Shown piece after piece: positions 1-41,371 of a DNA stretch of 41,371 nucleotides. Origin of the DNA: a virus; the IMG/VR virus record IMGVR_UViG_3300020183_000176, positions 1 to 41,371 of that record, one strand, 5' to 3'. The notes under the pieces were generated by a model, which was not told where the DNA came from, did not search any database, and saw only the letters and a list, made by a program, of their open reading frames with translations. Numbering within the stretch: position 1 is the first letter of the stretch; the number at the start of each line of letters is the position of its first letter. The translations under genes and the position numbers were made by a program.

Positions 1-381
1 ATAAGTTTTGAAAAACCAGACAAATTTATCTTTAAGCTCTTGTATGTTCTGTCTGGCGTATTCCCCACTAGGAAGCTTTACAGCTGGAAACATTTCTCGG
101 TAGGTTTTAATAGACCCTAAGGCATTGTTACCCAATACTTCTGAGACTACTTTTTTCTTAGTTTTTACGAGTAGTGTCTCAAATTCATCTAGGATAAATA
201 CGGCTCCTGGGCTTAATTTACCTTCGTCATCTAGGTGTCCTCTATCAAGGGCAGTTTGACGCTCTTGCTCTACGTCAATAATGTGACAAGGTCTAATCTT
301 ATATCTGCAGCTGTCAAGAAAGTACAGCTGGTTCGGGCTGATGTTGTACTTGATCAGCGTTGTCCATAGTTGGTGACTCAT
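1..381 (-). CDS. Hypothetical protein, C-terminus cut by window edge
   Basis: An open frame begins at an ATG at 381 and runs without a stop to base 1, so at least 127 codons are present and the C-terminus lies outside the window. The protein starts MSHQLWTTLIKYNISPNQLY and contains acidic and basic stretches but no signal peptide or membrane segment. Its start lies inside the end of the DnaA-like gene (overlap about 68 bases), so the two are probably translated from one message. I do not recognise the family. The open frame and coding-like composition support a real gene. Confidence 0.75.
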   Translation of the reverse strand, partial: MSHQLWTTLIKYNISPNQLYFLDSCRYKIRPCHIIDVEQERQTALDRGHLDDEGKLSPGAVFILDEFETLLVKTKKKVVSEVLGNNALGSIKTYREMFPAVKLPSGEYARQNIQELKDKFVWFFKTY

Positions 382-796
382 ATCTTTGTTTTATGTAAGT
401 GATGATTGAGTTGTGTTTGTTTCTAAAAGTCTCACAGGTTTGTATAAGGTTCTTAAAAGTGTTAACATTATGTATTACAGTAGTATGATCTCTTTTACCT
501 AGGCTTTGACCTATTGTGATAAGACTATAGCCTAGTTGTCTTGCCAGAGCACAGTAGATCATTCTGAGTTCAACTATTTCTCTGTACCTATACTTGCTCT
601 GTAGTTTAATTGTAATTCCATATCTTATTGGTAAGAAGGAGGTAAAGCACTCTTCAAGTGCAGGGAGGCTCATCATAGGTAGACTCTGCACTTGTGTAAT
701 AACTGTAGGGTAATACCCTATTTTTTCATAAAAAGATTCTCTGAATTGCTCTATAAGCTTGCGTTCTAGCTGAATAGCGTAGCTTTTACTGTCCAT
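314..796 (-). CDS. DnaA domain IV-like DNA-binding protein
   Basis: This 160-aa protein carries the DnaA-box-recognition domain of the replication initiator DnaA. The signature is visible as GKRDHTTVIHNV, preceded by a helix-rich stretch (LRMIYCALARQLGYSLITIG). No Walker A or B motif of the AAA+ part of DnaA is present, so this is essentially domain IV on a short N-terminal extension. It probably binds DnaA-box-like sites, either to start phage replication or to interfere with the host initiator; the choice is inference. I place the start at the ATG at 796 because the longer frame to 805 begins with TTG. A TATATTTG element lies just upstream at 818-825. Confidence 0.85.
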   Translation of the reverse strand: MDSKSYAIQLERKLIEQFRESFYEKIGYYPTVITQVQSLPMMSLPALEECFTSFLPIRYGITIKLQSKYRYREIVELRMIYCALARQLGYSLITIGQSLGKRDHTTVIHNVNTFKNLIQTCETFRNKHNSIITYIKQRYESPTMDNADQVQHQPEPAVLS

Positions 797-817
797 AAAT
801 TTCAAGGGTTTGGTCTA

Positions 818-825
818 CAAATATA
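818..825 (-). promoter_or_regulatory. Candidate Bacteroidota -7 promoter element
   Basis: On the minus strand these bases read TATATTTG, matching the Bacteroidota -7 consensus TAnnTTTG. They lie about 22 bases before the ATG of the DnaA-like gene in the divergent intergenic region. No clear TTG -33 element is seen at the usual distance, so this is only a candidate. Confidence 0.4.
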
Positions 826-907
826 GGTTAGTTCTCTAAAATTTTGTATATTATAATGTAGGGTTTATACAGACTCTACATATTATAGGTTTATAAATAT
901 TTATACT

Positions 908-1180
908 ATGGCTAAGAAGTTCTATGCTCAGAAAGATGCTCTGGGCTGGCCTATTCCCGGTACAATGATGAGTGGATCCAAGGTGCCTGCTAATCTACTT
1001 GAGATTCCTGCAGCTAATGTAGCTCCAGGTGCTGGTCAAGTAGAAGTATATCATCCTGAAAAGCTTAGATACTTTGTACGGAAGGACAAGAAAGGAGATA
1101 TTATTCCTAACTCATTGATTATCAGCTTAAAAAAGCCAGTTGGTGATACTTATGAGTTTAAACTTGTAAAGGCTAGCTAA
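908..1180 (+). CDS. Conserved-looking hypothetical phage protein (90 aa)
   Basis: First gene of the plus-strand late-type module, starting at an ATG after a strongly A/T-rich leader. The 90-aa product begins MAKKFYAQKDALGWPIPGTM, is rich in Pro and Gly in its first half, and has no signal peptide or transmembrane segment. It lies immediately upstream (2-base gap) of a membrane protein and the lysis-type genes. Its function is not recognisable; a small virion or accessory role would fit the position but is a guess. Confidence 0.7.
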   Translation: MAKKFYAQKDALGWPIPGTMMSGSKVPANLLEIPAANVAPGAGQVEVYHPEKLRYFVRKDKKGDIIPNSLIISLKKPVGDTYEFKLVKAS

Positions 1181-1182
1181 CA

Positions 1183-1482
1183 ATGAATAAAGACAATCCG
1201 GCACTTTTTGCTTTTAAAATCTGGATATTCCCTGGTTTAGTTTCTATTCTAGGACTGATGATCTGGAATGATGTTAGTGAGATAAAAGCTGATGTCAAAG
1301 CTCTTATGGCCCAGTCCAATATAGACAAAACACGTATAGATAATCTGGAAAGACAGATATATGTTAAGCCTACTAGTAATCAACCTGCTAAAGAAGAGCG
1401 TAATCCTTTAAAAAACAATAAGTTATACGCAGTTATTCCTTATAATTCATTTAGACTTAAAAAACAAGTATATGACTTTTAA
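1183..1482 (+). CDS. Small membrane protein with N-terminal anchor and coiled coil
   Basis: A 99-aa protein with one hydrophobic segment near residues 10-27 (FKIWIFPGLVSILGLMIW), followed by a heptad-like helical stretch (SEIKADVKALMAQ...IDNLERQIY) and a basic tail. This topology resembles holin accessory or spanin-type proteins. The gene overlaps the next, holin-like gene by 11 bases, consistent with a lysis cassette. The lysis role is inferred from topology and context only. Confidence 0.7.
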   Translation: MNKDNPALFAFKIWIFPGLVSILGLMIWNDVSEIKADVKALMAQSNIDKTRIDNLERQIYVKPTSNQPAKEERNPLKNNKLYAVIPYNSFRLKKQVYDF

Positions 1483-1720
1483 ACAATGGATTTTAGACCT
1501 TTTTAAAGATGAGCGTGGCTCAACCTCAGTTAAACCTGTTGTAGGCTTTATGGGAGCTTTGTTTCTCTGTATTACTCTTACAGCTAATTCTTTTACTCAC
1601 GGTGATATCAAACCCTCTGATGCTCTTGTAGATGCTGTTCTAATCATGACCTGTGTAGGTATTGGAGCAGACAGCATTGATAAGTTTAGTCACAAGAAAA
1701 AGAAAGAAGATGAAGCTTAA
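1472..1720 (+). CDS. Holin-like protein
   Basis: An 82-aa protein with two hydrophobic segments (about residues 23-40, VVGFMGALFLCITLTAN, and 50-66, ALVDAVLIMTCVGIGAD) separated by a short polar turn. It ends in a lysine-rich tail (SHKKKKEDEA). Length, two-segment topology and charged C-terminus are those of small phage holins, which permeabilise the inner membrane to release the endolysin. A GH19 endolysin gene follows about 800 bases downstream. The gene overlaps its downstream neighbour by 11 bases. Confidence 0.7.
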   Translation: MTFKQWILDLFKDERGSTSVKPVVGFMGALFLCITLTANSFTHGDIKPSDALVDAVLIMTCVGIGADSIDKFSHKKKKEDEA

Positions 1721-2345
1721 TAAATACACTATAGTTATTTTAGTAGTCATTGGTCTTATTCTGTTATCACGTATTGGATGTAATAACGGATTTGGCTTTT
1801 TTGATAAACCTAAAGCTGATACGGTAAGAGTAGTAGACACACTTTGGGAAAAACATGATACTACTATTTATAAGAAAGTTACCGTAAAAGAAGTGATCTA
1901 TGATATAGATACTCTTCCTCCTCAATTGATTCCTGATACAAACTATGCTGCTTTAAAAGCACAGTTTGAAGCTTTAGTTAAAGAACATGCTTCTAAAGTT
2001 ATACAGTTTGATACCATTAAGGTTCCTCAACTCAAGGGTGGATTTTATATTAAAGACACTGTACAGTTTAATAAGATAGCCGGCAGATCTATTGATGCTG
2101 ATTATGTTATTCCTATTGTAAAAGAGACAGTGACTATTACTAAGCAAGCTCCAAAACGTAACCAGCTTTACATAGGAGGTGCTATTAACGTAGATAAAGG
2201 CTTTGCTCCTAGCACAGCTGAAGTTGGACTAATACTTAAAACCAGAAGAGATCAGATGATGGGCGTCAAAGCCGGATCTGATATCAACGGTAATGTAACC
2301 TACGGCTTCCAGAGTTACTGGAAGATAGGTAAGAAGGACAAATAA
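1710..2345 (+). CDS. Membrane-anchored periplasmic protein, possible spanin-like
   Basis: The start is placed at the ATG at 1710, overlapping the holin-like gene. The 212-aa protein has an N-terminal anchor (YTIVILVVIGLILLS) followed directly by a Cys, a region with repeated Asp-Thr pairs, and a helical segment (NYAALKAQFEALVKEHASKV). The C-terminal half is strand-like and Gly-rich, resembling part of a small barrel. It probably sits in the periplasm tethered to the inner membrane. A spanin or lysis-accessory role fits the context but is not proved. Confidence 0.7.
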   Translation: MKLNKYTIVILVVIGLILLSRIGCNNGFGFFDKPKADTVRVVDTLWEKHDTTIYKKVTVKEVIYDIDTLPPQLIPDTNYAALKAQFEALVKEHASKVIQFDTIKVPQLKGGFYIKDTVQFNKIAGRSIDADYVIPIVKETVTITKQAPKRNQLYIGGAINVDKGFAPSTAEVGLILKTRRDQMMGVKAGSDINGNVTYGFQSYWKIGKKDK

Positions 2346-2355
2346 AACACAAATC

Positions 2356-2526
2356 ATGAAAAGTATCGTAAAGATGCTTCTTAACCTTTTCAAAAAGAAA
2401 GCTGAAAAGAAGGTTGAAGAAGTAAAAAACATTGTAGTTCCTGCACCAGTACAGGAAGAGAAACCTAAGGCTAAGAAAAAGAAGTATTACCATTCTAAAC
2501 CTAAGCCTAAGAATAACCCATTATAA
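2356..2526 (+). CDS. Small lysine-rich hypothetical protein (56 aa)
   Basis: A short frame starting at ATG 2356, ten bases after the previous stop, and ending at TAA 2524-2526. The N-terminus is amphipathic (MKSIVKMLLNLFKKKAEKK), then comes an acidic/Val stretch and a Pro-Lys-rich tail (KPKAKKKKYYHSKPKPKNN). It sits between the anchored protein and the endolysin in a tightly packed operon, which is the main reason to accept it. Function unknown. Confidence 0.6.
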   Translation: MKSIVKMLLNLFKKKAEKKVEEVKNIVVPAPVQEEKPKAKKKKYYHSKPKPKNNPL

Positions 2527-2542
2527 CAAATATAGATAACTT

Positions 2543-3142
2543 ATGAATCTTGAAAAACTAAAGGGTCATGTACCTGATAAAGTGATTGAGCAGATTCCTG
2601 AGGTTATGCAGAAGTTTAGTGTAAATACACCACTGCGTCTATCTCACTTTCTAGCTCAGTGCGGCCATGAGTCTGGTGGTTTTAAGCTCACTCAAGAGAA
2701 TCTTAACTATTCAGCTAAGGGTCTTATGGGAATCTTTAAGAAGTATTTTCCTACAGAAGCTATAGCTAATGCTTATGCTAGACAACCACAGAAGATTGCT
2801 AACAAAGTATATGCTTCCCGTATGGGAAATGGTGCTGAAGCTTCTGGTGAAGGATTTAAGTTCCGCGGTCGTGGATATATCCAGCTCACCGGTAAGCAGA
2901 ATTATACTGCCTTTGACGCTTCTGTACCAGAAAGTATAGTAGATAACCCAGACTTAGTTGCTACTAAGTATCCATTAGCATCTGCTGCATGGTTCTGGAG
3001 TAAGAACGGACTTAATACAATTGCTGACCAAGGTTCTTCTAATGAAGTAGTAACTAAGATTACTAAGCGTGTAAACGGTGGTACGATTGGTCTTGCTGAT
3101 CGGATTAAACACTTTAAAGAGTATCACGCATTACTTGCATGA
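2543..3142 (+). CDS. GH19-family endolysin (chitinase/lysozyme-like)
   Basis: A 199-aa single-domain protein of glycoside hydrolase family 19. It shows the HES-GG motif (HESGGF) with the likely acid Glu43 and the later GEGFKFRGRGYIQLTG block carrying the second acid near Glu103. The C-terminal helical part contains WFWSKNGLN and the VNGG turn typical of the family. Phage GH19 enzymes cleave the glycan strands of peptidoglycan during lysis. No signal peptide is seen, so release probably depends on the upstream holin-like protein. Confidence 0.92.
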   Translation: MNLEKLKGHVPDKVIEQIPEVMQKFSVNTPLRLSHFLAQCGHESGGFKLTQENLNYSAKGLMGIFKKYFPTEAIANAYARQPQKIANKVYASRMGNGAEASGEGFKFRGRGYIQLTGKQNYTAFDASVPESIVDNPDLVATKYPLASAAWFWSKNGLNTIADQGSSNEVVTKITKRVNGGTIGLADRIKHFKEYHALLA

Positions 3143-3173
3143 TAGGAAAAGTCATCTGTAAAAATTTCAAAAT

Positions 3174-3308
3174 ATGGCTAAAGCCAAAGGCTCCAAGGCC
3201 GGAGAATCAAGAAAGGTCACATTTGGAAAACGCAAGGGTGGCAAAGCTTCTAAAAGTAAAGGGCCCAAAGATAAAAAAGTCTCCAAGTACCGCGGACAAG
3301 GACGTTAA
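3174..3308 (+). CDS. Very basic 44-aa protein
   Basis: A short frame from ATG 3174 to TAA 3306-3308. The product is almost entirely Lys, Gly, Ser and Arg (MAKAKGSKAGESRKVTFGKR at its start, YRGQGR at its end). It has no hydrophobic core, and such proteins usually bind nucleic acid or are packaged in virions. It lies in line with the plus-strand operon, 31 bases after the endolysin. The role is inference. Confidence 0.6.
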   Translation: MAKAKGSKAGESRKVTFGKRKGGKASKSKGPKDKKVSKYRGQGR

Positions 3309-3342
3309 CTCCTAGTAAAAACCAACCTCTAAATCTGATGTT

Positions 3343-3828
3343 ATGAACCTTAGAGGTTATTTTATTTTATTATTATCTGTACTGTTTGTAGGATCTTCCT
3401 ACTCACAGAATATTTATATTGATAGTGTAAGGAACAGTATACCTACTGGTCCACTTACTGCTAATAAGAATCTTAGTTTTGGTGTAAAGAACATCTTAGC
3501 TGAAGTACTTCAAGACAAAGGTCTTGATCTTCTTCCTAAAAAAGAAGAAGGAGAGCTTAGCTTAGTTACTGAGATATACTTCTTTGATATTGTACAAACC
3601 AATGGTGGTGTATCTGTATTTAAGAAGCAGGCTAACACAACTGTTATGGGCCTGAAAGGCATGCTGTATAAAAACGGCAAGCTCGTTAGTTCTAAAAAGA
3701 TAGAAGAATCATCCTCTGAAATAGTAATAGCCAACCTGGTTGTTCCTGAAGATGGTAAACCCAATCAACAGTCTGTTAGTAATGTAATTAAAAAAGCCTG
3801 TCAAGCTCTAATTGACAAACTCCTATGA
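3343..3828 (+). CDS. Exported CsgG-related protein (divergent, short)
   Basis: A 161-aa protein with an N-terminal signal peptide (hydrophobic YFILLLSVLFVGSSYS, likely cleaved before QNIY). The mature part can be aligned by eye to the CsgG-like protein encoded at 6904-7665. LSFGVKNILAEVLQDKGLDL parallels LGVTNIIVEYLEETGRF, EIYFFDI parallels EVYDFSV, and the C-terminal helices also match. It is therefore probably a shortened relative of the same fold. The gene overlaps the next start by 4 bases (ATGA). Its exact role in envelope transport is unknown. Confidence 0.65.
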   Translation: MNLRGYFILLLSVLFVGSSYSQNIYIDSVRNSIPTGPLTANKNLSFGVKNILAEVLQDKGLDLLPKKEEGELSLVTEIYFFDIVQTNGGVSVFKKQANTTVMGLKGMLYKNGKLVSSKKIEESSSEIVIANLVVPEDGKPNQQSVSNVIKKACQALIDKLL

Positions 3829-5726
3829 GAAAACAACTTTTGCTTGCTTGCTTCCTTCTTTTCTCAACACTTAGTTTTTCCCAGTCTATTGGACATTTCC
3901 AACAGCTGGCTACCGTGAAGAGAGGAGATACATTAGATGTAGCTTGGTACTATCAACCTAGTGGTTCAGTAGATATCAGGACGTTTCAAGTGGACTTCCA
4001 GTTTAAAAAGGATCTGTTTACCTGGTTGAGTACTGCTATAGATACTCCGTATGTGACGACTGCACGCCAGCCTCAGCTGGACTATAGGCAATTTGATGGG
4101 TATAAATACAATACCTATACAGGTGGCAACTATACTTATTCATCTGATGCTAACTGGTCTGTTGGACGTAACTATTTAACACTTCCTGCCGGTACCGGGT
4201 TTGGTACAAACAATGGATATATAATCCATAATAAGTACAAGATCAATGCTGTAGCATCAAACTTCGTGTCTGATACAATCACTGTAAACTGGGCTAGACT
4301 GTTTAAAGTAGACGGTACCAGTATAGGAGACAACGTAGCAACTCTTACAAATAAGAAGCTTGCTATCTTCTTACAGGGTAACTTGACTATTTCAGGTAAG
4401 ATCTGGATGGGAGAAGCCACTGGTCTACCTACTATCATAGCATATAACAATAATACTGGTATAGAAGCTTCCCGTACAGTTCCTGCTGCTAATGGTACGT
4501 ATACACTAACTAACATAGAACAGAACACTAAGTATAAAATTAAGGTGTTGTTCTCTCGTGATAGTTTAATTACAATGCGTGACCGTGCAGTTACTGTAGC
4601 AGATGCTGTAAAGACATATAATGAATTCAAGGGAGCTGATGTTACTCAGAACTACCCAAGAACATTCTTGACAAATGGATTAGCCTATCTGATTGCGGAT
4701 GTAAACCGTAACGGACAGCTAGATGGTGGTGATCCTTATGGGATCTATGCATCTGTATCAGGACTTCTTCCTGTAGATACATCACGTTTAGTAAACGTGT
4801 TTTTAAAGAATGAGTTTGACTCTTTGGCTATAGCAGCTAACCAGTGGACAGCCTGGGCTAATAACCGTGATAAGGGATTGTTTGTATATGACTCTGTGAC
4901 TACAGTTAACTCTGTAAATATAGACATTAAGTATATGTTACTTGGTGACGTAGATAGATCTCACTCTTCACCGGTTTATAACTCACAGGGACAACTAGTA
5001 GCTCGTACAATTTATAGAGGTGATATCAACGTAAATATCCCAGATACTTATGTGAATAATTCTCAGCCACTGTTTGTACCGTTTAATGTAGACTATGCTA
5101 GTTATAAAAATACAGGACTTCAGTTTGAGATGAAATACGATCCTGCTGTAGTTAGATTTGACCAAATCCAGTCTAACATTGATGGTCCTTGGTTACAGTA
5201 TATAACAAATGACTCTACAAATGGTATAGTACGCTTTGGTGGCATGAATAACCAAAACAAAGGATTTTTAACAGGAGAGTTTACACCATATAAGCTTAAG
5301 TTCTCTCCTAAAAATCTGGGAACTAATATCACTACGTTTGTATATGTGAGACGTTTAATGGATGCAGCAGATGAGAATGGGGACCATTATAACATTGTGC
5401 TTCAGTCTGATCGTATAGTAATGAGCTACCGTATGAATGGCGGTGTTCCAATTTATACAAACATGGAGCCTACTATAGCAGTTAATCCTAATCCTACTAC
5501 AGGACAGTTTGAGGTAGTGATATTCCTTCCTAAGAATAGTACAATGAATGCACTGGTTTATGATATGCAAGGTAGAAAGATTATGGATCTTGGTAAGTTT
5601 GAGACACAGGATACAGAGTTTACTTTTCGTAAACCAGTTTCTGGTACAGGAATCCCTGCAGGTATGTACAATTTAGTATTATTTGATAACCGTAAACGTA
5701 TAACAACTAAACTAGTTAAATCCTAA
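3825..5726 (+). CDS. Secreted modular protein with T9SS C-terminal sorting domain
   Basis: This 633-aa protein has a signal peptide (residues 1-20, LLLACFLLFSTLSFSQ). A cohesin-like beta domain follows (about 25-180), then a carboxypeptidase-regulatory-like beta domain (about 187-243) and a dockerin-like calcium loop (DVNRNGQLDGGD, 292-303) with a second loop GDVDRSHSS (374-382). A second cohesin-like domain spans about 410-535. The last ~80 residues match the type IX secretion sorting domain: NPNPTTGQF, VYDMQGRKI, IPAGMYNLVLF and a terminal KLVKS. The protein should be exported by Sec and then by the host T9SS to the cell surface. A phage gene with this signal is unusual. No catalytic residues are recognised. 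Confidence 0.85.
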   Translation: MRKQLLLACFLLFSTLSFSQSIGHFQQLATVKRGDTLDVAWYYQPSGSVDIRTFQVDFQFKKDLFTWLSTAIDTPYVTTARQPQLDYRQFDGYKYNTYTGGNYTYSSDANWSVGRNYLTLPAGTGFGTNNGYIIHNKYKINAVASNFVSDTITVNWARLFKVDGTSIGDNVATLTNKKLAIFLQGNLTISGKIWMGEATGLPTIIAYNNNTGIEASRTVPAANGTYTLTNIEQNTKYKIKVLFSRDSLITMRDRAVTVADAVKTYNEFKGADVTQNYPRTFLTNGLAYLIADVNRNGQLDGGDPYGIYASVSGLLPVDTSRLVNVFLKNEFDSLAIAANQWTAWANNRDKGLFVYDSVTTVNSVNIDIKYMLLGDVDRSHSSPVYNSQGQLVARTIYRGDINVNIPDTYVNNSQPLFVPFNVDYASYKNTGLQFEMKYDPAVVRFDQIQSNIDGPWLQYITNDSTNGIVRFGGMNNQNKGFLTGEFTPYKLKFSPKNLGTNITTFVYVRRLMDAADENGDHYNIVLQSDRIVMSYRMNGGVPIYTNMEPTIAVNPNPTTGQFEVVIFLPKNSTMNALVYDMQGRKIMDLGKFETQDTEFTFRKPVSGTGIPAGMYNLVLFDNRKRITTKLVKS

Positions 5727-5730
5727 ATAT

Positions 5731-6036
5731 ATGTCAGAAGAATTAGAACAATCAAATGACGGTACTTGGTCTGGTCTTAAGAAGACAGTCGTAGGTACTA
5801 TTAGTACAGTAATCCTGGGTGCAGGCACTTGGGTAGGTACAACTCTTTTTGGAGGTAAAGAAGAAGCTGCTCCAGCTCCTGCTGCACAGCCAAGTATTAT
5901 TATTAATAACACTCAAGCTCAGCAACAAGCTGCCGGTGGAACTAAAGTAATTGAGCGTGTGATTGAAAAGCCAGCTGCAAAACCTGCAGAACCAGCTCCT
6001 AAGAAAAAAGAGTTTTCAGAAGAACCAAAGTGGTAA
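5731..6036 (+). CDS. Small membrane protein with Ala/Pro-rich tail
   Basis: A 101-aa protein. Residues about 17-41 form a Gly/Thr-rich hydrophobic segment (TVVGTISTVILGAGTWVGTT) resembling a glycine-zipper membrane helix. The rest is low-complexity Ala, Pro, Gln and Lys (EEAAPAPAAQP ... KPAAKPAEPAPKKKE). It starts 4 bases after the T9SS cargo gene and is followed by another membrane protein, so the operon context is clear. Function unknown; a tether or pore-associated role is possible. Confidence 0.65.
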   Translation: MSEELEQSNDGTWSGLKKTVVGTISTVILGAGTWVGTTLFGGKEEAAPAPAAQPSIIINNTQAQQQAAGGTKVIERVIEKPAAKPAEPAPKKKEFSEEPKW

Positions 6037-6052
6037 TTATTAAATAGTATAT

Positions 6053-6652
6053 ATGAGCAACCAAGTATCTGAAAAAGGATTTCAAGGACTTCTTAACGCT
6101 ATGATGAGAAGACGCTGGTTTATTACAGCGTTAGTATTAGGATCTTTTATCCTTATTGTTGGTGGCATTTTTGTAGCCATAGAAATTGGCAGCCCAATGG
6201 CAGGTGAGTGGAAAGAACTTCTACTTCTTATGCTTGGTGCCTTTATCGGTAGTTATGGTAAGATTATAGACTACTGGTTTTCTGATACAGACAAGGATAA
6301 AATGCTTGTACAGAAGATGGATGAAGAAGATGGTGTCTCTTTATCTAATACGGCTAATATCAAAGACACGCCACGTGAACAGAAGTCTTTAGTAGATCCG
6401 ACCTTTGCTGCATTTGCCGCAAAAGCTTCGGAGGAAAAAGAAGAATTACCTGCAGAATCTAAACCTGTAGATAAAAAAGGTACAGAGATAGACGAAGACG
6501 GTGATGGTGTTATGGACGGTCTAGACTTTGACGGTGATGGTAAGATAGACGAGTACTTTGCACATAGACAGTGTGAGCATGTATGGGGTGATGTAGACGG
6601 AGACGGTAATCTTGAGTGCCTTAAGTGTGGCAAGATTAAAGATCCGGAATAA
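6053..6652 (+). CDS. Two-TM protein with calcium-loop and Cys-pair tail
   Basis: A 199-aa protein with two transmembrane segments (about residues 22-45, WFITALVLGSFILIVGGIFV, and 54-70, ELLLLMLGAFIGSYG), like a small holin. A long soluble tail follows. The tail holds EF-hand-type Asp loops (DEDGDGVMDGLDFDGDGKID, and later DVDGDGNLE) and a Cys/His cluster (CEH ... CLKC) that could bind a metal. It lies between the Ala/Pro-rich membrane protein and the CsgG-like gene. The combination suggests a metal-sensing or metal-stabilised envelope protein; this is inference. Confidence 0.7.
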   Translation: MSNQVSEKGFQGLLNAMMRRRWFITALVLGSFILIVGGIFVAIEIGSPMAGEWKELLLLMLGAFIGSYGKIIDYWFSDTDKDKMLVQKMDEEDGVSLSNTANIKDTPREQKSLVDPTFAAFAAKASEEKEELPAESKPVDKKGTEIDEDGDGVMDGLDFDGDGKIDEYFAHRQCEHVWGDVDGDGNLECLKCGKIKDPE

Positions 6653-6675
6653 TATTTCTTACTTAATCCTGTAAT

Positions 6676-6897
6676 ATGGAAGCTGATGAACAAAAGAAAG
6701 AGACTAAAGATTTTACGTTCCTCCAGGGATATAAGCTTGATGCTGGCAATGTTTTTCTTGCCACTTGGATACGATCTTTTGTTCAAGACTCTCTTAAACA
6801 TTACGGGGAGCTTTTGGGTTACCGATATCATATTTTACTGTATATCAGGATTATTTTGGCTGCTTTACTTTTTATTATCCAAGACTTTAAAGTCTAA
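6676..6897 (+). CDS. Alternative/overprinted small membrane ORF (frame 1)
   Basis: A 73-aa frame from ATG 6676, preceded by an A/T-rich leader typical of starts in this genome. The N-terminal half is charged (MEADEQKKETKDF) and the C-terminal half ends in one hydrophobic helix (HILLYIRIILAALLFII). Its codon choice resembles the neighbours. It overlaps almost completely, in another frame, the 73-aa ORF at 6686-6907. Only one may be real, or both may be translated as overlapping genes. I cannot decide from the sequence alone. Confidence 0.4.
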   Translation: MEADEQKKETKDFTFLQGYKLDAGNVFLATWIRSFVQDSLKHYGELLGYRYHILLYIRIILAALLFIIQDFKV

Positions 6898-6907
6898 TAC
6901 ACCATGA
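6686..6907 (+). CDS. Small two-TM membrane protein (frame 2), ATGA-coupled to next gene
   Basis: A 73-aa frame from ATG 6686 with a basic N-terminus (MNKRKRLKILRSSRD) and two hydrophobic segments (ISLMLAMFFLPLGYDLLF; then VTDIIFYCISGLFWLLYFLL). Its TGA stop overlaps the ATG of the CsgG-like gene (ATGA at 6904-6907), the usual sign of translational coupling. The coherent two-TM topology and this coupling favour it over the competing frame starting at 6676, whose leader looks better. Function unknown. Confidence 0.5.
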   Translation: MNKRKRLKILRSSRDISLMLAMFFLPLGYDLLFKTLLNITGSFWVTDIIFYCISGLFWLLYFLLSKTLKSNTP

Positions 6908-7665
6908 AAGTTGATAAAGAATCATTTAAGATATTATTGATGATAGGTATTTGGTTACTACTAATGTTTATTATTAGCAGTATAATCACTACTGTTTCAG
7001 CACAGACTGTAGGATCTACAAAGACAGAACAGTACCAGGCTGGTTTTGAGAAGAAGGTAAATATTGATTCCTTGATGGACTATAACGGTCCAACTATTCC
7101 TATACAGTTATTAAGTTTAGGAATTAATGAGGATGTATATGCTATGTACCCAGAGCTTAAAGATAAACGTGTTGGGCTGGGTGTTACTAATATCATTGTT
7201 GAGTATCTAGAAGAGACTGGTAGGTTTACTTTTACAGAAGATAAAACTGAAATTAAAAACCGTATGGTTAAACAGTTTCAGGCTAGTCAATCTGGAATAA
7301 CGGAGAATAAACTAGATGGACGTGGTAAGATTATGTTAGCACGTTACTTTGTGTACATAGAAGTATATGACTTCTCTGTATCTGTAGATGAGGAAATAAA
7401 GGTTGCTAATGGTGTTAAAGAAACCATGGTGACACGTCTTGGTCTACAGGCAAAGTTTGTGGACGCTGAAACAGGAGAATACTTCACTGCCTCAGGTCTT
7501 GGAGAAGCTAAAACTGTCAGAGAGCTCACTCTTCTTAATGATGATAACCTCTCTGAGATTAAGTTTAACCAATCAACAATTGGTATCACTACGAAGAAAG
7601 CTCTGGAAACAGCAGCTTCTAGAGTAGTTCTGCGGATGATAAAGAAGCAGATCTTTAAGAACTAG
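6904..7665 (+). CDS. CsgG-like outer-membrane secretion protein
   Basis: A 253-aa protein with an N-terminal export signal (ILLMIGIWLLLMFIISSIIT, cleavage likely after VSAQ). The mature region resembles the CsgG/HfaB family: PIQLLSLGI, then VGLGVTNIIVEYLEETGRFTF, then RYFVYIEVYDF and a C-terminal helix. CsgG forms the oligomeric outer-membrane pore for curli export. The usual lipoprotein cysteine is not seen, so it may not be lipidated. It sits between membrane proteins and an outer-membrane barrel gene, with a 1-base overlap downstream. The family call is from pattern reading and is moderate. Confidence 0.65.
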   Translation: MKVDKESFKILLMIGIWLLLMFIISSIITTVSAQTVGSTKTEQYQAGFEKKVNIDSLMDYNGPTIPIQLLSLGINEDVYAMYPELKDKRVGLGVTNIIVEYLEETGRFTFTEDKTEIKNRMVKQFQASQSGITENKLDGRGKIMLARYFVYIEVYDFSVSVDEEIKVANGVKETMVTRLGLQAKFVDAETGEYFTASGLGEAKTVRELTLLNDDNLSEIKFNQSTIGITTKKALETAASRVVLRMIKKQIFKN

Positions 7666-9083
7666 TGTGGCACCGTGCCGTTTATATCATAACATTGCTT
7701 GCCCTTTCTCTGACTGCAAGAAGTCAGGTATTAACGTATCCGTTCACCGATCCTTGTACGAAGGTGGTAACTACGTTTACAATACCTGTAACGGGTAATA
7801 CTGTCATTTACTTTCTAGGCAAATCGGCCTCGTTTACTGCAGCAGATGTCAGTAGCGGGGCTTTTGCTTCTTGGATAAACGCTACATATGATGACTATAG
7901 AAAGATTTCACCTTGTGGTCAGCAGTCTGGGCAGGTGACTCAGAATCAGATTACTAGTCAGATAATAGGTAACACAGTACAAAGTGTAGTGAGTTCTATA
8001 ATGAGTTCGGCACAGAGTCAGGCCACATCTTCTGTGGTGTCAAGTGCTACAGGGACTTCAGTGTCATCCGGGGGAGGAGGTGTGTCTGACGCTAGCTCTA
8101 AGGATAATAAAGACTCTAAATCTAATAACAATGGAAATACTTCTAATAGTTCTTCTAATACCTCTTCTGGCAGCTCTACTAGCCAGTCAGGAGGTTCGTC
8201 AGGCTCTTCAGGTTCTAGTCAAACTACTACTGGTTCTAGCAACACTGGCGGGAGTAATAATACTAGCTCATCTAAATCTGACAAAGGATCTACTCAAGAA
8301 GGGTCTCAAGAAGTTGCGGCTTCCACTACTATGAGTGCAGACGCATCTGCAGACAAATCTGGAGGAGATAATAGTTCTTCTTCAGGAGGTGGTAAAAATG
8401 GAGGTAAATCAGGTGGTAAAGGTGGAGGGAGTAACCCTATACTAGTATCATCTGATTTTACTACAGCTCAGAATCTGGATAAGTCATTCACGCCCATCTT
8501 AAATCTATCTATGAGTCAGTCTTCACTGACAGGTAAGACAAGCTGGGGTATGACCGGTATGGTGTGGTTTAACTTTAAGCAGTTTGCTCTTAGTGGTAAG
8601 TATACAAGATTAAATGTAAGCAAGAGTGGTAAGCTGAAGTATATTTCAAACTTTGCTCTCACTGCAGTGTATAGTTACGGAAACATCTTAGGATTTATTG
8701 GATACAGCGGTATTCTAAATGCAGGTAAGTTTGGGGTGACAGGTTTTAATGTATCAGGTGCAGCAAGTGTAATAAGTGAAGATGACAATACATTCTTTTC
8801 TCCGTCTATTACAGCCTTTTATACTAAGCCTTTTTACTTAAATAAGCGTAAGAGGTTCACTATATCCCCTGAACTATATATTATTTCTACCCCTCTTATT
8901 TATTCTACCAAGGATAAAGTGACACAAAGTGACAGAACTTTTAGTTTCTTTGCAGGATCAGGTTTTGATTATCAGATAAGTAAGAAGTTTAAGTTTAACG
9001 TAAACTATAAACTTAATGCTAGTACAAACCGTGAATTTCCTATTCTTAGTTTCTTTTTAGTGGGGAGCAAGATTAACTTATGA
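7665..9083 (+). CDS. Outer-membrane beta-barrel protein with Ser/Gly/Asn-rich linker
   Basis: A 472-aa protein from a GTG start that shares its G with the preceding TAG stop. Residues 1-20 are a signal peptide (VYIITLLALSLTARS). A short N-terminal domain has two Cys, and residues ~108-255 are a long low-complexity Ser/Gly/Asn/Thr linker (SSGSSTSQSGGSSGSSGS and similar). The last ~210 residues alternate aromatic and polar strands, ending FPILSFFLVGSKINL, as in an outer-membrane barrel. It is probably inserted in the host outer membrane, with the linker exposed or spanning the periplasm. Function unknown; it overlaps the lectin gene by 4 bases. Confidence 0.75.
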   Translation: MWHRAVYIITLLALSLTARSQVLTYPFTDPCTKVVTTFTIPVTGNTVIYFLGKSASFTAADVSSGAFASWINATYDDYRKISPCGQQSGQVTQNQITSQIIGNTVQSVVSSIMSSAQSQATSSVVSSATGTSVSSGGGGVSDASSKDNKDSKSNNNGNTSNSSSNTSSGSSTSQSGGSSGSSGSSQTTTGSSNTGGSNNTSSSKSDKGSTQEGSQEVAASTTMSADASADKSGGDNSSSSGGGKNGGKSGGKGGGSNPILVSSDFTTAQNLDKSFTPILNLSMSQSSLTGKTSWGMTGMVWFNFKQFALSGKYTRLNVSKSGKLKYISNFALTAVYSYGNILGFIGYSGILNAGKFGVTGFNVSGAASVISEDDNTFFSPSITAFYTKPFYLNKRKRFTISPELYIISTPLIYSTKDKVTQSDRTFSFFAGSGFDYQISKKFKFNVNYKLNASTNREFPILSFFLVGSKINL

Positions 9084-10519
9084 GAAAACTACTTGTTATA
9101 TTATTTTCTATAATTACTGTGCTATCTAAAGCTCAGTCAGTCACTGCTCCTCTTGGTAGAACATACCAAGTAAATGTAAGCGGACAAGATGCAAGTGGTT
9201 TTGTTATCAATGGTTTTACTTCACAGTTATTGTTAACTTCTATAGGGTTGGTTAATCCACCCGCAGGAGTTAGTTTTAGTATTACAACTACTACAGGTTT
9301 ATCTTTTGCTTCAGGATATAACTCTTGGAGCAATCAAACCCGTTTAAGTTTTATTGGTACGCAAGCTAATGTAAATAATGCCTTAGCTTCTTTAAAGATT
9401 AATACTGGTTCCACTACAGGAAACGTACAGATATCAGTATCAACTACTGAGAACCCAGCTGGTTATTACTATAATGCTGTTAACGGTCACTTTTACAGAC
9501 CTATATCTAGTACTACTTTTTATTCTACAGCTAAATCTTTATCTAGTCAACAGACATTTAAAGGTCAGACTGGTTATCTTGTTACAATAACTTCTCAGTC
9601 TGAACAAGACTTTATTGTTGCTAATGTACCACAGAACAACATATGGTTTGCTTTGTCTGATGTTGTACAAGAAGGTTATTGGCGTATAGATGCGGGACCT
9701 GAAAACGGTACATTAATTAAGACACAAAACGGTCAGACTGCTGGTAATATAGCCGGTCAGTATAATAACTGGTGCGGAGGTGAACCTAATAACGCAGGAG
9801 GTGAACACTACGCTGTTACCAAATGGGGCGGTGGAGGTTGTTGGAATGACTTACCTAATAATGTTAATTGTGCATACATAGTTGAATTTGGTACTTGGTC
9901 TAATCCAGCTGATGCTACATTCACAGGATTTTATACAGCTAATACTACAAATACAGTGGCGGTAACTAATACTCTTACTGGGACAGTTACTATTCCTGCA
10001 GGATTATCATCTAGACCACTGTTAACTTTATATAGAGTGGTTAATGGATCTGACATCTTAGTTGATTACAAGAATGTGAACACTGATGGAACATACACTT
10101 TTACTCTACCTAATCAGAACTCTACATATAAACTAGTTCCATCTTTATCTGTACAGGGTATTACACTTGCTGACTTTACAGTAACTTGGGCAGAAGGTTT
10201 AAACATTAACACTCCTAATAATACTAGTCCTGGTTTATCTTTAACTGGGACTAAACAATGGAAAGCAGCGGATGTAAATAAAAACGGTATATTAGACCTT
10301 GGTGATGCCTTCTTAATAATAGCACACACCACAGGATTAAGATTAATTTCGGAAGTCTTATGGTTTAATCCATCAGACTATGACAGTATAACAAGATCAA
10401 GCTTCTCTACTATTAATCCAGTGAGCTCGTTTACAATAAACGTAGCTACTAGTAATGTTACACAGAACATAAAGTATTGTGTACTTGGGGATGTAAATCT
10501 ATCTCACAGTTCAAACTAA
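9080..10519 (+). CDS. Secreted C-type lectin-domain protein with dockerin-like loops
   Basis: A 479-aa protein with a signal peptide (residues 1-19, LLVILFSIITVLSKAQ) and an N-terminal beta domain. A C-type lectin domain lies at about 130-270, with WFALSD, a WRIDAG turn, NNWCGGEPNN, CWNDL and the final CAYIVEF. A second beta domain and a dockerin-like loop follow (DVNKNGILDLGD, ~399-410). The last residues, YCVLGDVNLSHSSN, match the middle of the T9SS cargo protein (YMLLGDVDRSHSS). The homologous second half with the sorting domain is missing, so this looks like a shortened relative. Probably a glycan-binding surface or virion protein. Confidence 0.85.
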   Translation: MRKLLVILFSIITVLSKAQSVTAPLGRTYQVNVSGQDASGFVINGFTSQLLLTSIGLVNPPAGVSFSITTTTGLSFASGYNSWSNQTRLSFIGTQANVNNALASLKINTGSTTGNVQISVSTTENPAGYYYNAVNGHFYRPISSTTFYSTAKSLSSQQTFKGQTGYLVTITSQSEQDFIVANVPQNNIWFALSDVVQEGYWRIDAGPENGTLIKTQNGQTAGNIAGQYNNWCGGEPNNAGGEHYAVTKWGGGGCWNDLPNNVNCAYIVEFGTWSNPADATFTGFYTANTTNTVAVTNTLTGTVTIPAGLSSRPLLTLYRVVNGSDILVDYKNVNTDGTYTFTLPNQNSTYKLVPSLSVQGITLADFTVTWAEGLNINTPNNTSPGLSLTGTKQWKAADVNKNGILDLGDAFLIIAHTTGLRLISEVLWFNPSDYDSITRSSFSTINPVSSFTINVATSNVTQNIKYCVLGDVNLSHSSN

Positions 10520-10523
10520 AAAA

Positions 10524-10556
10524 ATAAGACCAGTGAGATATACCCACTGGCCTTAT
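10524..10556. terminator. Bidirectional terminator between convergent operons
   Basis: An 11-pair hairpin with one mismatch (ATAAGaCCAGTG / CACTGGcCTTAT, loop of 9) between the convergent lectin gene and minus-strand gene 10575-11192. A T-rich run follows it on the minus strand (TTTTTTT), and a weaker A/T tract on the plus strand. Confidence 0.8.
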
Positions 10557-10574
10557 AAACAATAAAAACAACAA

Positions 10575-11192
10575 CTACTCGTCCTCATTATCTTTAGAAA
10601 ACAAGTTTCTTAAAATGTCATCAATATCAGGCTTACTTTCAGAAGTCTGGTTATCATTATTATTAACCCATCTGTTAAGTAAGTTCATATAGGTATTGAA
10701 ATTATGATGACTATTTTTTACCAAGCTGATTCTTTTCAGCATAGACTTTTTATTAAGTTGATCTATAGGTAAATTATCAGCATCATTATCACTATCATCG
10801 TCTTCTTCACGCTGCTTATGCATTTCTTCTACAAGTTCTAAAATAGCAGACTTAAGTTTTTCCTCAGTGCTCTGTTTATTTTCTTGCATGTGTTTAAAAT
10901 AAGCATAGGTCTGTTTAGCCATACGTTCATAGTTATTAAAGATTAAAAGAGTATATTCATACTCAAGATTATCTGTAATACTATTTAGTAATCTATGCAA
11001 GTTACCACTTACAGTACGAAGTTCTCTTGGAGCATCATCTGGGTCTTCAAACAGTTCTTCTGTTTGGATTGCATTACTAAGAGACGTAAAGAATATACGC
11101 TCTCTGCATTTAGTACGAATTTCATTTGATATACCTATGGACTGATGAAAGACATCATTCTCATGGTTAAATTTAGTATTAGCTAATATCAT
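10575..11192 (-). CDS. Hypothetical protein in MoxR/vWA operon
   Basis: A 205-aa, mostly helical, hydrophilic protein with a strongly acidic patch (REEDDDSDNDADNLP) and an acidic C-terminus. It has no signal peptide or membrane segment. It begins 6 bases after the vWA gene and is the last gene of the MoxR-vWA operon before the convergent terminator, so it is probably a cofactor or substrate of that pair. The family is not recognised. Confidence 0.75.
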   Translation of the reverse strand: MILANTKFNHENDVFHQSIGISNEIRTKCRERIFFTSLSNAIQTEELFEDPDDAPRELRTVSGNLHRLLNSITDNLEYEYTLLIFNNYERMAKQTYAYFKHMQENKQSTEEKLKSAILELVEEMHKQREEDDDSDNDADNLPIDQLNKKSMLKRISLVKNSHHNFNTYMNLLNRWVNNNDNQTSESKPDIDDILRNLFSKDNEDE

Positions 11193-11198
11193 ATAATT

Positions 11199-12710
11199 TT
11201 ATTTTATAGTTAGACCAGTCTGATCTACTTTATGAATAGTTTCTCCATCAAAGACAACTACTTGTCCTCTTAATGAGTATTGCTTAATAACATCACTTTG
11301 GAAGTGATTAAATTTTGCTCCCTGTAGTCCAATAAAAAATGCTTTATCACAAAAGTTATTGCAGCGATCTTCTGCATCTGTTATAACTATAGCGTTGCGA
11401 TCATTCTTTACTATACTAGATACAGCAGCATCAATACTAGTACCACCTCCACAATCTATCATAGAGATAGATACTAAATCGTTACGATACTTTTTAACTC
11501 TTGTATCAAACAAGTAGACATCATTTAGCATATCCATTTCTTTAAGCTTAGCTATCATTGATTTAGCAAAGTCTATACGGCTAATATGATTACCGTCAGC
11601 GTTACGAGAACCACAAGTGGTTGACATAGATCCAGATATATCTACGTAGACATCTATTTTACCAACTGCTTTAGTATCTTTAATCTGAATATCTTCAGCA
11701 AAGATTTTACGCAACTGAGGATGTAATAACTCATAGTCTTCTAGACCAGATACATCTTGAGCATTGAATAGATCTTCGTATGTTGTAATCTTACGAGAAG
11801 AAAAGTAACTAGTAGATTTATCCAAAAGTTTTTTCAACTTTTCTTTAAGAGCACCCATAGAAAGCTTGATATTAGCAAGTCTACCTGCTACTTGACGCAT
11901 ATATTCAGGACTTATTTTGCCAGCTTGATTACCTGAACCAGGTTTATTAGCTTGATCAAAGAGTTGTTCCTGAATATCCTGAGTCATGCTTTCATCCATC
12001 ATTTTGCAAGTATCTTGAGCATCTTTCATAGCACGATCTAATGCATTCTTACTAGCTTGATTATTTAGCATTTTATCCAATGCATCATCAGCATCTTTAC
12101 TGTCAAATTCAGACTCACCATTAAGACTTTTCTTTAAATTCTTATAAGCATTTGGGTCAATATATTCTAGCTGGGTCATTTGCATGAGATAGTACATCAC
12201 CATATTACGAGTAAATATGGCAGACTTTAGACTTCCTCCTTCAGTCATAATTTTACCAACAGGATTATTTGCTTTCTCTAAAAACTTATAGCGAGTACTG
12301 TTTTTATCTGTACGTTCTACAAAATCAAGTTTTTCCATCTTGTTGTAATACATCTTAAAGATATCATACTTAAGATGTTCAGGAAACTTGTCAAAGTTTT
12401 GACGTACTTTAGTAAAGAATTTACTGAAATCAGGCTTTTTATCTTCAGGAATCTTACCAAATGCACTGGTCTTACTAAAGTATTCATACTCTTGCTTGAT
12501 TTTACTTTGATCCATTAGACCAGCTTCTATAATAGTGTGAATTTTATCTTCATCTATGTAATGAACATAGGGTTTAATAAGATCGGCTTTCTTATAAAAG
12601 TTTAGTTTACCAAACAGACCACCTTCGTTTTTATAATGAGACTGGATCTCACCTTTCTTTACTTTTTCAAGAATCGTATATACGTTCTTGTATTGTTTAG
12701 TACTTGACAT
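11199..12710 (-). CDS. von Willebrand A-domain protein, partner of MoxR ATPase
   Basis: A 503-aa protein. Residues ~1-340 are helical and charged. The C-terminal ~150 residues form a vWA domain with a complete-looking MIDAS: DISGSMS at 357-363, the Thr in GGGTSID, and the Asp in ITDAED. Together with the upstream MoxR-type AAA+ gene this matches the RavA-ViaA, CbbQ-CbbO and NorQ-NorD arrangement. In those pairs the ATPase remodels a target and the vWA protein supplies specificity. Substrate here unknown. A 12-bp hairpin separates the two genes. Confidence 0.88.
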   Translation of the reverse strand: MSSTKQYKNVYTILEKVKKGEIQSHYKNEGGLFGKLNFYKKADLIKPYVHYIDEDKIHTIIEAGLMDQSKIKQEYEYFSKTSAFGKIPEDKKPDFSKFFTKVRQNFDKFPEHLKYDIFKMYYNKMEKLDFVERTDKNSTRYKFLEKANNPVGKIMTEGGSLKSAIFTRNMVMYYLMQMTQLEYIDPNAYKNLKKSLNGESEFDSKDADDALDKMLNNQASKNALDRAMKDAQDTCKMMDESMTQDIQEQLFDQANKPGSGNQAGKISPEYMRQVAGRLANIKLSMGALKEKLKKLLDKSTSYFSSRKITTYEDLFNAQDVSGLEDYELLHPQLRKIFAEDIQIKDTKAVGKIDVYVDISGSMSTTCGSRNADGNHISRIDFAKSMIAKLKEMDMLNDVYLFDTRVKKYRNDLVSISMIDCGGGTSIDAAVSSIVKNDRNAIVITDAEDRCNNFCDKAFFIGLQGAKFNHFQSDVIKQYSLRGQVVVFDGETIHKVDQTGLTIK

Positions 12711-12724
12711 ATTGTCAAAATTTA

Positions 12725-12756
12725 AAGTAAAGCTGGCTACTATACCAGCTTTACTT
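12725..12756 (-). terminator. Hairpin between moxR-like and vWA genes (attenuator or weak terminator)
   Basis: A perfect 12-bp inverted repeat (AAGTAAAGCTGG / CCAGCTTTACTT) with an 8-base loop. It lies between the ATPase stop and the vWA start. Only a mixed A/T tract follows on the minus strand, so partial termination or RNA protection is more likely than full termination. Confidence 0.6.
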
Positions 12757-12770
12757 ATTTAAAATTTATT

Positions 12771-14099
12771 TTATGCTTGTTCTGCCATCATAGCATCAAA
12801 CTCCTCGGCAGACTGGTAGTTTTTACGAGCAGGGTGAATGGCTAAGATGTACTGCATAGAAAGCTCTATTTCTTCTACCTGTGTTTCATCCATGATATTA
12901 CGGGAAACATAAGTATTGATCAGACTTTCTACGTCAGCTATTGCAAGCTCTAGTTGTTCGTTTGTAGTATAGCTTTGTAGCATCTCTACTTTGCTCATAA
13001 CAGCCTTAACTTCTGGACTCATCAGTTTGTTCTGTAGTTCAGAACCTGCTGATTGTCCAATCATAATCTGGGCTGTCTTTACTAATGCTTTATCTACTGA
13101 GATATCCCAGATATAGCTAACTGCTTTAGTAAGTTTTGGTACAAAAGTCAAAGTACGATCTGAGCTATGTTGGTAGCCAACTTCTAGATACTTTTCCAGT
13201 TTGTTTACTGGAATTTCTACCTGATCAATTTCTGCAGTATTAGGAACACCAATACTGAACTTCTCACGGTAGTTACGAGCACCTTTGTTATAGTACTTAA
13301 CTAGCTCACCTGCAGATACGCGGTTTACTGTCATCTTTAACATAAAACGATCCCAGAATGGAGAGTTTTGCTCATCTTTAGGAATCTCATTACAAGTTGC
13401 AATAAACAGTTTCCACTTACATGGAATCTTATTTTTACCATTAAATAAGAACTTCTCATTCATAACACCCAACATGGCGTTACGTATAGCTGAGCTAGCT
13501 TTGTCTACCTCATTGATGATAACAATCTCTGCATCAGCAATGGGAGCGTTAAGTTCATACTTGTTCTCAGTAAAAAGTTTACTCAGGTCAGGCATACCTT
13601 TAATTTCTGAGGCCTTAGTACCTTCATCTGTTTCCAGGATGTAAATCTTATTAGCAAAGTCTTGGTTGGTCATTTTACCATCTTTGTTTAACCATGCCTT
13701 TGCGTATTCTATCACGGTTTTGGTCTTTGCAACGCCAGGCTCACCGATTAATAGACAAGGCAGGCCGGTAGATTCTGCAAGGGCCATCATTTTAAATACT
13801 TCTTCTTTGTTAATCAAAGAAGTTTCAATAGTACGTACCTCTTGGGTAGTTTTTTTTGTGATTGTCTTTACTTTAGACATGTTTGCTGTGTTTGGATTTT
13901 TAGGACTTGGATTAAATTTGGTTGTTGTCTGAGAAGTATTTACTTGATGAGCTTTCACCCAGCGTTGTACACCTGCAGTAGTTGCTCTTACTTCCCAAAG
14001 GTTACCATCATTGCCGATCATTTGATAACCGACAGCATACAGTGTTGCACTCTGTGTAGGACTTGGCCTTACAGAAGTGTTAGTTCTCATTATACTCAT
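12771..14099 (-). CDS. MoxR-type AAA+ ATPase
   Basis: From the ATG at 14099 the product has 442 aa. A ~100-residue N-terminal part contains a short YQMIGNDGNLWEVR module. The AAA+ core follows with Walker A GEPGVAKT (119-126), Walker B as VIINEVDKA, sensor-1 ATCNEIP and an Arg-containing FWDRF. Walker B has Asn where Asp is usual (NE instead of DE), which could alter hydrolysis. An open frame extends to 14246, but that start would overlap the upstream gene by 143 bases. The ATG at 14099 lies a few bases after that gene's stop and is preferred. Pairs with the downstream vWA gene. Confidence 0.88.
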   Translation of the reverse strand: MSIMRTNTSVRPSPTQSATLYAVGYQMIGNDGNLWEVRATTAGVQRWVKAHQVNTSQTTTKFNPSPKNPNTANMSKVKTITKKTTQEVRTIETSLINKEEVFKMMALAESTGLPCLLIGEPGVAKTKTVIEYAKAWLNKDGKMTNQDFANKIYILETDEGTKASEIKGMPDLSKLFTENKYELNAPIADAEIVIINEVDKASSAIRNAMLGVMNEKFLFNGKNKIPCKWKLFIATCNEIPKDEQNSPFWDRFMLKMTVNRVSAGELVKYYNKGARNYREKFSIGVPNTAEIDQVEIPVNKLEKYLEVGYQHSSDRTLTFVPKLTKAVSYIWDISVDKALVKTAQIMIGQSAGSELQNKLMSPEVKAVMSKVEMLQSYTTNEQLELAIADVESLINTYVSRNIMDETQVEEIELSMQYILAIHPARKNYQSAEEFDAMMAEQA

Positions 14100-14103
14100 A
14101 GGA

Positions 14104-14460
14104 TTAGAGGTTGACGAAGGCTGTAAGGTCGTCTGAGGTTTCAGTAACTTCCATTGATGGGTTGATGTCTGCCACTCGTACCACTCTTTGTTCCACAATG
14201 TTATTGCTGGTAGGTCTGGGTTCTCCGGTTTTAGTAGTGGTCTCATACTTTGTATCGTCTATGATATTAAATACAGTAATATTAGTCTCAGCGTCTTTTA
14301 GAGCTGGATGTTTACGGATCATAGCAATCTGCTGATCTTTTGCATTGTACTTGTCTTGGATGTTACCGTAACCGATGTCATCACGTTTTAACCAGGTAAG
14401 ACCGTTGTTAAGGTCTTCTAAGATCTGTGATACATACAGATCCACTTTGTTTACTGCCAT
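14104..14460 (-). CDS. Hypothetical protein upstream of MoxR-like ATPase
   Basis: A 118-aa protein starting MAVNKVDLYVSQILEDLNNG, with an ordered helical N-terminus and a polar, Thr-rich C-terminus (SSDDLTAFVNL region). It has no membrane segment. It is directly upstream of the ATPase start with a gap of only a few bases, so it belongs to the same operon. Family not recognised. Confidence 0.7.
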   Translation of the reverse strand: MAVNKVDLYVSQILEDLNNGLTWLKRDDIGYGNIQDKYNAKDQQIAMIRKHPALKDAETNITVFNIIDDTKYETTTKTGEPRPTSNNIVEQRVVRVADINPSMEVTETSDDLTAFVNL

Positions 14461-14486
14461 AGTAGTAGTTATTAGATTTTGTTTAA

Positions 14487-15062
14487 CTAATAGATTTCAA
14501 AACCTCCACAAGTTTTCAGGAAGGCTATCCAGTTTCTGATATGTCTTAGTGAGCTTCCGTGGCTAGGATATGCCACAGTGCCATCTTTTAGTACTACTCC
14601 TTGAAAGAGTACTGTACCTAAAGGATATTGTTCATCTAGCTTTTCGTTTGTTTCTTGGGGTAAGAATCTACCCTCATCTGTTGCCCAAGTTCCCATACAG
14701 AGATAATAACGATCATCATCTTCTTTAAGATGCTCTGTTAAGTGGGTATTAATGTGATCTTCTAAGGCATTACCTAGTTCTTCACACTTTTTAGGGCTTC
14801 TTAATCCGTGTCCTGAGTTTTCCCCCCATCCTGAGGTATTAATTCTCAGTTTGTATTTTCTAGACACTATATCACATAGTTCGTGTATAGGTCTCCAGGC
14901 CCACCAGTTAGATCTAAAATAATCTCCTGGGTTTTCTTCTTGCCATTTGTCTACAGCTTCCCAGTATTGCTTTCTTTGCTCTTCTGTGGCGTTATCGTGA
15001 TCTATACTTTCAGGTCTTGGGCTGAGAATTATTGGATTCAGCCCTGATATGTCAACTCCCAT
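14487..15062 (-). CDS. Hypothetical phage protein (MGVDISGLNP family)
   Basis: Start chosen at the ATG at 15062, giving MGVDISGLNP and 191 aa; the longer frame begins in poly-Lys sequence inside the next gene. Notable segments are NWWAWRPIHELCD, INTSGWGENSGHGL and a C-terminal WIAFLKTCGGFEIY. It is soluble and rich in Trp and His. I have seen similar starts in other phages, but no function is known to me. It begins at the stop of the small membrane-protein gene upstream, so translation is probably coupled. Confidence 0.75.
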   Translation of the reverse strand: MGVDISGLNPIILSPRPESIDHDNATEEQRKQYWEAVDKWQEENPGDYFRSNWWAWRPIHELCDIVSRKYKLRINTSGWGENSGHGLRSPKKCEELGNALEDHINTHLTEHLKEDDDRYYLCMGTWATDEGRFLPQETNEKLDEQYPLGTVLFQGVVLKDGTVAYPSHGSSLRHIRNWIAFLKTCGGFEIY

Positions 15063-15063
15063 G

Positions 15064-15249
15064 TTATTTTTTAATTTTTTTTTGTGTATCAAATAGTTTT
15101 CCTACCTTTCTTATCATATTGGCTCTTGGTCCTGTTTCTTCACCTACTGATTCTTTAGAGTTAATAAGTTCTCTTGCTATGCTTACTATAAATACCAAAA
15201 ACAGTATAGATATAACACTAGATAGAACTATTATATCAGTGTTTTCCAT
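15064..15249 (-). CDS. Small single-TM protein (61 aa)
   Basis: The product begins MENTDIIVLSSVISILFLVF, a clear N-terminal membrane helix, followed by a charged helical tail (ARELINSKESVGEE ... KLFDTQKKIKK). It lies between two other small genes with almost no spacing. Function unknown; one of several tiny membrane proteins of this arm that could act on the host envelope. Confidence 0.65.
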   Translation of the reverse strand: MENTDIIVLSSVISILFLVFIVSIARELINSKESVGEETGPRANMIRKVGKLFDTQKKIKK

Positions 15250-15250
15250 T

Positions 15251-15424
15251 TTACTTTTTTTTACTATTAATATAATTTAGTAAACTTAACATCGTAGGTG
15301 GCCAAAGACCAATAAATATAGCCTTAATTGGTTCATTCTTATATAGATATATATACTCACTTATGAATATACATATAACACTTAATAGAAGAATAAATAC
15401 TTCACTTGTCATAAATCTTTTCAT
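15251..15424 (-). CDS. Small membrane protein (57 aa)
   Basis: Start chosen at the ATG at 15424 (MKRFMTSEVF), one base beyond the stop of the glycosylase gene. Two hydrophobic stretches are visible (VFILLLSVICIFISEYIYLY; AIFIGLWPPTMLSLL), so it probably spans the inner membrane twice. Function unknown; position in the chain suggests cotranscription with the uracil-DNA glycosylase. Confidence 0.65.
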   Translation of the reverse strand: MKRFMTSEVFILLLSVICIFISEYIYLYKNEPIKAIFIGLWPPTMLSLLNYINSKKK

Positions 15425-15425
15425 A

Positions 15426-16142
15426 TTACCATTGGATTTTGTACTGAGCTCCGTTGTTCTTAGCAATGATCTCATTGGCTTTGTTAAAAATGTCGTTACA
15501 GTCCCATACTGTCTTAGTATAGGCAGCAGATGCCGGATGGCTAGCTTTTAGTATGTAATGGTTCTGACCGATCACAGATTCAAGCTCTTGAGCTTTTGCA
15601 CCAAGTAGCATAAATATTAGTCCTGAATTAGTCAGGCTAAGCATGTCCAGAACATACATAATAAAATCCTTCCAGATATCATAGTGCGTTCCCACTTTGT
15701 CTAGCTGGGTGGTCAATGCTGAGTTTAACATCAGCACGCCTTGGTTTGCCCAGCGGGTTAGATCGGGATCTTGATAAGTAGGGTATCCTTGAAATACAGT
15801 TTCCTCTATAGCCTCAAACATGTTCTTAAGGCTAGGCTGTGGCTTCTGTGTAAGGCCACAAGAAAATGCTATACCGTCCGCTACACCAAAGTGCGGGTAA
15901 GGGTCCTGTCCAATCATTATAATCTTTAGATCTTTCTCTGGACATTCCTCAAATGCTCTAAAGACATGCTTTAGAGGAGGAGTAAATCTTTTATTAGCGT
16001 CACGCTCGGCTAGTAATTTGTCCAGTATTTTATCAAAATCACTGGACAAAATAAAGCCACGAAGCTTAGTAGCCCACCCAGATGGGGTGAGTTTTTCTAT
16101 TAGTTTGCATTTAATTTCTGCAAGGTCTACAGTTTTTGTCAT
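15426..16142 (-). CDS. ung: Family-1 uracil-DNA glycosylase
   Basis: A 238-aa protein with the full family-1 signature. The water-activating loop is GQDPYP with Asp80, the uracil-pocket Asn is in VLMLN (Asn140), and the DNA-intercalation motif is SHPASAA with His202 (HPS-type, here HPA). The enzyme removes uracil from DNA in base-excision repair. Genes of this family are common in crAss-like phages. It stands first in a minus-strand cluster, divergent from the gene at 16177. Confidence 0.95.
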   Translation of the reverse strand: MTKTVDLAEIKCKLIEKLTPSGWATKLRGFILSSDFDKILDKLLAERDANKRFTPPLKHVFRAFEECPEKDLKIIMIGQDPYPHFGVADGIAFSCGLTQKPQPSLKNMFEAIEETVFQGYPTYQDPDLTRWANQGVLMLNSALTTQLDKVGTHYDIWKDFIMYVLDMLSLTNSGLIFMLLGAKAQELESVIGQNHYILKASHPASAAYTKTVWDCNDIFNKANEIIAKNNGAQYKIQW

Positions 16143-16152
16143 AAAAGTTATC

Positions 16153-16160
16153 TAAATTTG
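16153..16160 (+). promoter_or_regulatory. Candidate -7 promoter element
   Basis: TAAATTTG matches TAnnTTTG and lies 16 bases before the ATG at 16177, a suitable distance for a short leader. A TTG occurs upstream, but with only about 14 bases of spacing, shorter than the usual 19-20. Plausible but unproven. Confidence 0.4.
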
Positions 16161-16176
16161 TTACAAATAATATCCT

Positions 16177-16470
16177 ATGGCTACTTATACAGCTATTAAA
16201 AGAGATTCTACGTTTCCTATAATTGTTGGAGGAAACACTCTTATTAACTTTCAGAAGCTTCTTCTTTTTCTTTTGTCAGATAAAACTGAGGAAGAAATAA
16301 AAACAGCTTTTGAAAAAATTACTAAGAAAGAGTACGAAGAAGATTGGTATGAGCATGTTGCTTTTGTCTCTCTTATGATAAATGTTTTAGAAAAGACTGC
16401 TCATGAAAAAGGTCTTACCGTTATAGAAAATTTGGAAGAACCTCTTTCTCAAGAATCTACCATACAGTAA
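16177..16470 (+). CDS. Lone plus-strand hypothetical protein (97 aa)
   Basis: A soluble 97-aa protein, MATYTAIKRDSTFPIIVGGN at the start, then a helical acidic region (DKTEEEIKTAFEKITKKEYE). It is the only plus-strand gene inside the long minus-strand arm. It has its own candidate promoter and overlaps the end of the convergent gene 16457-16855 by about 14 bases. Function unknown. Confidence 0.65.
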   Translation: MATYTAIKRDSTFPIIVGGNTLINFQKLLLFLLSDKTEEEIKTAFEKITKKEYEEDWYEHVAFVSLMINVLEKTAHEKGLTVIENLEEPLSQESTIQ

Positions 16471-16855
16471 ATCCTACTTCTTCTCCTATTTCTATACAAG
16501 CTTGAATAGCTAAGCTTAGTTCATCTTTAGAACATTCTGCAAAGCTTTTTGGTAAGAAATATTCTTTACCAGATACTTCTCTTGCTATACATAGTCCTGC
16601 TCTATCTTTTATAAGAATCTTCATATTTTCTGCGGTTTCACCTATATGTACAGCAAGTTGTTTTATTAGTACATGCAGTTTAGCTAACTGAGGTAGAGTA
16701 CCATCATCATGTTGCTCTTCATAAAAGACTTCTACTATCTGTCCATCAGGAATGTGAGAGACAAATAATTCAAATTGTTTAGCTGAGCCTAAACTAGAAA
16801 ACTCTAGGCGACCATTTTTTTTAATATATTTACCTGTGAAATGTAGGTTCATCAT
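16457..16855 (-). CDS. Hypothetical protein, weakly NinB-like
   Basis: A 132-aa protein. The segment TLPQLAKLHVLIKQLAVHIG, followed by a kinase-free KSFAECSKDELSLAIQACIE helix, recalls phage NinB/Orf-type recombination mediators. The match is by pattern only. It overlaps the helicase gene by 26 bases, so a role in DNA metabolism with the helicase is reasonable. Confidence 0.55.
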   Translation of the reverse strand: MMNLHFTGKYIKKNGRLEFSSLGSAKQFELFVSHIPDGQIVEVFYEEQHDDGTLPQLAKLHVLIKQLAVHIGETAENMKILIKDRAGLCIAREVSGKEYFLPKSFAECSKDELSLAIQACIEIGEEVGFTVW

Positions 16856-17966
16856 AGGTGGATAGATTTACATCATGGTATTTAATTTTAGTTTGGTCAA
16901 GATCTTTTAAAGCTTCACCAACCCAACGTTCATCCACAGTATCTTTGTAACATAGTATATGTATAATAGCGGTGTCATCAGGATTTAATCTTAAAAGGCG
17001 TCCTATTCTCTGAGATGATTTACGCTCGTTGCCATATGCATGCATAATAATACCTGCTCTTAAATTAGGAATGTTTACACCTTCGTTTAGTTGAAGAACA
17101 CAAGAGAGCTCTTCAATTTTATCTTGCTTAAACATTTCAAGGTTAGCTTCTGCATCTGAATTTTCAGAATGTACAGAGTACTTACATACTCTATCCGCTT
17201 GAGCTTGGGTATTACAGAAAACTATACATTTATCTTCTATCTCACTGAGTAGAAATTTAGTATACTTCTCTTTAGTTTTGAAGTCCATCATTGCACGCAT
17301 TCTCATAACAGAAGCTATCTGCTCTTGTTTCTTTGTTTGTGCTTCTATGATTCTTTTAGTCCAGTATGCATAGCTTTTCTTTTCAGACGTATAAAAGTTC
17401 ATATTTTTAAGACTAACAGGTATAACATCTTCGCTACCAAGTGACATCTTATGAACTATGATTTTATAGTCATTTAAAATATCATCATCTATAGCATCAT
17501 CTGTTATATACTTGTAAAGTATAGGACAGTATTTAGTTACCATTTTACCTTTCTCAGAATGACTATATCTTGGAGGAGTACCGGTAAGTCCCAGTATTCT
17601 ACCTTGATAGTTAGCTAGAAAAGTCTCATGTGAATCTAAAAGACTGTGACATTCGTCCAACACAATTATATCAAAGCTGTGAGGGTTGTATTTGTTTAAA
17701 GACAGATAAGTAGTATATGTTATTTGATCCATTACCTCTTGAGGTATGTCAAATTTAACTGCGTCATCTTTCCAGCTATCAAATATACTTAGTTTAGGTG
17801 CTACTACTAGCACGTTTAACTTATTCATATTTAACTCCTGCCAATGACTAAGATACTTGAGCCCAATGAGAGTTTTACCAACACCCATTGAGATCCCTAG
17901 GCCGCAGCGTTTATACTTTACGGCTATATCCAGGGCTTGTTGCTGGATTTCTTCTCTCTTACTCAT
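16830..17966 (-). CDS. SF2 DEAD/DEAH-type helicase
   Basis: A 378-aa superfamily-2 helicase. Motif I is GVGKTLIGLKYL near the N-terminus, motif II is LDECHSLL (DECH), motif III is TGTPPR, and motif VI is SQRIGRLLRL at the C-terminus. It resembles the compact phage UvsW/Snf2-like remodelling helicases and probably acts in replication or recombination. The ATG overlaps the stop of the upstream small gene (TAATG), so the two are coupled. Confidence 0.92.
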   Translation of the reverse strand: MSKREEIQQQALDIAVKYKRCGLGISMGVGKTLIGLKYLSHWQELNMNKLNVLVVAPKLSIFDSWKDDAVKFDIPQEVMDQITYTTYLSLNKYNPHSFDIIVLDECHSLLDSHETFLANYQGRILGLTGTPPRYSHSEKGKMVTKYCPILYKYITDDAIDDDILNDYKIIVHKMSLGSEDVIPVSLKNMNFYTSEKKSYAYWTKRIIEAQTKKQEQIASVMRMRAMMDFKTKEKYTKFLLSEIEDKCIVFCNTQAQADRVCKYSVHSENSDAEANLEMFKQDKIEELSCVLQLNEGVNIPNLRAGIIMHAYGNERKSSQRIGRLLRLNPDDTAIIHILCYKDTVDERWVGEALKDLDQTKIKYHDVNLSTYDEPTFHR

Positions 17967-18130
17967 TAGGTAGAAAGTTTTTTAATAATTTCTAATCCAT
18001 GTTCTGCACTGTTAACTGGTATCATTCTGTTGTTACCCAGTACATACCATCCATCATATCTCTTTTCTAGACGAAGTGGGCCTGTTAAATCAAACTCTTC
18101 TCCGTCACTAAATTTTAGTGTACTACTCAT
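17966..18130 (-). CDS. Small hypothetical protein (54 aa)
   Basis: A short frame starting MSSTLKFSDGEEFDLTGPLR and ending IIKKLST. It overlaps the HNH gene stop upstream by 8 bases and the helicase start downstream by 1 base. This tight packing between two real genes, with open coding-like sequence, supports it. Function unknown. Confidence 0.65.
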   Translation of the reverse strand: MSSTLKFSDGEEFDLTGPLRLEKRYDGWYVLGNNRMIPVNSAEHGLEIIKKLST

Positions 18131-18521
18131 TTGTTTCATTTTTTAAACGTGATTGTGATAGTCCAAGTTCTTTGGCTTCATTTGGGTTTTCTTCTATCCA
18201 TCTGTGACATTTTCTGCATACAGCTAACCATGTAGAAATCTTTAAATGATTCTCACCACGGCCAGCTTTATGATGAATGTCTGTTGCTTTTCCGGTACAT
18301 CCTACTAGTTTAGCCTGACACATAGAATGAACTACAAGAAATGCTAATCTGAGCTTAGAATAATCATCCATAGTATCACCCATCTTTTTAGAAACAGGTG
18401 AGATTTTCTTGGGTGGTTCTAAACTATACCAGCATTCTTTACAGTACTTTTCTTTACCGTGAGATTTCCAGATTGGTTTCAGGTTGTTGCATCCGTTGCA
18501 CTTCTTTAGTTTTGCTTGCAT
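18123..18521 (-). CDS. HNH endonuclease
   Basis: A 132-aa protein. An N-terminal zinc-finger-like part (CNGC ... YCKEC) is followed by an HNH nuclease core: DIHHKAGRG, then STWLAVCRKCHRWIEENP with the metal-binding Cys pair and final His. It resembles phage NinG/recombination-endonuclease HNH proteins. It lies immediately upstream of the helicase pair, suggesting recombination or DNA processing; a mobile HNH is less likely because it sits inside a compact operon. Confidence 0.85.
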   Translation of the reverse strand: MQAKLKKCNGCNNLKPIWKSHGKEKYCKECWYSLEPPKKISPVSKKMGDTMDDYSKLRLAFLVVHSMCQAKLVGCTGKATDIHHKAGRGENHLKISTWLAVCRKCHRWIEENPNEAKELGLSQSRLKNETNE

Positions 18522-18711
18522 CAGTTACGAATTTTGTTCTGATTATAATAGCGTCTTTTACAGACTTTCCTAATATGCTAACAGGTTGACGGATGATCTC
18601 TAATTCTACTGGGCCATTGCTAAGTAGTTTGTTTAGTAATAGACTATCTAGTTCATTTGTCGGTAGTAGTACTAGCTTTACACTATTATCAGAAATAAAA
18701 ATGCTTTCCAT
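18454..18711 (-). CDS. Hypothetical protein overlapping the HNH gene (85 aa)
   Basis: Start taken at the ATG at 18711 (MESIFISDNS); the longer frame begins with TTG. The product is soluble with an alternating strand pattern (VKLVLLP, VELEIIRQPVSI, DAIIIRTKFV). Its end overlaps the start of the HNH gene by 68 bases, a long overlap that lowers certainty a little. Function unknown. Confidence 0.55.
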   Translation of the reverse strand: MESIFISDNSVKLVLLPTNELDSLLLNKLLSNGPVELEIIRQPVSILGKSVKDAIIIRTKFVTDASKTKEVQRMQQPETNLEISR

Positions 18712-18727
18712 AGAGTTTGTGGGTGGT

Positions 18728-19249
18728 TTATGCAAGTTGAAAGAAGTTCTTGGGTAGAAATCCTACTTCAACAAGTTTGGATGCTACAGCTTCCTGAGTT
18801 AGACCAAGCTGTTTAAAGCTATGTCTGTCAGTATAAGCTCTGTTATATCCTTTAGTGGAACACATTGCTTTAGCTATAGAAGACTTGGGGAATAGAGCAG
18901 AAAAAAAGATATTTACTGCATTGTCTTGGATCTCCTGCTTCCAGCGGTTCAGAAAGAACTGAGCTCGTCTGTGCAGGGAATTAATTCTGAGTACATCTTT
19001 TTGGGATAAAGCCATTAGTTCTATAGGTTCGTAAGCTTTTATACCATAGAGTACTTCTGAATAAAGTTTTTTCTGAGTCCTGTTAAAAATAGGTTTTTCA
19101 AGCTGTTGATACTTTACCTTTCCAAAATGCTGAATATCAGCTACTACTTTGGATTTATAGGCTACATATCTGGGCTTTGTGTTGTCCCCATAAGATATTA
19201 GTATACCTTTGGAGTTTGCAGTTATGATTTTATTAGGGTTGTAGGTCAT
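18728..19249 (-). CDS. Hypothetical protein, helical C-terminus (173 aa)
   Basis: A soluble basic protein beginning MTYNPNKIITANSKGI, with helices in the middle (QKDVLRINSLHRRAQFFLNRW) and a C-terminal part (FKQLGLTQEAVASKLVEVGF) that could be a helix-turn-helix. It is the first gene after the bidirectional terminator at 19304-19327, so it may begin a transcript. Family not recognised. Confidence 0.65.
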   Translation of the reverse strand: MTYNPNKIITANSKGILISYGDNTKPRYVAYKSKVVADIQHFGKVKYQQLEKPIFNRTQKKLYSEVLYGIKAYEPIELMALSQKDVLRINSLHRRAQFFLNRWKQEIQDNAVNIFFSALFPKSSIAKAMCSTKGYNRAYTDRHSFKQLGLTQEAVASKLVEVGFLPKNFFQLA

Positions 19250-19303
19250 ACTTCTACAATTATAGAGGTGAAGATATACAATATTATTGAGTTCTACGAA
19301 TAA

Positions 19304-19327
19304 AAGCCTAGGATTTCTCCTAGGCTT
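19304..19327. terminator. Intrinsic terminator (10-bp perfect stem)
   Basis: AAGCCTAGGA / TCCTAGGCTT with a 4-base loop. On the minus strand it follows the 159-aa gene that ends at 19352, with TTTTATT after the stem. A stronger T-run (TTTTTTG) is on the plus strand, though no plus gene precedes it. Confidence 0.8.
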
Positions 19328-19351
19328 TTTTGTAGTTAGTTACACAAACTT

Positions 19352-19831
19352 TTATAACTCAGCAGATTCCCCTGTCTGAGCTCTCTTTATTTTGAGGCTT
19401 GAAACAGCTCGCTGAGCAGCTTGTACTTCACGGATTTCTTCACCATTTGTGTGCATAATGAGCTCATCCTGTAAGTTATTATTAGTTGTGTAGAAAGATT
19501 GACGATAGATAGGTTGATCTTCTATACGACAAACTACACCTGTTTCACCTGCAATCTTAAGATCTCTATCTGGATTTTCAGGATTAAAAGGACTCAAAGA
19601 TTCTACTACAATAATTTTACCATCAAGTTCTTGACCTTCAGTAAAACTTGTTTCCATTAAATCTTTTACAAGACCTTTAATAAGTGCTGAACGTTTGCTA
19701 ACACGCAACCATCCTTGGTCATTAATAAATGAACCTGTTTGCTCAACCCGTACGTAACCGTAATCGGGGTTGTTTTCGGATACACCGATAACATTGCCGT
19801 TCTTGTCGGCAGTAACTACAACTTTACCCAT
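19352..19831 (-). CDS. Hypothetical protein (159 aa), beta-rich
   Basis: A soluble protein starting MGKVVVTADKNGNVIGVSEN, with many short strands (GYVRVEQTGSF, LDGKIIVVESL, GVVCRIEDQPIYRQSFY) and a polar C-terminus. It is a monocistronic unit: a terminator lies on each side. An OB-fold or single-strand-binding role could fit the strand pattern, but no signature residues are seen, so I leave it unassigned. Confidence 0.7.
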   Translation of the reverse strand: MGKVVVTADKNGNVIGVSENNPDYGYVRVEQTGSFINDQGWLRVSKRSALIKGLVKDLMETSFTEGQELDGKIIVVESLSPFNPENPDRDLKIAGETGVVCRIEDQPIYRQSFYTTNNNLQDELIMHTNGEEIREVQAAQRAVSSLKIKRAQTGESAEL

Positions 19832-19863
19832 TTGTTTAGGTATTTAGTGATTAAAAAATAAAA

Positions 19864-19890
19864 CCCCCAAGACTTTATCAGTCTTGAGGG
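19864..19890 (-). terminator. Intrinsic terminator
   Basis: On the minus strand CCCTCAAGACT and its partner AAGTCTTGGGGG form a stem with a GATA-type loop, followed by TTTTATTTTTT. It ends the transcript of the acidic protein at 19914-20177. Confidence 0.85.
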
Positions 19891-19913
19891 CTTGATTACT
19901 ACTTATATGGAGA

Positions 19914-20177
19914 CTACTCGTCTTCCGGCTTATAGTCTATATCCGTGTAGGTTATCTTGTCTTCATTAGATATATTAGTTAAGTCAGGTAGTATATCTGG
20001 AGGTTCTTCTGAATAAACAGTGGTATCTCTTTTATTAAGAACGGAACCAAACCAAGGATCTTCCAAGGCGTCTCCGTAATTATAAGCAATAAGGTACTCA
20101 AGTTCTTCATCGGACATTTCAACATACTGCTCTGTACTTATCTCAATCACCTTTCCATTAGGCAACTGGTAGAGCAT
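19914..20177 (-). CDS. Acidic hypothetical protein (87 aa)
   Basis: Starts MLYQLPNGKVIEISTEQYVE and stays strongly acidic (MSDEELEYLIAYNYGD ... DIDYKPEDE). It has no membrane segment. Its negative surface would fit a DNA-mimic or protein-binding role, but that is a guess. A terminator follows directly. Confidence 0.65.
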   Translation of the reverse strand: MLYQLPNGKVIEISTEQYVEMSDEELEYLIAYNYGDALEDPWFGSVLNKRDTTVYSEEPPDILPDLTNISNEDKITYTDIDYKPEDE

Positions 20178-20254
20178 AGAGTTAGATTTGTTATAAAGCT
20201 AACCTCTATATTATTGATTACCAAGTTCTACAAGAATAAGTGCGGATAATAGAG

Positions 20255-20431
20255 CTATAAATTTGACGTGCGGTTTCTGCGAAGTAAATCATTAAACCTC
20301 TTTTTCCAGTAGGCATTTGTTTTATTTATAACCTCCTGTCTCTGTGATAGCTTTTCATAAAGCTCTTTATTTTCTTTCTCAAGCTTTTTTATACGAGTAC
20401 AAGGAAAGATCTTACTTAACAGTTTTGACAT
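20255..20431 (-). CDS. Small coiled-coil basic protein (58 aa)
   Basis: A frame from ATG 20431 to TAG 20255-20257. The product is MSKLLSKIFPCTRIKKLEKE followed by a long charged helix (NKELYEKLSQRQEVIN) and a basic C-terminus (KKRFNDLLRRNRTSNL). The heptad-like pattern suggests a coiled coil. It starts six bases after the HTH gene stop upstream, so it is probably cotranscribed with it. Confidence 0.6.
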   Translation of the reverse strand: MSKLLSKIFPCTRIKKLEKENKELYEKLSQRQEVINKTNAYWKKRFNDLLRRNRTSNL

Positions 20432-20436
20432 ACGTA

Positions 20437-20799
20437 TTAATATTTTACATCTACAAACTCTGGAGATACATAAATGCTCTTTGCATTTTTAAAGTATAAA
20501 GCTGTACCATTAACAAACAATGTAAAAGTATTATCTTTTGTATTAGTTAAGATTTTACTGTTTGTTGTGTTGTACGTTACTGCGTTTACAGTTCTTGTAC
20601 GTTTAATGTTTCTAGACTTTCTCTTCGTTGTTTTATACAACGGATTTAACGCACCAGCTTTAACAAGCTTTTTACGGAAATAACATGCATGTTGATAGCT
20701 TACACTGTTTTTTGTAGCTACGTCAGCAAGGCTTTCTCCATTGACAAGATCTTGATTGATCTTTTGGATTTTCTGTTTGTCCAATCTACTTTTGAACAT
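20437..20799 (-). CDS. HTH DNA-binding protein (120 aa)
   Basis: The N-terminal third forms a helix-turn-helix (NGESLADVATKNSVSYQHAC, then YFRKKLVKAG), followed by a basic linker (YKTTKRKSRNIKRTR) and a small strand-rich C-terminal part (NTFTLFVNGTALYF). It is likely a phage transcription regulator. The layout is similar to the protein at 23788-24219. A terminator precedes it. Confidence 0.65.
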   Translation of the reverse strand: MFKSRLDKQKIQKINQDLVNGESLADVATKNSVSYQHACYFRKKLVKAGALNPLYKTTKRKSRNIKRTRTVNAVTYNTTNSKILTNTKDNTFTLFVNGTALYFKNAKSIYVSPEFVDVKY

Positions 20800-20826
20800 G
20801 TTTTAGGATATTTAAGATTAAAAAAA

Positions 20827-20848
20827 AAGCACAAGTTTCCTTGTGCTT
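20827..20848 (-). terminator. Intrinsic terminator
   Basis: A 9-bp stem (AAGCACAAG / CTTGTGCTT on the minus strand, GAAA loop) with eight T after it. It lies just past the stop of the 179-aa gene at 20869-21408. Confidence 0.9.
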
Positions 20849-20868
20849 ATGCGGTTAATAATTACATT

Positions 20869-21408
20869 TTATTTATCAGCTATGATTTTTTGGTATAAAT
20901 TAGTAAACCTACCACCCACACTTTCAGCTCCAGAAATATTTTCTTCTATGAGCTCAACGTTATCTGTCAGATTACCGTCTTCATTAACTTGTTTACCGTG
21001 ACGTTTAATTTCAAAGACTAAAAGTTCTTTTTTATATTCAAATTCTATATTAATAATAAGAACTTCTTTTTGAATTGGTTTTGATTTCCAGTCTTTAGGC
21101 ACAGCTTCTTTTTTATCAAAAACTCTAACCCATGCTTCAGAGGTCCAAGCTACACCTTTAGGTATAAACTTTTTCTTAAGTTCAATAGCAAGACTAGGTA
21201 CAACTTCTTCCATAAAATGTTCTTTTGCTTCTTCTGAAGCCATAAACTTACTTTCTATGGGTACATGTATAATTGCATTTTCTTCAGGGTTATCCTTTTG
21301 ATTAGCAAAAATTGTAAGGTGAGGAAAAATATTACCTTCCTCGGCTATGTATCTTTTGATATTATTAACATAATTATCTTTGATTTCAAGATATTTATCT
21401 TGTGTCAT
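20869..21408 (-). CDS. Hypothetical protein (179 aa)
   Basis: A soluble, Glu/Lys-rich protein beginning MTQDKYLEIKDNYVNNIKRY. The middle contains strand-like segments (AWVRVFDKKEAVP, EVLIINIEFEYKKELLVFEI). Its C-terminus is polar and Gly-containing (SGAESVGGRFTNLYQ). It is followed by a strong terminator. No recognised domain. Confidence 0.7.
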   Translation of the reverse strand: MTQDKYLEIKDNYVNNIKRYIAEEGNIFPHLTIFANQKDNPEENAIIHVPIESKFMASEEAKEHFMEEVVPSLAIELKKKFIPKGVAWTSEAWVRVFDKKEAVPKDWKSKPIQKEVLIINIEFEYKKELLVFEIKRHGKQVNEDGNLTDNVELIEENISGAESVGGRFTNLYQKIIADK

Positions 21409-21453
21409 AGTTTATAAATTTAGTCTCATTAACTGAGATTTAAAGGTATATTC

Positions 21454-21798
21454 TTATTGTTCTGTTTCAAATTGATGATAAAACATTTCTCTAACCTTTG
21501 CTCCTAACTCTTGATCATTAGGTGTAGATTTAACTGTATGAAATGATACTAAAAAATGTTTTAAGTGATCATTTGGTGGATCAATAGGTTCTATTAACTT
21601 ATTGCAAACTTGAGGTTGATAGCAACCTTGTCCTGCTCCCTCTACATATCCATATCTTAGATCAATATGTGTTGATCTTGTGTAAGGTGTTTTTTTACCA
21701 CATATTACACATTCATCATAATTATCATCGTTAACTGATCCTACAGCTATAACACAGCCTTTATCATCAATTTTTAGAGGTACGTGTTGTTGTCCCAT
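21454..21798 (-). CDS. Small Cys-containing hypothetical protein (114 aa)
   Basis: Starts MGQQHVPLKIDDKGCVIAVG. A CVICGKKTPYTRS pair and a later Cys pair (GQGCYQPQVCNK) could bind zinc. The stretch between them, HIDLRYGYVEGAGQ, is Gly- and aromatic-rich. It starts 2 bases after a tiny gene upstream. A zinc-ribbon-like protein of unknown role. Confidence 0.65.
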   Translation of the reverse strand: MGQQHVPLKIDDKGCVIAVGSVNDDNYDECVICGKKTPYTRSTHIDLRYGYVEGAGQGCYQPQVCNKLIEPIDPPNDHLKHFLVSFHTVKSTPNDQELGAKVREMFYHQFETEQ

Positions 21799-21799
21799 A

Positions 21800-21952
21800 T
21801 TATAATGAATTTAAAAGTTCTTTAACTCTTTCTTCTAATACACTTACTGTAGTTCTAAGATGACCTGTATCTGTAGATTCAAATCTTGATCTTAATACTT
21901 GTATCTCAGCAAGTAGAAATTCAATGTGTCTTTTTTTGTCTATAATTTCCAT
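21800..21952 (-). CDS. Tiny helical protein (50 aa)
   Basis: A frame from ATG 21952 to TAA 21800-21802, MEIIDKKRHIEFLLAEIQVL then a charged helix (RTTVSVLEERVKELLNSL). It has a coiled-coil-like heptad pattern and is packed 2 bases upstream of the Cys-containing gene. Function unknown. Confidence 0.6.
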   Translation of the reverse strand: MEIIDKKRHIEFLLAEIQVLRSRFESTDTGHLRTTVSVLEERVKELLNSL

Positions 21953-22016
21953 ATTAAAGTTTGTTTTTAATCTTGTTCTTATACTCTGAGTATAAAATTG
22001 TGTATAATTTTGTTTA

Positions 22017-22097
22017 TTACCAAGGTCTACCAGCTCTTTCCATTAACTTCAACCTATATTTCTCAAGCCACGCTAAGAATTTAATAAGCTTTTTCAT
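22017..22097 (-). CDS. Micro-ORF, amphipathic peptide (26 aa)
   Basis: An ATG at 22097 opens a frame of 26 codons, MKKLIKFLAWLEKYRLKLME, then RAGRPW and TAA. The Lys/Leu pattern gives an amphipathic helix. It sits between the tmRNA terminator and the 50-aa gene, with an A/T-rich leader. Very short frames arise by chance, so this is tentative. Confidence 0.45.
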   Translation of the reverse strand: MKKLIKFLAWLEKYRLKLMERAGRPW

Positions 22098-22143
22098 TTT
22101 GTTTAGCTTTTAAAAGTGCATTCAAATGCATATAATGTGTCAT

Positions 22144-22172
22144 AAAAAGCCCCCAGCGTAGAAACACCGGGG
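22144..22172 (-). terminator. Intrinsic terminator of the tmRNA transcript
   Basis: On the minus strand CCCCGGTG and CGCTGGGGG pair (8 bp with G bulge, loop TTTCTA), followed by TTTTT. It lies about 30 bases past the tmRNA 3' end. Confidence 0.85.
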
Positions 22173-22204
22173 TTAACGATTGCTTGCTTGCCTCTAAAAG
22201 GCAG

Positions 22205-22675
22205 TGGAGGTGGCGGGAGTTGAACCCGCGTCCAATAATGAAGTTAATACGTACTGCTCGTTACATGCTTAGTACTGATATGTCACAAATCTTTGAAGAA
22301 TTGTGACAGTCTGCACCGTAAGGGATAACTGTCTATTTACAACTTCAGTTTTAGTTGGAAAGATGGATCAAGATGTCTTGAAGTCTTTCAGTTTTGAATA
22401 TCAGCACGCCATTAGTATCCGGTAGTTTATAGGCTACCATCATAGGACTCTGTCTATTCAGCTACTATTTTCTGTTGCCAAGGATAGATCCTCCGTAGGG
22501 TTAGGCAGCTACTGCTACTTCACCGAAGATAGAAGCCAAGATAGCTTCACCTTCTGCTACACGCTCAGACTTAGTCGTTGCGTTTGTTTTCTGATTCCGA
22601 GATTAAAGTGGTTGGAGAACCGTCCCACTGCATGTGTACATACCACTCACACTACTGTCAAAACCAGGCACCCCC
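22205..22675 (-). ncRNA. ssrA: Transfer-messenger RNA (tmRNA)
   Basis: The 5' end reads GGGGGTGCCTGGTTTTGACA, the tmRNA start with its D-like segment. The 3' end has the canonical T-arm (CGGGTTCAACTCCCG) and CACCTCC, which pairs with GGGGGTG over 7 bp with one G-U. The discriminator is A and CCA is not encoded. The tag reading frame closes at TAA 22501-22503 after codons for GEVAVAA; Ala-Ala ends are usual degradation tags and Bacteroidota tags commonly begin GE. In frame upstream there is also GEAILASIF, so the resume codon is not certain. At 471 bases it is longer than most bacterial tmRNAs. An 8-bp helix is visible at 22281-22308. It should rescue stalled ribosomes in the infected cell. 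Confidence 0.93.
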
Positions 22676-23090
22676 AGTTAGCATACTTGTGATGCATGCC
22701 AGATCCCATCTGTTGTAACGCCACAAATACGGTAAGCCGGCATCTATTTAAAGCCTGTTAGCTAGGCTGTTCTCATAAAGAAGTTTAAAAGGTCTATCCC
22801 AGGGATAGCTTTCATGATTCCGTTGGACGGTCTACTTAACTATATACGCTGTTCCTGACCCGGTTCGTTGGATTTTTGATTCTTAATCGTATTACCAAGG
22901 AGTATGTAGTAGCGGTTTTATCTATGGTATACTCATAACTTCACAGTACTAAGAGATATAGTTGTTCGCGGGTCACCTAGAGACTTACTTACTAGCTCCT
23001 AAGATCAGACCTTTTTGTTACTGACTATCCTAATAGGCCAATGCTGGCCAAAGGCCACTGACTTATATGAGCGTTATTAGAATCAGTCAA
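22676..23090 (-). ncRNA. Non-coding structured leader between tmRNA and HTH gene
   Basis: A 415-base stretch without a convincing ORF, lying 5' of the tmRNA on the same strand. Visible stems include CTATCCC/GGGATAG at 22794-22808, AGCCT/AGGCT at 22752-22768 and two overlapping GGCC hairpins at 23036-23056. No tRNA T-arm was found. It may be the tmRNA precursor, a separate small RNA, or the 3' end of the upstream gene's message. Class unknown. Confidence 0.45.
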
Positions 23091-23378
23091 TCATTTTAGA
23101 ACAGTAGTTACTTTACTTTGACCACGTCCACGTATTGTACGTCTGATGATCTGTTTAGTTTCCAGTTCTTTCAAAGAGCGTTTGACAGTAATGGGTGTAA
23201 TGTTTAGTTCAGAAGCTATTTTCATTACACTTACTGTTAGTTCGTTTGTCTTGCTGTCTGCAAATGTGCAGAGGTAAGCATAGACGGCTTTATCACGTAT
23301 CTTAAGGTTAGGATCTCTCATTACAATGCTGGTACACTGCCCAAATCCACCCCTTAACCTGTAGTTCTGATTAAGCAT
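23091..23378 (-). CDS. Winged-helix replication/regulatory protein (95 aa)
   Basis: Start set at the ATG at 23378 (MLNQNYRLRGGFGQ); the longer frame begins with TTG. The protein is a helix-turn-helix of the primase/RepA N-terminal type: DPNLKIRDKAVYAYLCTFAD, then ELTVSVMKIASELNITPITV, then KRSLKELETKQIIRR with a basic wing. Such domains select plasmid or phage replication genes or act as regulators. It precedes the structured RNA and tmRNA. Confidence 0.8.
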   Translation of the reverse strand: MLNQNYRLRGGFGQCTSIVMRDPNLKIRDKAVYAYLCTFADSKTNELTVSVMKIASELNITPITVKRSLKELETKQIIRRTIRGRGQSKVTTVLK

Positions 23379-23423
23379 GTTGTGGAACAATATTAAAGAA
23401 TTTTTGGGATTTATACAAAAAAT

Positions 23424-23459
23424 GTACCAGGAAAGTCTCCCTAAGGAGACCCCCGGTAC
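23424..23459 (-). terminator. Strong hairpin terminator
   Basis: GTACC and GGTAC enclose a GTCTCC/GGAGAC stem with a short loop; TTTTTT follows on the minus strand (plus 23416-23421). It lies past the putative RNA at 23497-23785. Confidence 0.8.
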
Positions 23460-23496
23460 TTACCAACCCTAATCCTCATAATTATAATAAAAAAAA

Positions 23497-23513
23497 CCGG
23501 CTTAACGTACCGG
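23497..23513 (-). terminator. Short terminator with long T-run
   Basis: A CCGG/CCGG stem with a loop of 9, followed on the minus strand by eight T. It could end the small RNA upstream, with the hairpin at 23424-23459 as backup. Confidence 0.6.
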
Positions 23514-23785
23514 ATATGTTGGAGTTTCCTACATCGTAATAGCTAAGCTATCAGGTTCGGTATTTTACAAGTACTCGTTTAATATACTCTGACTAATATG
23601 GACACAGTCCAATGCAGAATTAAACTTTCATTACCCCCATTTACGACAGGTGTTGCTTAGTATTTAAACTAACTGATATAAACATCAGCAGCTTTTTCCT
23701 CCTGTAACAGCTCATGGTTGATCAGTACCTGATACCAGGGTTCGGGCAAGTGCGTGCCCACACTAGCTTCTGCTAGTCTCACCGA
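23497..23785 (-). ncRNA. Putative small structured RNA of unknown class
   Basis: A 290-base stretch between gene 23788-24219 and two terminators, with no good ORF. Perfect hairpins in order on the minus strand are ACTAGC-AGAA-GCTAGT (23762-23777), GGGCA/TGCCC (23744-23759), CCTG/CAGG (23728-23739), GGAC/GTCC (23600-23610) and ATGT..GGA/TCC..ACAT (23516-23534). Hairpin density and terminators on the same strand argue for an RNA product. I do not recognise a known family. Confidence 0.6.
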
Positions 23786-23787
23786 GT

Positions 23788-24219
23788 TTAACTATTTAAG
23801 ATATGCAAGTTATTGTTATGATCTACAACAAGTCTTGCCATTGCTTTCTTGTGAATCTGAAGAAGAAAATCTTTGCCAAAGTACAAAGTTCTGTAATCAG
23901 TTAGAGGTGCACTATTACTTTTTGATACTTTTGTATTAATACTTGTATCAGTAATTTTACTATACTTCATTCCTTTAGTAGTATGAGTTGTACCGTTTTT
24001 TCTACGAGTAGCCCAGGCTTTCAGCCCTCTCTCAGCATGTAAAGAACGAGGAAGTAATCCTCGTACTCTTAGTTTTCTAGTTGTTGTGTGCAACTCTCTA
24101 TTATTTTTCATGCCATACTTTTGAACAATTTCTTCATCAGAAAAGTTCTTAGATTTAATATCAGTAATAAGATCCTTTGCATTTTGGCTTAGGTTGCCAT
24201 TTGTTGTAAGTAGTTTCAT
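23788..24219 (-). CDS. HTH-type basic protein (143 aa)
   Basis: An N-terminal helical region (AKDLITDIKSKNFSDEEIVQ, then KYGMKNNRELHTTTRKLRVR) resembles a helix-turn-helix. A basic linker follows (WATRRKNGTTHTTKGMK), then a C-terminal strand region (ARLVVDHNNNLHILNS). This layout is like the protein at 20437-20799. Probably a DNA-binding regulator. It lies 9 bases from the methyltransferase-like gene. Confidence 0.6.
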   Translation of the reverse strand: MKLLTTNGNLSQNAKDLITDIKSKNFSDEEIVQKYGMKNNRELHTTTRKLRVRGLLPRSLHAERGLKAWATRRKNGTTHTTKGMKYSKITDTSINTKVSKSNSAPLTDYRTLYFGKDFLLQIHKKAMARLVVDHNNNLHILNS

Positions 24220-24228
24220 AAAAGTTTT

Positions 24229-24831
24229 TTAAGAATTGGTAAATAAATAAAGAGACATAGGAACAGTACTACCTTCGTTTTGATATTTTATTATCTTTTG
24301 TAACGAGAAGTACGGGTGGATCAGACGACCCATTTTGATAAGCATTTTTGGGAATACTTTGAATCTAAAGTGATTAATATCTGTACAGTTGTACAGTTGG
24401 GTAAATATTTTACCTCTTTGTTCACGGTGTGATGTCAAAGTAAAAGCAAATATGCATTTCTTTTTGAGTGAGTTCTGTACAGCTGATATAAGATTATACA
24501 GGTTGCTTGTAGACAGGTTGCCGCAAAGGTCTAACCATATAACGTCATACGTATTAGGGTTTGCCTGTAACTTATCAAAGATGTCACCGAACTCATAGTT
24601 TACTTTACAAGGAAGGTTATCTTTTACTTGACGGTATAACACACGGTCTATCTCCATACAATCAATGATTGCATTAGGATAGCGTTTGAGTACCATCTGT
24701 TCAAAGATAAAGTTGTCGGCTGGTAAAGTAAGCAGCCTTGGTTTTCTTTTTTTTAGAGAAGGAATCTGACTTAGTATATACTCCCGAGTTTTATGCTTTT
24801 CTTTAGAAGTATGATTTACAAACTTTCCCAT
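24229..24831 (-). CDS. Degenerate methyltransferase-fold protein
   Basis: A 200-aa protein with a class I methyltransferase outline. The first strand-loop is RLLTLPADNFIFE (a Gly-rich loop is missing), then IIDCMEIDR with the acidic residue after strand 2, YEFGDIFDKL, and YDVIWLDLCGNLS for strand 4. The absent Gly-x-Gly may mean weak or no S-adenosylmethionine binding. Possibly a DNA or RNA modification or evasion factor; assignment is by fold pattern only. Confidence 0.6.
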   Translation of the reverse strand: MGKFVNHTSKEKHKTREYILSQIPSLKKRKPRLLTLPADNFIFEQMVLKRYPNAIIDCMEIDRVLYRQVKDNLPCKVNYEFGDIFDKLQANPNTYDVIWLDLCGNLSTSNLYNLISAVQNSLKKKCIFAFTLTSHREQRGKIFTQLYNCTDINHFRFKVFPKMLIKMGRLIHPYFSLQKIIKYQNEGSTVPMSLYLFTNS

Positions 24832-24918
24832 AAAATAAAATTGGATTAGTAAAAAATTACGGTTTTAGATTACCGTAAACTGCTAGTTCTATGAAGTAGA
24901 ACCAGTCCAACACCTAGC

Positions 24919-25098
24919 TTAAAAATTCACGGCTTTACGGCCGTGTAGCATTGAAACCTTAAATTCATTCATCCAGTCTTGTTGAGACGGTTGATTTTTA
25001 GGGTAAGTGGATTTTCCAATTCTTAAGACTAAGATTGGCTTTTGTTTTTTACAAGAGGCAGGTTTAATCAAACCGAGCCAAAGAAGTATACTTTTCAT
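24919..25098 (-). CDS. Small hypothetical protein (59 aa)
   Basis: Frame from ATG 25098 to TAA 24919-24921, MKSILLWLGLIKPASCKKQK, then PILVLRIGKSTYPKNQPS and a C-terminus with HGRKAVNF. A hydrophobic start could be an anchor or signal. It is 11 bases after the DUF4313-like gene. Function unknown. Confidence 0.55.
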   Translation of the reverse strand: MKSILLWLGLIKPASCKKQKPILVLRIGKSTYPKNQPSQQDWMNEFKVSMLHGRKAVNF

Positions 25099-25109
25099 AA
25101 GAGTATAAA

Positions 25110-25577
25110 TTAAGACTGTATGAGTTCCATAATTTCAATTGCCTTCTCATAGCTTTCAGCCCAGACTTCAGTCTCTTTTATAATCCACATTTTTCTTCCA
25201 GTCGTTATATCAATCTGAGCAGGAGGAGGATTTAATTGATATCCAGTTCCCCACTCACTTTCTGGTCTAAGAATGCATACCGGTATCCATACAAAACCTG
25301 ATTGAACACCTCGGTTTGTTGGATATACTATGTTATTCTCAGTTAAAAAGTTGAGCATACCTTCATTTTCAGAGTAGTCTTTTATTAGAATTTCATTTTC
25401 ATCTAATAGTACATCTGGAAGATTTACGCTTGCTATAGCGTAAGGAAAGCCATAATCTTCAGAGTTCTCATCTGCATATAGCAATTCAAGAGAAGTTCTT
25501 CCGTTATTATACTTTCTTTTGCGTATTGACACTGGGCAGGTATCACTGCCTTCAAGTGTCACAAAAAATTTCTGCAT
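25110..25577 (-). CDS. DUF4313-like protein
   Basis: A 155-aa protein that resembles the DUF4313 family found on Bacteroidota mobile elements: an N-terminal GRTSLELLYAD strand, YAIASVNLPD, a central Asn-Glu acidic part and RGVQSGFVWIPVCIL. The family function is unknown. The C-terminus has a helix, SYEKAIEIMELIQ. It overlaps the upstream PcfJ-like gene by 26 bases. Confidence 0.6.
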   Translation of the reverse strand: MQKFFVTLEGSDTCPVSIRKRKYNNGRTSLELLYADENSEDYGFPYAIASVNLPDVLLDENEILIKDYSENEGMLNFLTENNIVYPTNRGVQSGFVWIPVCILRPESEWGTGYQLNPPPAQIDITTGRKMWIIKETEVWAESYEKAIEIMELIQS

Positions 25578-26637
25578 GTGTAATGTTTTTTACAGTTTTA
25601 AGATTATCATTTACATCATTTAACCATTTTTTTACTTCTTGTCTAATATCAGATTCAGGTTGTTGATTATACTTACCCATTAATTGATTAAACTGTAGAC
25701 CTGTACTTTTATCATAAAATAAACCAAGAGTAAGACCATACATAGAGCCATCATTAACATGAAAAACTACAAAGTTGTTATACTTTATAGCATTCCAATA
25801 GTTTGTATAAACACAGTGTTTCATAACTTTACCTTCTCTGAATACATCATATTGATTATCAAGAAGTTTATACCTGTTGTCATTATACTTTTTAAACTTT
25901 TCCAACCAGTCAAGAGGTTCTTTGGACATACTATCAGATTCTAACTCCATTAGTTCTTCTGTCCATTTTTTATGCTCTTCTTCCATACGTTTTACAGACC
26001 ATTTAAAATCAATTTTACGATCAAGCATAATAGCTTGCTGTATTAAATCATTGGTTGTACCATGTTCAGGAGTATTTTGAATAAAATCTAAATAGTGATC
26101 TAAGTTTTTTGCAACAGATATAGCTTGTAGAAACTGAGTTTTATTTAGATTATTTTCTACAGCGTGTTTAAGAAGATTAGCAGAAGCATTTTTAACTCTG
26201 TATAATTTAAGAATAGTAGTAAATAAATCATGTGGGTTAGTAATCTTTCCTGCAATAATTTTACCCATAACAGAGTTAGTAATAAACTGTAGATACTTTT
26301 CATTAACCCATTCTTTACCTAACTTACAAAGAACATCATGCAAATATGGCACACTAGAAAGCTTACTACCAAACCAAACATTCATTTTACCTTTTGGATC
26401 TACAGTAAAACCATGATGGCTATTTTTCTTCATAAAGTATTCTTTACCCCGACTTATTTTGTACACTGTATGTGAATAGTGTACTGTTCCGTCTTCACGA
26501 ATTAGTATGTTTCCACATGGAAAGTAGTTACCTTGAAACTGTCGGTGATAAAGTATATTTTTTGCTACGGACTGTGGCATAGCTAAGAAGTCTTTTACTT
26601 CTTGATTTATTTCTTGTATAGCAATCGTTTTTTTCAT
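25552..26637 (-). CDS. PcfJ-like protein
   Basis: A 361-aa protein whose C-terminal third contains YDVFREGKVMKHCVYTNYW, the Lys-His-Cys-Val core of PcfJ-type proteins. Those occur on conjugative elements and phages and have no firm biochemical function. The N-terminal part is helical with several Trp and Tyr. Preceded by a strong terminator, so it starts its own transcript, and it overlaps the next gene. Confidence 0.7.
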   Translation of the reverse strand: MKKTIAIQEINQEVKDFLAMPQSVAKNILYHRQFQGNYFPCGNILIREDGTVHYSHTVYKISRGKEYFMKKNSHHGFTVDPKGKMNVWFGSKLSSVPYLHDVLCKLGKEWVNEKYLQFITNSVMGKIIAGKITNPHDLFTTILKLYRVKNASANLLKHAVENNLNKTQFLQAISVAKNLDHYLDFIQNTPEHGTTNDLIQQAIMLDRKIDFKWSVKRMEEEHKKWTEELMELESDSMSKEPLDWLEKFKKYNDNRYKLLDNQYDVFREGKVMKHCVYTNYWNAIKYNNFVVFHVNDGSMYGLTLGLFYDKSTGLQFNQLMGKYNQQPESDIRQEVKKWLNDVNDNLKTVKNITHAEIFCDT

Positions 26638-26663
26638 ATAGATTTATTATTATTTAATAAAAA

Positions 26664-26687
26664 ACCCGGTAGCCGAAGCCACCGGGT
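26664..26687 (-). terminator. Strong intrinsic terminator
   Basis: ACCCGGT/ACCGGGT extended by GGC/GCT around a TTCG loop, then TTTTTT on the minus strand. It ends the small lipoprotein gene at 26712-26867. Confidence 0.9.
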
Positions 26688-26711
26688 AATAACCATTAAA
26701 CTAACACTATA

Positions 26712-26867
26712 TTACTGAGGTACTCTTGTAATCAGCTTGCTTCTTCCTTTACATCCGTAGCCTTGTGTGCTACAGCTACATAAACCAGCAAGAAGTCCTA
26801 GAAATACAATAGTGATAAGAAGATATTTTGCAGCAGTTTCATTTTGCTGACGTTGATTTTCAGTCAT
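26712..26867 (-). CDS. Small membrane/lipoprotein-like protein (51 aa)
   Basis: ATG 26867 to TAA 26712-26714. The protein has a polar N-terminus (MTENQRQQNETAAK), a hydrophobic helix (YLLITIVFLGLLAGL) and then CSCSTQGYGCKG, which resembles a lipobox followed by a Cys-rich tail. It could be an outer- or inner-membrane lipoprotein. It follows the exported metalloprotease gene with a ten-base gap, so the two may be cotranscribed. Confidence 0.6.
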   Translation of the reverse strand: MTENQRQQNETAAKYLLITIVFLGLLAGLCSCSTQGYGCKGRSKLITRVPQ

Positions 26868-26876
26868 AATTTTTAA

Positions 26877-27452
26877 TTATAAACGTTTATTAATAAGTTT
26901 AGATTTACATATATCGCAGAAGTAAGTACTTTCTTGATCTATTTGTTTGATTGTACCTTTTGCAGAACTCATTAAACATTTAGAGTTATTAGTACAATGA
27001 TCAAGACCAAAATTATGACCTACCTCATGTATTGAAATTTTATTAATACGCTCAAGAACTAGATTTTTAGAAATATGTTTTAATCTATAAACAGATACAA
27101 CGCATATGTTACTGTTGCGTTTTGCAAGCCCAAATATTCCCCACTCGGGTTGACTGGGTGTTTTAGTATAACAAATATCTTTTTCAGTAACAAGAACCGT
27201 ATGATTAGATGTTTGATACTTATCAAGCATTTTTTGAGCATCATATCTATTAGTTCTTATTTTAGCGTGTATGTCTTTAGTTCCACTTATAGGCGTATTA
27301 ATTATACATTTAATATTATAAAAAGATTCTAATGAAGACTTGATAGTATTTATGTAAGTCTTATTTACATTATCTATAGGTTGTATATATATAACTGACT
27401 TAGAATTTACATAAAAAAGCTGAATGATAACGAAAAACAGTAAAGTTTTCAT
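26877..27452 (-). CDS. Exported archaemetzincin metalloprotease
   Basis: A 191-aa protein with a short N-terminal signal (MKTLLFFVIIQLFYVNSKS). The zinc site matches archaemetzincin: HEVGHNFG (142-149), LDH, Cys153, Cys159-x-Met161, then 17 residues to Cys179-x2-Cys182. This agrees with the known HExxHxxGx3Cx4CxMx17CxxC pattern except that the first Cys-Cys gap is 5. The catalytic Glu143 and the Cys for the second zinc are present. It probably cleaves peptides in the periplasm or outside the cell. Phage archaemetzincins are rare. Confidence 0.85.
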   Translation of the reverse strand: MKTLLFFVIIQLFYVNSKSVIYIQPIDNVNKTYINTIKSSLESFYNIKCIINTPISGTKDIHAKIRTNRYDAQKMLDKYQTSNHTVLVTEKDICYTKTPSQPEWGIFGLAKRNSNICVVSVYRLKHISKNLVLERINKISIHEVGHNFGLDHCTNNSKCLMSSAKGTIKQIDQESTYFCDICKSKLINKRL

Positions 27453-27477
27453 TTAGTACTATTTAATTATTAAATAT

Positions 27478-27548
27478 CACTGGAGGCATGTTTGACATAG
27501 AGATATAGTTTTAAATTAATAATATGTCATTAAGACATACCCCCAGTG
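27478..27548 (-). promoter_or_regulatory. Long hairpin upstream of archaemetzincin gene
   Basis: Arms at 27478-27491 and 27535-27548 pair over 14 bases with two G-U (minus strand CACTGGGGGTATGT / ACATGCCTCCAGTG), enclosing a smaller ATGTC/GACAT hairpin. It lies between gene 27572-27781 and the protease start. It could be a terminator, a 5'-UTR regulator or a small RNA; no T-run was found, so a UTR element is favoured. Confidence 0.5.
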
Positions 27549-27571
27549 AGAATTTTAAGTAAGTAAAGTAG

Positions 27572-27781
27572 TTAGCCCCTAGATAATTTTTCTTCTAGAT
27601 CTATACATACAACTAAAGATGGAATCCAACCAAGAGCTAACATAAAACAGCATATGGCATTACTAGTGGCTGCTTCTCGGAAAGTTCCTGACTCCATACA
27701 TAAAAATGCAAGTGTAGATAAGCATAACCAGGTAATTAATAATGTACCTAGAAAGCCAAGCATAATAATTGTTCCTTTCAT
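27572..27781 (-). CDS. Small membrane protein (69 aa)
   Basis: Start set at ATG 27781, which overlaps the stop of the upstream gene (ATGA). The product MKGTIIMLGFLGTLLITWLC has further hydrophobic stretches (AICCFMLALGWIPSLVVCI), so it probably has two membrane helices. Function unknown. Confidence 0.65.
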   Translation of the reverse strand: MKGTIIMLGFLGTLLITWLCLSTLAFLCMESGTFREAATSNAICCFMLALGWIPSLVVCIDLEEKLSRG

Positions 27782-27978
27782 AAAACGTTCCTTTTGCATG
27801 AAGAATTTGATTTGTAAGGAAATGCTCTTCGGTAGTTACTATTAATAGTTTTTTTGAAATCATACCAGAGTTGTTTTAACTCAGAAGAATCAAAGGTCCA
27901 AATGAAAACTAAAATGAACCATAAACTAAATGGAATTAGAGCTACAGATAGTAGCAAGATTTTTAGAAGATACTTCAT
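27778..27978 (-). CDS. Small membrane-anchored basic protein (66 aa)
   Basis: Starts MKYLLKILLLSVALIPFSLW with a continuing hydrophobic stretch, then a polar basic tail (YDFKKTINSNYRRAFPYKSN). One membrane helix likely. Translation is coupled to the next gene by ATGA. Function unknown. Confidence 0.65.
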   Translation of the reverse strand: MKYLLKILLLSVALIPFSLWFILVFIWTFDSSELKQLWYDFKKTINSNYRRAFPYKSNSSCKRNVL

Positions 27979-27984
27979 AAGTTT

Positions 27985-28206
27985 TTAAATTTTGTTAAGA
28001 ATGTGGTTTAAGAGGATGGATCTATATACTGACAACGGTATATAAGCGTGGGTTTTACCTAGGATGACAGCTTGTTTAGGTATTAAAAAATCTAGTTTAT
28101 CTGTTTTAATCCTATACACTTGGGGTGTAGAAGAACTTTCAAGAACAGAGCTAAACTTAAATCTTATACGAGCGGTGTCTGGGTAAGAAAAGAATAACTT
28201 AGTCAT
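27985..28206 (-). CDS. Hypothetical protein (73 aa)
   Basis: Soluble protein starting MTKLFFSYPDTARIRFKFSS, with strands (QVYRIKTDKLDFLI) and a helical C-terminus (YRSILLNHILNKI). It lies downstream of the large structured RNA region, with only ~24 bases between the shared 27-base element and its ATG. Function unknown. Confidence 0.6.
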   Translation of the reverse strand: MTKLFFSYPDTARIRFKFSSVLESSSTPQVYRIKTDKLDFLIPKQAVILGKTHAYIPLSVYRSILLNHILNKI

Positions 28207-28214
28207 ATAGATAT

Positions 28215-29030
28215 AAAGGTTTTTGATGACTTGGAAAGTTAGAATGGTGCATTAAAGTTTCTGAAAGGCTGAGTGTTGACCTACAGATGCTACCGTTTTC
28301 ATAGGGTTACCCCTACTTATACACACAACAGATTACTCCATTGTAGATAGCAGTACCAGTGTTTTACCTCACTCCTGAGGGATCTTTCTCCAGATTACAT
28401 AGACTTTGATTTCTACCAAGTGGACTGGATGGTCCTAAGCTACATCCCTGCAGCTACTTAGATATACTCTCTCTATCTCACAGCTTTCCTTGCGGTACTG
28501 GCTGTGCTGTCATATTACAGACAGATAAGGTACTTTGACCCAGAGAACTGAATGACTTTTGCTTATTTAATTTTTAATTAAATAACAATAGCATAATCCA
28601 AGACGTGCAATCAGAATACAGCTCACTCCCTTTTGAGAAGTGCGTACTGTAACGCCTCAGTGTAGGTTACCAGCCTACGGTATAATCAAGACCCTGTTAC
28701 CAGGCCTCGGTTATACTAAATAACGCAGTAAGTCTTTTGGTAAAGACCTTCCACATATATCCTACAGGTTTTGTCCTATTGTGGTTTCCCACTCAACAGT
28801 GTATGCTGACACTGTAGCCACTCAGGGGTTTCCCCACTGCAGCTGTTACCCGTTTGCTTACTCGGCCGGTATTACTACCGTAGACATACGCTTGTTAACG
28901 CACATCTTTTATACCTGTCACCAGGTTTATCCTAAGGACCATAAGCGGCCCTGCCAATTAGTAGCTGATCAAGTCAGCTTAACGTACGACACCGTGAGTA
29001 TTTAAACTCTGAAGGTTTGGCTTGTGTACT
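28215..29030 (-). ncRNA. Large ornate structured RNA (class undetermined)
   Basis: About 815 bases with no convincing ORF on the minus strand. At least eight hairpins are capped by GNRA tetraloops. They include ACCTG-GTGA-CAGGT (28913-28926), CGGTA-GTAA-TACCG (28867-28880), GGGGAAACCCC (28825-28835), GTGG-GAAA-CCAC (28781-28792) and CCTG-GTAA-CAGG (28693-28704). CC-GCAA-GG sits inside CACAGC/GCTGTG (28479-28506); AGCTGCA-GGGA-TGTAGCT (28438-28455) and TAGGG-GTAA-CCCTA (28302-28315) complete the set. A 10-bp A/T stem lies at 28563-28585 and a 7-bp stem at 28796-28815. A terminator precedes it. The style matches phage-borne GOLLD or ROOL RNAs, but I cannot assign a family. Ends are approximate. 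Confidence 0.75.
28230..28256 (-). repeat. Copy 1 of a 27-base intergenic element
   Basis: On the minus strand TTTAATGCACCATTCTAACT and seven more bases. It is nearly identical to 29903-29929 (3 to 4 differences in 27). It lies just before the ATG of gene 27985-28206. A regulatory role is plausible. Confidence 0.65.
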
Positions 29031-29035
29031 TAAAA

Positions 29036-29054
29036 GAACCTAGTATATAGGTTC
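29036..29054 (-). terminator. Intrinsic terminator overlapping a stop codon
   Basis: GAACCTA/TAGGTTC with a 5-base loop, then TTTTA on the minus strand. The stem contains the stop of the 57-aa gene and separates it from the structured RNA. Confidence 0.75.
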
Positions 29055-29226
29055 ATGTGAGATCTAATATCTCTTTCTTGGTTAGACAAACAAGGCTTAA
29101 ACAATTTTGTATAACAAATACAGCTTTGCCTTTAACGCCCTTGATATTAAGTTCATACCCAATACGGCCTATATAAAGTAGTCTACCTAAGTGTTTGTCT
29201 GTGTAAATAGCTTCTAGTTTAAGCAT
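29053..29226 (-). CDS. Small hypothetical protein (57 aa)
   Basis: ATG 29226 to TGA 29053-29055. Product MLKLEAIYTDKHLGRLLYIG, then YELNIKGVKGKAVFVIQNCL, ending KEILDLT. It is soluble with a strand pattern. Bounded by a hairpin upstream and a terminator downstream, as expected for a monocistronic unit. Function unknown. Confidence 0.6.
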   Translation of the reverse strand: MLKLEAIYTDKHLGRLLYIGRIGYELNIKGVKGKAVFVIQNCLSLVCLTKKEILDLT

Positions 29227-29264
29227 ATATTGAGAGGTTGGTTTATAATATGAAGTATCACCAG

Positions 29265-29314
29265 AGATACCTATAACATAGAGTACTATATAGTACTGGT
29301 ATGTTTAGGTATCT
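29265..29314 (-). promoter_or_regulatory. 50-base near-palindrome
   Basis: AGATACCT and AGGTATCT at the ends and a central AGTACTATATAGTACT palindrome form one long hairpin with small bulges. It lies 38 bases upstream of the 57-aa gene and just past the MazG-like gene stop. It could be a terminator, a dimeric operator, or an RNA element; there is no clear T-run. Confidence 0.5.
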
Positions 29315-29323
29315 GTAGAGATA

Positions 29324-29746
29324 CTACTCGGTATCATCATCTTCTTCTATTTCAGAATAGAGTTGAGACCAAGCGTCTAATAAGTCAGCCATCTCAGACT
29401 TGAGTTCTTGCCACCGTGTATAGTCTTTACCGGGTGGCATCTCATTCCAAGAGCCGTTGAAGCGGTATAGCTTCGTAATAACTTGAATTACTTCAGCACA
29501 TTCTTCTGCTAAGGTGAGTGCTGGATCACCTTGATTTTTGTACAGTGCCATATTATTAGATTGATAGGTGGGTAATTCTGTCCAATGTTCATCACTTTGC
29601 ATATAATCTATATGTGCTTGTATATCACACTCATGTTTCATTTCTTCACAACACTGTTGACATATATGATATTCATCACAAGTGCAAGTAAGTTCTGGTG
29701 ATATGCTATGTAACATATGCATATCAGAGGCTTCTTCAAAAGTCAT
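29324..29746 (-). CDS. MazG-like nucleotide pyrophosphohydrolase with Cys-rich N-terminus
   Basis: A 140-aa protein. The C-terminal half (about 75-130) shows the MazG-type signature EECAEVIQ with EExxE, and a downstream ELKSEMADLLDAW with ExxD, the Mg-binding acids of the all-alpha NTP pyrophosphatases. These hydrolyse nucleoside triphosphates to monophosphates. The N-terminal part is Cys-rich (CTCDEYHICQQCCEEMKHEC) and could bind zinc, which is not typical. Preceded by a ~180-base leader containing a shared element. Confidence 0.8.
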   Translation of the reverse strand: MTFEEASDMHMLHSISPELTCTCDEYHICQQCCEEMKHECDIQAHIDYMQSDEHWTELPTYQSNNMALYKNQGDPALTLAEECAEVIQVITKLYRFNGSWNEMPPGKDYTRWQELKSEMADLLDAWSQLYSEIEEDDDTE

Positions 29747-29934
29747 AGGATTGGTATTTAGTTGGTTAACAATAGATTATAGGAAAAGTTTCCCTCTGCA
29801 CTCAGTTGTAGTTTATTATTTATCAGAGAGATGTCAACATATCATAGTTTCTATGAACTATGAAGATGCCAGCATTACCTGTCTCTTCTACAACCGCTAA
29901 CTCTTGGGAAGTGAGAGTGGTGCATTAAAACAAA
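29747..29934 (-). promoter_or_regulatory. ~190-base 5' leader with hairpins and shared element
   Basis: No credible ORF. Structures include CATAGTT/AACTATG and GGGAAA/TTTCC. At its far end (29903-29929) is the second copy of the 27-base element, directly after the terminator of the previous gene. It could hold the promoter and a structured 5'-UTR for the MazG-like gene. Confidence 0.5.
29903..29929 (-). repeat. Copy 2 of the 27-base intergenic element
   Basis: Minus strand TTTAATGCACCACTCTCACT followed by TCCCAAG. It is nearly the same as 28230-28256. It directly follows a terminator, which fits a promoter or operator. Confidence 0.65.
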
Positions 29935-29954
29935 AGAGCCTTGTTACAGGCTCT
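29935..29954 (-). terminator. Intrinsic terminator
   Basis: AGAGCCT/AGGCTCT with a 6-base loop and TTTTG-TTTT after it on the minus strand. It ends gene 29953-30120 and overlaps its stop. Confidence 0.8.
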
Positions 29955-30120
29955 ATTTATTCTTAAGAAATCTAAAATACATACCCTCACCATTAGAGTC
30001 AAGATAAATCTCAATAATATCTTTAAGACTATCAGAGGAATATGTTTTCTTCATACCAGTGTTAGAATTGTAGACAGTAACTTGGTATTTATGCTGCCAA
30101 TGAAATGTATATGTGCTCAT
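29953..30120 (-). CDS. Small hypothetical protein (55 aa)
   Basis: Start at ATG 30120 (MSTYTFHWQHKYQVTVYNSN), not at the longer start inside the terminator. The rest has KKTYSSDSLKDIIEIYLDSN and a polar end (GMYFRFLKNK). A small beta-alpha protein of unknown role. Together with the next two genes it forms a series of single-gene units, each with its own terminator. Confidence 0.6.
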   Translation of the reverse strand: MSTYTFHWQHKYQVTVYNSNTGMKKTYSSDSLKDIIEIYLDSNGEGMYFRFLKNK

Positions 30121-30169
30121 GATGGCTTGTTTTGCCTGTATACAGACTTTTTGGTTGGTGAATAAAAAA

Positions 30170-30204
30170 GTGAACCAGGCGGTCCGAAGACCAACCCAGT
30201 TCAC
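30170..30204 (-). terminator. Intrinsic terminator with UUCG-type loop
   Basis: GTGAAC/GTTCAC at the base and GGTC-TTCG-GACC at the tip, then TTTTTTATT on the minus strand. Follows gene 30228-30398. Confidence 0.9.
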
Positions 30205-30227
30205 CATAATAGTGTTGAATATGTGTG

Positions 30228-30398
30228 CTATCTTACAATAAACTCTGTTACTCTAAACCCTGGTATGTCAAAAAAATAGTCTTCAAACTCTGACTGTGCT
30301 TTCTCAAGGGTAGAAAAGATTGCAATAACCTGTGGATGGTTTTCTCCAGGTATGTCTTTAACAATAGCAACTACATAATTCATACGATAGTGATTCAT
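30228..30398 (-). CDS. Small hypothetical protein (56 aa)
   Basis: Start at ATG 30398 (MNHYRMNYVVAIVKDIPGEN), which directly follows the leader GTCACCAAAAACTTGTTAT. A longer frame runs back into the previous terminator and is unlikely. The C-terminal part is FEDYFFDIPGFRVTEFIVR. Soluble, unknown function. Confidence 0.6.
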   Translation of the reverse strand: MNHYRMNYVVAIVKDIPGENHPQVIAIFSTLEKAQSEFEDYFFDIPGFRVTEFIVR

Positions 30399-30425
30399 AT
30401 AACAAGTTTTTGGTGACAAAAAAAA

Positions 30426-30457
30426 GGTGAACCAGCCCACAGAGGAGCTAGTTCACC
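30426..30457 (-). terminator. Intrinsic terminator
   Basis: GGTGAAC/GTTCACC with an inner AGC/GCT stem, then eight T on the minus strand. Ends gene 30471-30695 and is followed at once by the leader of the next gene. Confidence 0.9.
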
Positions 30458-30470
30458 ATAATGAGTTTCA

Positions 30471-30695
30471 TTAAAGAGGCTTATAGAAAGCAGCGGTAAA
30501 TAGATCTAATCTACTTACAATATCTTTCTGTTTGGTAATGTCTTTTTCATTCAATAGTGGATACATAAAATTGTCCCACATAATGTTAAAAAGACCTTCA
30601 CCGTAAAGCTTTTTAAACTCTTCTATTTTAGAAACGTCTTTTACTTGAGCAACAAATAAATCTCTTATTTCTTGCCCTTTGCCGTGTAATTTCAT
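30471..30695 (-). CDS. Small hypothetical protein (74 aa)
   Basis: Start at ATG 30695, MKLHGKGQEIRDLFVAQVKD, then a helical Lys/Glu-rich protein (SKIEEFKKLYGEGLFNIMWD) ending FTAAFYKPL. The same leader, GTCACCAAAAACTTGTTTT, precedes its ATG as for gene 30228-30398. Function unknown. Confidence 0.65.
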   Translation of the reverse strand: MKLHGKGQEIRDLFVAQVKDVSKIEEFKKLYGEGLFNIMWDNFMYPLLNEKDITKQKDIVSRLDLFTAAFYKPL

Positions 30696-30715
30696 AAAAC
30701 AAGTTTTTGGTGACC

Positions 30716-30790
30716 TCTATGTATACACAGTATGTCTGACGTGATGATGCAGACTGTACCCTCTCTCATGATATATACTGTATACATAGA
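30716..30790 (-). repeat. Imperfect inverted repeat, arms 16-18 bases
   Basis: TCTATGTATACACAGTAT at 30716-30733 pairs with ATACTGTATACATAGA at 30775-30790 with a 2-base bulge. Inside is a further GTCTG/CAGAC hairpin. It lies just upstream of the leader of gene 30471-30695, in a stretch without genes. Confidence 0.55.
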
Positions 30791-30824
30791 ACGCACTAGC
30801 CCTAACACCTGCTAGTAAAGAAAA

Positions 30825-30858
30825 AAGAGTGGTTTCACTTCGCATTATATCCACTCTT
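30825..30858 (-). terminator. Intrinsic terminator of a possible small RNA
   Basis: AAGAGTGG/CCACTCTT with an 18-base loop; six T follow on the minus strand. No protein gene ends just before it. Confidence 0.75.
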
Positions 30859-31102
30859 ATACCCCGCTTCTAGGGTAGATACGTGTTAGTATCATCAGAA
30901 GGCTGTTTTATATTACGCTGGATGACCTACAAGCCCAGCAACCCTTTCCAGGGAATTAAGTTTGGATTACATAGAACAGTGTATTATTATCAGGACACTG
31001 ATAGAACTGAATGGTTTCTAAGGAGTACCAATAACCTAGTTATAGCTATCTTATCCGCGTCAAAAAGTTGCTAGATAAGCTGTGGTAAAAGAATCTAAAA
31101 AA
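30859..31102 (-). ncRNA. Possible structured small RNA, ends uncertain
   Basis: This ~245-base stretch lies between two minus-strand terminators. No minus-strand ORF fits. It contains a CCCT-GGAA-AGGG GNRA-type hairpin near 30941-30952 and other short stems, and shares CTATGTAATC with the large RNA at 28215-29030. A GTG-started plus-strand frame here is probably a shadow. Evidence is only the bounding terminators and hairpins. Confidence 0.45.
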
Positions 31103-31139
31103 GTGTGACTGTTTGACTACCACAGACAAACAGTCACAC
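31103..31139 (-). terminator. Perfect 13-bp terminator hairpin
   Basis: GTGTGACTGTTTG and CAAACAGTCACAC pair without error around an 11-base loop, followed on the minus strand by TTTTTT. Loop bases TACCACA (31118-31124) are complementary to TGTGGTA at 31081-31087, so a pseudoknot is possible. Confidence 0.9.
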
Positions 31140-31203
31140 AAATACTTGTGAATCAGCGTTTTATTCCTAGGGATTCCGGATAACGCTGTAACCGGTTAAG
31201 AAT

Positions 31204-31293
31204 CTACGCACTGCGTAGTTCTTCTGCTAAACTTATCAGAGCAGTAATGCCACTGACAAGTACAACAGTTCCACTGGCGGTGAATACCAGCAT
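31204..31293 (-). CDS. Micro-ORF, possible membrane peptide (29 aa)
   Basis: From ATG 31293, MLVFTASGTVVLVSGITALI, then SLAEELRSA and TAG. One hydrophobic helix. An in-frame TTG at 31374 would give 56 aa but lies in the T-run of the preceding terminator. Codon choice resembles real genes here, but it is very short. Confidence 0.35.
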   Translation of the reverse strand: MLVFTASGTVVLVSGITALISLAEELRSA

Positions 31294-31377
31294 AGTTTTT
31301 TTCGGTATATAATCAATCCCTATCAGGCTGTAAATGCTAAGACCTGAGTAAATGGGATTAGAAAGGATACGCAAAAA

Positions 31378-31399
31378 AAAGGGGACACTTGTCCCCTTT
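31378..31399 (-). terminator. Intrinsic terminator
   Basis: AAAGGGGAC/GTCCCCTTT with a 4-base loop and eight T after it on the minus strand. It ends gene 31419-31727. Confidence 0.9.
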
Positions 31400-31418
31400 G
31401 GGTGGATACAGGATAAGT

Positions 31419-31727
31419 TTACTTATCCCAGTATCCGCCCTGTTCGGCCTTCTCGGGTATTAACCCGTGATAGCCGAACTCGTCAGGCTTGTCCGTTATA
31501 CGGACTTTAGCCCTGACCTTGAAGAATCCTTCAGTAGGTTCTTCAACCACGTCTTCCATAGTGGAAGACCAGAAGGAAATTTTCTTTCCGTTGTCACAAG
31601 TGACACGGAAACCAATATTTCCGGATTTGGTAGGATCTCCGATCTCCAAATCTGCAAGCTTGAAAGTCAGTCCGTTTACGGCTGCTTCAAGCTTGGCTTT
31701 GACGAGTTTTTCCAATGACGCGTTCAT
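31419..31727 (-). CDS. Hypothetical protein (102 aa), GC-richer than neighbours
   Basis: Start set at ATG 31727 (MNASLEKLVKAKLEAAVNGL). The product has strands (GFRVTCDNGKKISFWSS) and a C-terminal HGLIPEKAEQGGYWDK. By eye its GC content is well above the neighbouring genes, which hints at separate origin or strong selection. It is the first gene of the minus arm, divergent from 32006. Function unknown. Confidence 0.65.
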   Translation of the reverse strand: MNASLEKLVKAKLEAAVNGLTFKLADLEIGDPTKSGNIGFRVTCDNGKKISFWSSTMEDVVEEPTEGFFKVRAKVRITDKPDEFGYHGLIPEKAEQGGYWDK

Positions 31728-32005
31728 GGCCAATGAATTGGGTTTTACGGGGTTACCCCGGCCCAATTTATTGGTGGGGTAGTTTGTATGGGCGGGCCAC
31801 CACAACCTCCTCTACATAAGTTCTACAGTTCCGTAGTCAAGCCAGCTAAATAGTATGGGGGGTGTTTTTATTTAACTAACTAGGGGGGTGTTCACATACT
31901 GTTGATAAATGGGGGTATAGTGTAATAGGTAATAATAAGTAAATTTGGAGAGTTTAAACTTATTAAGTATATTATAGTATAGACCTAATCAAAAAATCCA
32001 ACCCT
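31728..32005. promoter_or_regulatory. Divergent intergenic region with repeats
   Basis: A 278-base gene-free divergent region. It holds a long hairpin near 31734-31772 (AATTGGG/CCCAATT with inner GGGG/CCCC), two direct copies of GGGGGGTGTT at 31857-31866 and 31883-31892, and an A/T-rich stretch before the plus operon. The minus-strand leader, containing the hairpin, may regulate gene 31419-31727. Confidence 0.55.
31940..31947 (+). promoter_or_regulatory. Candidate -7 element for the packaging operon
   Basis: TAAATTTG fits TAnnTTTG and gives a leader of about 50 bases before ATG 32006. No TTG at the usual spacing was found. Confidence 0.4.
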
Positions 32006-32296
32006 ATGATACACAACTGTAACATACACTGCCACACTATGGACCTGGACAAGGCAGACCTTATGGGAATCCAGGATAAGGGTAAATGGCTACCCTTTGC
32101 ATTTCACCTAGATATTGTTATTGCATGTAAGCTTACAACTGATGACGAAGAAGAGATTGTAAGTAACTGTACTACCGTCTTTACAGAGAACGGGGATAGT
32201 TATATTATAGATACCCCGTTCCAAGAGTTTCTAACAATTTTTCAAATGTATAACGCAGACCCTGAATCTGGGAAGTCTGAGGATCTGAATTTTTAA
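32006..32296 (+). CDS. Hypothetical protein (96 aa), operon head
   Basis: First gene of the plus-strand packaging operon: MIHNCNIHCHTMDLDKADLM, then an alternating strand part and Glu/Asp-rich C-terminus. Three His and several Cys at the N-terminus could bind a metal. Function unknown. Confidence 0.65.
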   Translation: MIHNCNIHCHTMDLDKADLMGIQDKGKWLPFAFHLDIVIACKLTTDDEEEIVSNCTTVFTENGDSYIIDTPFQEFLTIFQMYNADPESGKSEDLNF

Positions 32297-32314
32297 TATT
32301 TAAAACCAACCCCT

Positions 32315-32566
32315 ATGAGCACAGAAAATGTACAACAGGAAGAGCAAAAAGCCCCTTCTAAAGAAGAAGTAATTGCTTTCTTTAAAGAACAAATTGAAGT
32401 AAAACGTGTACAGCTTGAGTTACAAGAACTTAATACTGCTATGGCTGTAGGTAGAGCCGAAGAGCTCAAGGCCTTAGCGTTTATAGCTCAGCTGACTAAC
32501 CCCCCTGAGCTTGAAGAAGAATCTGATGAGCCCAAAGCTCCCCGCTCCCTGAAAAAAGATAAGTAA
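32315..32566 (+). CDS. Coiled-coil protein (83 aa)
   Basis: A highly helical, charged protein (KEEVIAFFKEQIEVKRVQLE, then LQELNTAMAVGRAEELKALA) with a Pro-rich tail. Small coiled-coil genes often lie upstream of phage structural modules. It overlaps the acetyltransferase start by one base (TAATG). Function unknown. Confidence 0.7.
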   Translation: MSTENVQQEEQKAPSKEEVIAFFKEQIEVKRVQLELQELNTAMAVGRAEELKALAFIAQLTNPPELEEESDEPKAPRSLKKDK

Positions 32567-32997
32567 TGACCACGCTCTATAAGCTTAGAGATTACAGAGA
32601 AACAGTAGCATTTGAACGTGAGCATCCTAAAGAGCTTAGATGGGATGAGAGGTATAAAGTCTATATGCTAAATGAAAGTAAGCAATGTCAAGGCATTTGG
32701 TTTAGAGATAAAAAACTTCTTGTTGCAGAAGCAATTATGACTTGGCAATCTGACAATGTAGTTCATATTGACAGTTTTACTGTTCATCCCTTTCACAGAG
32801 GCAAGGGTCTAGGTTATCAGTTGATAAGTACTGTGCTAGAGTGGGCAGCAGATATGAAGTATGAATATGTAATTGGAGAAGCAAGAAAAGGAGCGTCCTG
32901 GCACATCTTTGAAAACCTTGGAGCAGCAACGGTCCTTCTGCATAAAAACTGGAATAAGACCGGTGAAGATTATATAAGTTTTAAAATAGAATTATAA
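32566..32997 (+). CDS. GNAT-family N-acetyltransferase
   Basis: A 143-aa protein with the GNAT core. VVHIDSFTVHPFHRGKGLGY shows motif A with the acetyl-CoA loop RGKGLG, followed by a helix and a strand with the usual C-terminal NLGAATVLL. The substrate is unknown. Phage acetyltransferases can modify host RNA polymerase or nucleotides, but nothing here shows which. It joins directly to the next gene. Confidence 0.85.
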   Translation: MTTLYKLRDYRETVAFEREHPKELRWDERYKVYMLNESKQCQGIWFRDKKLLVAEAIMTWQSDNVVHIDSFTVHPFHRGKGLGYQLISTVLEWAADMKYEYVIGEARKGASWHIFENLGAATVLLHKNWNKTGEDYISFKIEL

Positions 32998-33362
32998 TGG
33001 CAATAGTTAATCAGGTAGAAAAAAGAGTAAGAATGAATACTTGGCAAGTTGTCAAGTATCAGATCCTTACGCACTGCTACCTGTATGATATACCAGTTAG
33101 TGAAGCAGACCTGAACTGTCTGACACTACTAGCCATAGAAGGAGACCAGGAGCTAACAAGCTTTTGCAACAAAGCCTTTGAGCAAAAGATCTTTTCTTCT
33201 ACCCAGTCAGTACGCAACTGTTTGACCAAAGCAGAAAAGAAAAACTTGATCAAGAAGGAAGGCAAGAACAAAAAGAAGATTTATATCAATCCTGATATAA
33301 AGGTTAGCTCACAAGGAAACGTATTACTGGACTTTAAATTCTTATGCGTTGCGACCTCGTAA
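32997..33362 (+). CDS. Winged-helix protein (121 aa)
   Basis: MAIVNQVEKRVRMNTWQVVK, then DLNCLTLLAIEGDQELTSFC and SVRNCLTKAEKKNLIKKEGK followed by a basic wing (NKKKIYINPDI). It is a winged helix-turn-helix by pattern. Its C-terminus is overlapped by the IHF-like gene. The position among DNA-binding and packaging genes suggests a regulator or virion DNA-binding protein. Confidence 0.7.
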   Translation: MAIVNQVEKRVRMNTWQVVKYQILTHCYLYDIPVSEADLNCLTLLAIEGDQELTSFCNKAFEQKIFSSTQSVRNCLTKAEKKNLIKKEGKNKKKIYINPDIKVSSQGNVLLDFKFLCVATS

Positions 33363-33768
33363 AGCAAAAGAGTTTATACCTGAAGTGGCCGTAGAGACAG
33401 GACTTAGCGAAGAAACTGTAAACACAGTATTATCATACTACTGGCAGGAAGTCCGTAAAAGTTTAAGTGGGCTTAAACACTCAAGAGTACATGTCACAAA
33501 TCTTGGAGATTTTGTGACTAAACATTGGAAGCTAGATGACAAGATTCAGATGCTGGAACTCTTTGAAGAGAAGAACAGACAAAAAGGTTTGCAGCAAATG
33601 ACGGCCCGGTTTAAAACAGCAGAAACACTCTATGATTTAAAGAGTTTAAAAAAGATCATGGAAGAAGAAAGCCAACGAGCTGATTTTATAAAAATGCACA
33701 AACGTATAACAAATGAGTCTAACACAGAGCATAATCCGGATCTGGAAAAGCAAGAATCAAATACTTGA
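33349..33768 (+). CDS. IHF/HU-like DNA-binding protein
   Basis: A 139-aa protein with an IHF/HU fold outline: N-terminal helices (KAKEFIPEVAVETGLSEETV), then VRKSLSGLKHSRVHVTNLGD and a beta region FVTKHWKL. IHF-like genes are part of the conserved crAss-like set. No ATG is available; the in-frame region back to an upstream stop holds only TTG at 33349 as a sensible start, overlapping the previous gene by 14 bases. The tail is charged. Likely a virion or packaging DNA-bending protein. Confidence 0.75.
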   Translation: MRPRKAKEFIPEVAVETGLSEETVNTVLSYYWQEVRKSLSGLKHSRVHVTNLGDFVTKHWKLDDKIQMLELFEEKNRQKGLQQMTARFKTAETLYDLKSLKKIMEEESQRADFIKMHKRITNESNTEHNPDLEKQESNT

Positions 33769-34042
33769 AGGAATAAAGAATAGTATTTTTAAAAGAGAAG
33801 ACGTAGAACTTATTGCGACAGAAAGGATGCAAATCTGTCGGGCTTGTGATTTATACGACACTTTAGGCACTGGATGTGTCGTGAAAGGAACTGAGCCTTG
33901 TTGTGATGAGAGCAAAGGCGGCTGCGGTTGTTCTCTTGGATTTAAAACAAGATCTCTTAGTTCAGACTGCCCTTTAGGTAAATGGAAAGCTGAGATGACC
34001 CAGGCCGAAGAAGATTTTTTAAAAAGTAAACTAGGAATATGA
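33713..34042 (+). CDS. Cys-rich zinc-binding-type protein (109 aa)
   Basis: An N-terminal helix is followed by CRAC, then GCVVKGTEPCC and GGCGCSLG with a final Cys, about nine Cys that suggest zinc coordination. It overlaps the IHF-like gene by 56 bases and the nuclease by 4 (ATGA). Function unknown; Cys-cluster proteins occur near this position in related phages. Confidence 0.7.
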   Translation: MSLTQSIIRIWKSKNQILEGIKNSIFKREDVELIATERMQICRACDLYDTLGTGCVVKGTEPCCDESKGGCGCSLGFKTRSLSSDCPLGKWKAEMTQAEEDFLKSKLGI

Positions 34043-34872
34043 TATTAACATTCATCCCACAACAACATAAATATAACAGTGTAGAACCAGATGGCATTAA
34101 TTGGTTAAGTGTAACATCCTTTATATCAAATTTTAAACAACCTTTTGAAGCAGATCTAATAGCAGAAAAGTCAAGTAAGAGCAAGAAGAGTAAGTGGTAC
34201 GGTATGACTCCTGAGGCTATTAAAGATGCTTGGAAGTCAGAAGCAAATAGAGCCACTACTCTTGGTACTTGGTACCACAACTGCAGAGAAAAAGATATAT
34301 GTGAAGTAGAAACCATGGAACGCCATGGTGTAGTTATTCCTGTTGTAAAACCAATAGAAAAAGAAGGAATAAAATACTCTCCTAATCAAAAGCTTTCTAG
34401 CGGTGTTTATCCTGAGCATATGGTCTATTTAAAGTCATCCGGACTTTGTGGTCAGTCAGATCTTGTAGAAGTAGTAAATGGAGAAGTTCATATTACAGAC
34501 TACAAGACTAACAAAGAAATAAAAGCAGAAGGTTACACAAACTGGGAAGGAGTAACTCAAAAGATGCTGCCTCCACTAAGTCATCTTGACGATTGTAATC
34601 TTAACCACTACACACTACAGCTAAGCATTTACATGTTTATGATTCTAAAGCATAATCCAAAATTAAAGTTTGGAAGCCTGACTATACATCATATCATATT
34701 TGAAGAAGTAGACAAAAATAAATTTGGTAATCCTATTACTGCTCTTGATAGTAATGGTGATCCAATAGTAAAAGATATTGTGCAGTATGATTTACCATAC
34801 TTAAAGCAAGAAGTAATTTCTTTACTTCATTGGTTAGAAGACAATCATCATAAACTAAAGACAAAGAGCTAA
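34039..34872 (+). CDS. PD-(D/E)XK nuclease (RecB/Cas4-like fold)
   Basis: A 277-aa protein with the core GLCGQSDLVEVVNGEVHITD, then YKTNKEI: first Asp, second Asp and Lys of the PD-(D/E)XK site. A later HYTLQLSIY supplies the Gln-x3-Tyr-like motif of RecB-type nucleases. Likely cuts or trims DNA during recombination or packaging. Genes of this type are in the conserved crAss-like set. Starts with ATGA overlap. Confidence 0.88.
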   Translation: MILTFIPQQHKYNSVEPDGINWLSVTSFISNFKQPFEADLIAEKSSKSKKSKWYGMTPEAIKDAWKSEANRATTLGTWYHNCREKDICEVETMERHGVVIPVVKPIEKEGIKYSPNQKLSSGVYPEHMVYLKSSGLCGQSDLVEVVNGEVHITDYKTNKEIKAEGYTNWEGVTQKMLPPLSHLDDCNLNHYTLQLSIYMFMILKHNPKLKFGSLTIHHIIFEEVDKNKFGNPITALDSNGDPIVKDIVQYDLPYLKQEVISLLHWLEDNHHKLKTKS

Positions 34873-35489
34873 TGATTTTAAATCATAACATAGATAATCT
34901 CAAATGTCTTGTAAGGCAATCGTACTTTACAAAAGATCCCAGTGATCATAATATATTTCATTCTGCTTATTTATTTGGGATACAATCAATCTCTGGAAAG
35001 ATACTTACTTTTCACTTAATGACAGATTATGGAATGCTAAGATCAAGAGTACCTATTAGTGAAATATATTTACATAAACCAACCTTAGATGTACCTTTTC
35101 ACTATAAACAATTATGGGACTGTTTTAGTGAGAACGTATCAGTTATAACTTATGACTATCTGTACGAGAAAAAATGCCAGGTAATTTTAAGAGACAGCTC
35201 CAAAGTATGGGCTACCTATTTATTTACAGTAGACTGGTACAATAACTCATACTCAGATGAACCAAGTGATTATAAGTGCGGGCATATACTTGTAGCAGAT
35301 GATGGCTATTTATTGTGCCAACCTAACAATAGAATCTTTTGGAAAGACTCTAACTGGATAACAAAATCTTTTCCAATTAGCCTTAAAGAAATAAAGGTTG
35401 ATTATGAACTGCCATCTGTAGAAACAGTTTCTGATAGATGGGTAAGTGAAGATGGAAATTCTTATTATTATGATATGAATAAAGAATAA
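34872..35489 (+). CDS. Hypothetical protein (205 aa)
   Basis: Beta-rich soluble protein: MILNHNIDNLKCLVRQSYFT, DWYNNSYSDEPSDYKCGHIL, QPNNRIFWKDSNWITKSFPI. Joined by one-base overlaps to the nuclease and the SET-domain genes, so it is part of the same translation unit. Function unknown. Confidence 0.7.
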   Translation: MILNHNIDNLKCLVRQSYFTKDPSDHNIFHSAYLFGIQSISGKILTFHLMTDYGMLRSRVPISEIYLHKPTLDVPFHYKQLWDCFSENVSVITYDYLYEKKCQVILRDSSKVWATYLFTVDWYNNSYSDEPSDYKCGHILVADDGYLLCQPNNRIFWKDSNWITKSFPISLKEIKVDYELPSVETVSDRWVSEDGNSYYYDMNKE

Positions 35490-35863
35490 TGTTGCTTGTA
35501 GAAACTTATATTGCAGAGTCTCCTGGTATGGGACTTGGTTTGTTTACTAAAAACTTTATCAAGAAAGGAACTGTAATATGGGAGTTTATAGAAGGGTTTG
35601 ATATAAAAGTTAAAGAAGAAGAGTATAAACACTTAACTGATGTACAAAAAGCATTTGTTGATAAGTACTTTTGGAAAGAGTCTAAGTATTATTACTCATC
35701 TTGTGATGATTCAAGGTTTCAAAATCATAGTTATGATCCTAATTCTATTTCTTTGGATGATAGAATGATTGCTGCAAGAGACATTGATGCACATGAAGAA
35801 ATATTAGTAAACTACGAGAGTTTTGATGATGATTTTAATTTATACAAAGACACACTAAAATGA
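35489..35863 (+). CDS. SET-domain protein (lysine methyltransferase-like)
   Basis: A 124-aa minimal SET domain: the N-terminal GMGLGLFTKNFIKKGTVIWE, the FQNHSYDPNS core (Asn79-His80-Ser81) for S-adenosylmethionine, and the closing INARD-like ARDIDAHEEILVNYESFD with Tyr109. SET enzymes methylate lysines in proteins. In a phage the target could be host or viral proteins such as IHF-like proteins nearby; this is inference. Short overlap with the next gene. Confidence 0.85.
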   Translation: MLLVETYIAESPGMGLGLFTKNFIKKGTVIWEFIEGFDIKVKEEEYKHLTDVQKAFVDKYFWKESKYYYSSCDDSRFQNHSYDPNSISLDDRMIAARDIDAHEEILVNYESFDDDFNLYKDTLK

Positions 35864-36372
35864 TTAGACTATTTGATATACAGAACGGAAAAGTAACAGC
35901 AAGTGAACATTGCTTTACATTAAAGTTCTTACATGAGATTATGATTGGATATCCTACCGAACATTTACAGATATATGCATATCTGTTTTATATGACCTGC
36001 CCTAACCCGGATTTAAACCCATTTTTTGATGTTCCTGAATCTGAAAAAGAAGAGCTTATTCTTCAAGAGATTAACGCTGACTTTTCCACTGATGATGACC
36101 TTATTGTGGCTGGCATTAAAATGTGTGAAAAACTATACCAAACACCCACGTACAGAGCGTACATGGGTATTAAGGCAATGCTTGACAGGCTTGCAAAGTA
36201 TATGGAAACCACAGAGATTGAACATGGCCGAGATGGTAACATTACAGCACTTGTTAATGCAGCCGCAAAGTTTGAAGCTATCCGGCAAAGTTTTAAAGGT
36301 ACGCTACGAGATCTGGAAGAAGAGCAACAGTCTCAAGTAAGAGGAGGACAAAACCTGGCATACGACCAATGA
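35860..36372 (+). CDS. Possible terminase small subunit
   Basis: A 170-aa, mainly helical protein (IVAGIKMCEKLYQTPTYRAY, MLDRLAKYMETTEIEHGRDG, then an Arg/Glu-rich C-terminal helix). It lies two genes upstream of the large terminase, the usual place for the small subunit, and its C-terminus is helical and charged as in oligomeric TerS. There is no decisive motif, so the call is from position and helix content. Confidence 0.5.
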   Translation: MIRLFDIQNGKVTASEHCFTLKFLHEIMIGYPTEHLQIYAYLFYMTCPNPDLNPFFDVPESEKEELILQEINADFSTDDDLIVAGIKMCEKLYQTPTYRAYMGIKAMLDRLAKYMETTEIEHGRDGNITALVNAAAKFEAIRQSFKGTLRDLEEEQQSQVRGGQNLAYDQ

Positions 36373-37025
36373 CAACAATAGTACCTATAGTAGAATATAA
36401 AAAAAGATTAGAGCAAGCTTTAAGTACTTCTCACAAAGTAGTACTTACAGATGAGGAGTATAACTATCGTAAAGAATACTCTATAGATTGGTCTGAAAAG
36501 AAACGTGATGCAGGCCCTCAATATATTATTGATGATAACTATTTAGAGAAACGTAGTACTAACGGCCACATGGGTCAAAGAGCTGTAGAAAAGTTTTTAG
36601 GTATAGAATTCACAGATCCTGATACATCATACAGTGTTAAAAAGAATATTCCTGATTTATTACCGGCCGGCTTACATGTTGGAGTTAAAACTCATAGAAA
36701 GCCTAATCCTCCAATGATTGAGTTTATACCAGATGACGTATACAAAAACCTAGAAATAGAAAAACAAAAGAAAGCCAGATACCCGCAGATCATTGTAACT
36801 AAAGATGATAACTGTGAAAAGACATTCTATATTCTTGGTGTTTATTCACCTAAAGTTTTATGGCATAACGATTTTATAGATAAAGGTTTGATATATGACG
36901 ATAAGCTTTTAAAGAAAGGAACCAAGACAGTCTTTTTTGGTGTACACAAAGCCGTACCTTTTAAAGATAAAGAAGAGTTGGTTTCTATAATTGGTCCTTT
37001 ATGGACTACTAATGTAGGGTGGTGA
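36369..37025 (+). CDS. Hypothetical protein (218 aa), possibly nuclease-like
   Basis: A 218-aa protein. A segment with Glu (QRAVEKFLGIEF) followed by IPDLLPAGLHVGVKTHRKPN weakly recalls a PD-(D/E)XK arrangement (PD, then VKT), but the second acid is not clear. The C-terminus has FFGVHKAVPFKDKEELVSII. Its last 13 bases, including the stop, lie inside the tRNA-like gene. Function uncertain. Confidence 0.6.
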   Translation: MTTIVPIVEYKKRLEQALSTSHKVVLTDEEYNYRKEYSIDWSEKKRDAGPQYIIDDNYLEKRSTNGHMGQRAVEKFLGIEFTDPDTSYSVKKNIPDLLPAGLHVGVKTHRKPNPPMIEFIPDDVYKNLEIEKQKKARYPQIIVTKDDNCEKTFYILGVYSPKVLWHNDFIDKGLIYDDKLLKKGTKTVFFGVHKAVPFKDKEELVSIIGPLWTTNVGW

Positions 37026-37106
37026 AACTGGCAGACACACCTCCTAGTCTCGGAGGCCGGAGTGGGGTATCCCGCTCGCTTGGAGGTTCAAATCCTCCCC
37101 CTACAG
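37013..37106 (+). tRNA. Class II tRNA (Leu-like) with odd anticodon loop
   Basis: Acceptor TGTAGGG/CCCTACA, T8-G9, D-arm GTG/CAC with the Leu-like AAACTGGCAGA loop, anticodon stem CCTCC/GGAGG, a 7-bp variable arm (GAGTGGG/CCCGCTC), and T-arm GGAGG-TTCAAAT-CCTCC. The discriminator is G and CCA is not encoded. The 7-base anticodon loop reads TAGTCTC: position 33 is A instead of the universal U, and positions 34-36 read GTC, which does not fit a Leu-like class II tRNA. It may be non-functional in decoding or be an unusual tRNA. It overlaps the end of the upstream gene. Confidence 0.8.
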
Positions 37107-37122
37107 CATTAAACTAATTTTT

Positions 37123-37341
37123 ATGGAAACAAATGAGTATGCTCTTTACAGTTATATATTTCACTACAATGCCCATAATAAAACTTGGGCAGCTATTCCT
37201 CGTGAACTCTACAATGACTACTGGAGTGATTCTGCCAGACCTGGCATACTAAAGAGTAAGTCTATAGAAACTCTGATAGAAATTCTGTATAAAACTGGTG
37301 GTGACAAAAATAAAATAGGAAAACTAGTTGGCAAAAAATAA
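37123..37341 (+). CDS. Small protein upstream of terminase (72 aa)
   Basis: METNEYALYSYIFHYNAHNK, then WAAIPRELYNDYWSDSARPG, ending with a basic KNKIGKLVGKK. Helical, soluble. Starts 17 bases after the tRNA and overlaps the terminase start by 14 bases. Possibly conserved in the packaging region; unknown function. Confidence 0.65.
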   Translation: METNEYALYSYIFHYNAHNKTWAAIPRELYNDYWSDSARPGILKSKSIETLIEILYKTGGDKNKIGKLVGKK

Positions 37342-39535
37342 ACCATATATAGAAGTACCTACATATGAAAATGGTAAATGGGATCTAACTACTTTTTATT
37401 CAAGAGAAGAGTTTAGAGACTTTATACTAAAAATATTCAAAGAACCTGGTAAGTACCAGTTTGATGAATCTTCTCAGATATTTAATGCTGAAGCTAGAAA
37501 GTACCAAACTCAAGGGTTTTATTGTCCTGCTCCGGTTAAGACCAAGGACTTTATTAACTACTGGGATGACCAGAAAATGAAGTGTAAGTACGGCATTATG
37601 GTCAAAAAAAAAGATAGTGTATGGTATATCAGTCGGGATTACTACATGTGGCTTAACTTTCTTCCTATCTATGACAAGGAGGAAAAAAAGTTTGACTTTG
37701 CCAAAGTAAGAGATGCTCAGTATCATATGGCTCTGTATGAGCAGTTAGCTGAGTTGAACTATAAACACTCAGCTATTTTAAAAAAACGTCAGATAGCTAG
37801 TTCATATTTTCATGCAGCCAAGTTGATCAATATGTTCTGGTTTGAAAATGGTGCTGTTCTTAAAATGGGAGCAAGTCTTAAAGATTATATTTCAGAGAAA
37901 GGTACCTGGCGAATGCTTACTGAGTATCGTACATTTCTTAATGAACATACTGCATGGTATAGACCAAGTGATCCGGATAAAGTATTTTCCTGGCAGCAGC
38001 GTATTAAAGTACGTATTGGGGGTAGGGATACTTTTAAAGGAAATAAATCTATTATTACAGGAACCTCTTTTGAAAAAGACCCGACAAATGGTGTCGGTGG
38101 TCCTTGTACTTACTTCTTTCATGAGGAAGCAGGTATTGCTCCAAAGATGGATCTTACCTATGAGTATATGAGACCTGCTATGCAGAGTGGTATGATTACT
38201 ACAGGTATGTTTATAGCTGCTGGGTCAGTGGGTGATCTTGATGCTTGTGAACCATTAAAGTTAATGGTACTTCAACCTGAAGCCAATGATATTTATGCTG
38301 TTGATTCTAATCTAATAGACAAAGATGGTACTTTAGGAAAGACTGGACTTTTTATACCTGAACAGTGGTCAATGCCTCCTTTTATAGATGAGTATGGTAA
38401 CTCTAAAGTAGAAGAAGCTTTGGCTGCAATCATAGAAGAACGTATTAGATGGAAACGTGATCTTACTCCTGAACAGTATCAGTTAAGGATATCACAGAAG
38501 CCAACCAATATAGAAGAAGCTTTTGCTACTAGAAAAGAGTCTGTATTCCCTCCTCACCTAGTGTCAAAGCAGATTCAGCGTATTCAGGATAAAGAATACC
38601 CAGTAGAATACCTAGAATTATCCAGAAATGCTGAAGGTAAGATTATAGATAAACCTTCTAGGAAGATTCCTATTATGGAATTTCCTATCTCTAAAAAGAC
38701 AGAGGACAAAGAAGGAGTTATTTGTATCTATGAAAGACCTGTTAAAGATCCTCAGTTTGGAATGTATTATGCATCTGTTGACCCTGTAGGAGAAGGTAAG
38801 ACTACAACTTCAGAGTCTCTTTGTGCTATATATGTTTACAAAAACCCGGTGGAAGTTATAAAAGATGAAGGCAACGGTAAGGTAACTAATGTTATTGAGA
38901 GGGACAGTATAGTGGCATCCTGGTGTGGTAGGTTTGATGATCTGAACAAAACACATGAACGTCTGGAGATGATTATAGAATGGTACAATGCCTGGACCGT
39001 GGTAGAGAACAATGTGGCTTTATTTATCCAGTACATGATCAGTAAGAAAAAGCAGCGTTATCTGGTACCAAAAGACATGATCCTATTCTTAAAAGACATT
39101 GGAGCTAACAGAAACGTATTCCAAGAATATGGCTGGAAGAACGTAGGTACTCTCTTTAAAGGCACTATTTTATCATACGGTATAGAATTTCTTAAAGAAG
39201 AGCTGGATCATGAGACCAAAGCTGACGGAGAGATTTTAAAGACTATTTATGGAGTAGAACGTATTCCGGATATTATGCTCCTAAAAGAGATGCAAGCATA
39301 CCAGGAAGGCATTAACGTTGACCGGTTGGTGGCATTTTGCTCTTTGGTAGCCTTTGCTAAAGTCCAGCAATCCAACCGCGGATTGGCTAAACGTGTAGAG
39401 GTTACAGAACAAAAGTTGGATAACTCCCAGAAATTTAGTAAATTAAATTGGAGCCCCTTTAGACATTTGGGTGGCTCTAAAAGGGGTTCTAATAGTATGA
39501 AACCACCTAGATCACCTTTTAAAAATATACAATGA
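37328..39535 (+). CDS. terL: Terminase large subunit (TerL), crAss-like
   Basis: A 735-aa two-domain terminase. N-terminal ATPase: crAss-like SRDYYMWLNFLPIYDKEE (102-119), a degenerate Walker A around LKKRQIASSY (151-160) and Walker B TYFFHEEAG (261-269) with Glu266/267. C-terminal nuclease: YYASVDPVGEG with Asp485, then further acids. It cuts the concatemer and drives DNA into the capsid. TAG lies directly upstream in frame and the next ATG is at residue 83, so the start is the TTG at 37328. A 30-aa ORF and the portal follow. Confidence 0.93.
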   Translation: MAKNKPYIEVPTYENGKWDLTTFYSREEFRDFILKIFKEPGKYQFDESSQIFNAEARKYQTQGFYCPAPVKTKDFINYWDDQKMKCKYGIMVKKKDSVWYISRDYYMWLNFLPIYDKEEKKFDFAKVRDAQYHMALYEQLAELNYKHSAILKKRQIASSYFHAAKLINMFWFENGAVLKMGASLKDYISEKGTWRMLTEYRTFLNEHTAWYRPSDPDKVFSWQQRIKVRIGGRDTFKGNKSIITGTSFEKDPTNGVGGPCTYFFHEEAGIAPKMDLTYEYMRPAMQSGMITTGMFIAAGSVGDLDACEPLKLMVLQPEANDIYAVDSNLIDKDGTLGKTGLFIPEQWSMPPFIDEYGNSKVEEALAAIIEERIRWKRDLTPEQYQLRISQKPTNIEEAFATRKESVFPPHLVSKQIQRIQDKEYPVEYLELSRNAEGKIIDKPSRKIPIMEFPISKKTEDKEGVICIYERPVKDPQFGMYYASVDPVGEGKTTTSESLCAIYVYKNPVEVIKDEGNGKVTNVIERDSIVASWCGRFDDLNKTHERLEMIIEWYNAWTVVENNVALFIQYMISKKKQRYLVPKDMILFLKDIGANRNVFQEYGWKNVGTLFKGTILSYGIEFLKEELDHETKADGEILKTIYGVERIPDIMLLKEMQAYQEGINVDRLVAFCSLVAFAKVQQSNRGLAKRVEVTEQKLDNSQKFSKLNWSPFRHLGGSKRGSNSMKPPRSPFKNIQ

Positions 39536-39624
39536 TATCTTACAGCATACTTCCTGAACAAATAGTATTTATAACTACTAATACATATGGAGTAGAAATA
39601 GTCTATAAATACATAACTAATTAA
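39532..39624 (+). CDS. Micro-ORF between terminase and portal (30 aa)
   Basis: ATG overlaps the terminase stop (ATGA). The product is MISYSILPEQIVFITTNTYG, ending IVYKYITN. It fills the gap to the portal gene, six bases downstream. Coupling supports it, but its length is minimal. Confidence 0.4.
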   Translation: MISYSILPEQIVFITTNTYGVEIVYKYITN

Positions 39625-39629
39625 TTATC

Positions 39630-41371
39630 ATGCAGATATATAACGCTCTAGATCTAAAGGCTGGTAAGAAGGCCGAATATAACAAGATGGGTACTCTTAC
39701 CCAGCCTATCCAGTTTTTACCTGAGAAAGAAAAAGACGAAGAATGGAGAGCGTGGAACCTAGATTGGTTAGAGTTTCAGGGTATGAAGCAGCTTAGGCGT
39801 AACGCCCGCAGGCTGATGAAGAACTACAAGCTAGCTAAAGGTATTATTGACAAGTCAGACTATATTGTAGAAGAGGATAACGAAATGGCAGATTTGATAG
39901 ATACTCTTACTAAAGAGGATGTATCAGCACTTGAGTTAAAGTTTTATCCTATTATTCCAAATGTAATCAATGTGTTATGCAATGAGTTTTCTAAACGAAG
40001 CTCAAGAATAATGTTTAAAGCAGTAGACGATATTTCTTACAACGAGATGTTAGAAGAAAAAAGGTCTATGATTGAAAATATATTGCTAGAAGATGCGGAG
40101 CGTAAGATGATGTTAGAAATGATATCAGCTGGTATTGAACTTGATAGTGAGGAAATACAAAAAGCAAATAGTCCTGATAATCTTAAAAAGCTTCCAGAAA
40201 TAGAGTCTTTTTTTAGAAAGGACTATCGTTCAATGATTGAGGAGTGGGCTACACATCAAATGAGTGTAGATGAAGAAAAATTTAAGATGCAAGAACTTGA
40301 AGAGCGTGCCTTTCGTGACATGCTTATTACAGATCGTGAGTTCTGGCATTTTCGTATGATGGAGGATGATTATGAGCTAGAGCTTTGGAATCCTCTTCTA
40401 ACTTTTTATCATAAGTCTCCAGACGTCAGGTATATAAGTCAGGGTAATTGGGTTGGTAAGATGGATCTTATGTCTGTATCAGACGTGATTGATAAGTATG
40501 GTTGGATGATGACTCAGGAACAACTAGAAGCTTTAGAAGCTATCTATCCTGTACGTTCTGCTGGTTATGCAATACAAGGGTATCAAAATGATGGAACTTA
40601 TTATGATCCGACTCGTTCACATGAGTGGAATACTCAAATGCCATCCCTGGCTTATAGACAATTTACTTCTGTTTATGACGCTCAGTTTGGTACAGGTGAT
40701 ATAGTAGAGTGGATATTATCTGACTCAGAAGACACCGTTGATTTTGGCAAAAGTCACATGCTAAGAGTTTCTACTATTTATTGGAAGTCTCAACGTAAAG
40801 TAGGGCATCTTACTAAAATCACAGATGAGGGGGAAGTAATTCAAGAGATAGTCAGTGATATTTATAAAGTTGTAGATAAACCTATTTATAACACAACGAT
40901 TTATAAAGAAAAGTCAAAAGATAATTTAATATACGGAGAACACATTGACTGGATTTGGATTAACGAAACATGGGGAGGTATTAAGATTGGACCAAATCGT
41001 CCGGCTTTTTGGGGTATGAACAATCCCGGTGGTATTAATCCTATTTATTTAGGACTTAATGGCGGTAAACCAGGAAAAATCCCATTCCAGTTTAAAGGAG
41101 ATGCTACACTTTATGGCTGTAAGCTTCCGGTGGAAGGTGCTGTATTTGGTGATAGAAACACCCGCAGTATTTCATTGGTTGATCTTATGAAACCATACCA
41201 GATAGGTTATAATATCGTGAATAACCAAATAGCTGACATCTTAGTTGATGAGCTAGGCACGGTTATCATGCTGGACCAGAACGCTTTGCCTCGTCACTCA
41301 TTGGGAGAAGACTGGGGTAAAAATAATCTGGCCAAAGCCTATGTGGCTATGAAGAACTTTCAGATGTTGCC
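39630..41371 (+). CDS. Portal protein, crAss-like, cut by window end
   Basis: Open frame from ATG 39630 for 580 codons to the end. Starts MQIYNALDLKAGKKAEYNKM. The middle has a helical block with many Glu (IPNVINVLCNEFSKRSSRIM, EEKRSMIENILLEDAERKMM). Later come FWHFRMMEDDYELELWNPLL and, near the cut, KPYQIGYNIVNNQIADILVD, all like crAss-like portal proteins. Position right after TerL is canonical. It forms the dodecameric ring through which DNA enters. The C-terminus is missing. Confidence 0.85.
   Translation, partial: MQIYNALDLKAGKKAEYNKMGTLTQPIQFLPEKEKDEEWRAWNLDWLEFQGMKQLRRNARRLMKNYKLAKGIIDKSDYIVEEDNEMADLIDTLTKEDVSALELKFYPIIPNVINVLCNEFSKRSSRIMFKAVDDISYNEMLEEKRSMIENILLEDAERKMMLEMISAGIELDSEEIQKANSPDNLKKLPEIESFFRKDYRSMIEEWATHQMSVDEEKFKMQELEERAFRDMLITDREFWHFRMMEDDYELELWNPLLTFYHKSPDVRYISQGNWVGKMDLMSVSDVIDKYGWMMTQEQLEALEAIYPVRSAGYAIQGYQNDGTYYDPTRSHEWNTQMPSLAYRQFTSVYDAQFGTGDIVEWILSDSEDTVDFGKSHMLRVSTIYWKSQRKVGHLTKITDEGEVIQEIVSDIYKVVDKPIYNTTIYKEKSKDNLIYGEHIDWIWINETWGGIKIGPNRPAFWGMNNPGGINPIYLGLNGGKPGKIPFQFKGDATLYGCKLPVEGAVFGDRNTRSISLVDLMKPYQIGYNIVNNQIADILVDELGTVIMLDQNALPRHSLGEDWGKNNLAKAYVAMKNFQML

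Follow-up and report, generated by a model that had tools for sequence, protein, structure and literature searches.

Phage proteins tagged for the type IX secretion system (T9SS) of the host have already been reported as such, namely in Cryophage and in BACON-domain phages. The part of the Cryophage report consulted (PMC7468147) describes T9SS type A sorting domains in products of phage genes, as in the genome analysed here, and a hijack of the T9SS was proposed. The tagged products of Cryophage, an endoglucanase, a GH39 product and a PA14 protein, are encoded in variable islands, whereas the present genome encodes a conserved cohesin-dockerin protein in a fixed operon, one per genome. BACON-domain phages of crAss-like cluster 2 also have T9SS sorting domains, encoded upstream of head genes as is the case here; there the domains occur beside BACON proteins, with BACON repeats instead of cohesin and dockerin modules, and the portion of that report consulted (PMC6949934) mentions no such operon. 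In an open-access literature search, neither this operon nor the exchange of its anchor was found in any report.

The window analysed is the whole stretch of 41,371 nucleotides forming positions 1 to 41,371 of IMG/VR record IMGVR_UViG_3300020183_000176. Its carrier is a phage, with large terminase and portal genes at 37328-41371. The terminase is about 25% identical to those of crAss-like and related Flavobacterium phages, with 85-89% of the query aligned, and, placed by this similarity, appears related to the crAss-like terminases, a hallmark of the Crassvirales. A sequence-only reading of the window had singled out one gene, encoding a T9SS cargo proposed to remodel the surface of the infected cell or to display adhesins to glycans or kin. 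The cargo was borne out but it is not a lone gene, being one member of a conserved operon at 3343-10519 whose products are mostly predicted to be exported. The operon and its neighbours are as follows, with locus counts based on ORFs that begin at the first start codon following a stop and not on curated genes:

1472..1720, plus strand: hol82, small membrane protein of 82 aa in the neighbouring lysis region, holin-like by eye from its hydrophobic pattern
2543..3142, plus strand: LYS, GH19-type endolysin adjoining the operon (phrog_181 endolysin, E 4.9e-70; GH19 Pfam, 35.2 bits)
3343..3828, plus strand: SP161, small exported protein of 161 aa, first gene of the operon; 4-base overlap with the cargo gene; relatives in 87/87 loci (L002-L088)
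3825..5726, plus strand: T9SS cargo, 633 aa, ATG start
5484..5723, plus strand: region coding for the C-terminal T9SS type A sorting domain (TIGR04183 above cut-off at 5484-5720)
5731..6036, plus strand: p101, 101 aa, one hydrophobic stretch followed by a Pro/Ala-rich tail; 82/87 loci
6053..6652, plus strand: TM199, membrane protein of 199 aa, two hydrophobic stretches (topology by eye), C-terminus Asp-rich and Cys-containing; 69/87 loci
6904..7665, plus strand: SP253, exported protein of 253 aa with a predicted CsgG-like fold, encoded by the most conserved gene in the operon; 79/87 loci
7665..9083, plus strand: SP472, exported protein of 472 aa with a Ser/Gly-rich middle; 77/87 loci
9080..10519, plus strand: LEC, exported protein of 479 aa, C-type lectin domain and FN3/dockerin-like C-terminus; 81/87 loci
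10524..10556, no strand: hairpin of 14 pairs at the convergent end of the operon, T-run on the minus strand side

No PHROG match was obtained for hol82, and the lysis region also encodes a 211-aa membrane protein that is spanin-like by eye. A promoter scan of 800-10800 was uninformative, returning 30 sites against 32.7 expected.

The frame at 3825-5726 and the four sorting motifs cited by the sequence-only reading were all found. Both sorting profiles that it named scored above their curated cut-offs, with TIGR04183 matching aa 554-632 (E 4.2e-9, 36.3 bits, cut-off 23) and PF18962 (Por_Secre_tail) matching the C-terminus (E 1.4e-6, 28.9 bits, gathering 27); the cargo was the sole TIGR04183 match in the whole record. 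A phage-encoded T9SS type A cargo is thereby upheld and its C-terminus confirmed, at the level of sequence, as a type A sorting domain, and not as an ordinary virion domain lacking a profile match. According to the portion of PMC11285876 consulted, such domains are Ig-like seven-strand sandwiches of 70-100 residues, with a conserved glycine-containing loop between strands 3 and 4. The cargo C-terminus fits this fold as modelled, with seven predicted strands over aa 550-632 (block pLDDT 76-88). Residues P555, N556, P557, D580, G583, G590, G613 and Y615 are invariant in 31/31 aligned cargo relatives, despite a mean conservation of 0.61 for the domain. We equate the loop that holds D580 and G583, which joins strands 3 and 4 of the model, with the motif described in the consulted portion of PMC11285876. 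At the other end of the protein, a hydrophobic helix was present in the predicted model and a Gln follows a cleavage-like site at position 20 in 31/31 relatives.

The cargo can be divided into a putative signal peptide (aa 1-19), a cohesin-like module (20-186), an FN3/CNA-B-like module (187-245), a dockerin-like part (246-398), a cohesin (399-540) and the sorting domain (554-633). Among the modules proposed from the sequence alone, the cohesin stood as a predicted fold. The Pfam profile PF00963 gave 14.1 bits, below its gathering cut-off of 24.1, and in the predicted model aa 399-537 matched cohesins with Z 14.6 and rmsd 2.6 over 136 residues. For the dockerin-like part the support is weaker. 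There was no Pfam match to the PF00404 profile, while the EF-hand-like, putative calcium-loop positions D292, D300 and D303 are invariant (31/31) and the second repeat is only partial. The C-terminus of the lectin was found to be homologous to the FN3/dockerin region of the cargo (aa 187-381; hhalign against the cargo profile, prob 98.4), and the relative of the window lectin in L048 scored 18.6 bits against Dockerin_1, below the cut-off of 22.9. The lectin domain itself scored 23.5 bits with Lectin_C (cut-off 22.6).

A search of PDB sequences with the cargo-family profile returned nothing below E 0.01, and the confidence of the predicted structure models is middling, with mean pLDDT values of 68 and 69. 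The top match in the virus structure search was UniProt A0A6J5M064, a protein of an uncultured Caudovirales phage with nearly the length of the cargo (636 aa); since it bears the name of the sorting domain, this domain had already been flagged automatically. Ranks 2 and 4 were entries of 243 and 363 aa. Tail and capsid proteins were also among the matches in this search.

The same module was identified in a cultured phage, Flavobacterium phage immuto (NC_055915, gp013-gp019); the genus Immutovirus is mentioned in the consulted part of a review (PMC11500664). A search of the cultured phages collection with SP253 returned four immuto records, and tblastn of the cargo against it gave no match. 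In immuto the cargo is split into two genes, gp014 (cargo aa 2-378) and gp015 (aa 399-631), whose lengths are those of the rank 4 and rank 2 entries mentioned above. The gp015 product passes the Pfam cut-off for Cohesin with 36.7 bits and also matches Por_Secre_tail (34.6 bits), and gp013 encodes a dockerin-ended lectin (Lectin_C, 57.3 bits). Homologues of p101 (gp016, 45% over 53 aa), SP253 (gp017, 60.5%), SP472 (gp018, 34% over 209 columns) and SP161 (gp019, hhalign prob 96.0) complete the likeness to the window, although the gene order is rearranged and the annotations read only lectin, cohesin or hypothetical. The operon of immuto sits among replication and nucleotide genes and not among structural genes. 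That the host is a T9SS-using member of the Bacteroidota, as had been anticipated, is supported by this phage, which infects Flavobacterium sp. LMO8, and by the Bacteroidetes Q-rule in the exported members. Q-type signal peptides were found in 128/131 cohesin ORFs, 133/134 of SP253, 130/130 of SP472 and 83/135 of SP161, as against 40/1181 background ORFs, and are rare in the p101 family (13/113); the count for LEC was not used, as it mixes in cohesin ORFs.

The distribution of the operon was examined in 141 distinct viral contigs, after removal of 26 duplicates and immuto. On the same ORF basis as above, and with contigs that are not independent of each other, the cohesin protein is fused to a T9SS domain in 88/141. 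The fused domain is absent from 45/141, and 45/45 of these encode a lipoprotein with a part resembling the T9SS domain, the gene for which occurs in 0/88 operons with the fused domain. The remaining 8/141 belong to neither class; by our reading seven are truncated where the locus ends, and in L189 only a remnant is kept, an 89-aa frame containing the sorting domain. A lipobox pattern was present in 40/45 of the lipoproteins, the other five having by eye a Cys after a hydrophobic stretch. A resemblance of the lipoprotein to Cor superinfection exclusion (phrog_1119) had an E-value of 0.03 and no further support, and was not used. On a tree of 89 different SP253 proteins, in which the long-branched immuto row was labelled by us as T9SS-domain class, at least three swaps of anchor are forced. 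Use of the T9SS, as proposed for the cargo, is thus one of two alternatives, given the 45 contigs that have the lipoprotein instead. As to the putative adhesins for glycans or kin, a lectin is encoded in only 2/45 lipoprotein-class operons, so lectin display is not a function common to all operons.

Gene order is conserved across 87 loci. In the viral contigs full-length cargo copies keep a constant length of 629-636 aa, and in 19 large contigs (65-321 kb) there was exactly one TIGR04183 match each, the cargo gene. The operon also occurs beyond crAss-like phages, in jumbo contigs that have other terminases; at least two unlike terminases are represented among its carriers, crAss-like and, in one jumbo contig, T4-like. 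This constancy bears on whether the cargo is an accessory gene acquired from a Bacteroidota host to give the infected cell an extra secreted protein. Such an origin would agree with the variable genes of the tagged Cryophage enzymes in the consulted part of PMC7468147, but we regard it as very improbable in view of the constant length, constant order and single copy, and of two scans of 84,980 prokaryote genomes which yielded no relative: the 20 stretches matching the pattern with a single-protein query and the 70 with an alignment query included none, in scans built on short peptide patterns, which distant relatives could escape.

The location of the operon also bears on whether its products are virion components, the C-terminal domain being merely an Ig-like virion domain. 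Virions of tailed phages often contain Ig-like beta domains, and the tail and capsid proteins in the structure search would fit. There is very little probability in this, however, as both sorting profiles are above cut-off, nearly all members have Bacteroidetes-Q signal peptides and the T9SS domain is exactly replaced by a lipoprotein. Furthermore, the neighbours of the operon in immuto are replication genes, and in the 15 large contigs with a terminase match about 16-108 kb separate that match from the operon.

The predicted model of SP253 had CsgG among its top Foldseek matches (E 6.7e-7), and the curli pore CsgG was its closest fold, with Z 11.5 over 153-168 residues at 10-12% identity. Profile searches with SP253 and SP161 gave weak or no matches, and no CsgG family was among the matches of SP253 up to E 5. 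A kinship of SP253 with SP161 (hhalign prob 48.5 over just 31 columns) is not claimed. The C-terminal half of SP472 reads by eye like an outer-membrane beta-barrel. A phage-encoded secretion channel, in which a CsgG-like ring and partners export the cohesin protein, the lectin or a nuclease, the T9SS domain serving solely to fix one of these, might be envisaged from the fold of SP253. A signal peptide without a T9SS domain is present in both the lectin and the cohesin protein of the lipoprotein class, and these therefore need a route across the outer membrane. We nevertheless consider such a channel quite unlikely, because SP253 lacks a CsgG profile match and a lipobox (its signal ends in SAQ), and the same fold is found in non-channel lipoproteins such as LptE.

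It must also be considered that the operon acts in lysis, with the inner membrane and wall attacked by holin-like protein and endolysin, and the outer membrane broken or opened for release by the cohesin, CsgG-like and barrel proteins. Endolysin genes lie near 51/88 fused-class and 35/45 lipoprotein-class operons, and HOL-type membrane proteins near 48/88 and 42/45, respectively. In loci such as L048, ~30 bases separate the lectin gene from an endolysin gene downstream on the same strand, and the small membrane proteins p101 and TM199 lie within the operon itself. This role is rather unlikely in our opinion, as the window already has its spanin-like protein, membrane breakage needs neither a surface lectin nor cohesin-dockerin modules, the endolysin is on the opposite strand in L020, L038 and L039, and that of immuto is about 6 kb from the operon, which has replication genes on its other side.

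The explanation we consider probable, with some reserve, is that the phage encodes an envelope module for which the T9SS type A cargo serves as scaffold and as anchor at the surface. The cargo would be exported by Sec and cut to leave Gln20 as the N-terminus, after which the host T9SS would carry it across the outer membrane and the sorting domain would fix it at the cell surface. Its cohesin may hold a dockerin-like module, most simply the C-terminal one of the lectin, and the infected cell would therefore display a lectin-bearing cohesin-dockerin assembly. An outer-membrane part would be expected from the CsgG-fold protein SP253, SP161 and the barrel-like SP472, and in the second class the lipoprotein with its sorting-domain-like part would anchor in place of the fused T9SS domain.

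The likeliest purpose, suggested only tentatively, is that the infected cell has its surface altered or masked by this assembly, so that additional phages, or the progeny of the phage itself, can no longer attach to it. We counted towards exclusion the nuclease genes near operons (an exported nuclease gene in 6/88 fused-class and 6/45 lipoprotein-class operons, with gp012 adjoining that of immuto) and the weak match of SP253 to the surface exclusion protein TraT in the predicted model (Z 6.6, under the guide value of the tool). Counted against it were the endolysin genes adjoining 86/133 classed operons, which would agree equally with exclusion and with a late role tied to lysis, and the many functions of CsgG-fold proteins. 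It is a more doubtful proposition that the operon constitutes a mobile envelope organelle of several unrelated phage lineages, comprising a CsgG-fold ring and barrel and a cohesin-dockerin scaffold, partly lectin-tipped, with an anchor repeatedly exchanged between T9SS tag and phage lipoprotein, which would be the first viral cellulosome-like surface assembly and would exclude rival phages.

Almost all gene families of the operon are without a name in PHROGs and Pfam, so many phage annotations could be improved. The operon was seen in more than 100 environmental phage contigs and one cultured Flavobacterium phage, and because of the latter the use of the T9SS by phage is testable in an existing phage-host pair. 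Phage T9SS cargo was previously known from accessory genes of scattered and variable occurrence; here the cargo is a fixed member of a conserved operon and probably its anchor. The swap between T9SS domain and lipoprotein, a natural experiment, suggests that the operon acts at the cell surface. SP253 resembles the curli pore CsgG in its predicted fold and, more weakly, the TraT ring, at 10-12% identity; it is without a lipobox and no curli partner genes were seen. If exclusion is indeed the purpose, the operon would correspond to the surface exclusion of plasmids, and this in a phylum where, in our judgement, exclusion encoded by phages has received little study. With cellulosomal cohesin-dockerin pairs the operon shares the predicted cohesin fold, dockerin-like loops and, in immuto, separate partner genes; unlike cellulosomes it is phage-borne, has a lectin instead of enzymes, and its pairing is putative.

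The gene at window positions 3825-5726 (+ strand) encodes a 633-aa protein, hereafter the cargo, carrying the type IX secretion system (T9SS) sorting motifs that the sequence-only reading had described. Its sorting domain exceeded both curated profile cut-offs, with the C-terminal 79 residues identified as a T9SS type A sorting domain by NCBIfam (TIGR04183; 36.3 bits, E 4.2e-9) and by Pfam (28.9 bits); the window has no other domain of this type. The predicted model places seven strands in aa 550-632 (block pLDDT 76-88), in agreement with the seven described for T9SS domains (PMC11285876). The cohesin module proposed earlier was supported by predicted fold at aa 399-537 (Z 14.6), and fold comparison also supported a second cohesin-like module at aa 16-186 (Z 12.5). 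For the proposed dockerin-like part, invariant loop aspartates and homology to the end of the lectin were found, but a profile match was absent.

The cargo gene is unlikely to be an accessory one. When viral contigs were scanned with the single protein, 62 loci were recovered, from which all full-length copies extracted measured 629-636 aa; with a cargo alignment as query, relatives were encoded by 94 stretches, and 80 loci were retained. TIGR04183 matched 26 of 31 aligned members at E 0.01, and each of the 19 large contigs searched (65-321 kb) had exactly one match, the cargo gene. Two scans of a prokaryote genome collection found no cargo relatives. The gene lies within an operon of conserved order (window 3343-10519), whose members had relatives in loci L002-L088 (E 1e-6) as follows:

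SP161, small exported protein: 87/87
Cargo: 87/87
p101, small membrane protein: 82/87
TM199, small membrane protein: 69/87
SP253, exported protein: 79/87
SP472, exported protein: 77/87
LEC, C-type lectin: 81/87

Many of the missing members fall at contig ends. Adjacent genes overlap or almost abut, save for ~250 bases upstream of SP253. Putative signal peptides following the Bacteroidetes Q-rule, glutamine directly after the cleavage site (PMC5837995), were found in 128/131 cohesin ORFs, 133/134 of SP253, 130/130 of SP472 and 83/135 of SP161, as compared to 40/1181 other ORFs of at least 150 aa; Q-rule proteins have also been noted in P. gingivalis phages (PMC10367356). A virion role for the operon products is considered improbable. 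SP253 has a predicted CsgG-like fold, and a scan with its alignment gave at least 580 relatives among the 599 stretches listed, with 80 loci retained; that the operon forms a phage-encoded export channel appears rather unlikely. At the C-terminal end of TM199 (window 6053-6652), inspection by eye shows an Asp-rich stretch and then cysteines in the pattern C..., C..C, which could bind metal. An ATPase-like gene (window 12771-14246, - strand; phrog_19600, E 3.9e-17) faces the operon from the opposite side. The lectin gene is split into two ORFs at L046:14852-16218 and intact in the near-identical contigs L047-L049.

Among 141 contigs with SP161 or SP253 (26 duplicates removed, immuto apart), the cohesin protein was fused to the T9SS domain in 88 and lacked it in 45, with eight in neither class. 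A lipoprotein of ~117-130 aa was encoded in the operon neighbourhood of all 45 unfused contigs vs none of the 88 fused, and in most loci inspected its gene immediately follows that of the cohesin protein; L124 and L125 have a lectin-like gene between the two. The C-terminal part of the lipoprotein aligned with the T9SS domain (hhalign probability 90.5, E 1.4e-6 for the pair; E 1e-4 to 1e-3 for single members), and TIGR04183 scored 16.6-18 bits, below cut-off, in three records. Homology of the two is moderately supported by sequence comparison, though not certain. A lipobox pattern matched 40/45 lipoproteins, with at least one acidic residue at +2 to +6 after the Cys in 40/40 and at least two in 28/40, somewhat like the SDDFE export signal of F. 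johnsoniae surface lipoproteins (PMC5080379). When mapped on a tree built from 89 SP253 proteins, the lipoprotein state requires four changes, at least three forced by well-supported branches; recombination within the operon could be an alternative source of these. The lectin was present in 77/88 of the fused class vs 2/45 of the lipoprotein class, and because it tracks the fused class in this way, lectin display was counted against as a universal function. In L189 all that is left of the cargo gene is an 89-aa frame containing the sorting domain, between an SP161 remnant and SP253. The rearranged operon of L124 (4775-5505) has a lectin-like gene and a tandem pair of genes for small proteins whose N-termini resemble a lipobox; one of the pair belongs to the lipoprotein family.

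The window is a 41-kb fragment from an IMG/VR virus record. Its terminase and portal match phage families, the terminase being ~25% identical to those of crAss-like and related Flavobacterium phages. Relatives of both were found in 1/19 large contigs; 15/19 matched Terminase_6N, and the one of these followed more closely, of 321 kb, has a T4-like terminase that also matches that of immuto. Judged by terminase, carriers of the operon thus fall into at least two phage groups. The window also encodes a tmRNA (22202-22675, - strand; Rfam RF00023, 84.1 bits, full length; ARAGORN gave no report) and a tRNA-Asp (gtc; 37013-37107, + strand) immediately upstream of the terminase gene.

The module also occurs in a cultured relative, Flavobacterium phage vB_FspM_immuto_2-6A, which has a 160-kb genome and infects Flavobacterium sp. 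LMO8. There it spans 10527-16409 and comprises:

gp013: lectin
gp014: matches cargo aa 2-378 (probability 92.8)
gp015: cohesin and T9SS domain; matches cargo aa 399-631 (probability 98.2)
gp016, gp017, gp018, gp019: remaining module genes

Gp015 scored 44.8 bits with TIGR04183, 36.7 with Cohesin and 34.6 with Por_Secre_tail. A viral structure library search returned a 243-aa entry at rank 2 and a 363-aa entry at rank 4, taken by length to be gp015 and gp014. Proteins encoded separately in one genome but as a fusion in another frequently work together, and as the cargo corresponds to gp014 and gp015 joined, a scaffold reading is supported.

Export of the cargo by the host T9SS via its sorting domain is the best-supported step and very probable. 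A cohesin-dockerin complex would then be assembled at the cell surface, which is plausible and somewhat favored. As to purpose, we lean tentatively towards exclusion or receptor masking, because of an exported nuclease (6/88 fused, 6/45 lipoprotein class), a weak TraT match of SP253 and the position in immuto, where polymerase, recombinase, helicase and ribonucleotide reductase genes lie upstream and gp012, an exported-type nuclease, adjoins the operon. Genes for exported-type nucleases inside or adjoining the operon occur in several lineages (L154:8699-9325, L151:8676-9287, L128:8970-9584, L043:14785-15408, L115:9935-10513), the L154 copy matching phrog_14168 (E 6.2e-19). An outer-membrane lysis module, for which the main evidence is endolysin genes near 51/88 fused and 35/45 lipoprotein-class operons, with holin-like proteins too, is less likely than exclusion.

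The open-access literature searched yielded no account of a cohesin/T9SS/CsgG-fold/lectin operon. Phage T9SS cargo as such is already known: in crAss-like phages, T9SS domains lie close to BACON proteins (PMC6949934), and the Cryophage study describes such a cargo and suggests superinfection exclusion (PMC7468147).

Follow-up and report, generated by a model that had tools for sequence, protein, structure and literature searches.

A predicted exported archaemetzincin with an intact zinc site in a clade of phage proteins, a candidate for proteolysis in the envelope of infected Bacteroidota cells

Archaemetzincins are a family whose structures have been solved and whose biological role is almost unknown, and an open reading frame carrying their zinc motif in a viral sequence raises the questions of whether the encoded protein is what its motif suggests and of what use it would be to a phage. 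The window analyzed here, 41,371 bases long, spans an entire IMG/VR virus record. An initial annotation had read the open reading frame at 26877-27452 as an exported archaemetzincin; the reading frame is real, and its position and zinc motif are as they had been read. The elements of the gene are the following:

26877..27452, minus strand: predicted exported archaemetzincin (M54) gene, 191 aa, ATG start, found by ORF call, profile and structure searches
27402..27452, minus strand: signal sequence, residues 1-17, likely Sec/SPI (VNS/KS), hydropathy peak 2.70
26994..27029, minus strand: catalytic zinc motif HEVGHNFGLDHC, residues 142-153; H142, E143, H146, G149 and H152 in 39/39 aligned proteins
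26970..26978, minus strand: C159-x-M161, a Cys of the Cys4 site and the Met-turn; C159 in 39/39, M161 in 37/39
26907..26918, minus strand: C179-x-x-C182 of the Cys4 zinc site, in 39/39 aligned proteins

The motif of the window protein runs H142-E143-V-G-H146-N-F-G149-L-D-H152-C153, then C159-L-M161 and, after 17 residues, C179-D-I-C182. Set against the archaemetzincin consensus HEXXHXXGXXHC-X4-C-X-M-X17-CXXC (PMC3427221), the four Cys and the Met are present and the x17 spacing is exact, the sole deviation being a C-x5-C in place of x4. Among the 39 aligned phage proteins this spacing is x4 in 25, x5 in 12, x6 in one and x8 in one. A profile search and a structure prediction, both proposed in the initial annotation, agree with its assignment. 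The Pfam model Peptidase_M54 (PF07998) matched the window protein with 51.1 bits (E 2.1e-13; cut-off 24.4), two reprolysin-like metzincin models passed narrowly (27.3 vs 27 and 24 vs 22.4 bits), and the other models stayed below their cut-offs. The archaemetzincin subfamily NF033823 of NCBIfam aligned end to end over residues 21-186 but scored 115 bits where its cut-off asks for 145, so the protein is filed under M54 and outside that subfamily. Archaemetzincins were its only clear relatives in solved structures, as retrieved by a sequence search of the PDB (4axq, E 3.5e-15; 3zvs, E 6.1e-15).

AlphaFold, supplied with 39 phage sequences, gave a model with a mean pLDDT of 91.5 and low confidence in the first ~20 residues; the top Foldseek match of this model was AmzA of A. 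fulgidus (3zvs/4axq, MEROPS M54), which has the same fold (TMt 0.93-0.94, 28-29% identity; M. kandleri 2x7m, 0.82). The HEXXHXXGXXH motif, the Cys4 site and the Met-turn are common to AmzA and the window protein, whereas the phage protein has a signal sequence and the C-x5-C spacing, the matched archaeal chains beginning at the first strand. Searched against a collection of predicted viral structures, the protein had its best matches in proteins of the giant viruses Edafosvirus and Hokovirus, followed by metzincins of other kinds, one of them in Maribacter phage Colly_1. The M54 profile, the fold match and the conservation of the site in relatives rule out a chance motif, and the window protein is, as modeled, an archaemetzincin-fold protein with intact zinc-site residues.

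Queried with the single protein, viral contigs yielded two at 86% identity, and an alignment query yielded 79 loci out of 532 pattern matches, the same 79 being returned by a repeat scan with a second alignment. The phage alignment comprised the window protein and 38 representatives of these loci (39 proteins), after exclusion of near-copies, of the truncated L078, and of L080, whose motif marks it as a different metzincin. A loss of zinc residues in relatives, which the initial annotation had named as the observation that would speak against it, was not seen: H142, E143, H146, G149, H152, C159, C179 and C182 are kept in 39/39, C153 in 38/39 and M161 in 37/39. The M54 gene is under purifying selection, with a dN/dS of 0.295 against the 86% identical copy of L003 and of 0.19 against that of L004, a comparison in which dS is saturated. 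Two different M54 genes were found on each of three of 30 carrier contigs (the records of L011, L014 and L016). That the gene is a lone contamination, or a cellular gene on a misassembled contig, was rejected because relatives at 86% and 50% identity occur in similar gene order elsewhere, and also because a terminase gene lies on the same contig.

Secreted archaemetzincins had been described in the initial annotation as hardly known from phages. This stands for the printed record and for named phages: no description of a phage archaemetzincin was found in the open-licence literature searched, the main text of a paper on huge gut phages (PMC12363816) has no mention of metallo, peptidase, zincin, M54 or archaemetz, and searches of 50,697 named phage records with three different family members as queries turned up no carrier. 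It fails for metagenomic viral contigs, with their 79 loci, so the scarcity in named phages looks like a matter of sampling. One further archaemetzincin was located on a Bernardetia replicon in a plasmid collection.

The large terminase of the window contig matches PHROG 6681 (E 8.2e-64) and has relatives in 130 records of named phages, including crAss-like, Bacteroides, Flavobacterium and Cellulophaga phages, the best 20 of the 130 at ~25% identity. The protein encoded at 3825-5726 (plus strand) contains a sorting domain for type IX secretion (NCBIfam 36.3 bits, cut-off 23; Pfam 28.9, cut-off 27), and such domains have already been published from a phage (PMC7468147). The terminase matches and the sorting domain, together with a paper on phages of freshwater Bacteroidetes that encode bS21 (PMC9723584), point to a Bacteroidota host. 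A run of exported-looking proteins occupies 3343-10519, the one at 9080-10519 having a C-type lectin domain. Other genes of the window encode a GH19 protein (2543-3142), a helicase, a UDG and a MoxR-type AAA protein. The M54 gene sits within a long minus-strand arm (10575-30695) along with the helicase, UDG and AAA genes, which are of replication type, and gene order suggests early expression of this arm; terminase and GH19 are encoded on the opposite, plus strand, and M54 does not adjoin GH19.

Searches of 30 carrier contigs found the window terminase in two, a T4-type portal in 15 and a T4-type prohead protease in 16, the contigs being possibly fragments in which absences weigh little. Judged by the terminase search, the carriers appear to be at least two unrelated lineages, yet they have the M54 clade in common, and its occurrence in phages that are not related argues that M54 is useful to the phage. 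Ribosomal protein S21 scored above its cut-off in 15/30 carriers, where its gene lies between portal and prohead protease on the opposite strand, as bS21 does near the T4-type portal and prohead protease in the phages of freshwater Bacteroidetes (PMC9723584). The window phage belongs to a lineage other than those bS21 phages, and the main text of that paper does not mention 'metallo' or 'peptidase'.

A tree was built from 39 phage and 41 cellular proteins, and 37 of the 39 phage members cluster in a single group (bootstrap 97, SH-aLRT 82); L026 and L075 are not part of it, L075 being on a long branch and without an export sequence. The cellular proteins came from a scan of genome contigs that gave at least 58 cellular loci, of which 14 were omitted by eye as near-duplicates or short matches and three (L107, L088, L116) were dropped as broken, partial or masked. 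The nearest cellular rows among the matches listed are mostly exported-looking Bacteroidota proteins with a few others (L082-L086, L112, L113), and branching among them is not resolved in the tree. Three of these Bacteroidota proteins (L083, L085, L086) resemble the phage protein in a signal sequence or lipobox and in (D/E)WGxFG and I-K-x-(V/I)-D stretches; they are among the nearest cellular rows of the matches listed, yet lie outside the phage group and differ in a context that looks chromosomal by eye, with housekeeping genes. L088, a partial copy from a Bacteroidetes bin with 57% identity over its best segment, lies outside the tree sample, and a closer cellular source may exist beyond the at least 58 loci of the genome contig scan.

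The window protein begins with MKTLLFFVIIQLFYVNS, followed by the first strand KSVIYIQP, which in the AlphaFold model starts at residue 20. The signal peptide reported in the initial annotation was recovered by eye and by a hydropathy script (peak 2.70), and the protein looks exported by its sequence, on a contig whose terminase marks it as phage. An N-terminal hydrophobic peak above 1.8 was detected by the same script in 38/39 phage proteins versus 10/42 cellular ones, some of the latter ten peaks being merely a first strand, and a lipobox was flagged in 7/39 phage proteins. The N-termini of 38/39 phage proteins thus look export- or anchor-like, and many of these relatives look like lipoproteins or appear to keep an uncleaved N-terminal helix. 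With such a membrane-tied appearance they would be expected to act on the very cell that is infected, so the earlier suggestion that competing cells are attacked finds no support, whereas action on envelope proteins, suggested alongside it, is plausible.

The reading that we prefer, with chances that fall slightly short of even, is an exported M54 protease that acts in cis, on the infected Bacteroidota cell's own envelope, and controls that envelope during infection. The zinc metallopeptidase would be exported via Sec by the infected cell and its signal peptide removed, leaving an enzyme that starts directly at the first beta strand with no pro-domain. It would then work in the periplasm or envelope of the same cell, where it would cleave a single host envelope protein or a few of them by means of a zinc-bound water with Glu143 as base, as follows from the family (PMC3427221). 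The likeliest gain would be control of the envelope, by a small margin more probably to block a second phage or to remove a receptor or an envelope sensor than to help in lysis. Protease activity, export, a Bacteroidota host, cis action and the phenotype are inferred; in favor of this reading are the retention of the catalytic Glu and the ligands (unlike in CarG of Myxococcus), the export- or anchor-like N-termini, purifying selection and the phage clade. That the family can be proteolytic is illustrated by AMZ-tk of Thermococcus, a zinc protease requiring its His and Glu residues, with the M54 motif as in the window protein (PMC4681839); AMZ-tk is archaeal, and the text of that paper contains neither 'signal peptide' nor 'secreted'. 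Against the preferred reading, two archaeal archaemetzincins were inactive in standard assays (PMC3427221).

A possible but somewhat less likely account makes the protein an accessory lysis factor, an exported protease that weakens wall or outer membrane so that virion release is more complete. Its closest precedent is found in Listeria prophages, where the secreted metzincin Mtz and the lipoprotein Tim raise sensitivity to phage lysis in dependence on Mtz activity (PMC8235301), and the elements flanking M54 bear on this comparison:

27477..27549, minus strand: hairpin upstream of M54, -28.6 kcal/mol, z -7.1 (L003 z -5.1, L005 z -6.6)
26712..26867, minus strand: small lipoprotein-like ORF, 51 aa, 9 nt downstream of M54, conserved (L003 96%, L005 44%)
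26664..26687, minus strand: terminator-like hairpin and T-run closing the M54/lipoprotein unit, the same in L003 and comparable in L005

The stem of the upstream hairpin is kept in L003 and, using other bases, in L005, and with the downstream ORF and the terminator-like hairpin it makes M54 and the 51-aa ORF look like one short transcription unit; a sigma-70 promoter scan gave 16 matches versus 20.4 in shuffles. The window, L003 and L005 resemble Mtz-Tim in a phage-borne, predicted exported metzincin directly followed by a lipoprotein gene, the likeness to Mtz being one of description. On the other hand, Listeria is Gram-positive, and Tim is TIMP-like and cleaved by Mtz (PMC8235301), whereas the window lipoprotein, with an unusual lipobox and ~20 aa after it, is too short for a TIMP fold. 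Neither is it tied to M54: no M54 was found near it in five of five other contigs, over stretches of up to 4 kb on each side (shorter in L142, with 52 bases before the ORF, and in L144, with about 2.4 kb). An obligate M54-lipoprotein pair was therefore dropped, and so was the assignment of the window pair to Mtz-Tim. The distance between M54 and the GH19 gene in the window also speaks against the lysis account.

A second neighbor bears on lysis in the T4-like carriers. A cluster of neighboring proteins, c10, occurs in 13/46 loci and adjoins M54 in 12 of them, with both genes pointing the same way in 10; in the remaining locus, L024, a peptidoglycan-binding stretch is probably the sole reason for membership in the cluster. 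An L,D-transpeptidase-like neighbor, in some members with a peptidoglycan-binding domain, would suit a lysis factor, but that identity is weakly supported: Pfam gave YkuD in 1/11 (E 0.51) and PG_binding_1 in 2/11, a PDB sequence search returned nothing relevant, and the c10 model had a pLDDT of 62, its best PDB fold matches being mostly L,D-transpeptidases over ~32-38 residues with E of 0.07 and up. All 11 aligned c10 proteins have an N-terminal part with (L/I)-x-E, followed by Q in 10. The prohead protease of T4 cleaves after (I/L)-x-E, and so short a motif is common. Its presence makes c10 a candidate head-packaged protein, and M54 adjoining genes for possibly head-packaged proteins may mean late expression in T4-like phages, which fits a lysis role too. 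At T4-like loci (for instance L007 8525-10108, L051 5127-7001 and L048 4250-5659), many unlike proteins have a similar leader (e.g. LTESDL) ending near (L/I)xE-Q, and this common leader is perhaps a capsid-targeting sequence. In L059, L061 and L072 a protein of ~1850 aa is encoded ~0.9 kb after M54; that of L059 (9310-14850, 1846 aa) combines SprB repeats with a type IX sorting domain, and those of L061 and L072 are similar.

Envelope control could also be extended to the T4-like carriers in a bolder form, which we regard as rather unlikely: unrelated Bacteroidota phages would share a phage-specific class of exported archaemetzincins that takes over the envelope, coupled in the T4-like members with a head-packaged, ejected peptidoglycan enzyme. 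The ejected enzyme would be the neighbor with a T4-type prohead protease site at the end of its leader, and it and the newly made protease would remodel wall and envelope in turn. If true, this would be the first biological role for the phage branch of a family with almost no known function.

The remaining explanations fare worse. There is little probability that M54 is a gene carried for host fitness (a moron), its product aiding the host in protein use: the nearest cellular relatives among the matches listed do include exported Bacteroidota forms, but the archaemetzincins described in PMC3427221 have occluded active sites and little general activity, unsuited to a digestive enzyme, and many relatives look membrane-tied. 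We likewise doubt that the protease removes a membrane or periplasmic defense protein, a role with which the export-like N-terminus, the phage clade and the spread between unrelated phages would agree, but to which no defense gene or known target points. A proteolytically inactive binding or regulatory protein is very improbable: the non-proteolytic archaemetzincin-like family NF033824 does match weakly (48.2 bits, cut-off 250), but Glu143, which is Gln in the inactive CarG (PMC3427221), and all three His ligands are kept in 39/39.

Control of the host envelope, our preferred reading, would point to envelope proteolysis as a phage strategy in Bacteroidota, where the control of lysis and of superinfection is little understood. 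The phage clade, apparently exported and under selection, offers a setting in which archaemetzincin function is testable by deletion and infection.

Several further observations concern the window phage and its closest relatives. At 11199-14246 (minus strand) a gene for the MoxR-type AAA ATPase is followed by one for a 503-aa protein that resembles a vWA partner by eye and has no Pfam match, and a SET-domain protein is encoded at 35489-35863 (plus strand; 49 bits, cut-off 22.4). Rfam places a tmRNA at 22202-22675 (minus strand; 84.1 bits, gathering 47), where ARAGORN made no call. The surroundings of M54 are mosaic: much of the block 25038-29031 is ~90% identical to L002/L003, other parts being at ~68-89%, which may reflect a recent history of its own for this region in the two phages. 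The block ends in ~800 bases without a convincing gene (28230-29031) that are 90.7% identical to L002/L003, above most coding parts. Finally, an ORF of L003 (15808-16509, minus strand) resembles a tyrosine recombinase by eye, a hint that the nearest relative carrying M54 could be a temperate phage.

Follow-up and report, generated by a model that had tools for sequence, protein, structure and literature searches.

GOLLD RNAs are carried by phages and prophages, where tRNA genes often lie nearby, and form one of the largest RNA-only assemblies known. The family is defined by a 3' region that is conserved and a 5' region that is divergent (PMC12286853). In env-38, a member whose structure has been solved, 14 chains form a cage in which the 5' domains are the caps, the 3' domains are the ring, and a disordered linker lies inside; this homo-14-mer has bridges B1-B10, and expression of env-38 rises during lysis (PMC12286853). 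ROOL, another large RNA of phages, is also described in the literature as forming a cage. Among self-cleaving RNAs, the order of elements in type P1 twister has been described (PMC5408937), and different ribozyme classes have been found to share the same types of location in phages (PMC10085705).

The window analysed here (the whole stretch of 41,371 nucleotides, IMG/VR record IMGVR_UViG_3300020183_000176) encodes a large structured RNA on its minus strand, at about 28266-29031. The probability that this RNA is a divergent GOLLD with its fold is put at roughly 85%. It resembles env-38 in having its 3' helices in order, a variable AU-rich linker, and a separate 5' domain, and it resembles GOLLD more generally in its size near 800 nt and its phage origin (PMC12286853). 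It differs from GOLLD as modeled in RF02032 in that it lies below the gathering score, is carried by what is likely a crAss-like Bacteroidota phage, and has a shortened 5' end; furthermore, its kin carry ribozyme-like elements at the 3' end. The parts of the RNA are as follows.

28266-28660, minus strand: GOLLD 3' domain, the whole RF02032 model (cmscan and covariation)
28661-29031, minus strand: GOLLD 5' domain as retained in the window phage (homologue alignment and covarying hairpins)
28560-28599, minus strand: AU-rich variable linker joining the domains, predicted to point into the cage (low conservation, indels)
28529-28534, minus strand: long-range helix, 5' strand AGUACC (columns 767-772 of alignment A5)
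28352-28357, minus strand: long-range helix, 3' strand GGUACU (A5 columns 950-955)
29036-29054, minus strand: terminator-like hairpin with a T-run at the 5' edge of GOLLD (pattern scan)

Fold and family of the minus-strand RNA

The minus strand of this stretch folds at -261 kcal/mol (z -5.6; 0 of 20 shuffles as good), versus a z of -1.0 for the plus strand against its own shuffles. There is no substantial ORF; the only overlap is with a 74-aa GTG ORF on the plus strand. When a loop is counted only if it is closed by at least 4 pairs, the minus strand contains seven GNRA hairpins (GTGA, four GTAA, GAAA, GGGA) and the plus strand none, and first-order Markov sequences (n=2000) average 0.58 and never exceed 5. 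A sequence-only reading of this DNA had proposed an ornate minus-strand RNA without a gene, and both the fold and the GNRA excess confirm it. The eight GNRA stems that it counted include weaker ones. The extent that it gave, 28215-29030, was almost right: homology runs from about 29031 to 28266, and 28215-28260 is instead the remnant of a second element, which is treated below.

An Rfam scan, which had been suggested at that time, yielded under permissive cmscan settings a minus-strand GOLLD match (28266-28660) that spans all 416 positions of the RF02032 model, with 112.5 bits and an E of 1.9e-30. The gathering score for GOLLD is 150 bits, 37.5 bits above this match, and consequently default annotation misses this GOLLD group; the E value lies well within the cutoff for membership in the latest family survey (E < 1e-5). 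Apart from GOLLD, the Rfam scan gave no convincing match to any family in the stretch, and ROOL had no Rfam match anywhere in the window. A blastn search of the RNA against annotated phages found nothing. GOLLD was also not found in 198 Bacteroidota genomes, in a search that can lose weak matches and had no control signal.

Fourteen further RF02032 matches were obtained in other phage records. All cover model positions 1-416 and all fall under the cutoff (46-134 bits); one record repeats the RNA of another. Aligned with the window RNA (A5), these relatives are 42-90% identical to it. They came from several routes. Starting from the terminase, 80 loci were taken from 403 related stretches, and 44 records were searched for GOLLD; it was present in three of them (G003, G005, G007), syntenic and about 8 kb upstream of the terminase. 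L226, L232, L221, L217, L219, L223, L214, L218, L220, and L224 were located with pattern scans and a profile search, and L345, L398, L355, and L326 followed later. A loose pattern scan returned chance matches.

Covariation in homologues, which had been named beforehand as the refuting test, is strong. The Rfam helices, derived independently of the alignment, were projected onto the 15-sequence MAFFT alignment: 77.7% of cells are paired versus 60.6% in shuffles, and the covariation is 0.490 versus 0.202, with 0 of 500 shuffles reaching either value. Sliding the partners by 1-3 columns leaves a covariation of at most 0.172. Double changes are seen in 48 of the 79 projected pairs, and RNAalifold on the 15 sequences gives compensatory change in 53 of 65 pairs. 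In the latter analysis the six pairs of the AGUACC/GGUACU helix are broken in none of the 15 sequences. Since this helix crosses the Rfam helices, it is a pseudoknot, which may or may not correspond to the one reported in the solved structure. Upstream, a 5' region of about 370 nt, less conserved than the 3' domain, can be aligned across homologues and contains covarying hairpins at A5 columns 174-190, 211-222, and 567-578.

The RF02032 model spans the 3' domain only and the score is under the gathering score, as would also be expected of a different giant RNA class having just a 3' module in common with GOLLD; in addition, one tandem hairpin pair has loops unlike those of most relatives. However, the model is covered in full, the helices come in the same order, and the variable linker lies at the same place. 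Furthermore, a conserved 3' region with a divergent 5' region is what defines GOLLD itself (PMC12286853). A separate class is thus very improbable. Of the possibilities raised earlier, GOLLD or ROOL on the one hand and a new class on the other, GOLLD is supported by the full-model match together with covariation, and the new class gives way to a divergent GOLLD variant.

The tandem hairpins just mentioned lie at 28379-28460 on the minus strand. Their loops, GGGA and CAUCCA, are common to the window, L008, and L326; most other relatives have CGCAA or CGUAA. The GGGA and CAUCCA loops could mark a changed cage interface; self-pairing and cross-pairing both fit, and no such change is claimed.

The phage, its host, and its other RNAs

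The large terminase matched 120 phage records at about 25% identity, nearly all of them crAss-like, Bacteroides, or Flavobacterium phages; the matches include Crassvirales (Steigviridae, Suoliviridae) and Cellulophaga phages. Related terminases are also present in a Chitinophagaceae MAG and in Pseudomonadales and Campylobacteraceae MAGs, which may be misbinned. In addition, a phage protein encoded at 3825-5726 on the plus strand carries a Por secretion (type IX) C-terminal sorting domain, a domain typical of Bacteroidota. From these sequence comparisons, the window likely represents a freshwater crAss-like phage with a Bacteroidota host, and the Bacteroidota phage supposed by the sequence-only reading is supported by the terminase matches. 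GOLLD in crAss-like Bacteroidota phages would widen its known range, no earlier report having been found in the literature searched, and some crAss-like Bacteroidota phage relatives, of Flavobacterium and Bacteroides, can be cultured.

Adjacency of tRNA genes to GOLLD is not consistent among the relatives: L226 has a tRNA-Met just upstream of GOLLD, and the only predicted tRNA of the window is 8 kb away. ARAGORN found no tRNA in the linker (28560-28599). The predicted tRNA is a tRNA-Asp at 37013-37107 on the plus strand, which is unusual in its 95 nt and overlaps a gene end. A tmRNA at 22202-22675 on the minus strand (Rfam 84.1 bits, full model) is the only match in the window at Rfam gathering thresholds, and ARAGORN does not detect it. 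An archaemetzincin-like (M54) peptidase gene is present at 26877-27452 on the minus strand.

Gene-free stretches of 1.5-2 kb were also seen in the crAssphages cr272_1 and cr273_1 (L417 2109-3621 and L418 2351-4347). These were considered as GOLLD carriers and rejected; only 50 nt are common with the GOLLD 5' region of L219, and there is no GOLLD match. Possibly they are other large RNAs.

A twister-like element

A second structured element, one that the sequence-only reading had not noticed, came to light through a 27-nt repeat of the sequence flanking GOLLD at its 3' end. It is laid out as U-AAUGCACCA, a hairpin with the loop UUCCCAAGG, a hairpin of variable length, and then GAGUGCAGAGGG. At least 81 distinct copies are present in the retrieved phage contigs, in tandem in L295, L315, L345, and L366. 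The window contains two copies, together with a hairpin that overlaps one of them.

29783-29936, minus strand: intact twister-like element (model R1 82.9 bits, E 1.5e-22, the sequence being also in the R1 training set; covariation)
29935-29954, minus strand: terminator-like hairpin overlapping the start of the intact element (pattern scan)
28229-28256, minus strand: 5' half of a broken twister-like element, about 12 nt past the GOLLD 3' end (1 pattern mismatch, 0 expected)

The intact copy has the orientation of GOLLD and precedes it by about 0.75 kb; its predicted scissile bond is between 29927 and 29926. The broken copy reaches only 6.5 bits with R1 and has no 3' half; its counterpart in L008 is intact.

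In the outer stem, P1, 267 positions are complementary versus 200 +/- 8.6 in shuffles (maximum 235). Over 40 sequences, the covariation of the element is 0.333 versus 0.136 in shuffles (0 of 500). P1 and P4 covary, P2 is invariant and fully complementary in 40 of 40, and the twister order P1, P2, P4 is present. The U of the predicted U-A cleavage dinucleotide is found in 78 of the 81 retrieved copies, this total being a lower bound. The AA next to P1 is invariant in the alignment and was required by the search pattern. The CCC/GGG pairing of the T1 pseudoknot, three pairs, is complementary in 40 of 40 and invariant, and hence gives no covariation signal. In the region of the T2 pseudoknot (L2-L4), CC and GG are conserved at plausible places, but they are shared with P2.

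For the detailed sequence comparison with twister, the reference was the rice twister. With type P1 twister (RF03160; PMC5408937) the element has in common the topology P1-U-A-A-P2-P4 hairpin with CCCAA loop-P2'-GGG-P1' and the T1 pseudoknot, in which the loop pairs to GGG. It differs in placing a long hairpin at P5 while lacking one at P3, in its uncertain T2 pseudoknot and putative cleavage, and in the lack of a match at E <= 10 to the Rfam twister models or to any other Rfam family. Because the twister models do not match, the element is called twister-like rather than twister, and it is a candidate for a new ribozyme group outside Rfam.

An mRNA leader or a structure protecting 3' ends, placed after GOLLD by chance, would also account for an element that matches no Rfam ribozyme model, whose cleavage is predicted, and of which many copies lie between genes without GOLLD. 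This possibility is real yet rather unlikely. The twister topology comes together with the core of that ribozyme (a covarying P1 next to U-A-A, the CCC/GGG pseudoknot, a covarying P4), and in L326 a pistol ribozyme occupies the very same spot.

Ribozyme-like elements at the ends of GOLLD

In five phages (L008, L226, L345, L355, L398) a twister-like element begins no more than 15 nt from the GOLLD 3' end and in the same orientation, and in L345 and L398 a second copy lies just before the 5' end, so that GOLLD is bracketed on both sides. In L326 (IMGVR_UViG_3300031758_000178), a phage other than that of the window, a pistol match (RF02679; L410:49-108, full model) directly follows the GOLLD 3' end, with 33.9 bits and an E of 5e-4, 0.6 bits under the gathering score of 34.5. 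L345, L355, L398, and L326 were found via the element's own pattern; L008 and L226 were not. The adjacent copies represent about three GOLLD lineages in addition to L326. Most other GOLLD relatives have no adjacent ribozyme, and in L217 GOLLD ends in an ordinary terminator. The terminase relatives contain about 6 twister-like elements in 681 kb, and thus the exact adjacency of the element to GOLLD on the same strand is very unlikely to have arisen by chance. A pistol at the position that elsewhere holds a twister-like element parallels the finding on ribozyme classes in phages (PMC10085705).

In the window itself, about 150 nt of structured 5' sequence common to L008, L014, L017, and others is absent, and 29031-29320 on the minus strand holds in its place a small ORF and the terminator-like hairpin at 29036-29054. 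The window copy may therefore be partly reduced. This replacement and the broken 3' element would be in keeping with a more advanced decay, in which the copy is nonfunctional and a core is left over after loss of the 5' module and the 3' ribozyme. However, the cores of the window and L008 have nearly equal folding energies (-251.5 versus -252.9 kcal/mol). Between the window and L008, its closest relative, there are 70 substitutions and 30 changed pairs, none broken and 9 changed on both sides, a count that is supportive only, since the consensus fold is chosen to fit both and favours kept pairs. A decaying copy is accordingly held to be distinctly unlikely, and a divergent GOLLD that keeps its fold is preferred.

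Taken together with the env-38 structure, these results lead to the following model. The RNA would be transcribed from the minus strand and would fold into two domains, the 3' one conserved and the 5' one variable, with a short AU-rich linker between them. It would then close into a homo-oligomeric RNA cage with the linker inside, like the solved relative; by homology, formation of such a cage is somewhat probable. In part of the lineage, self-cleaving ribozymes would free the RNA from a longer phage transcript: a twister-like one (pistol in one phage) follows the 3' end and, in two phages, a further copy precedes the 5' end. The window phage has a decayed 3' copy and an intact copy upstream. 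The adjacency suggests how the cage RNAs are cut free, and for ribozyme processing in this part of the lineage, with predicted cleavage, the odds are about even. The more general proposal, in which the GOLLD of crAss-like and related phages is excised from long transcripts by ribozymes flanking it on one side or on both, could equally well prove right or wrong, and this balance extends to the whole of it, including a widespread twister-like class that is not in Rfam and can be replaced by pistol. If it is true, excision leaves the cage subunits with exact ends (2',3'-cyclic phosphate), and the ribozyme-like elements at the ends of GOLLD thus provide a concrete hypothesis for uniform cage subunits. 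As pistol cuts near its own 3' end, in L326 GOLLD would retain the ribozyme. No paper treating both GOLLD and self-cleaving was found in the literature search. As its most likely role, the cage might late in infection contain or scaffold RNA cargo of the cell or of the phage (tRNAs, ribosomes); this is a conjecture from the literature, in which confidence is low.

A search near GOLLD did not reveal the Bacteroidota promoter consensus. Farther upstream, at 30426-30457 on the minus strand, there is a hairpin GGTGAACY...GGTTCACC followed by a T-run, and a similar one is present upstream of GOLLD in L014 and L017.
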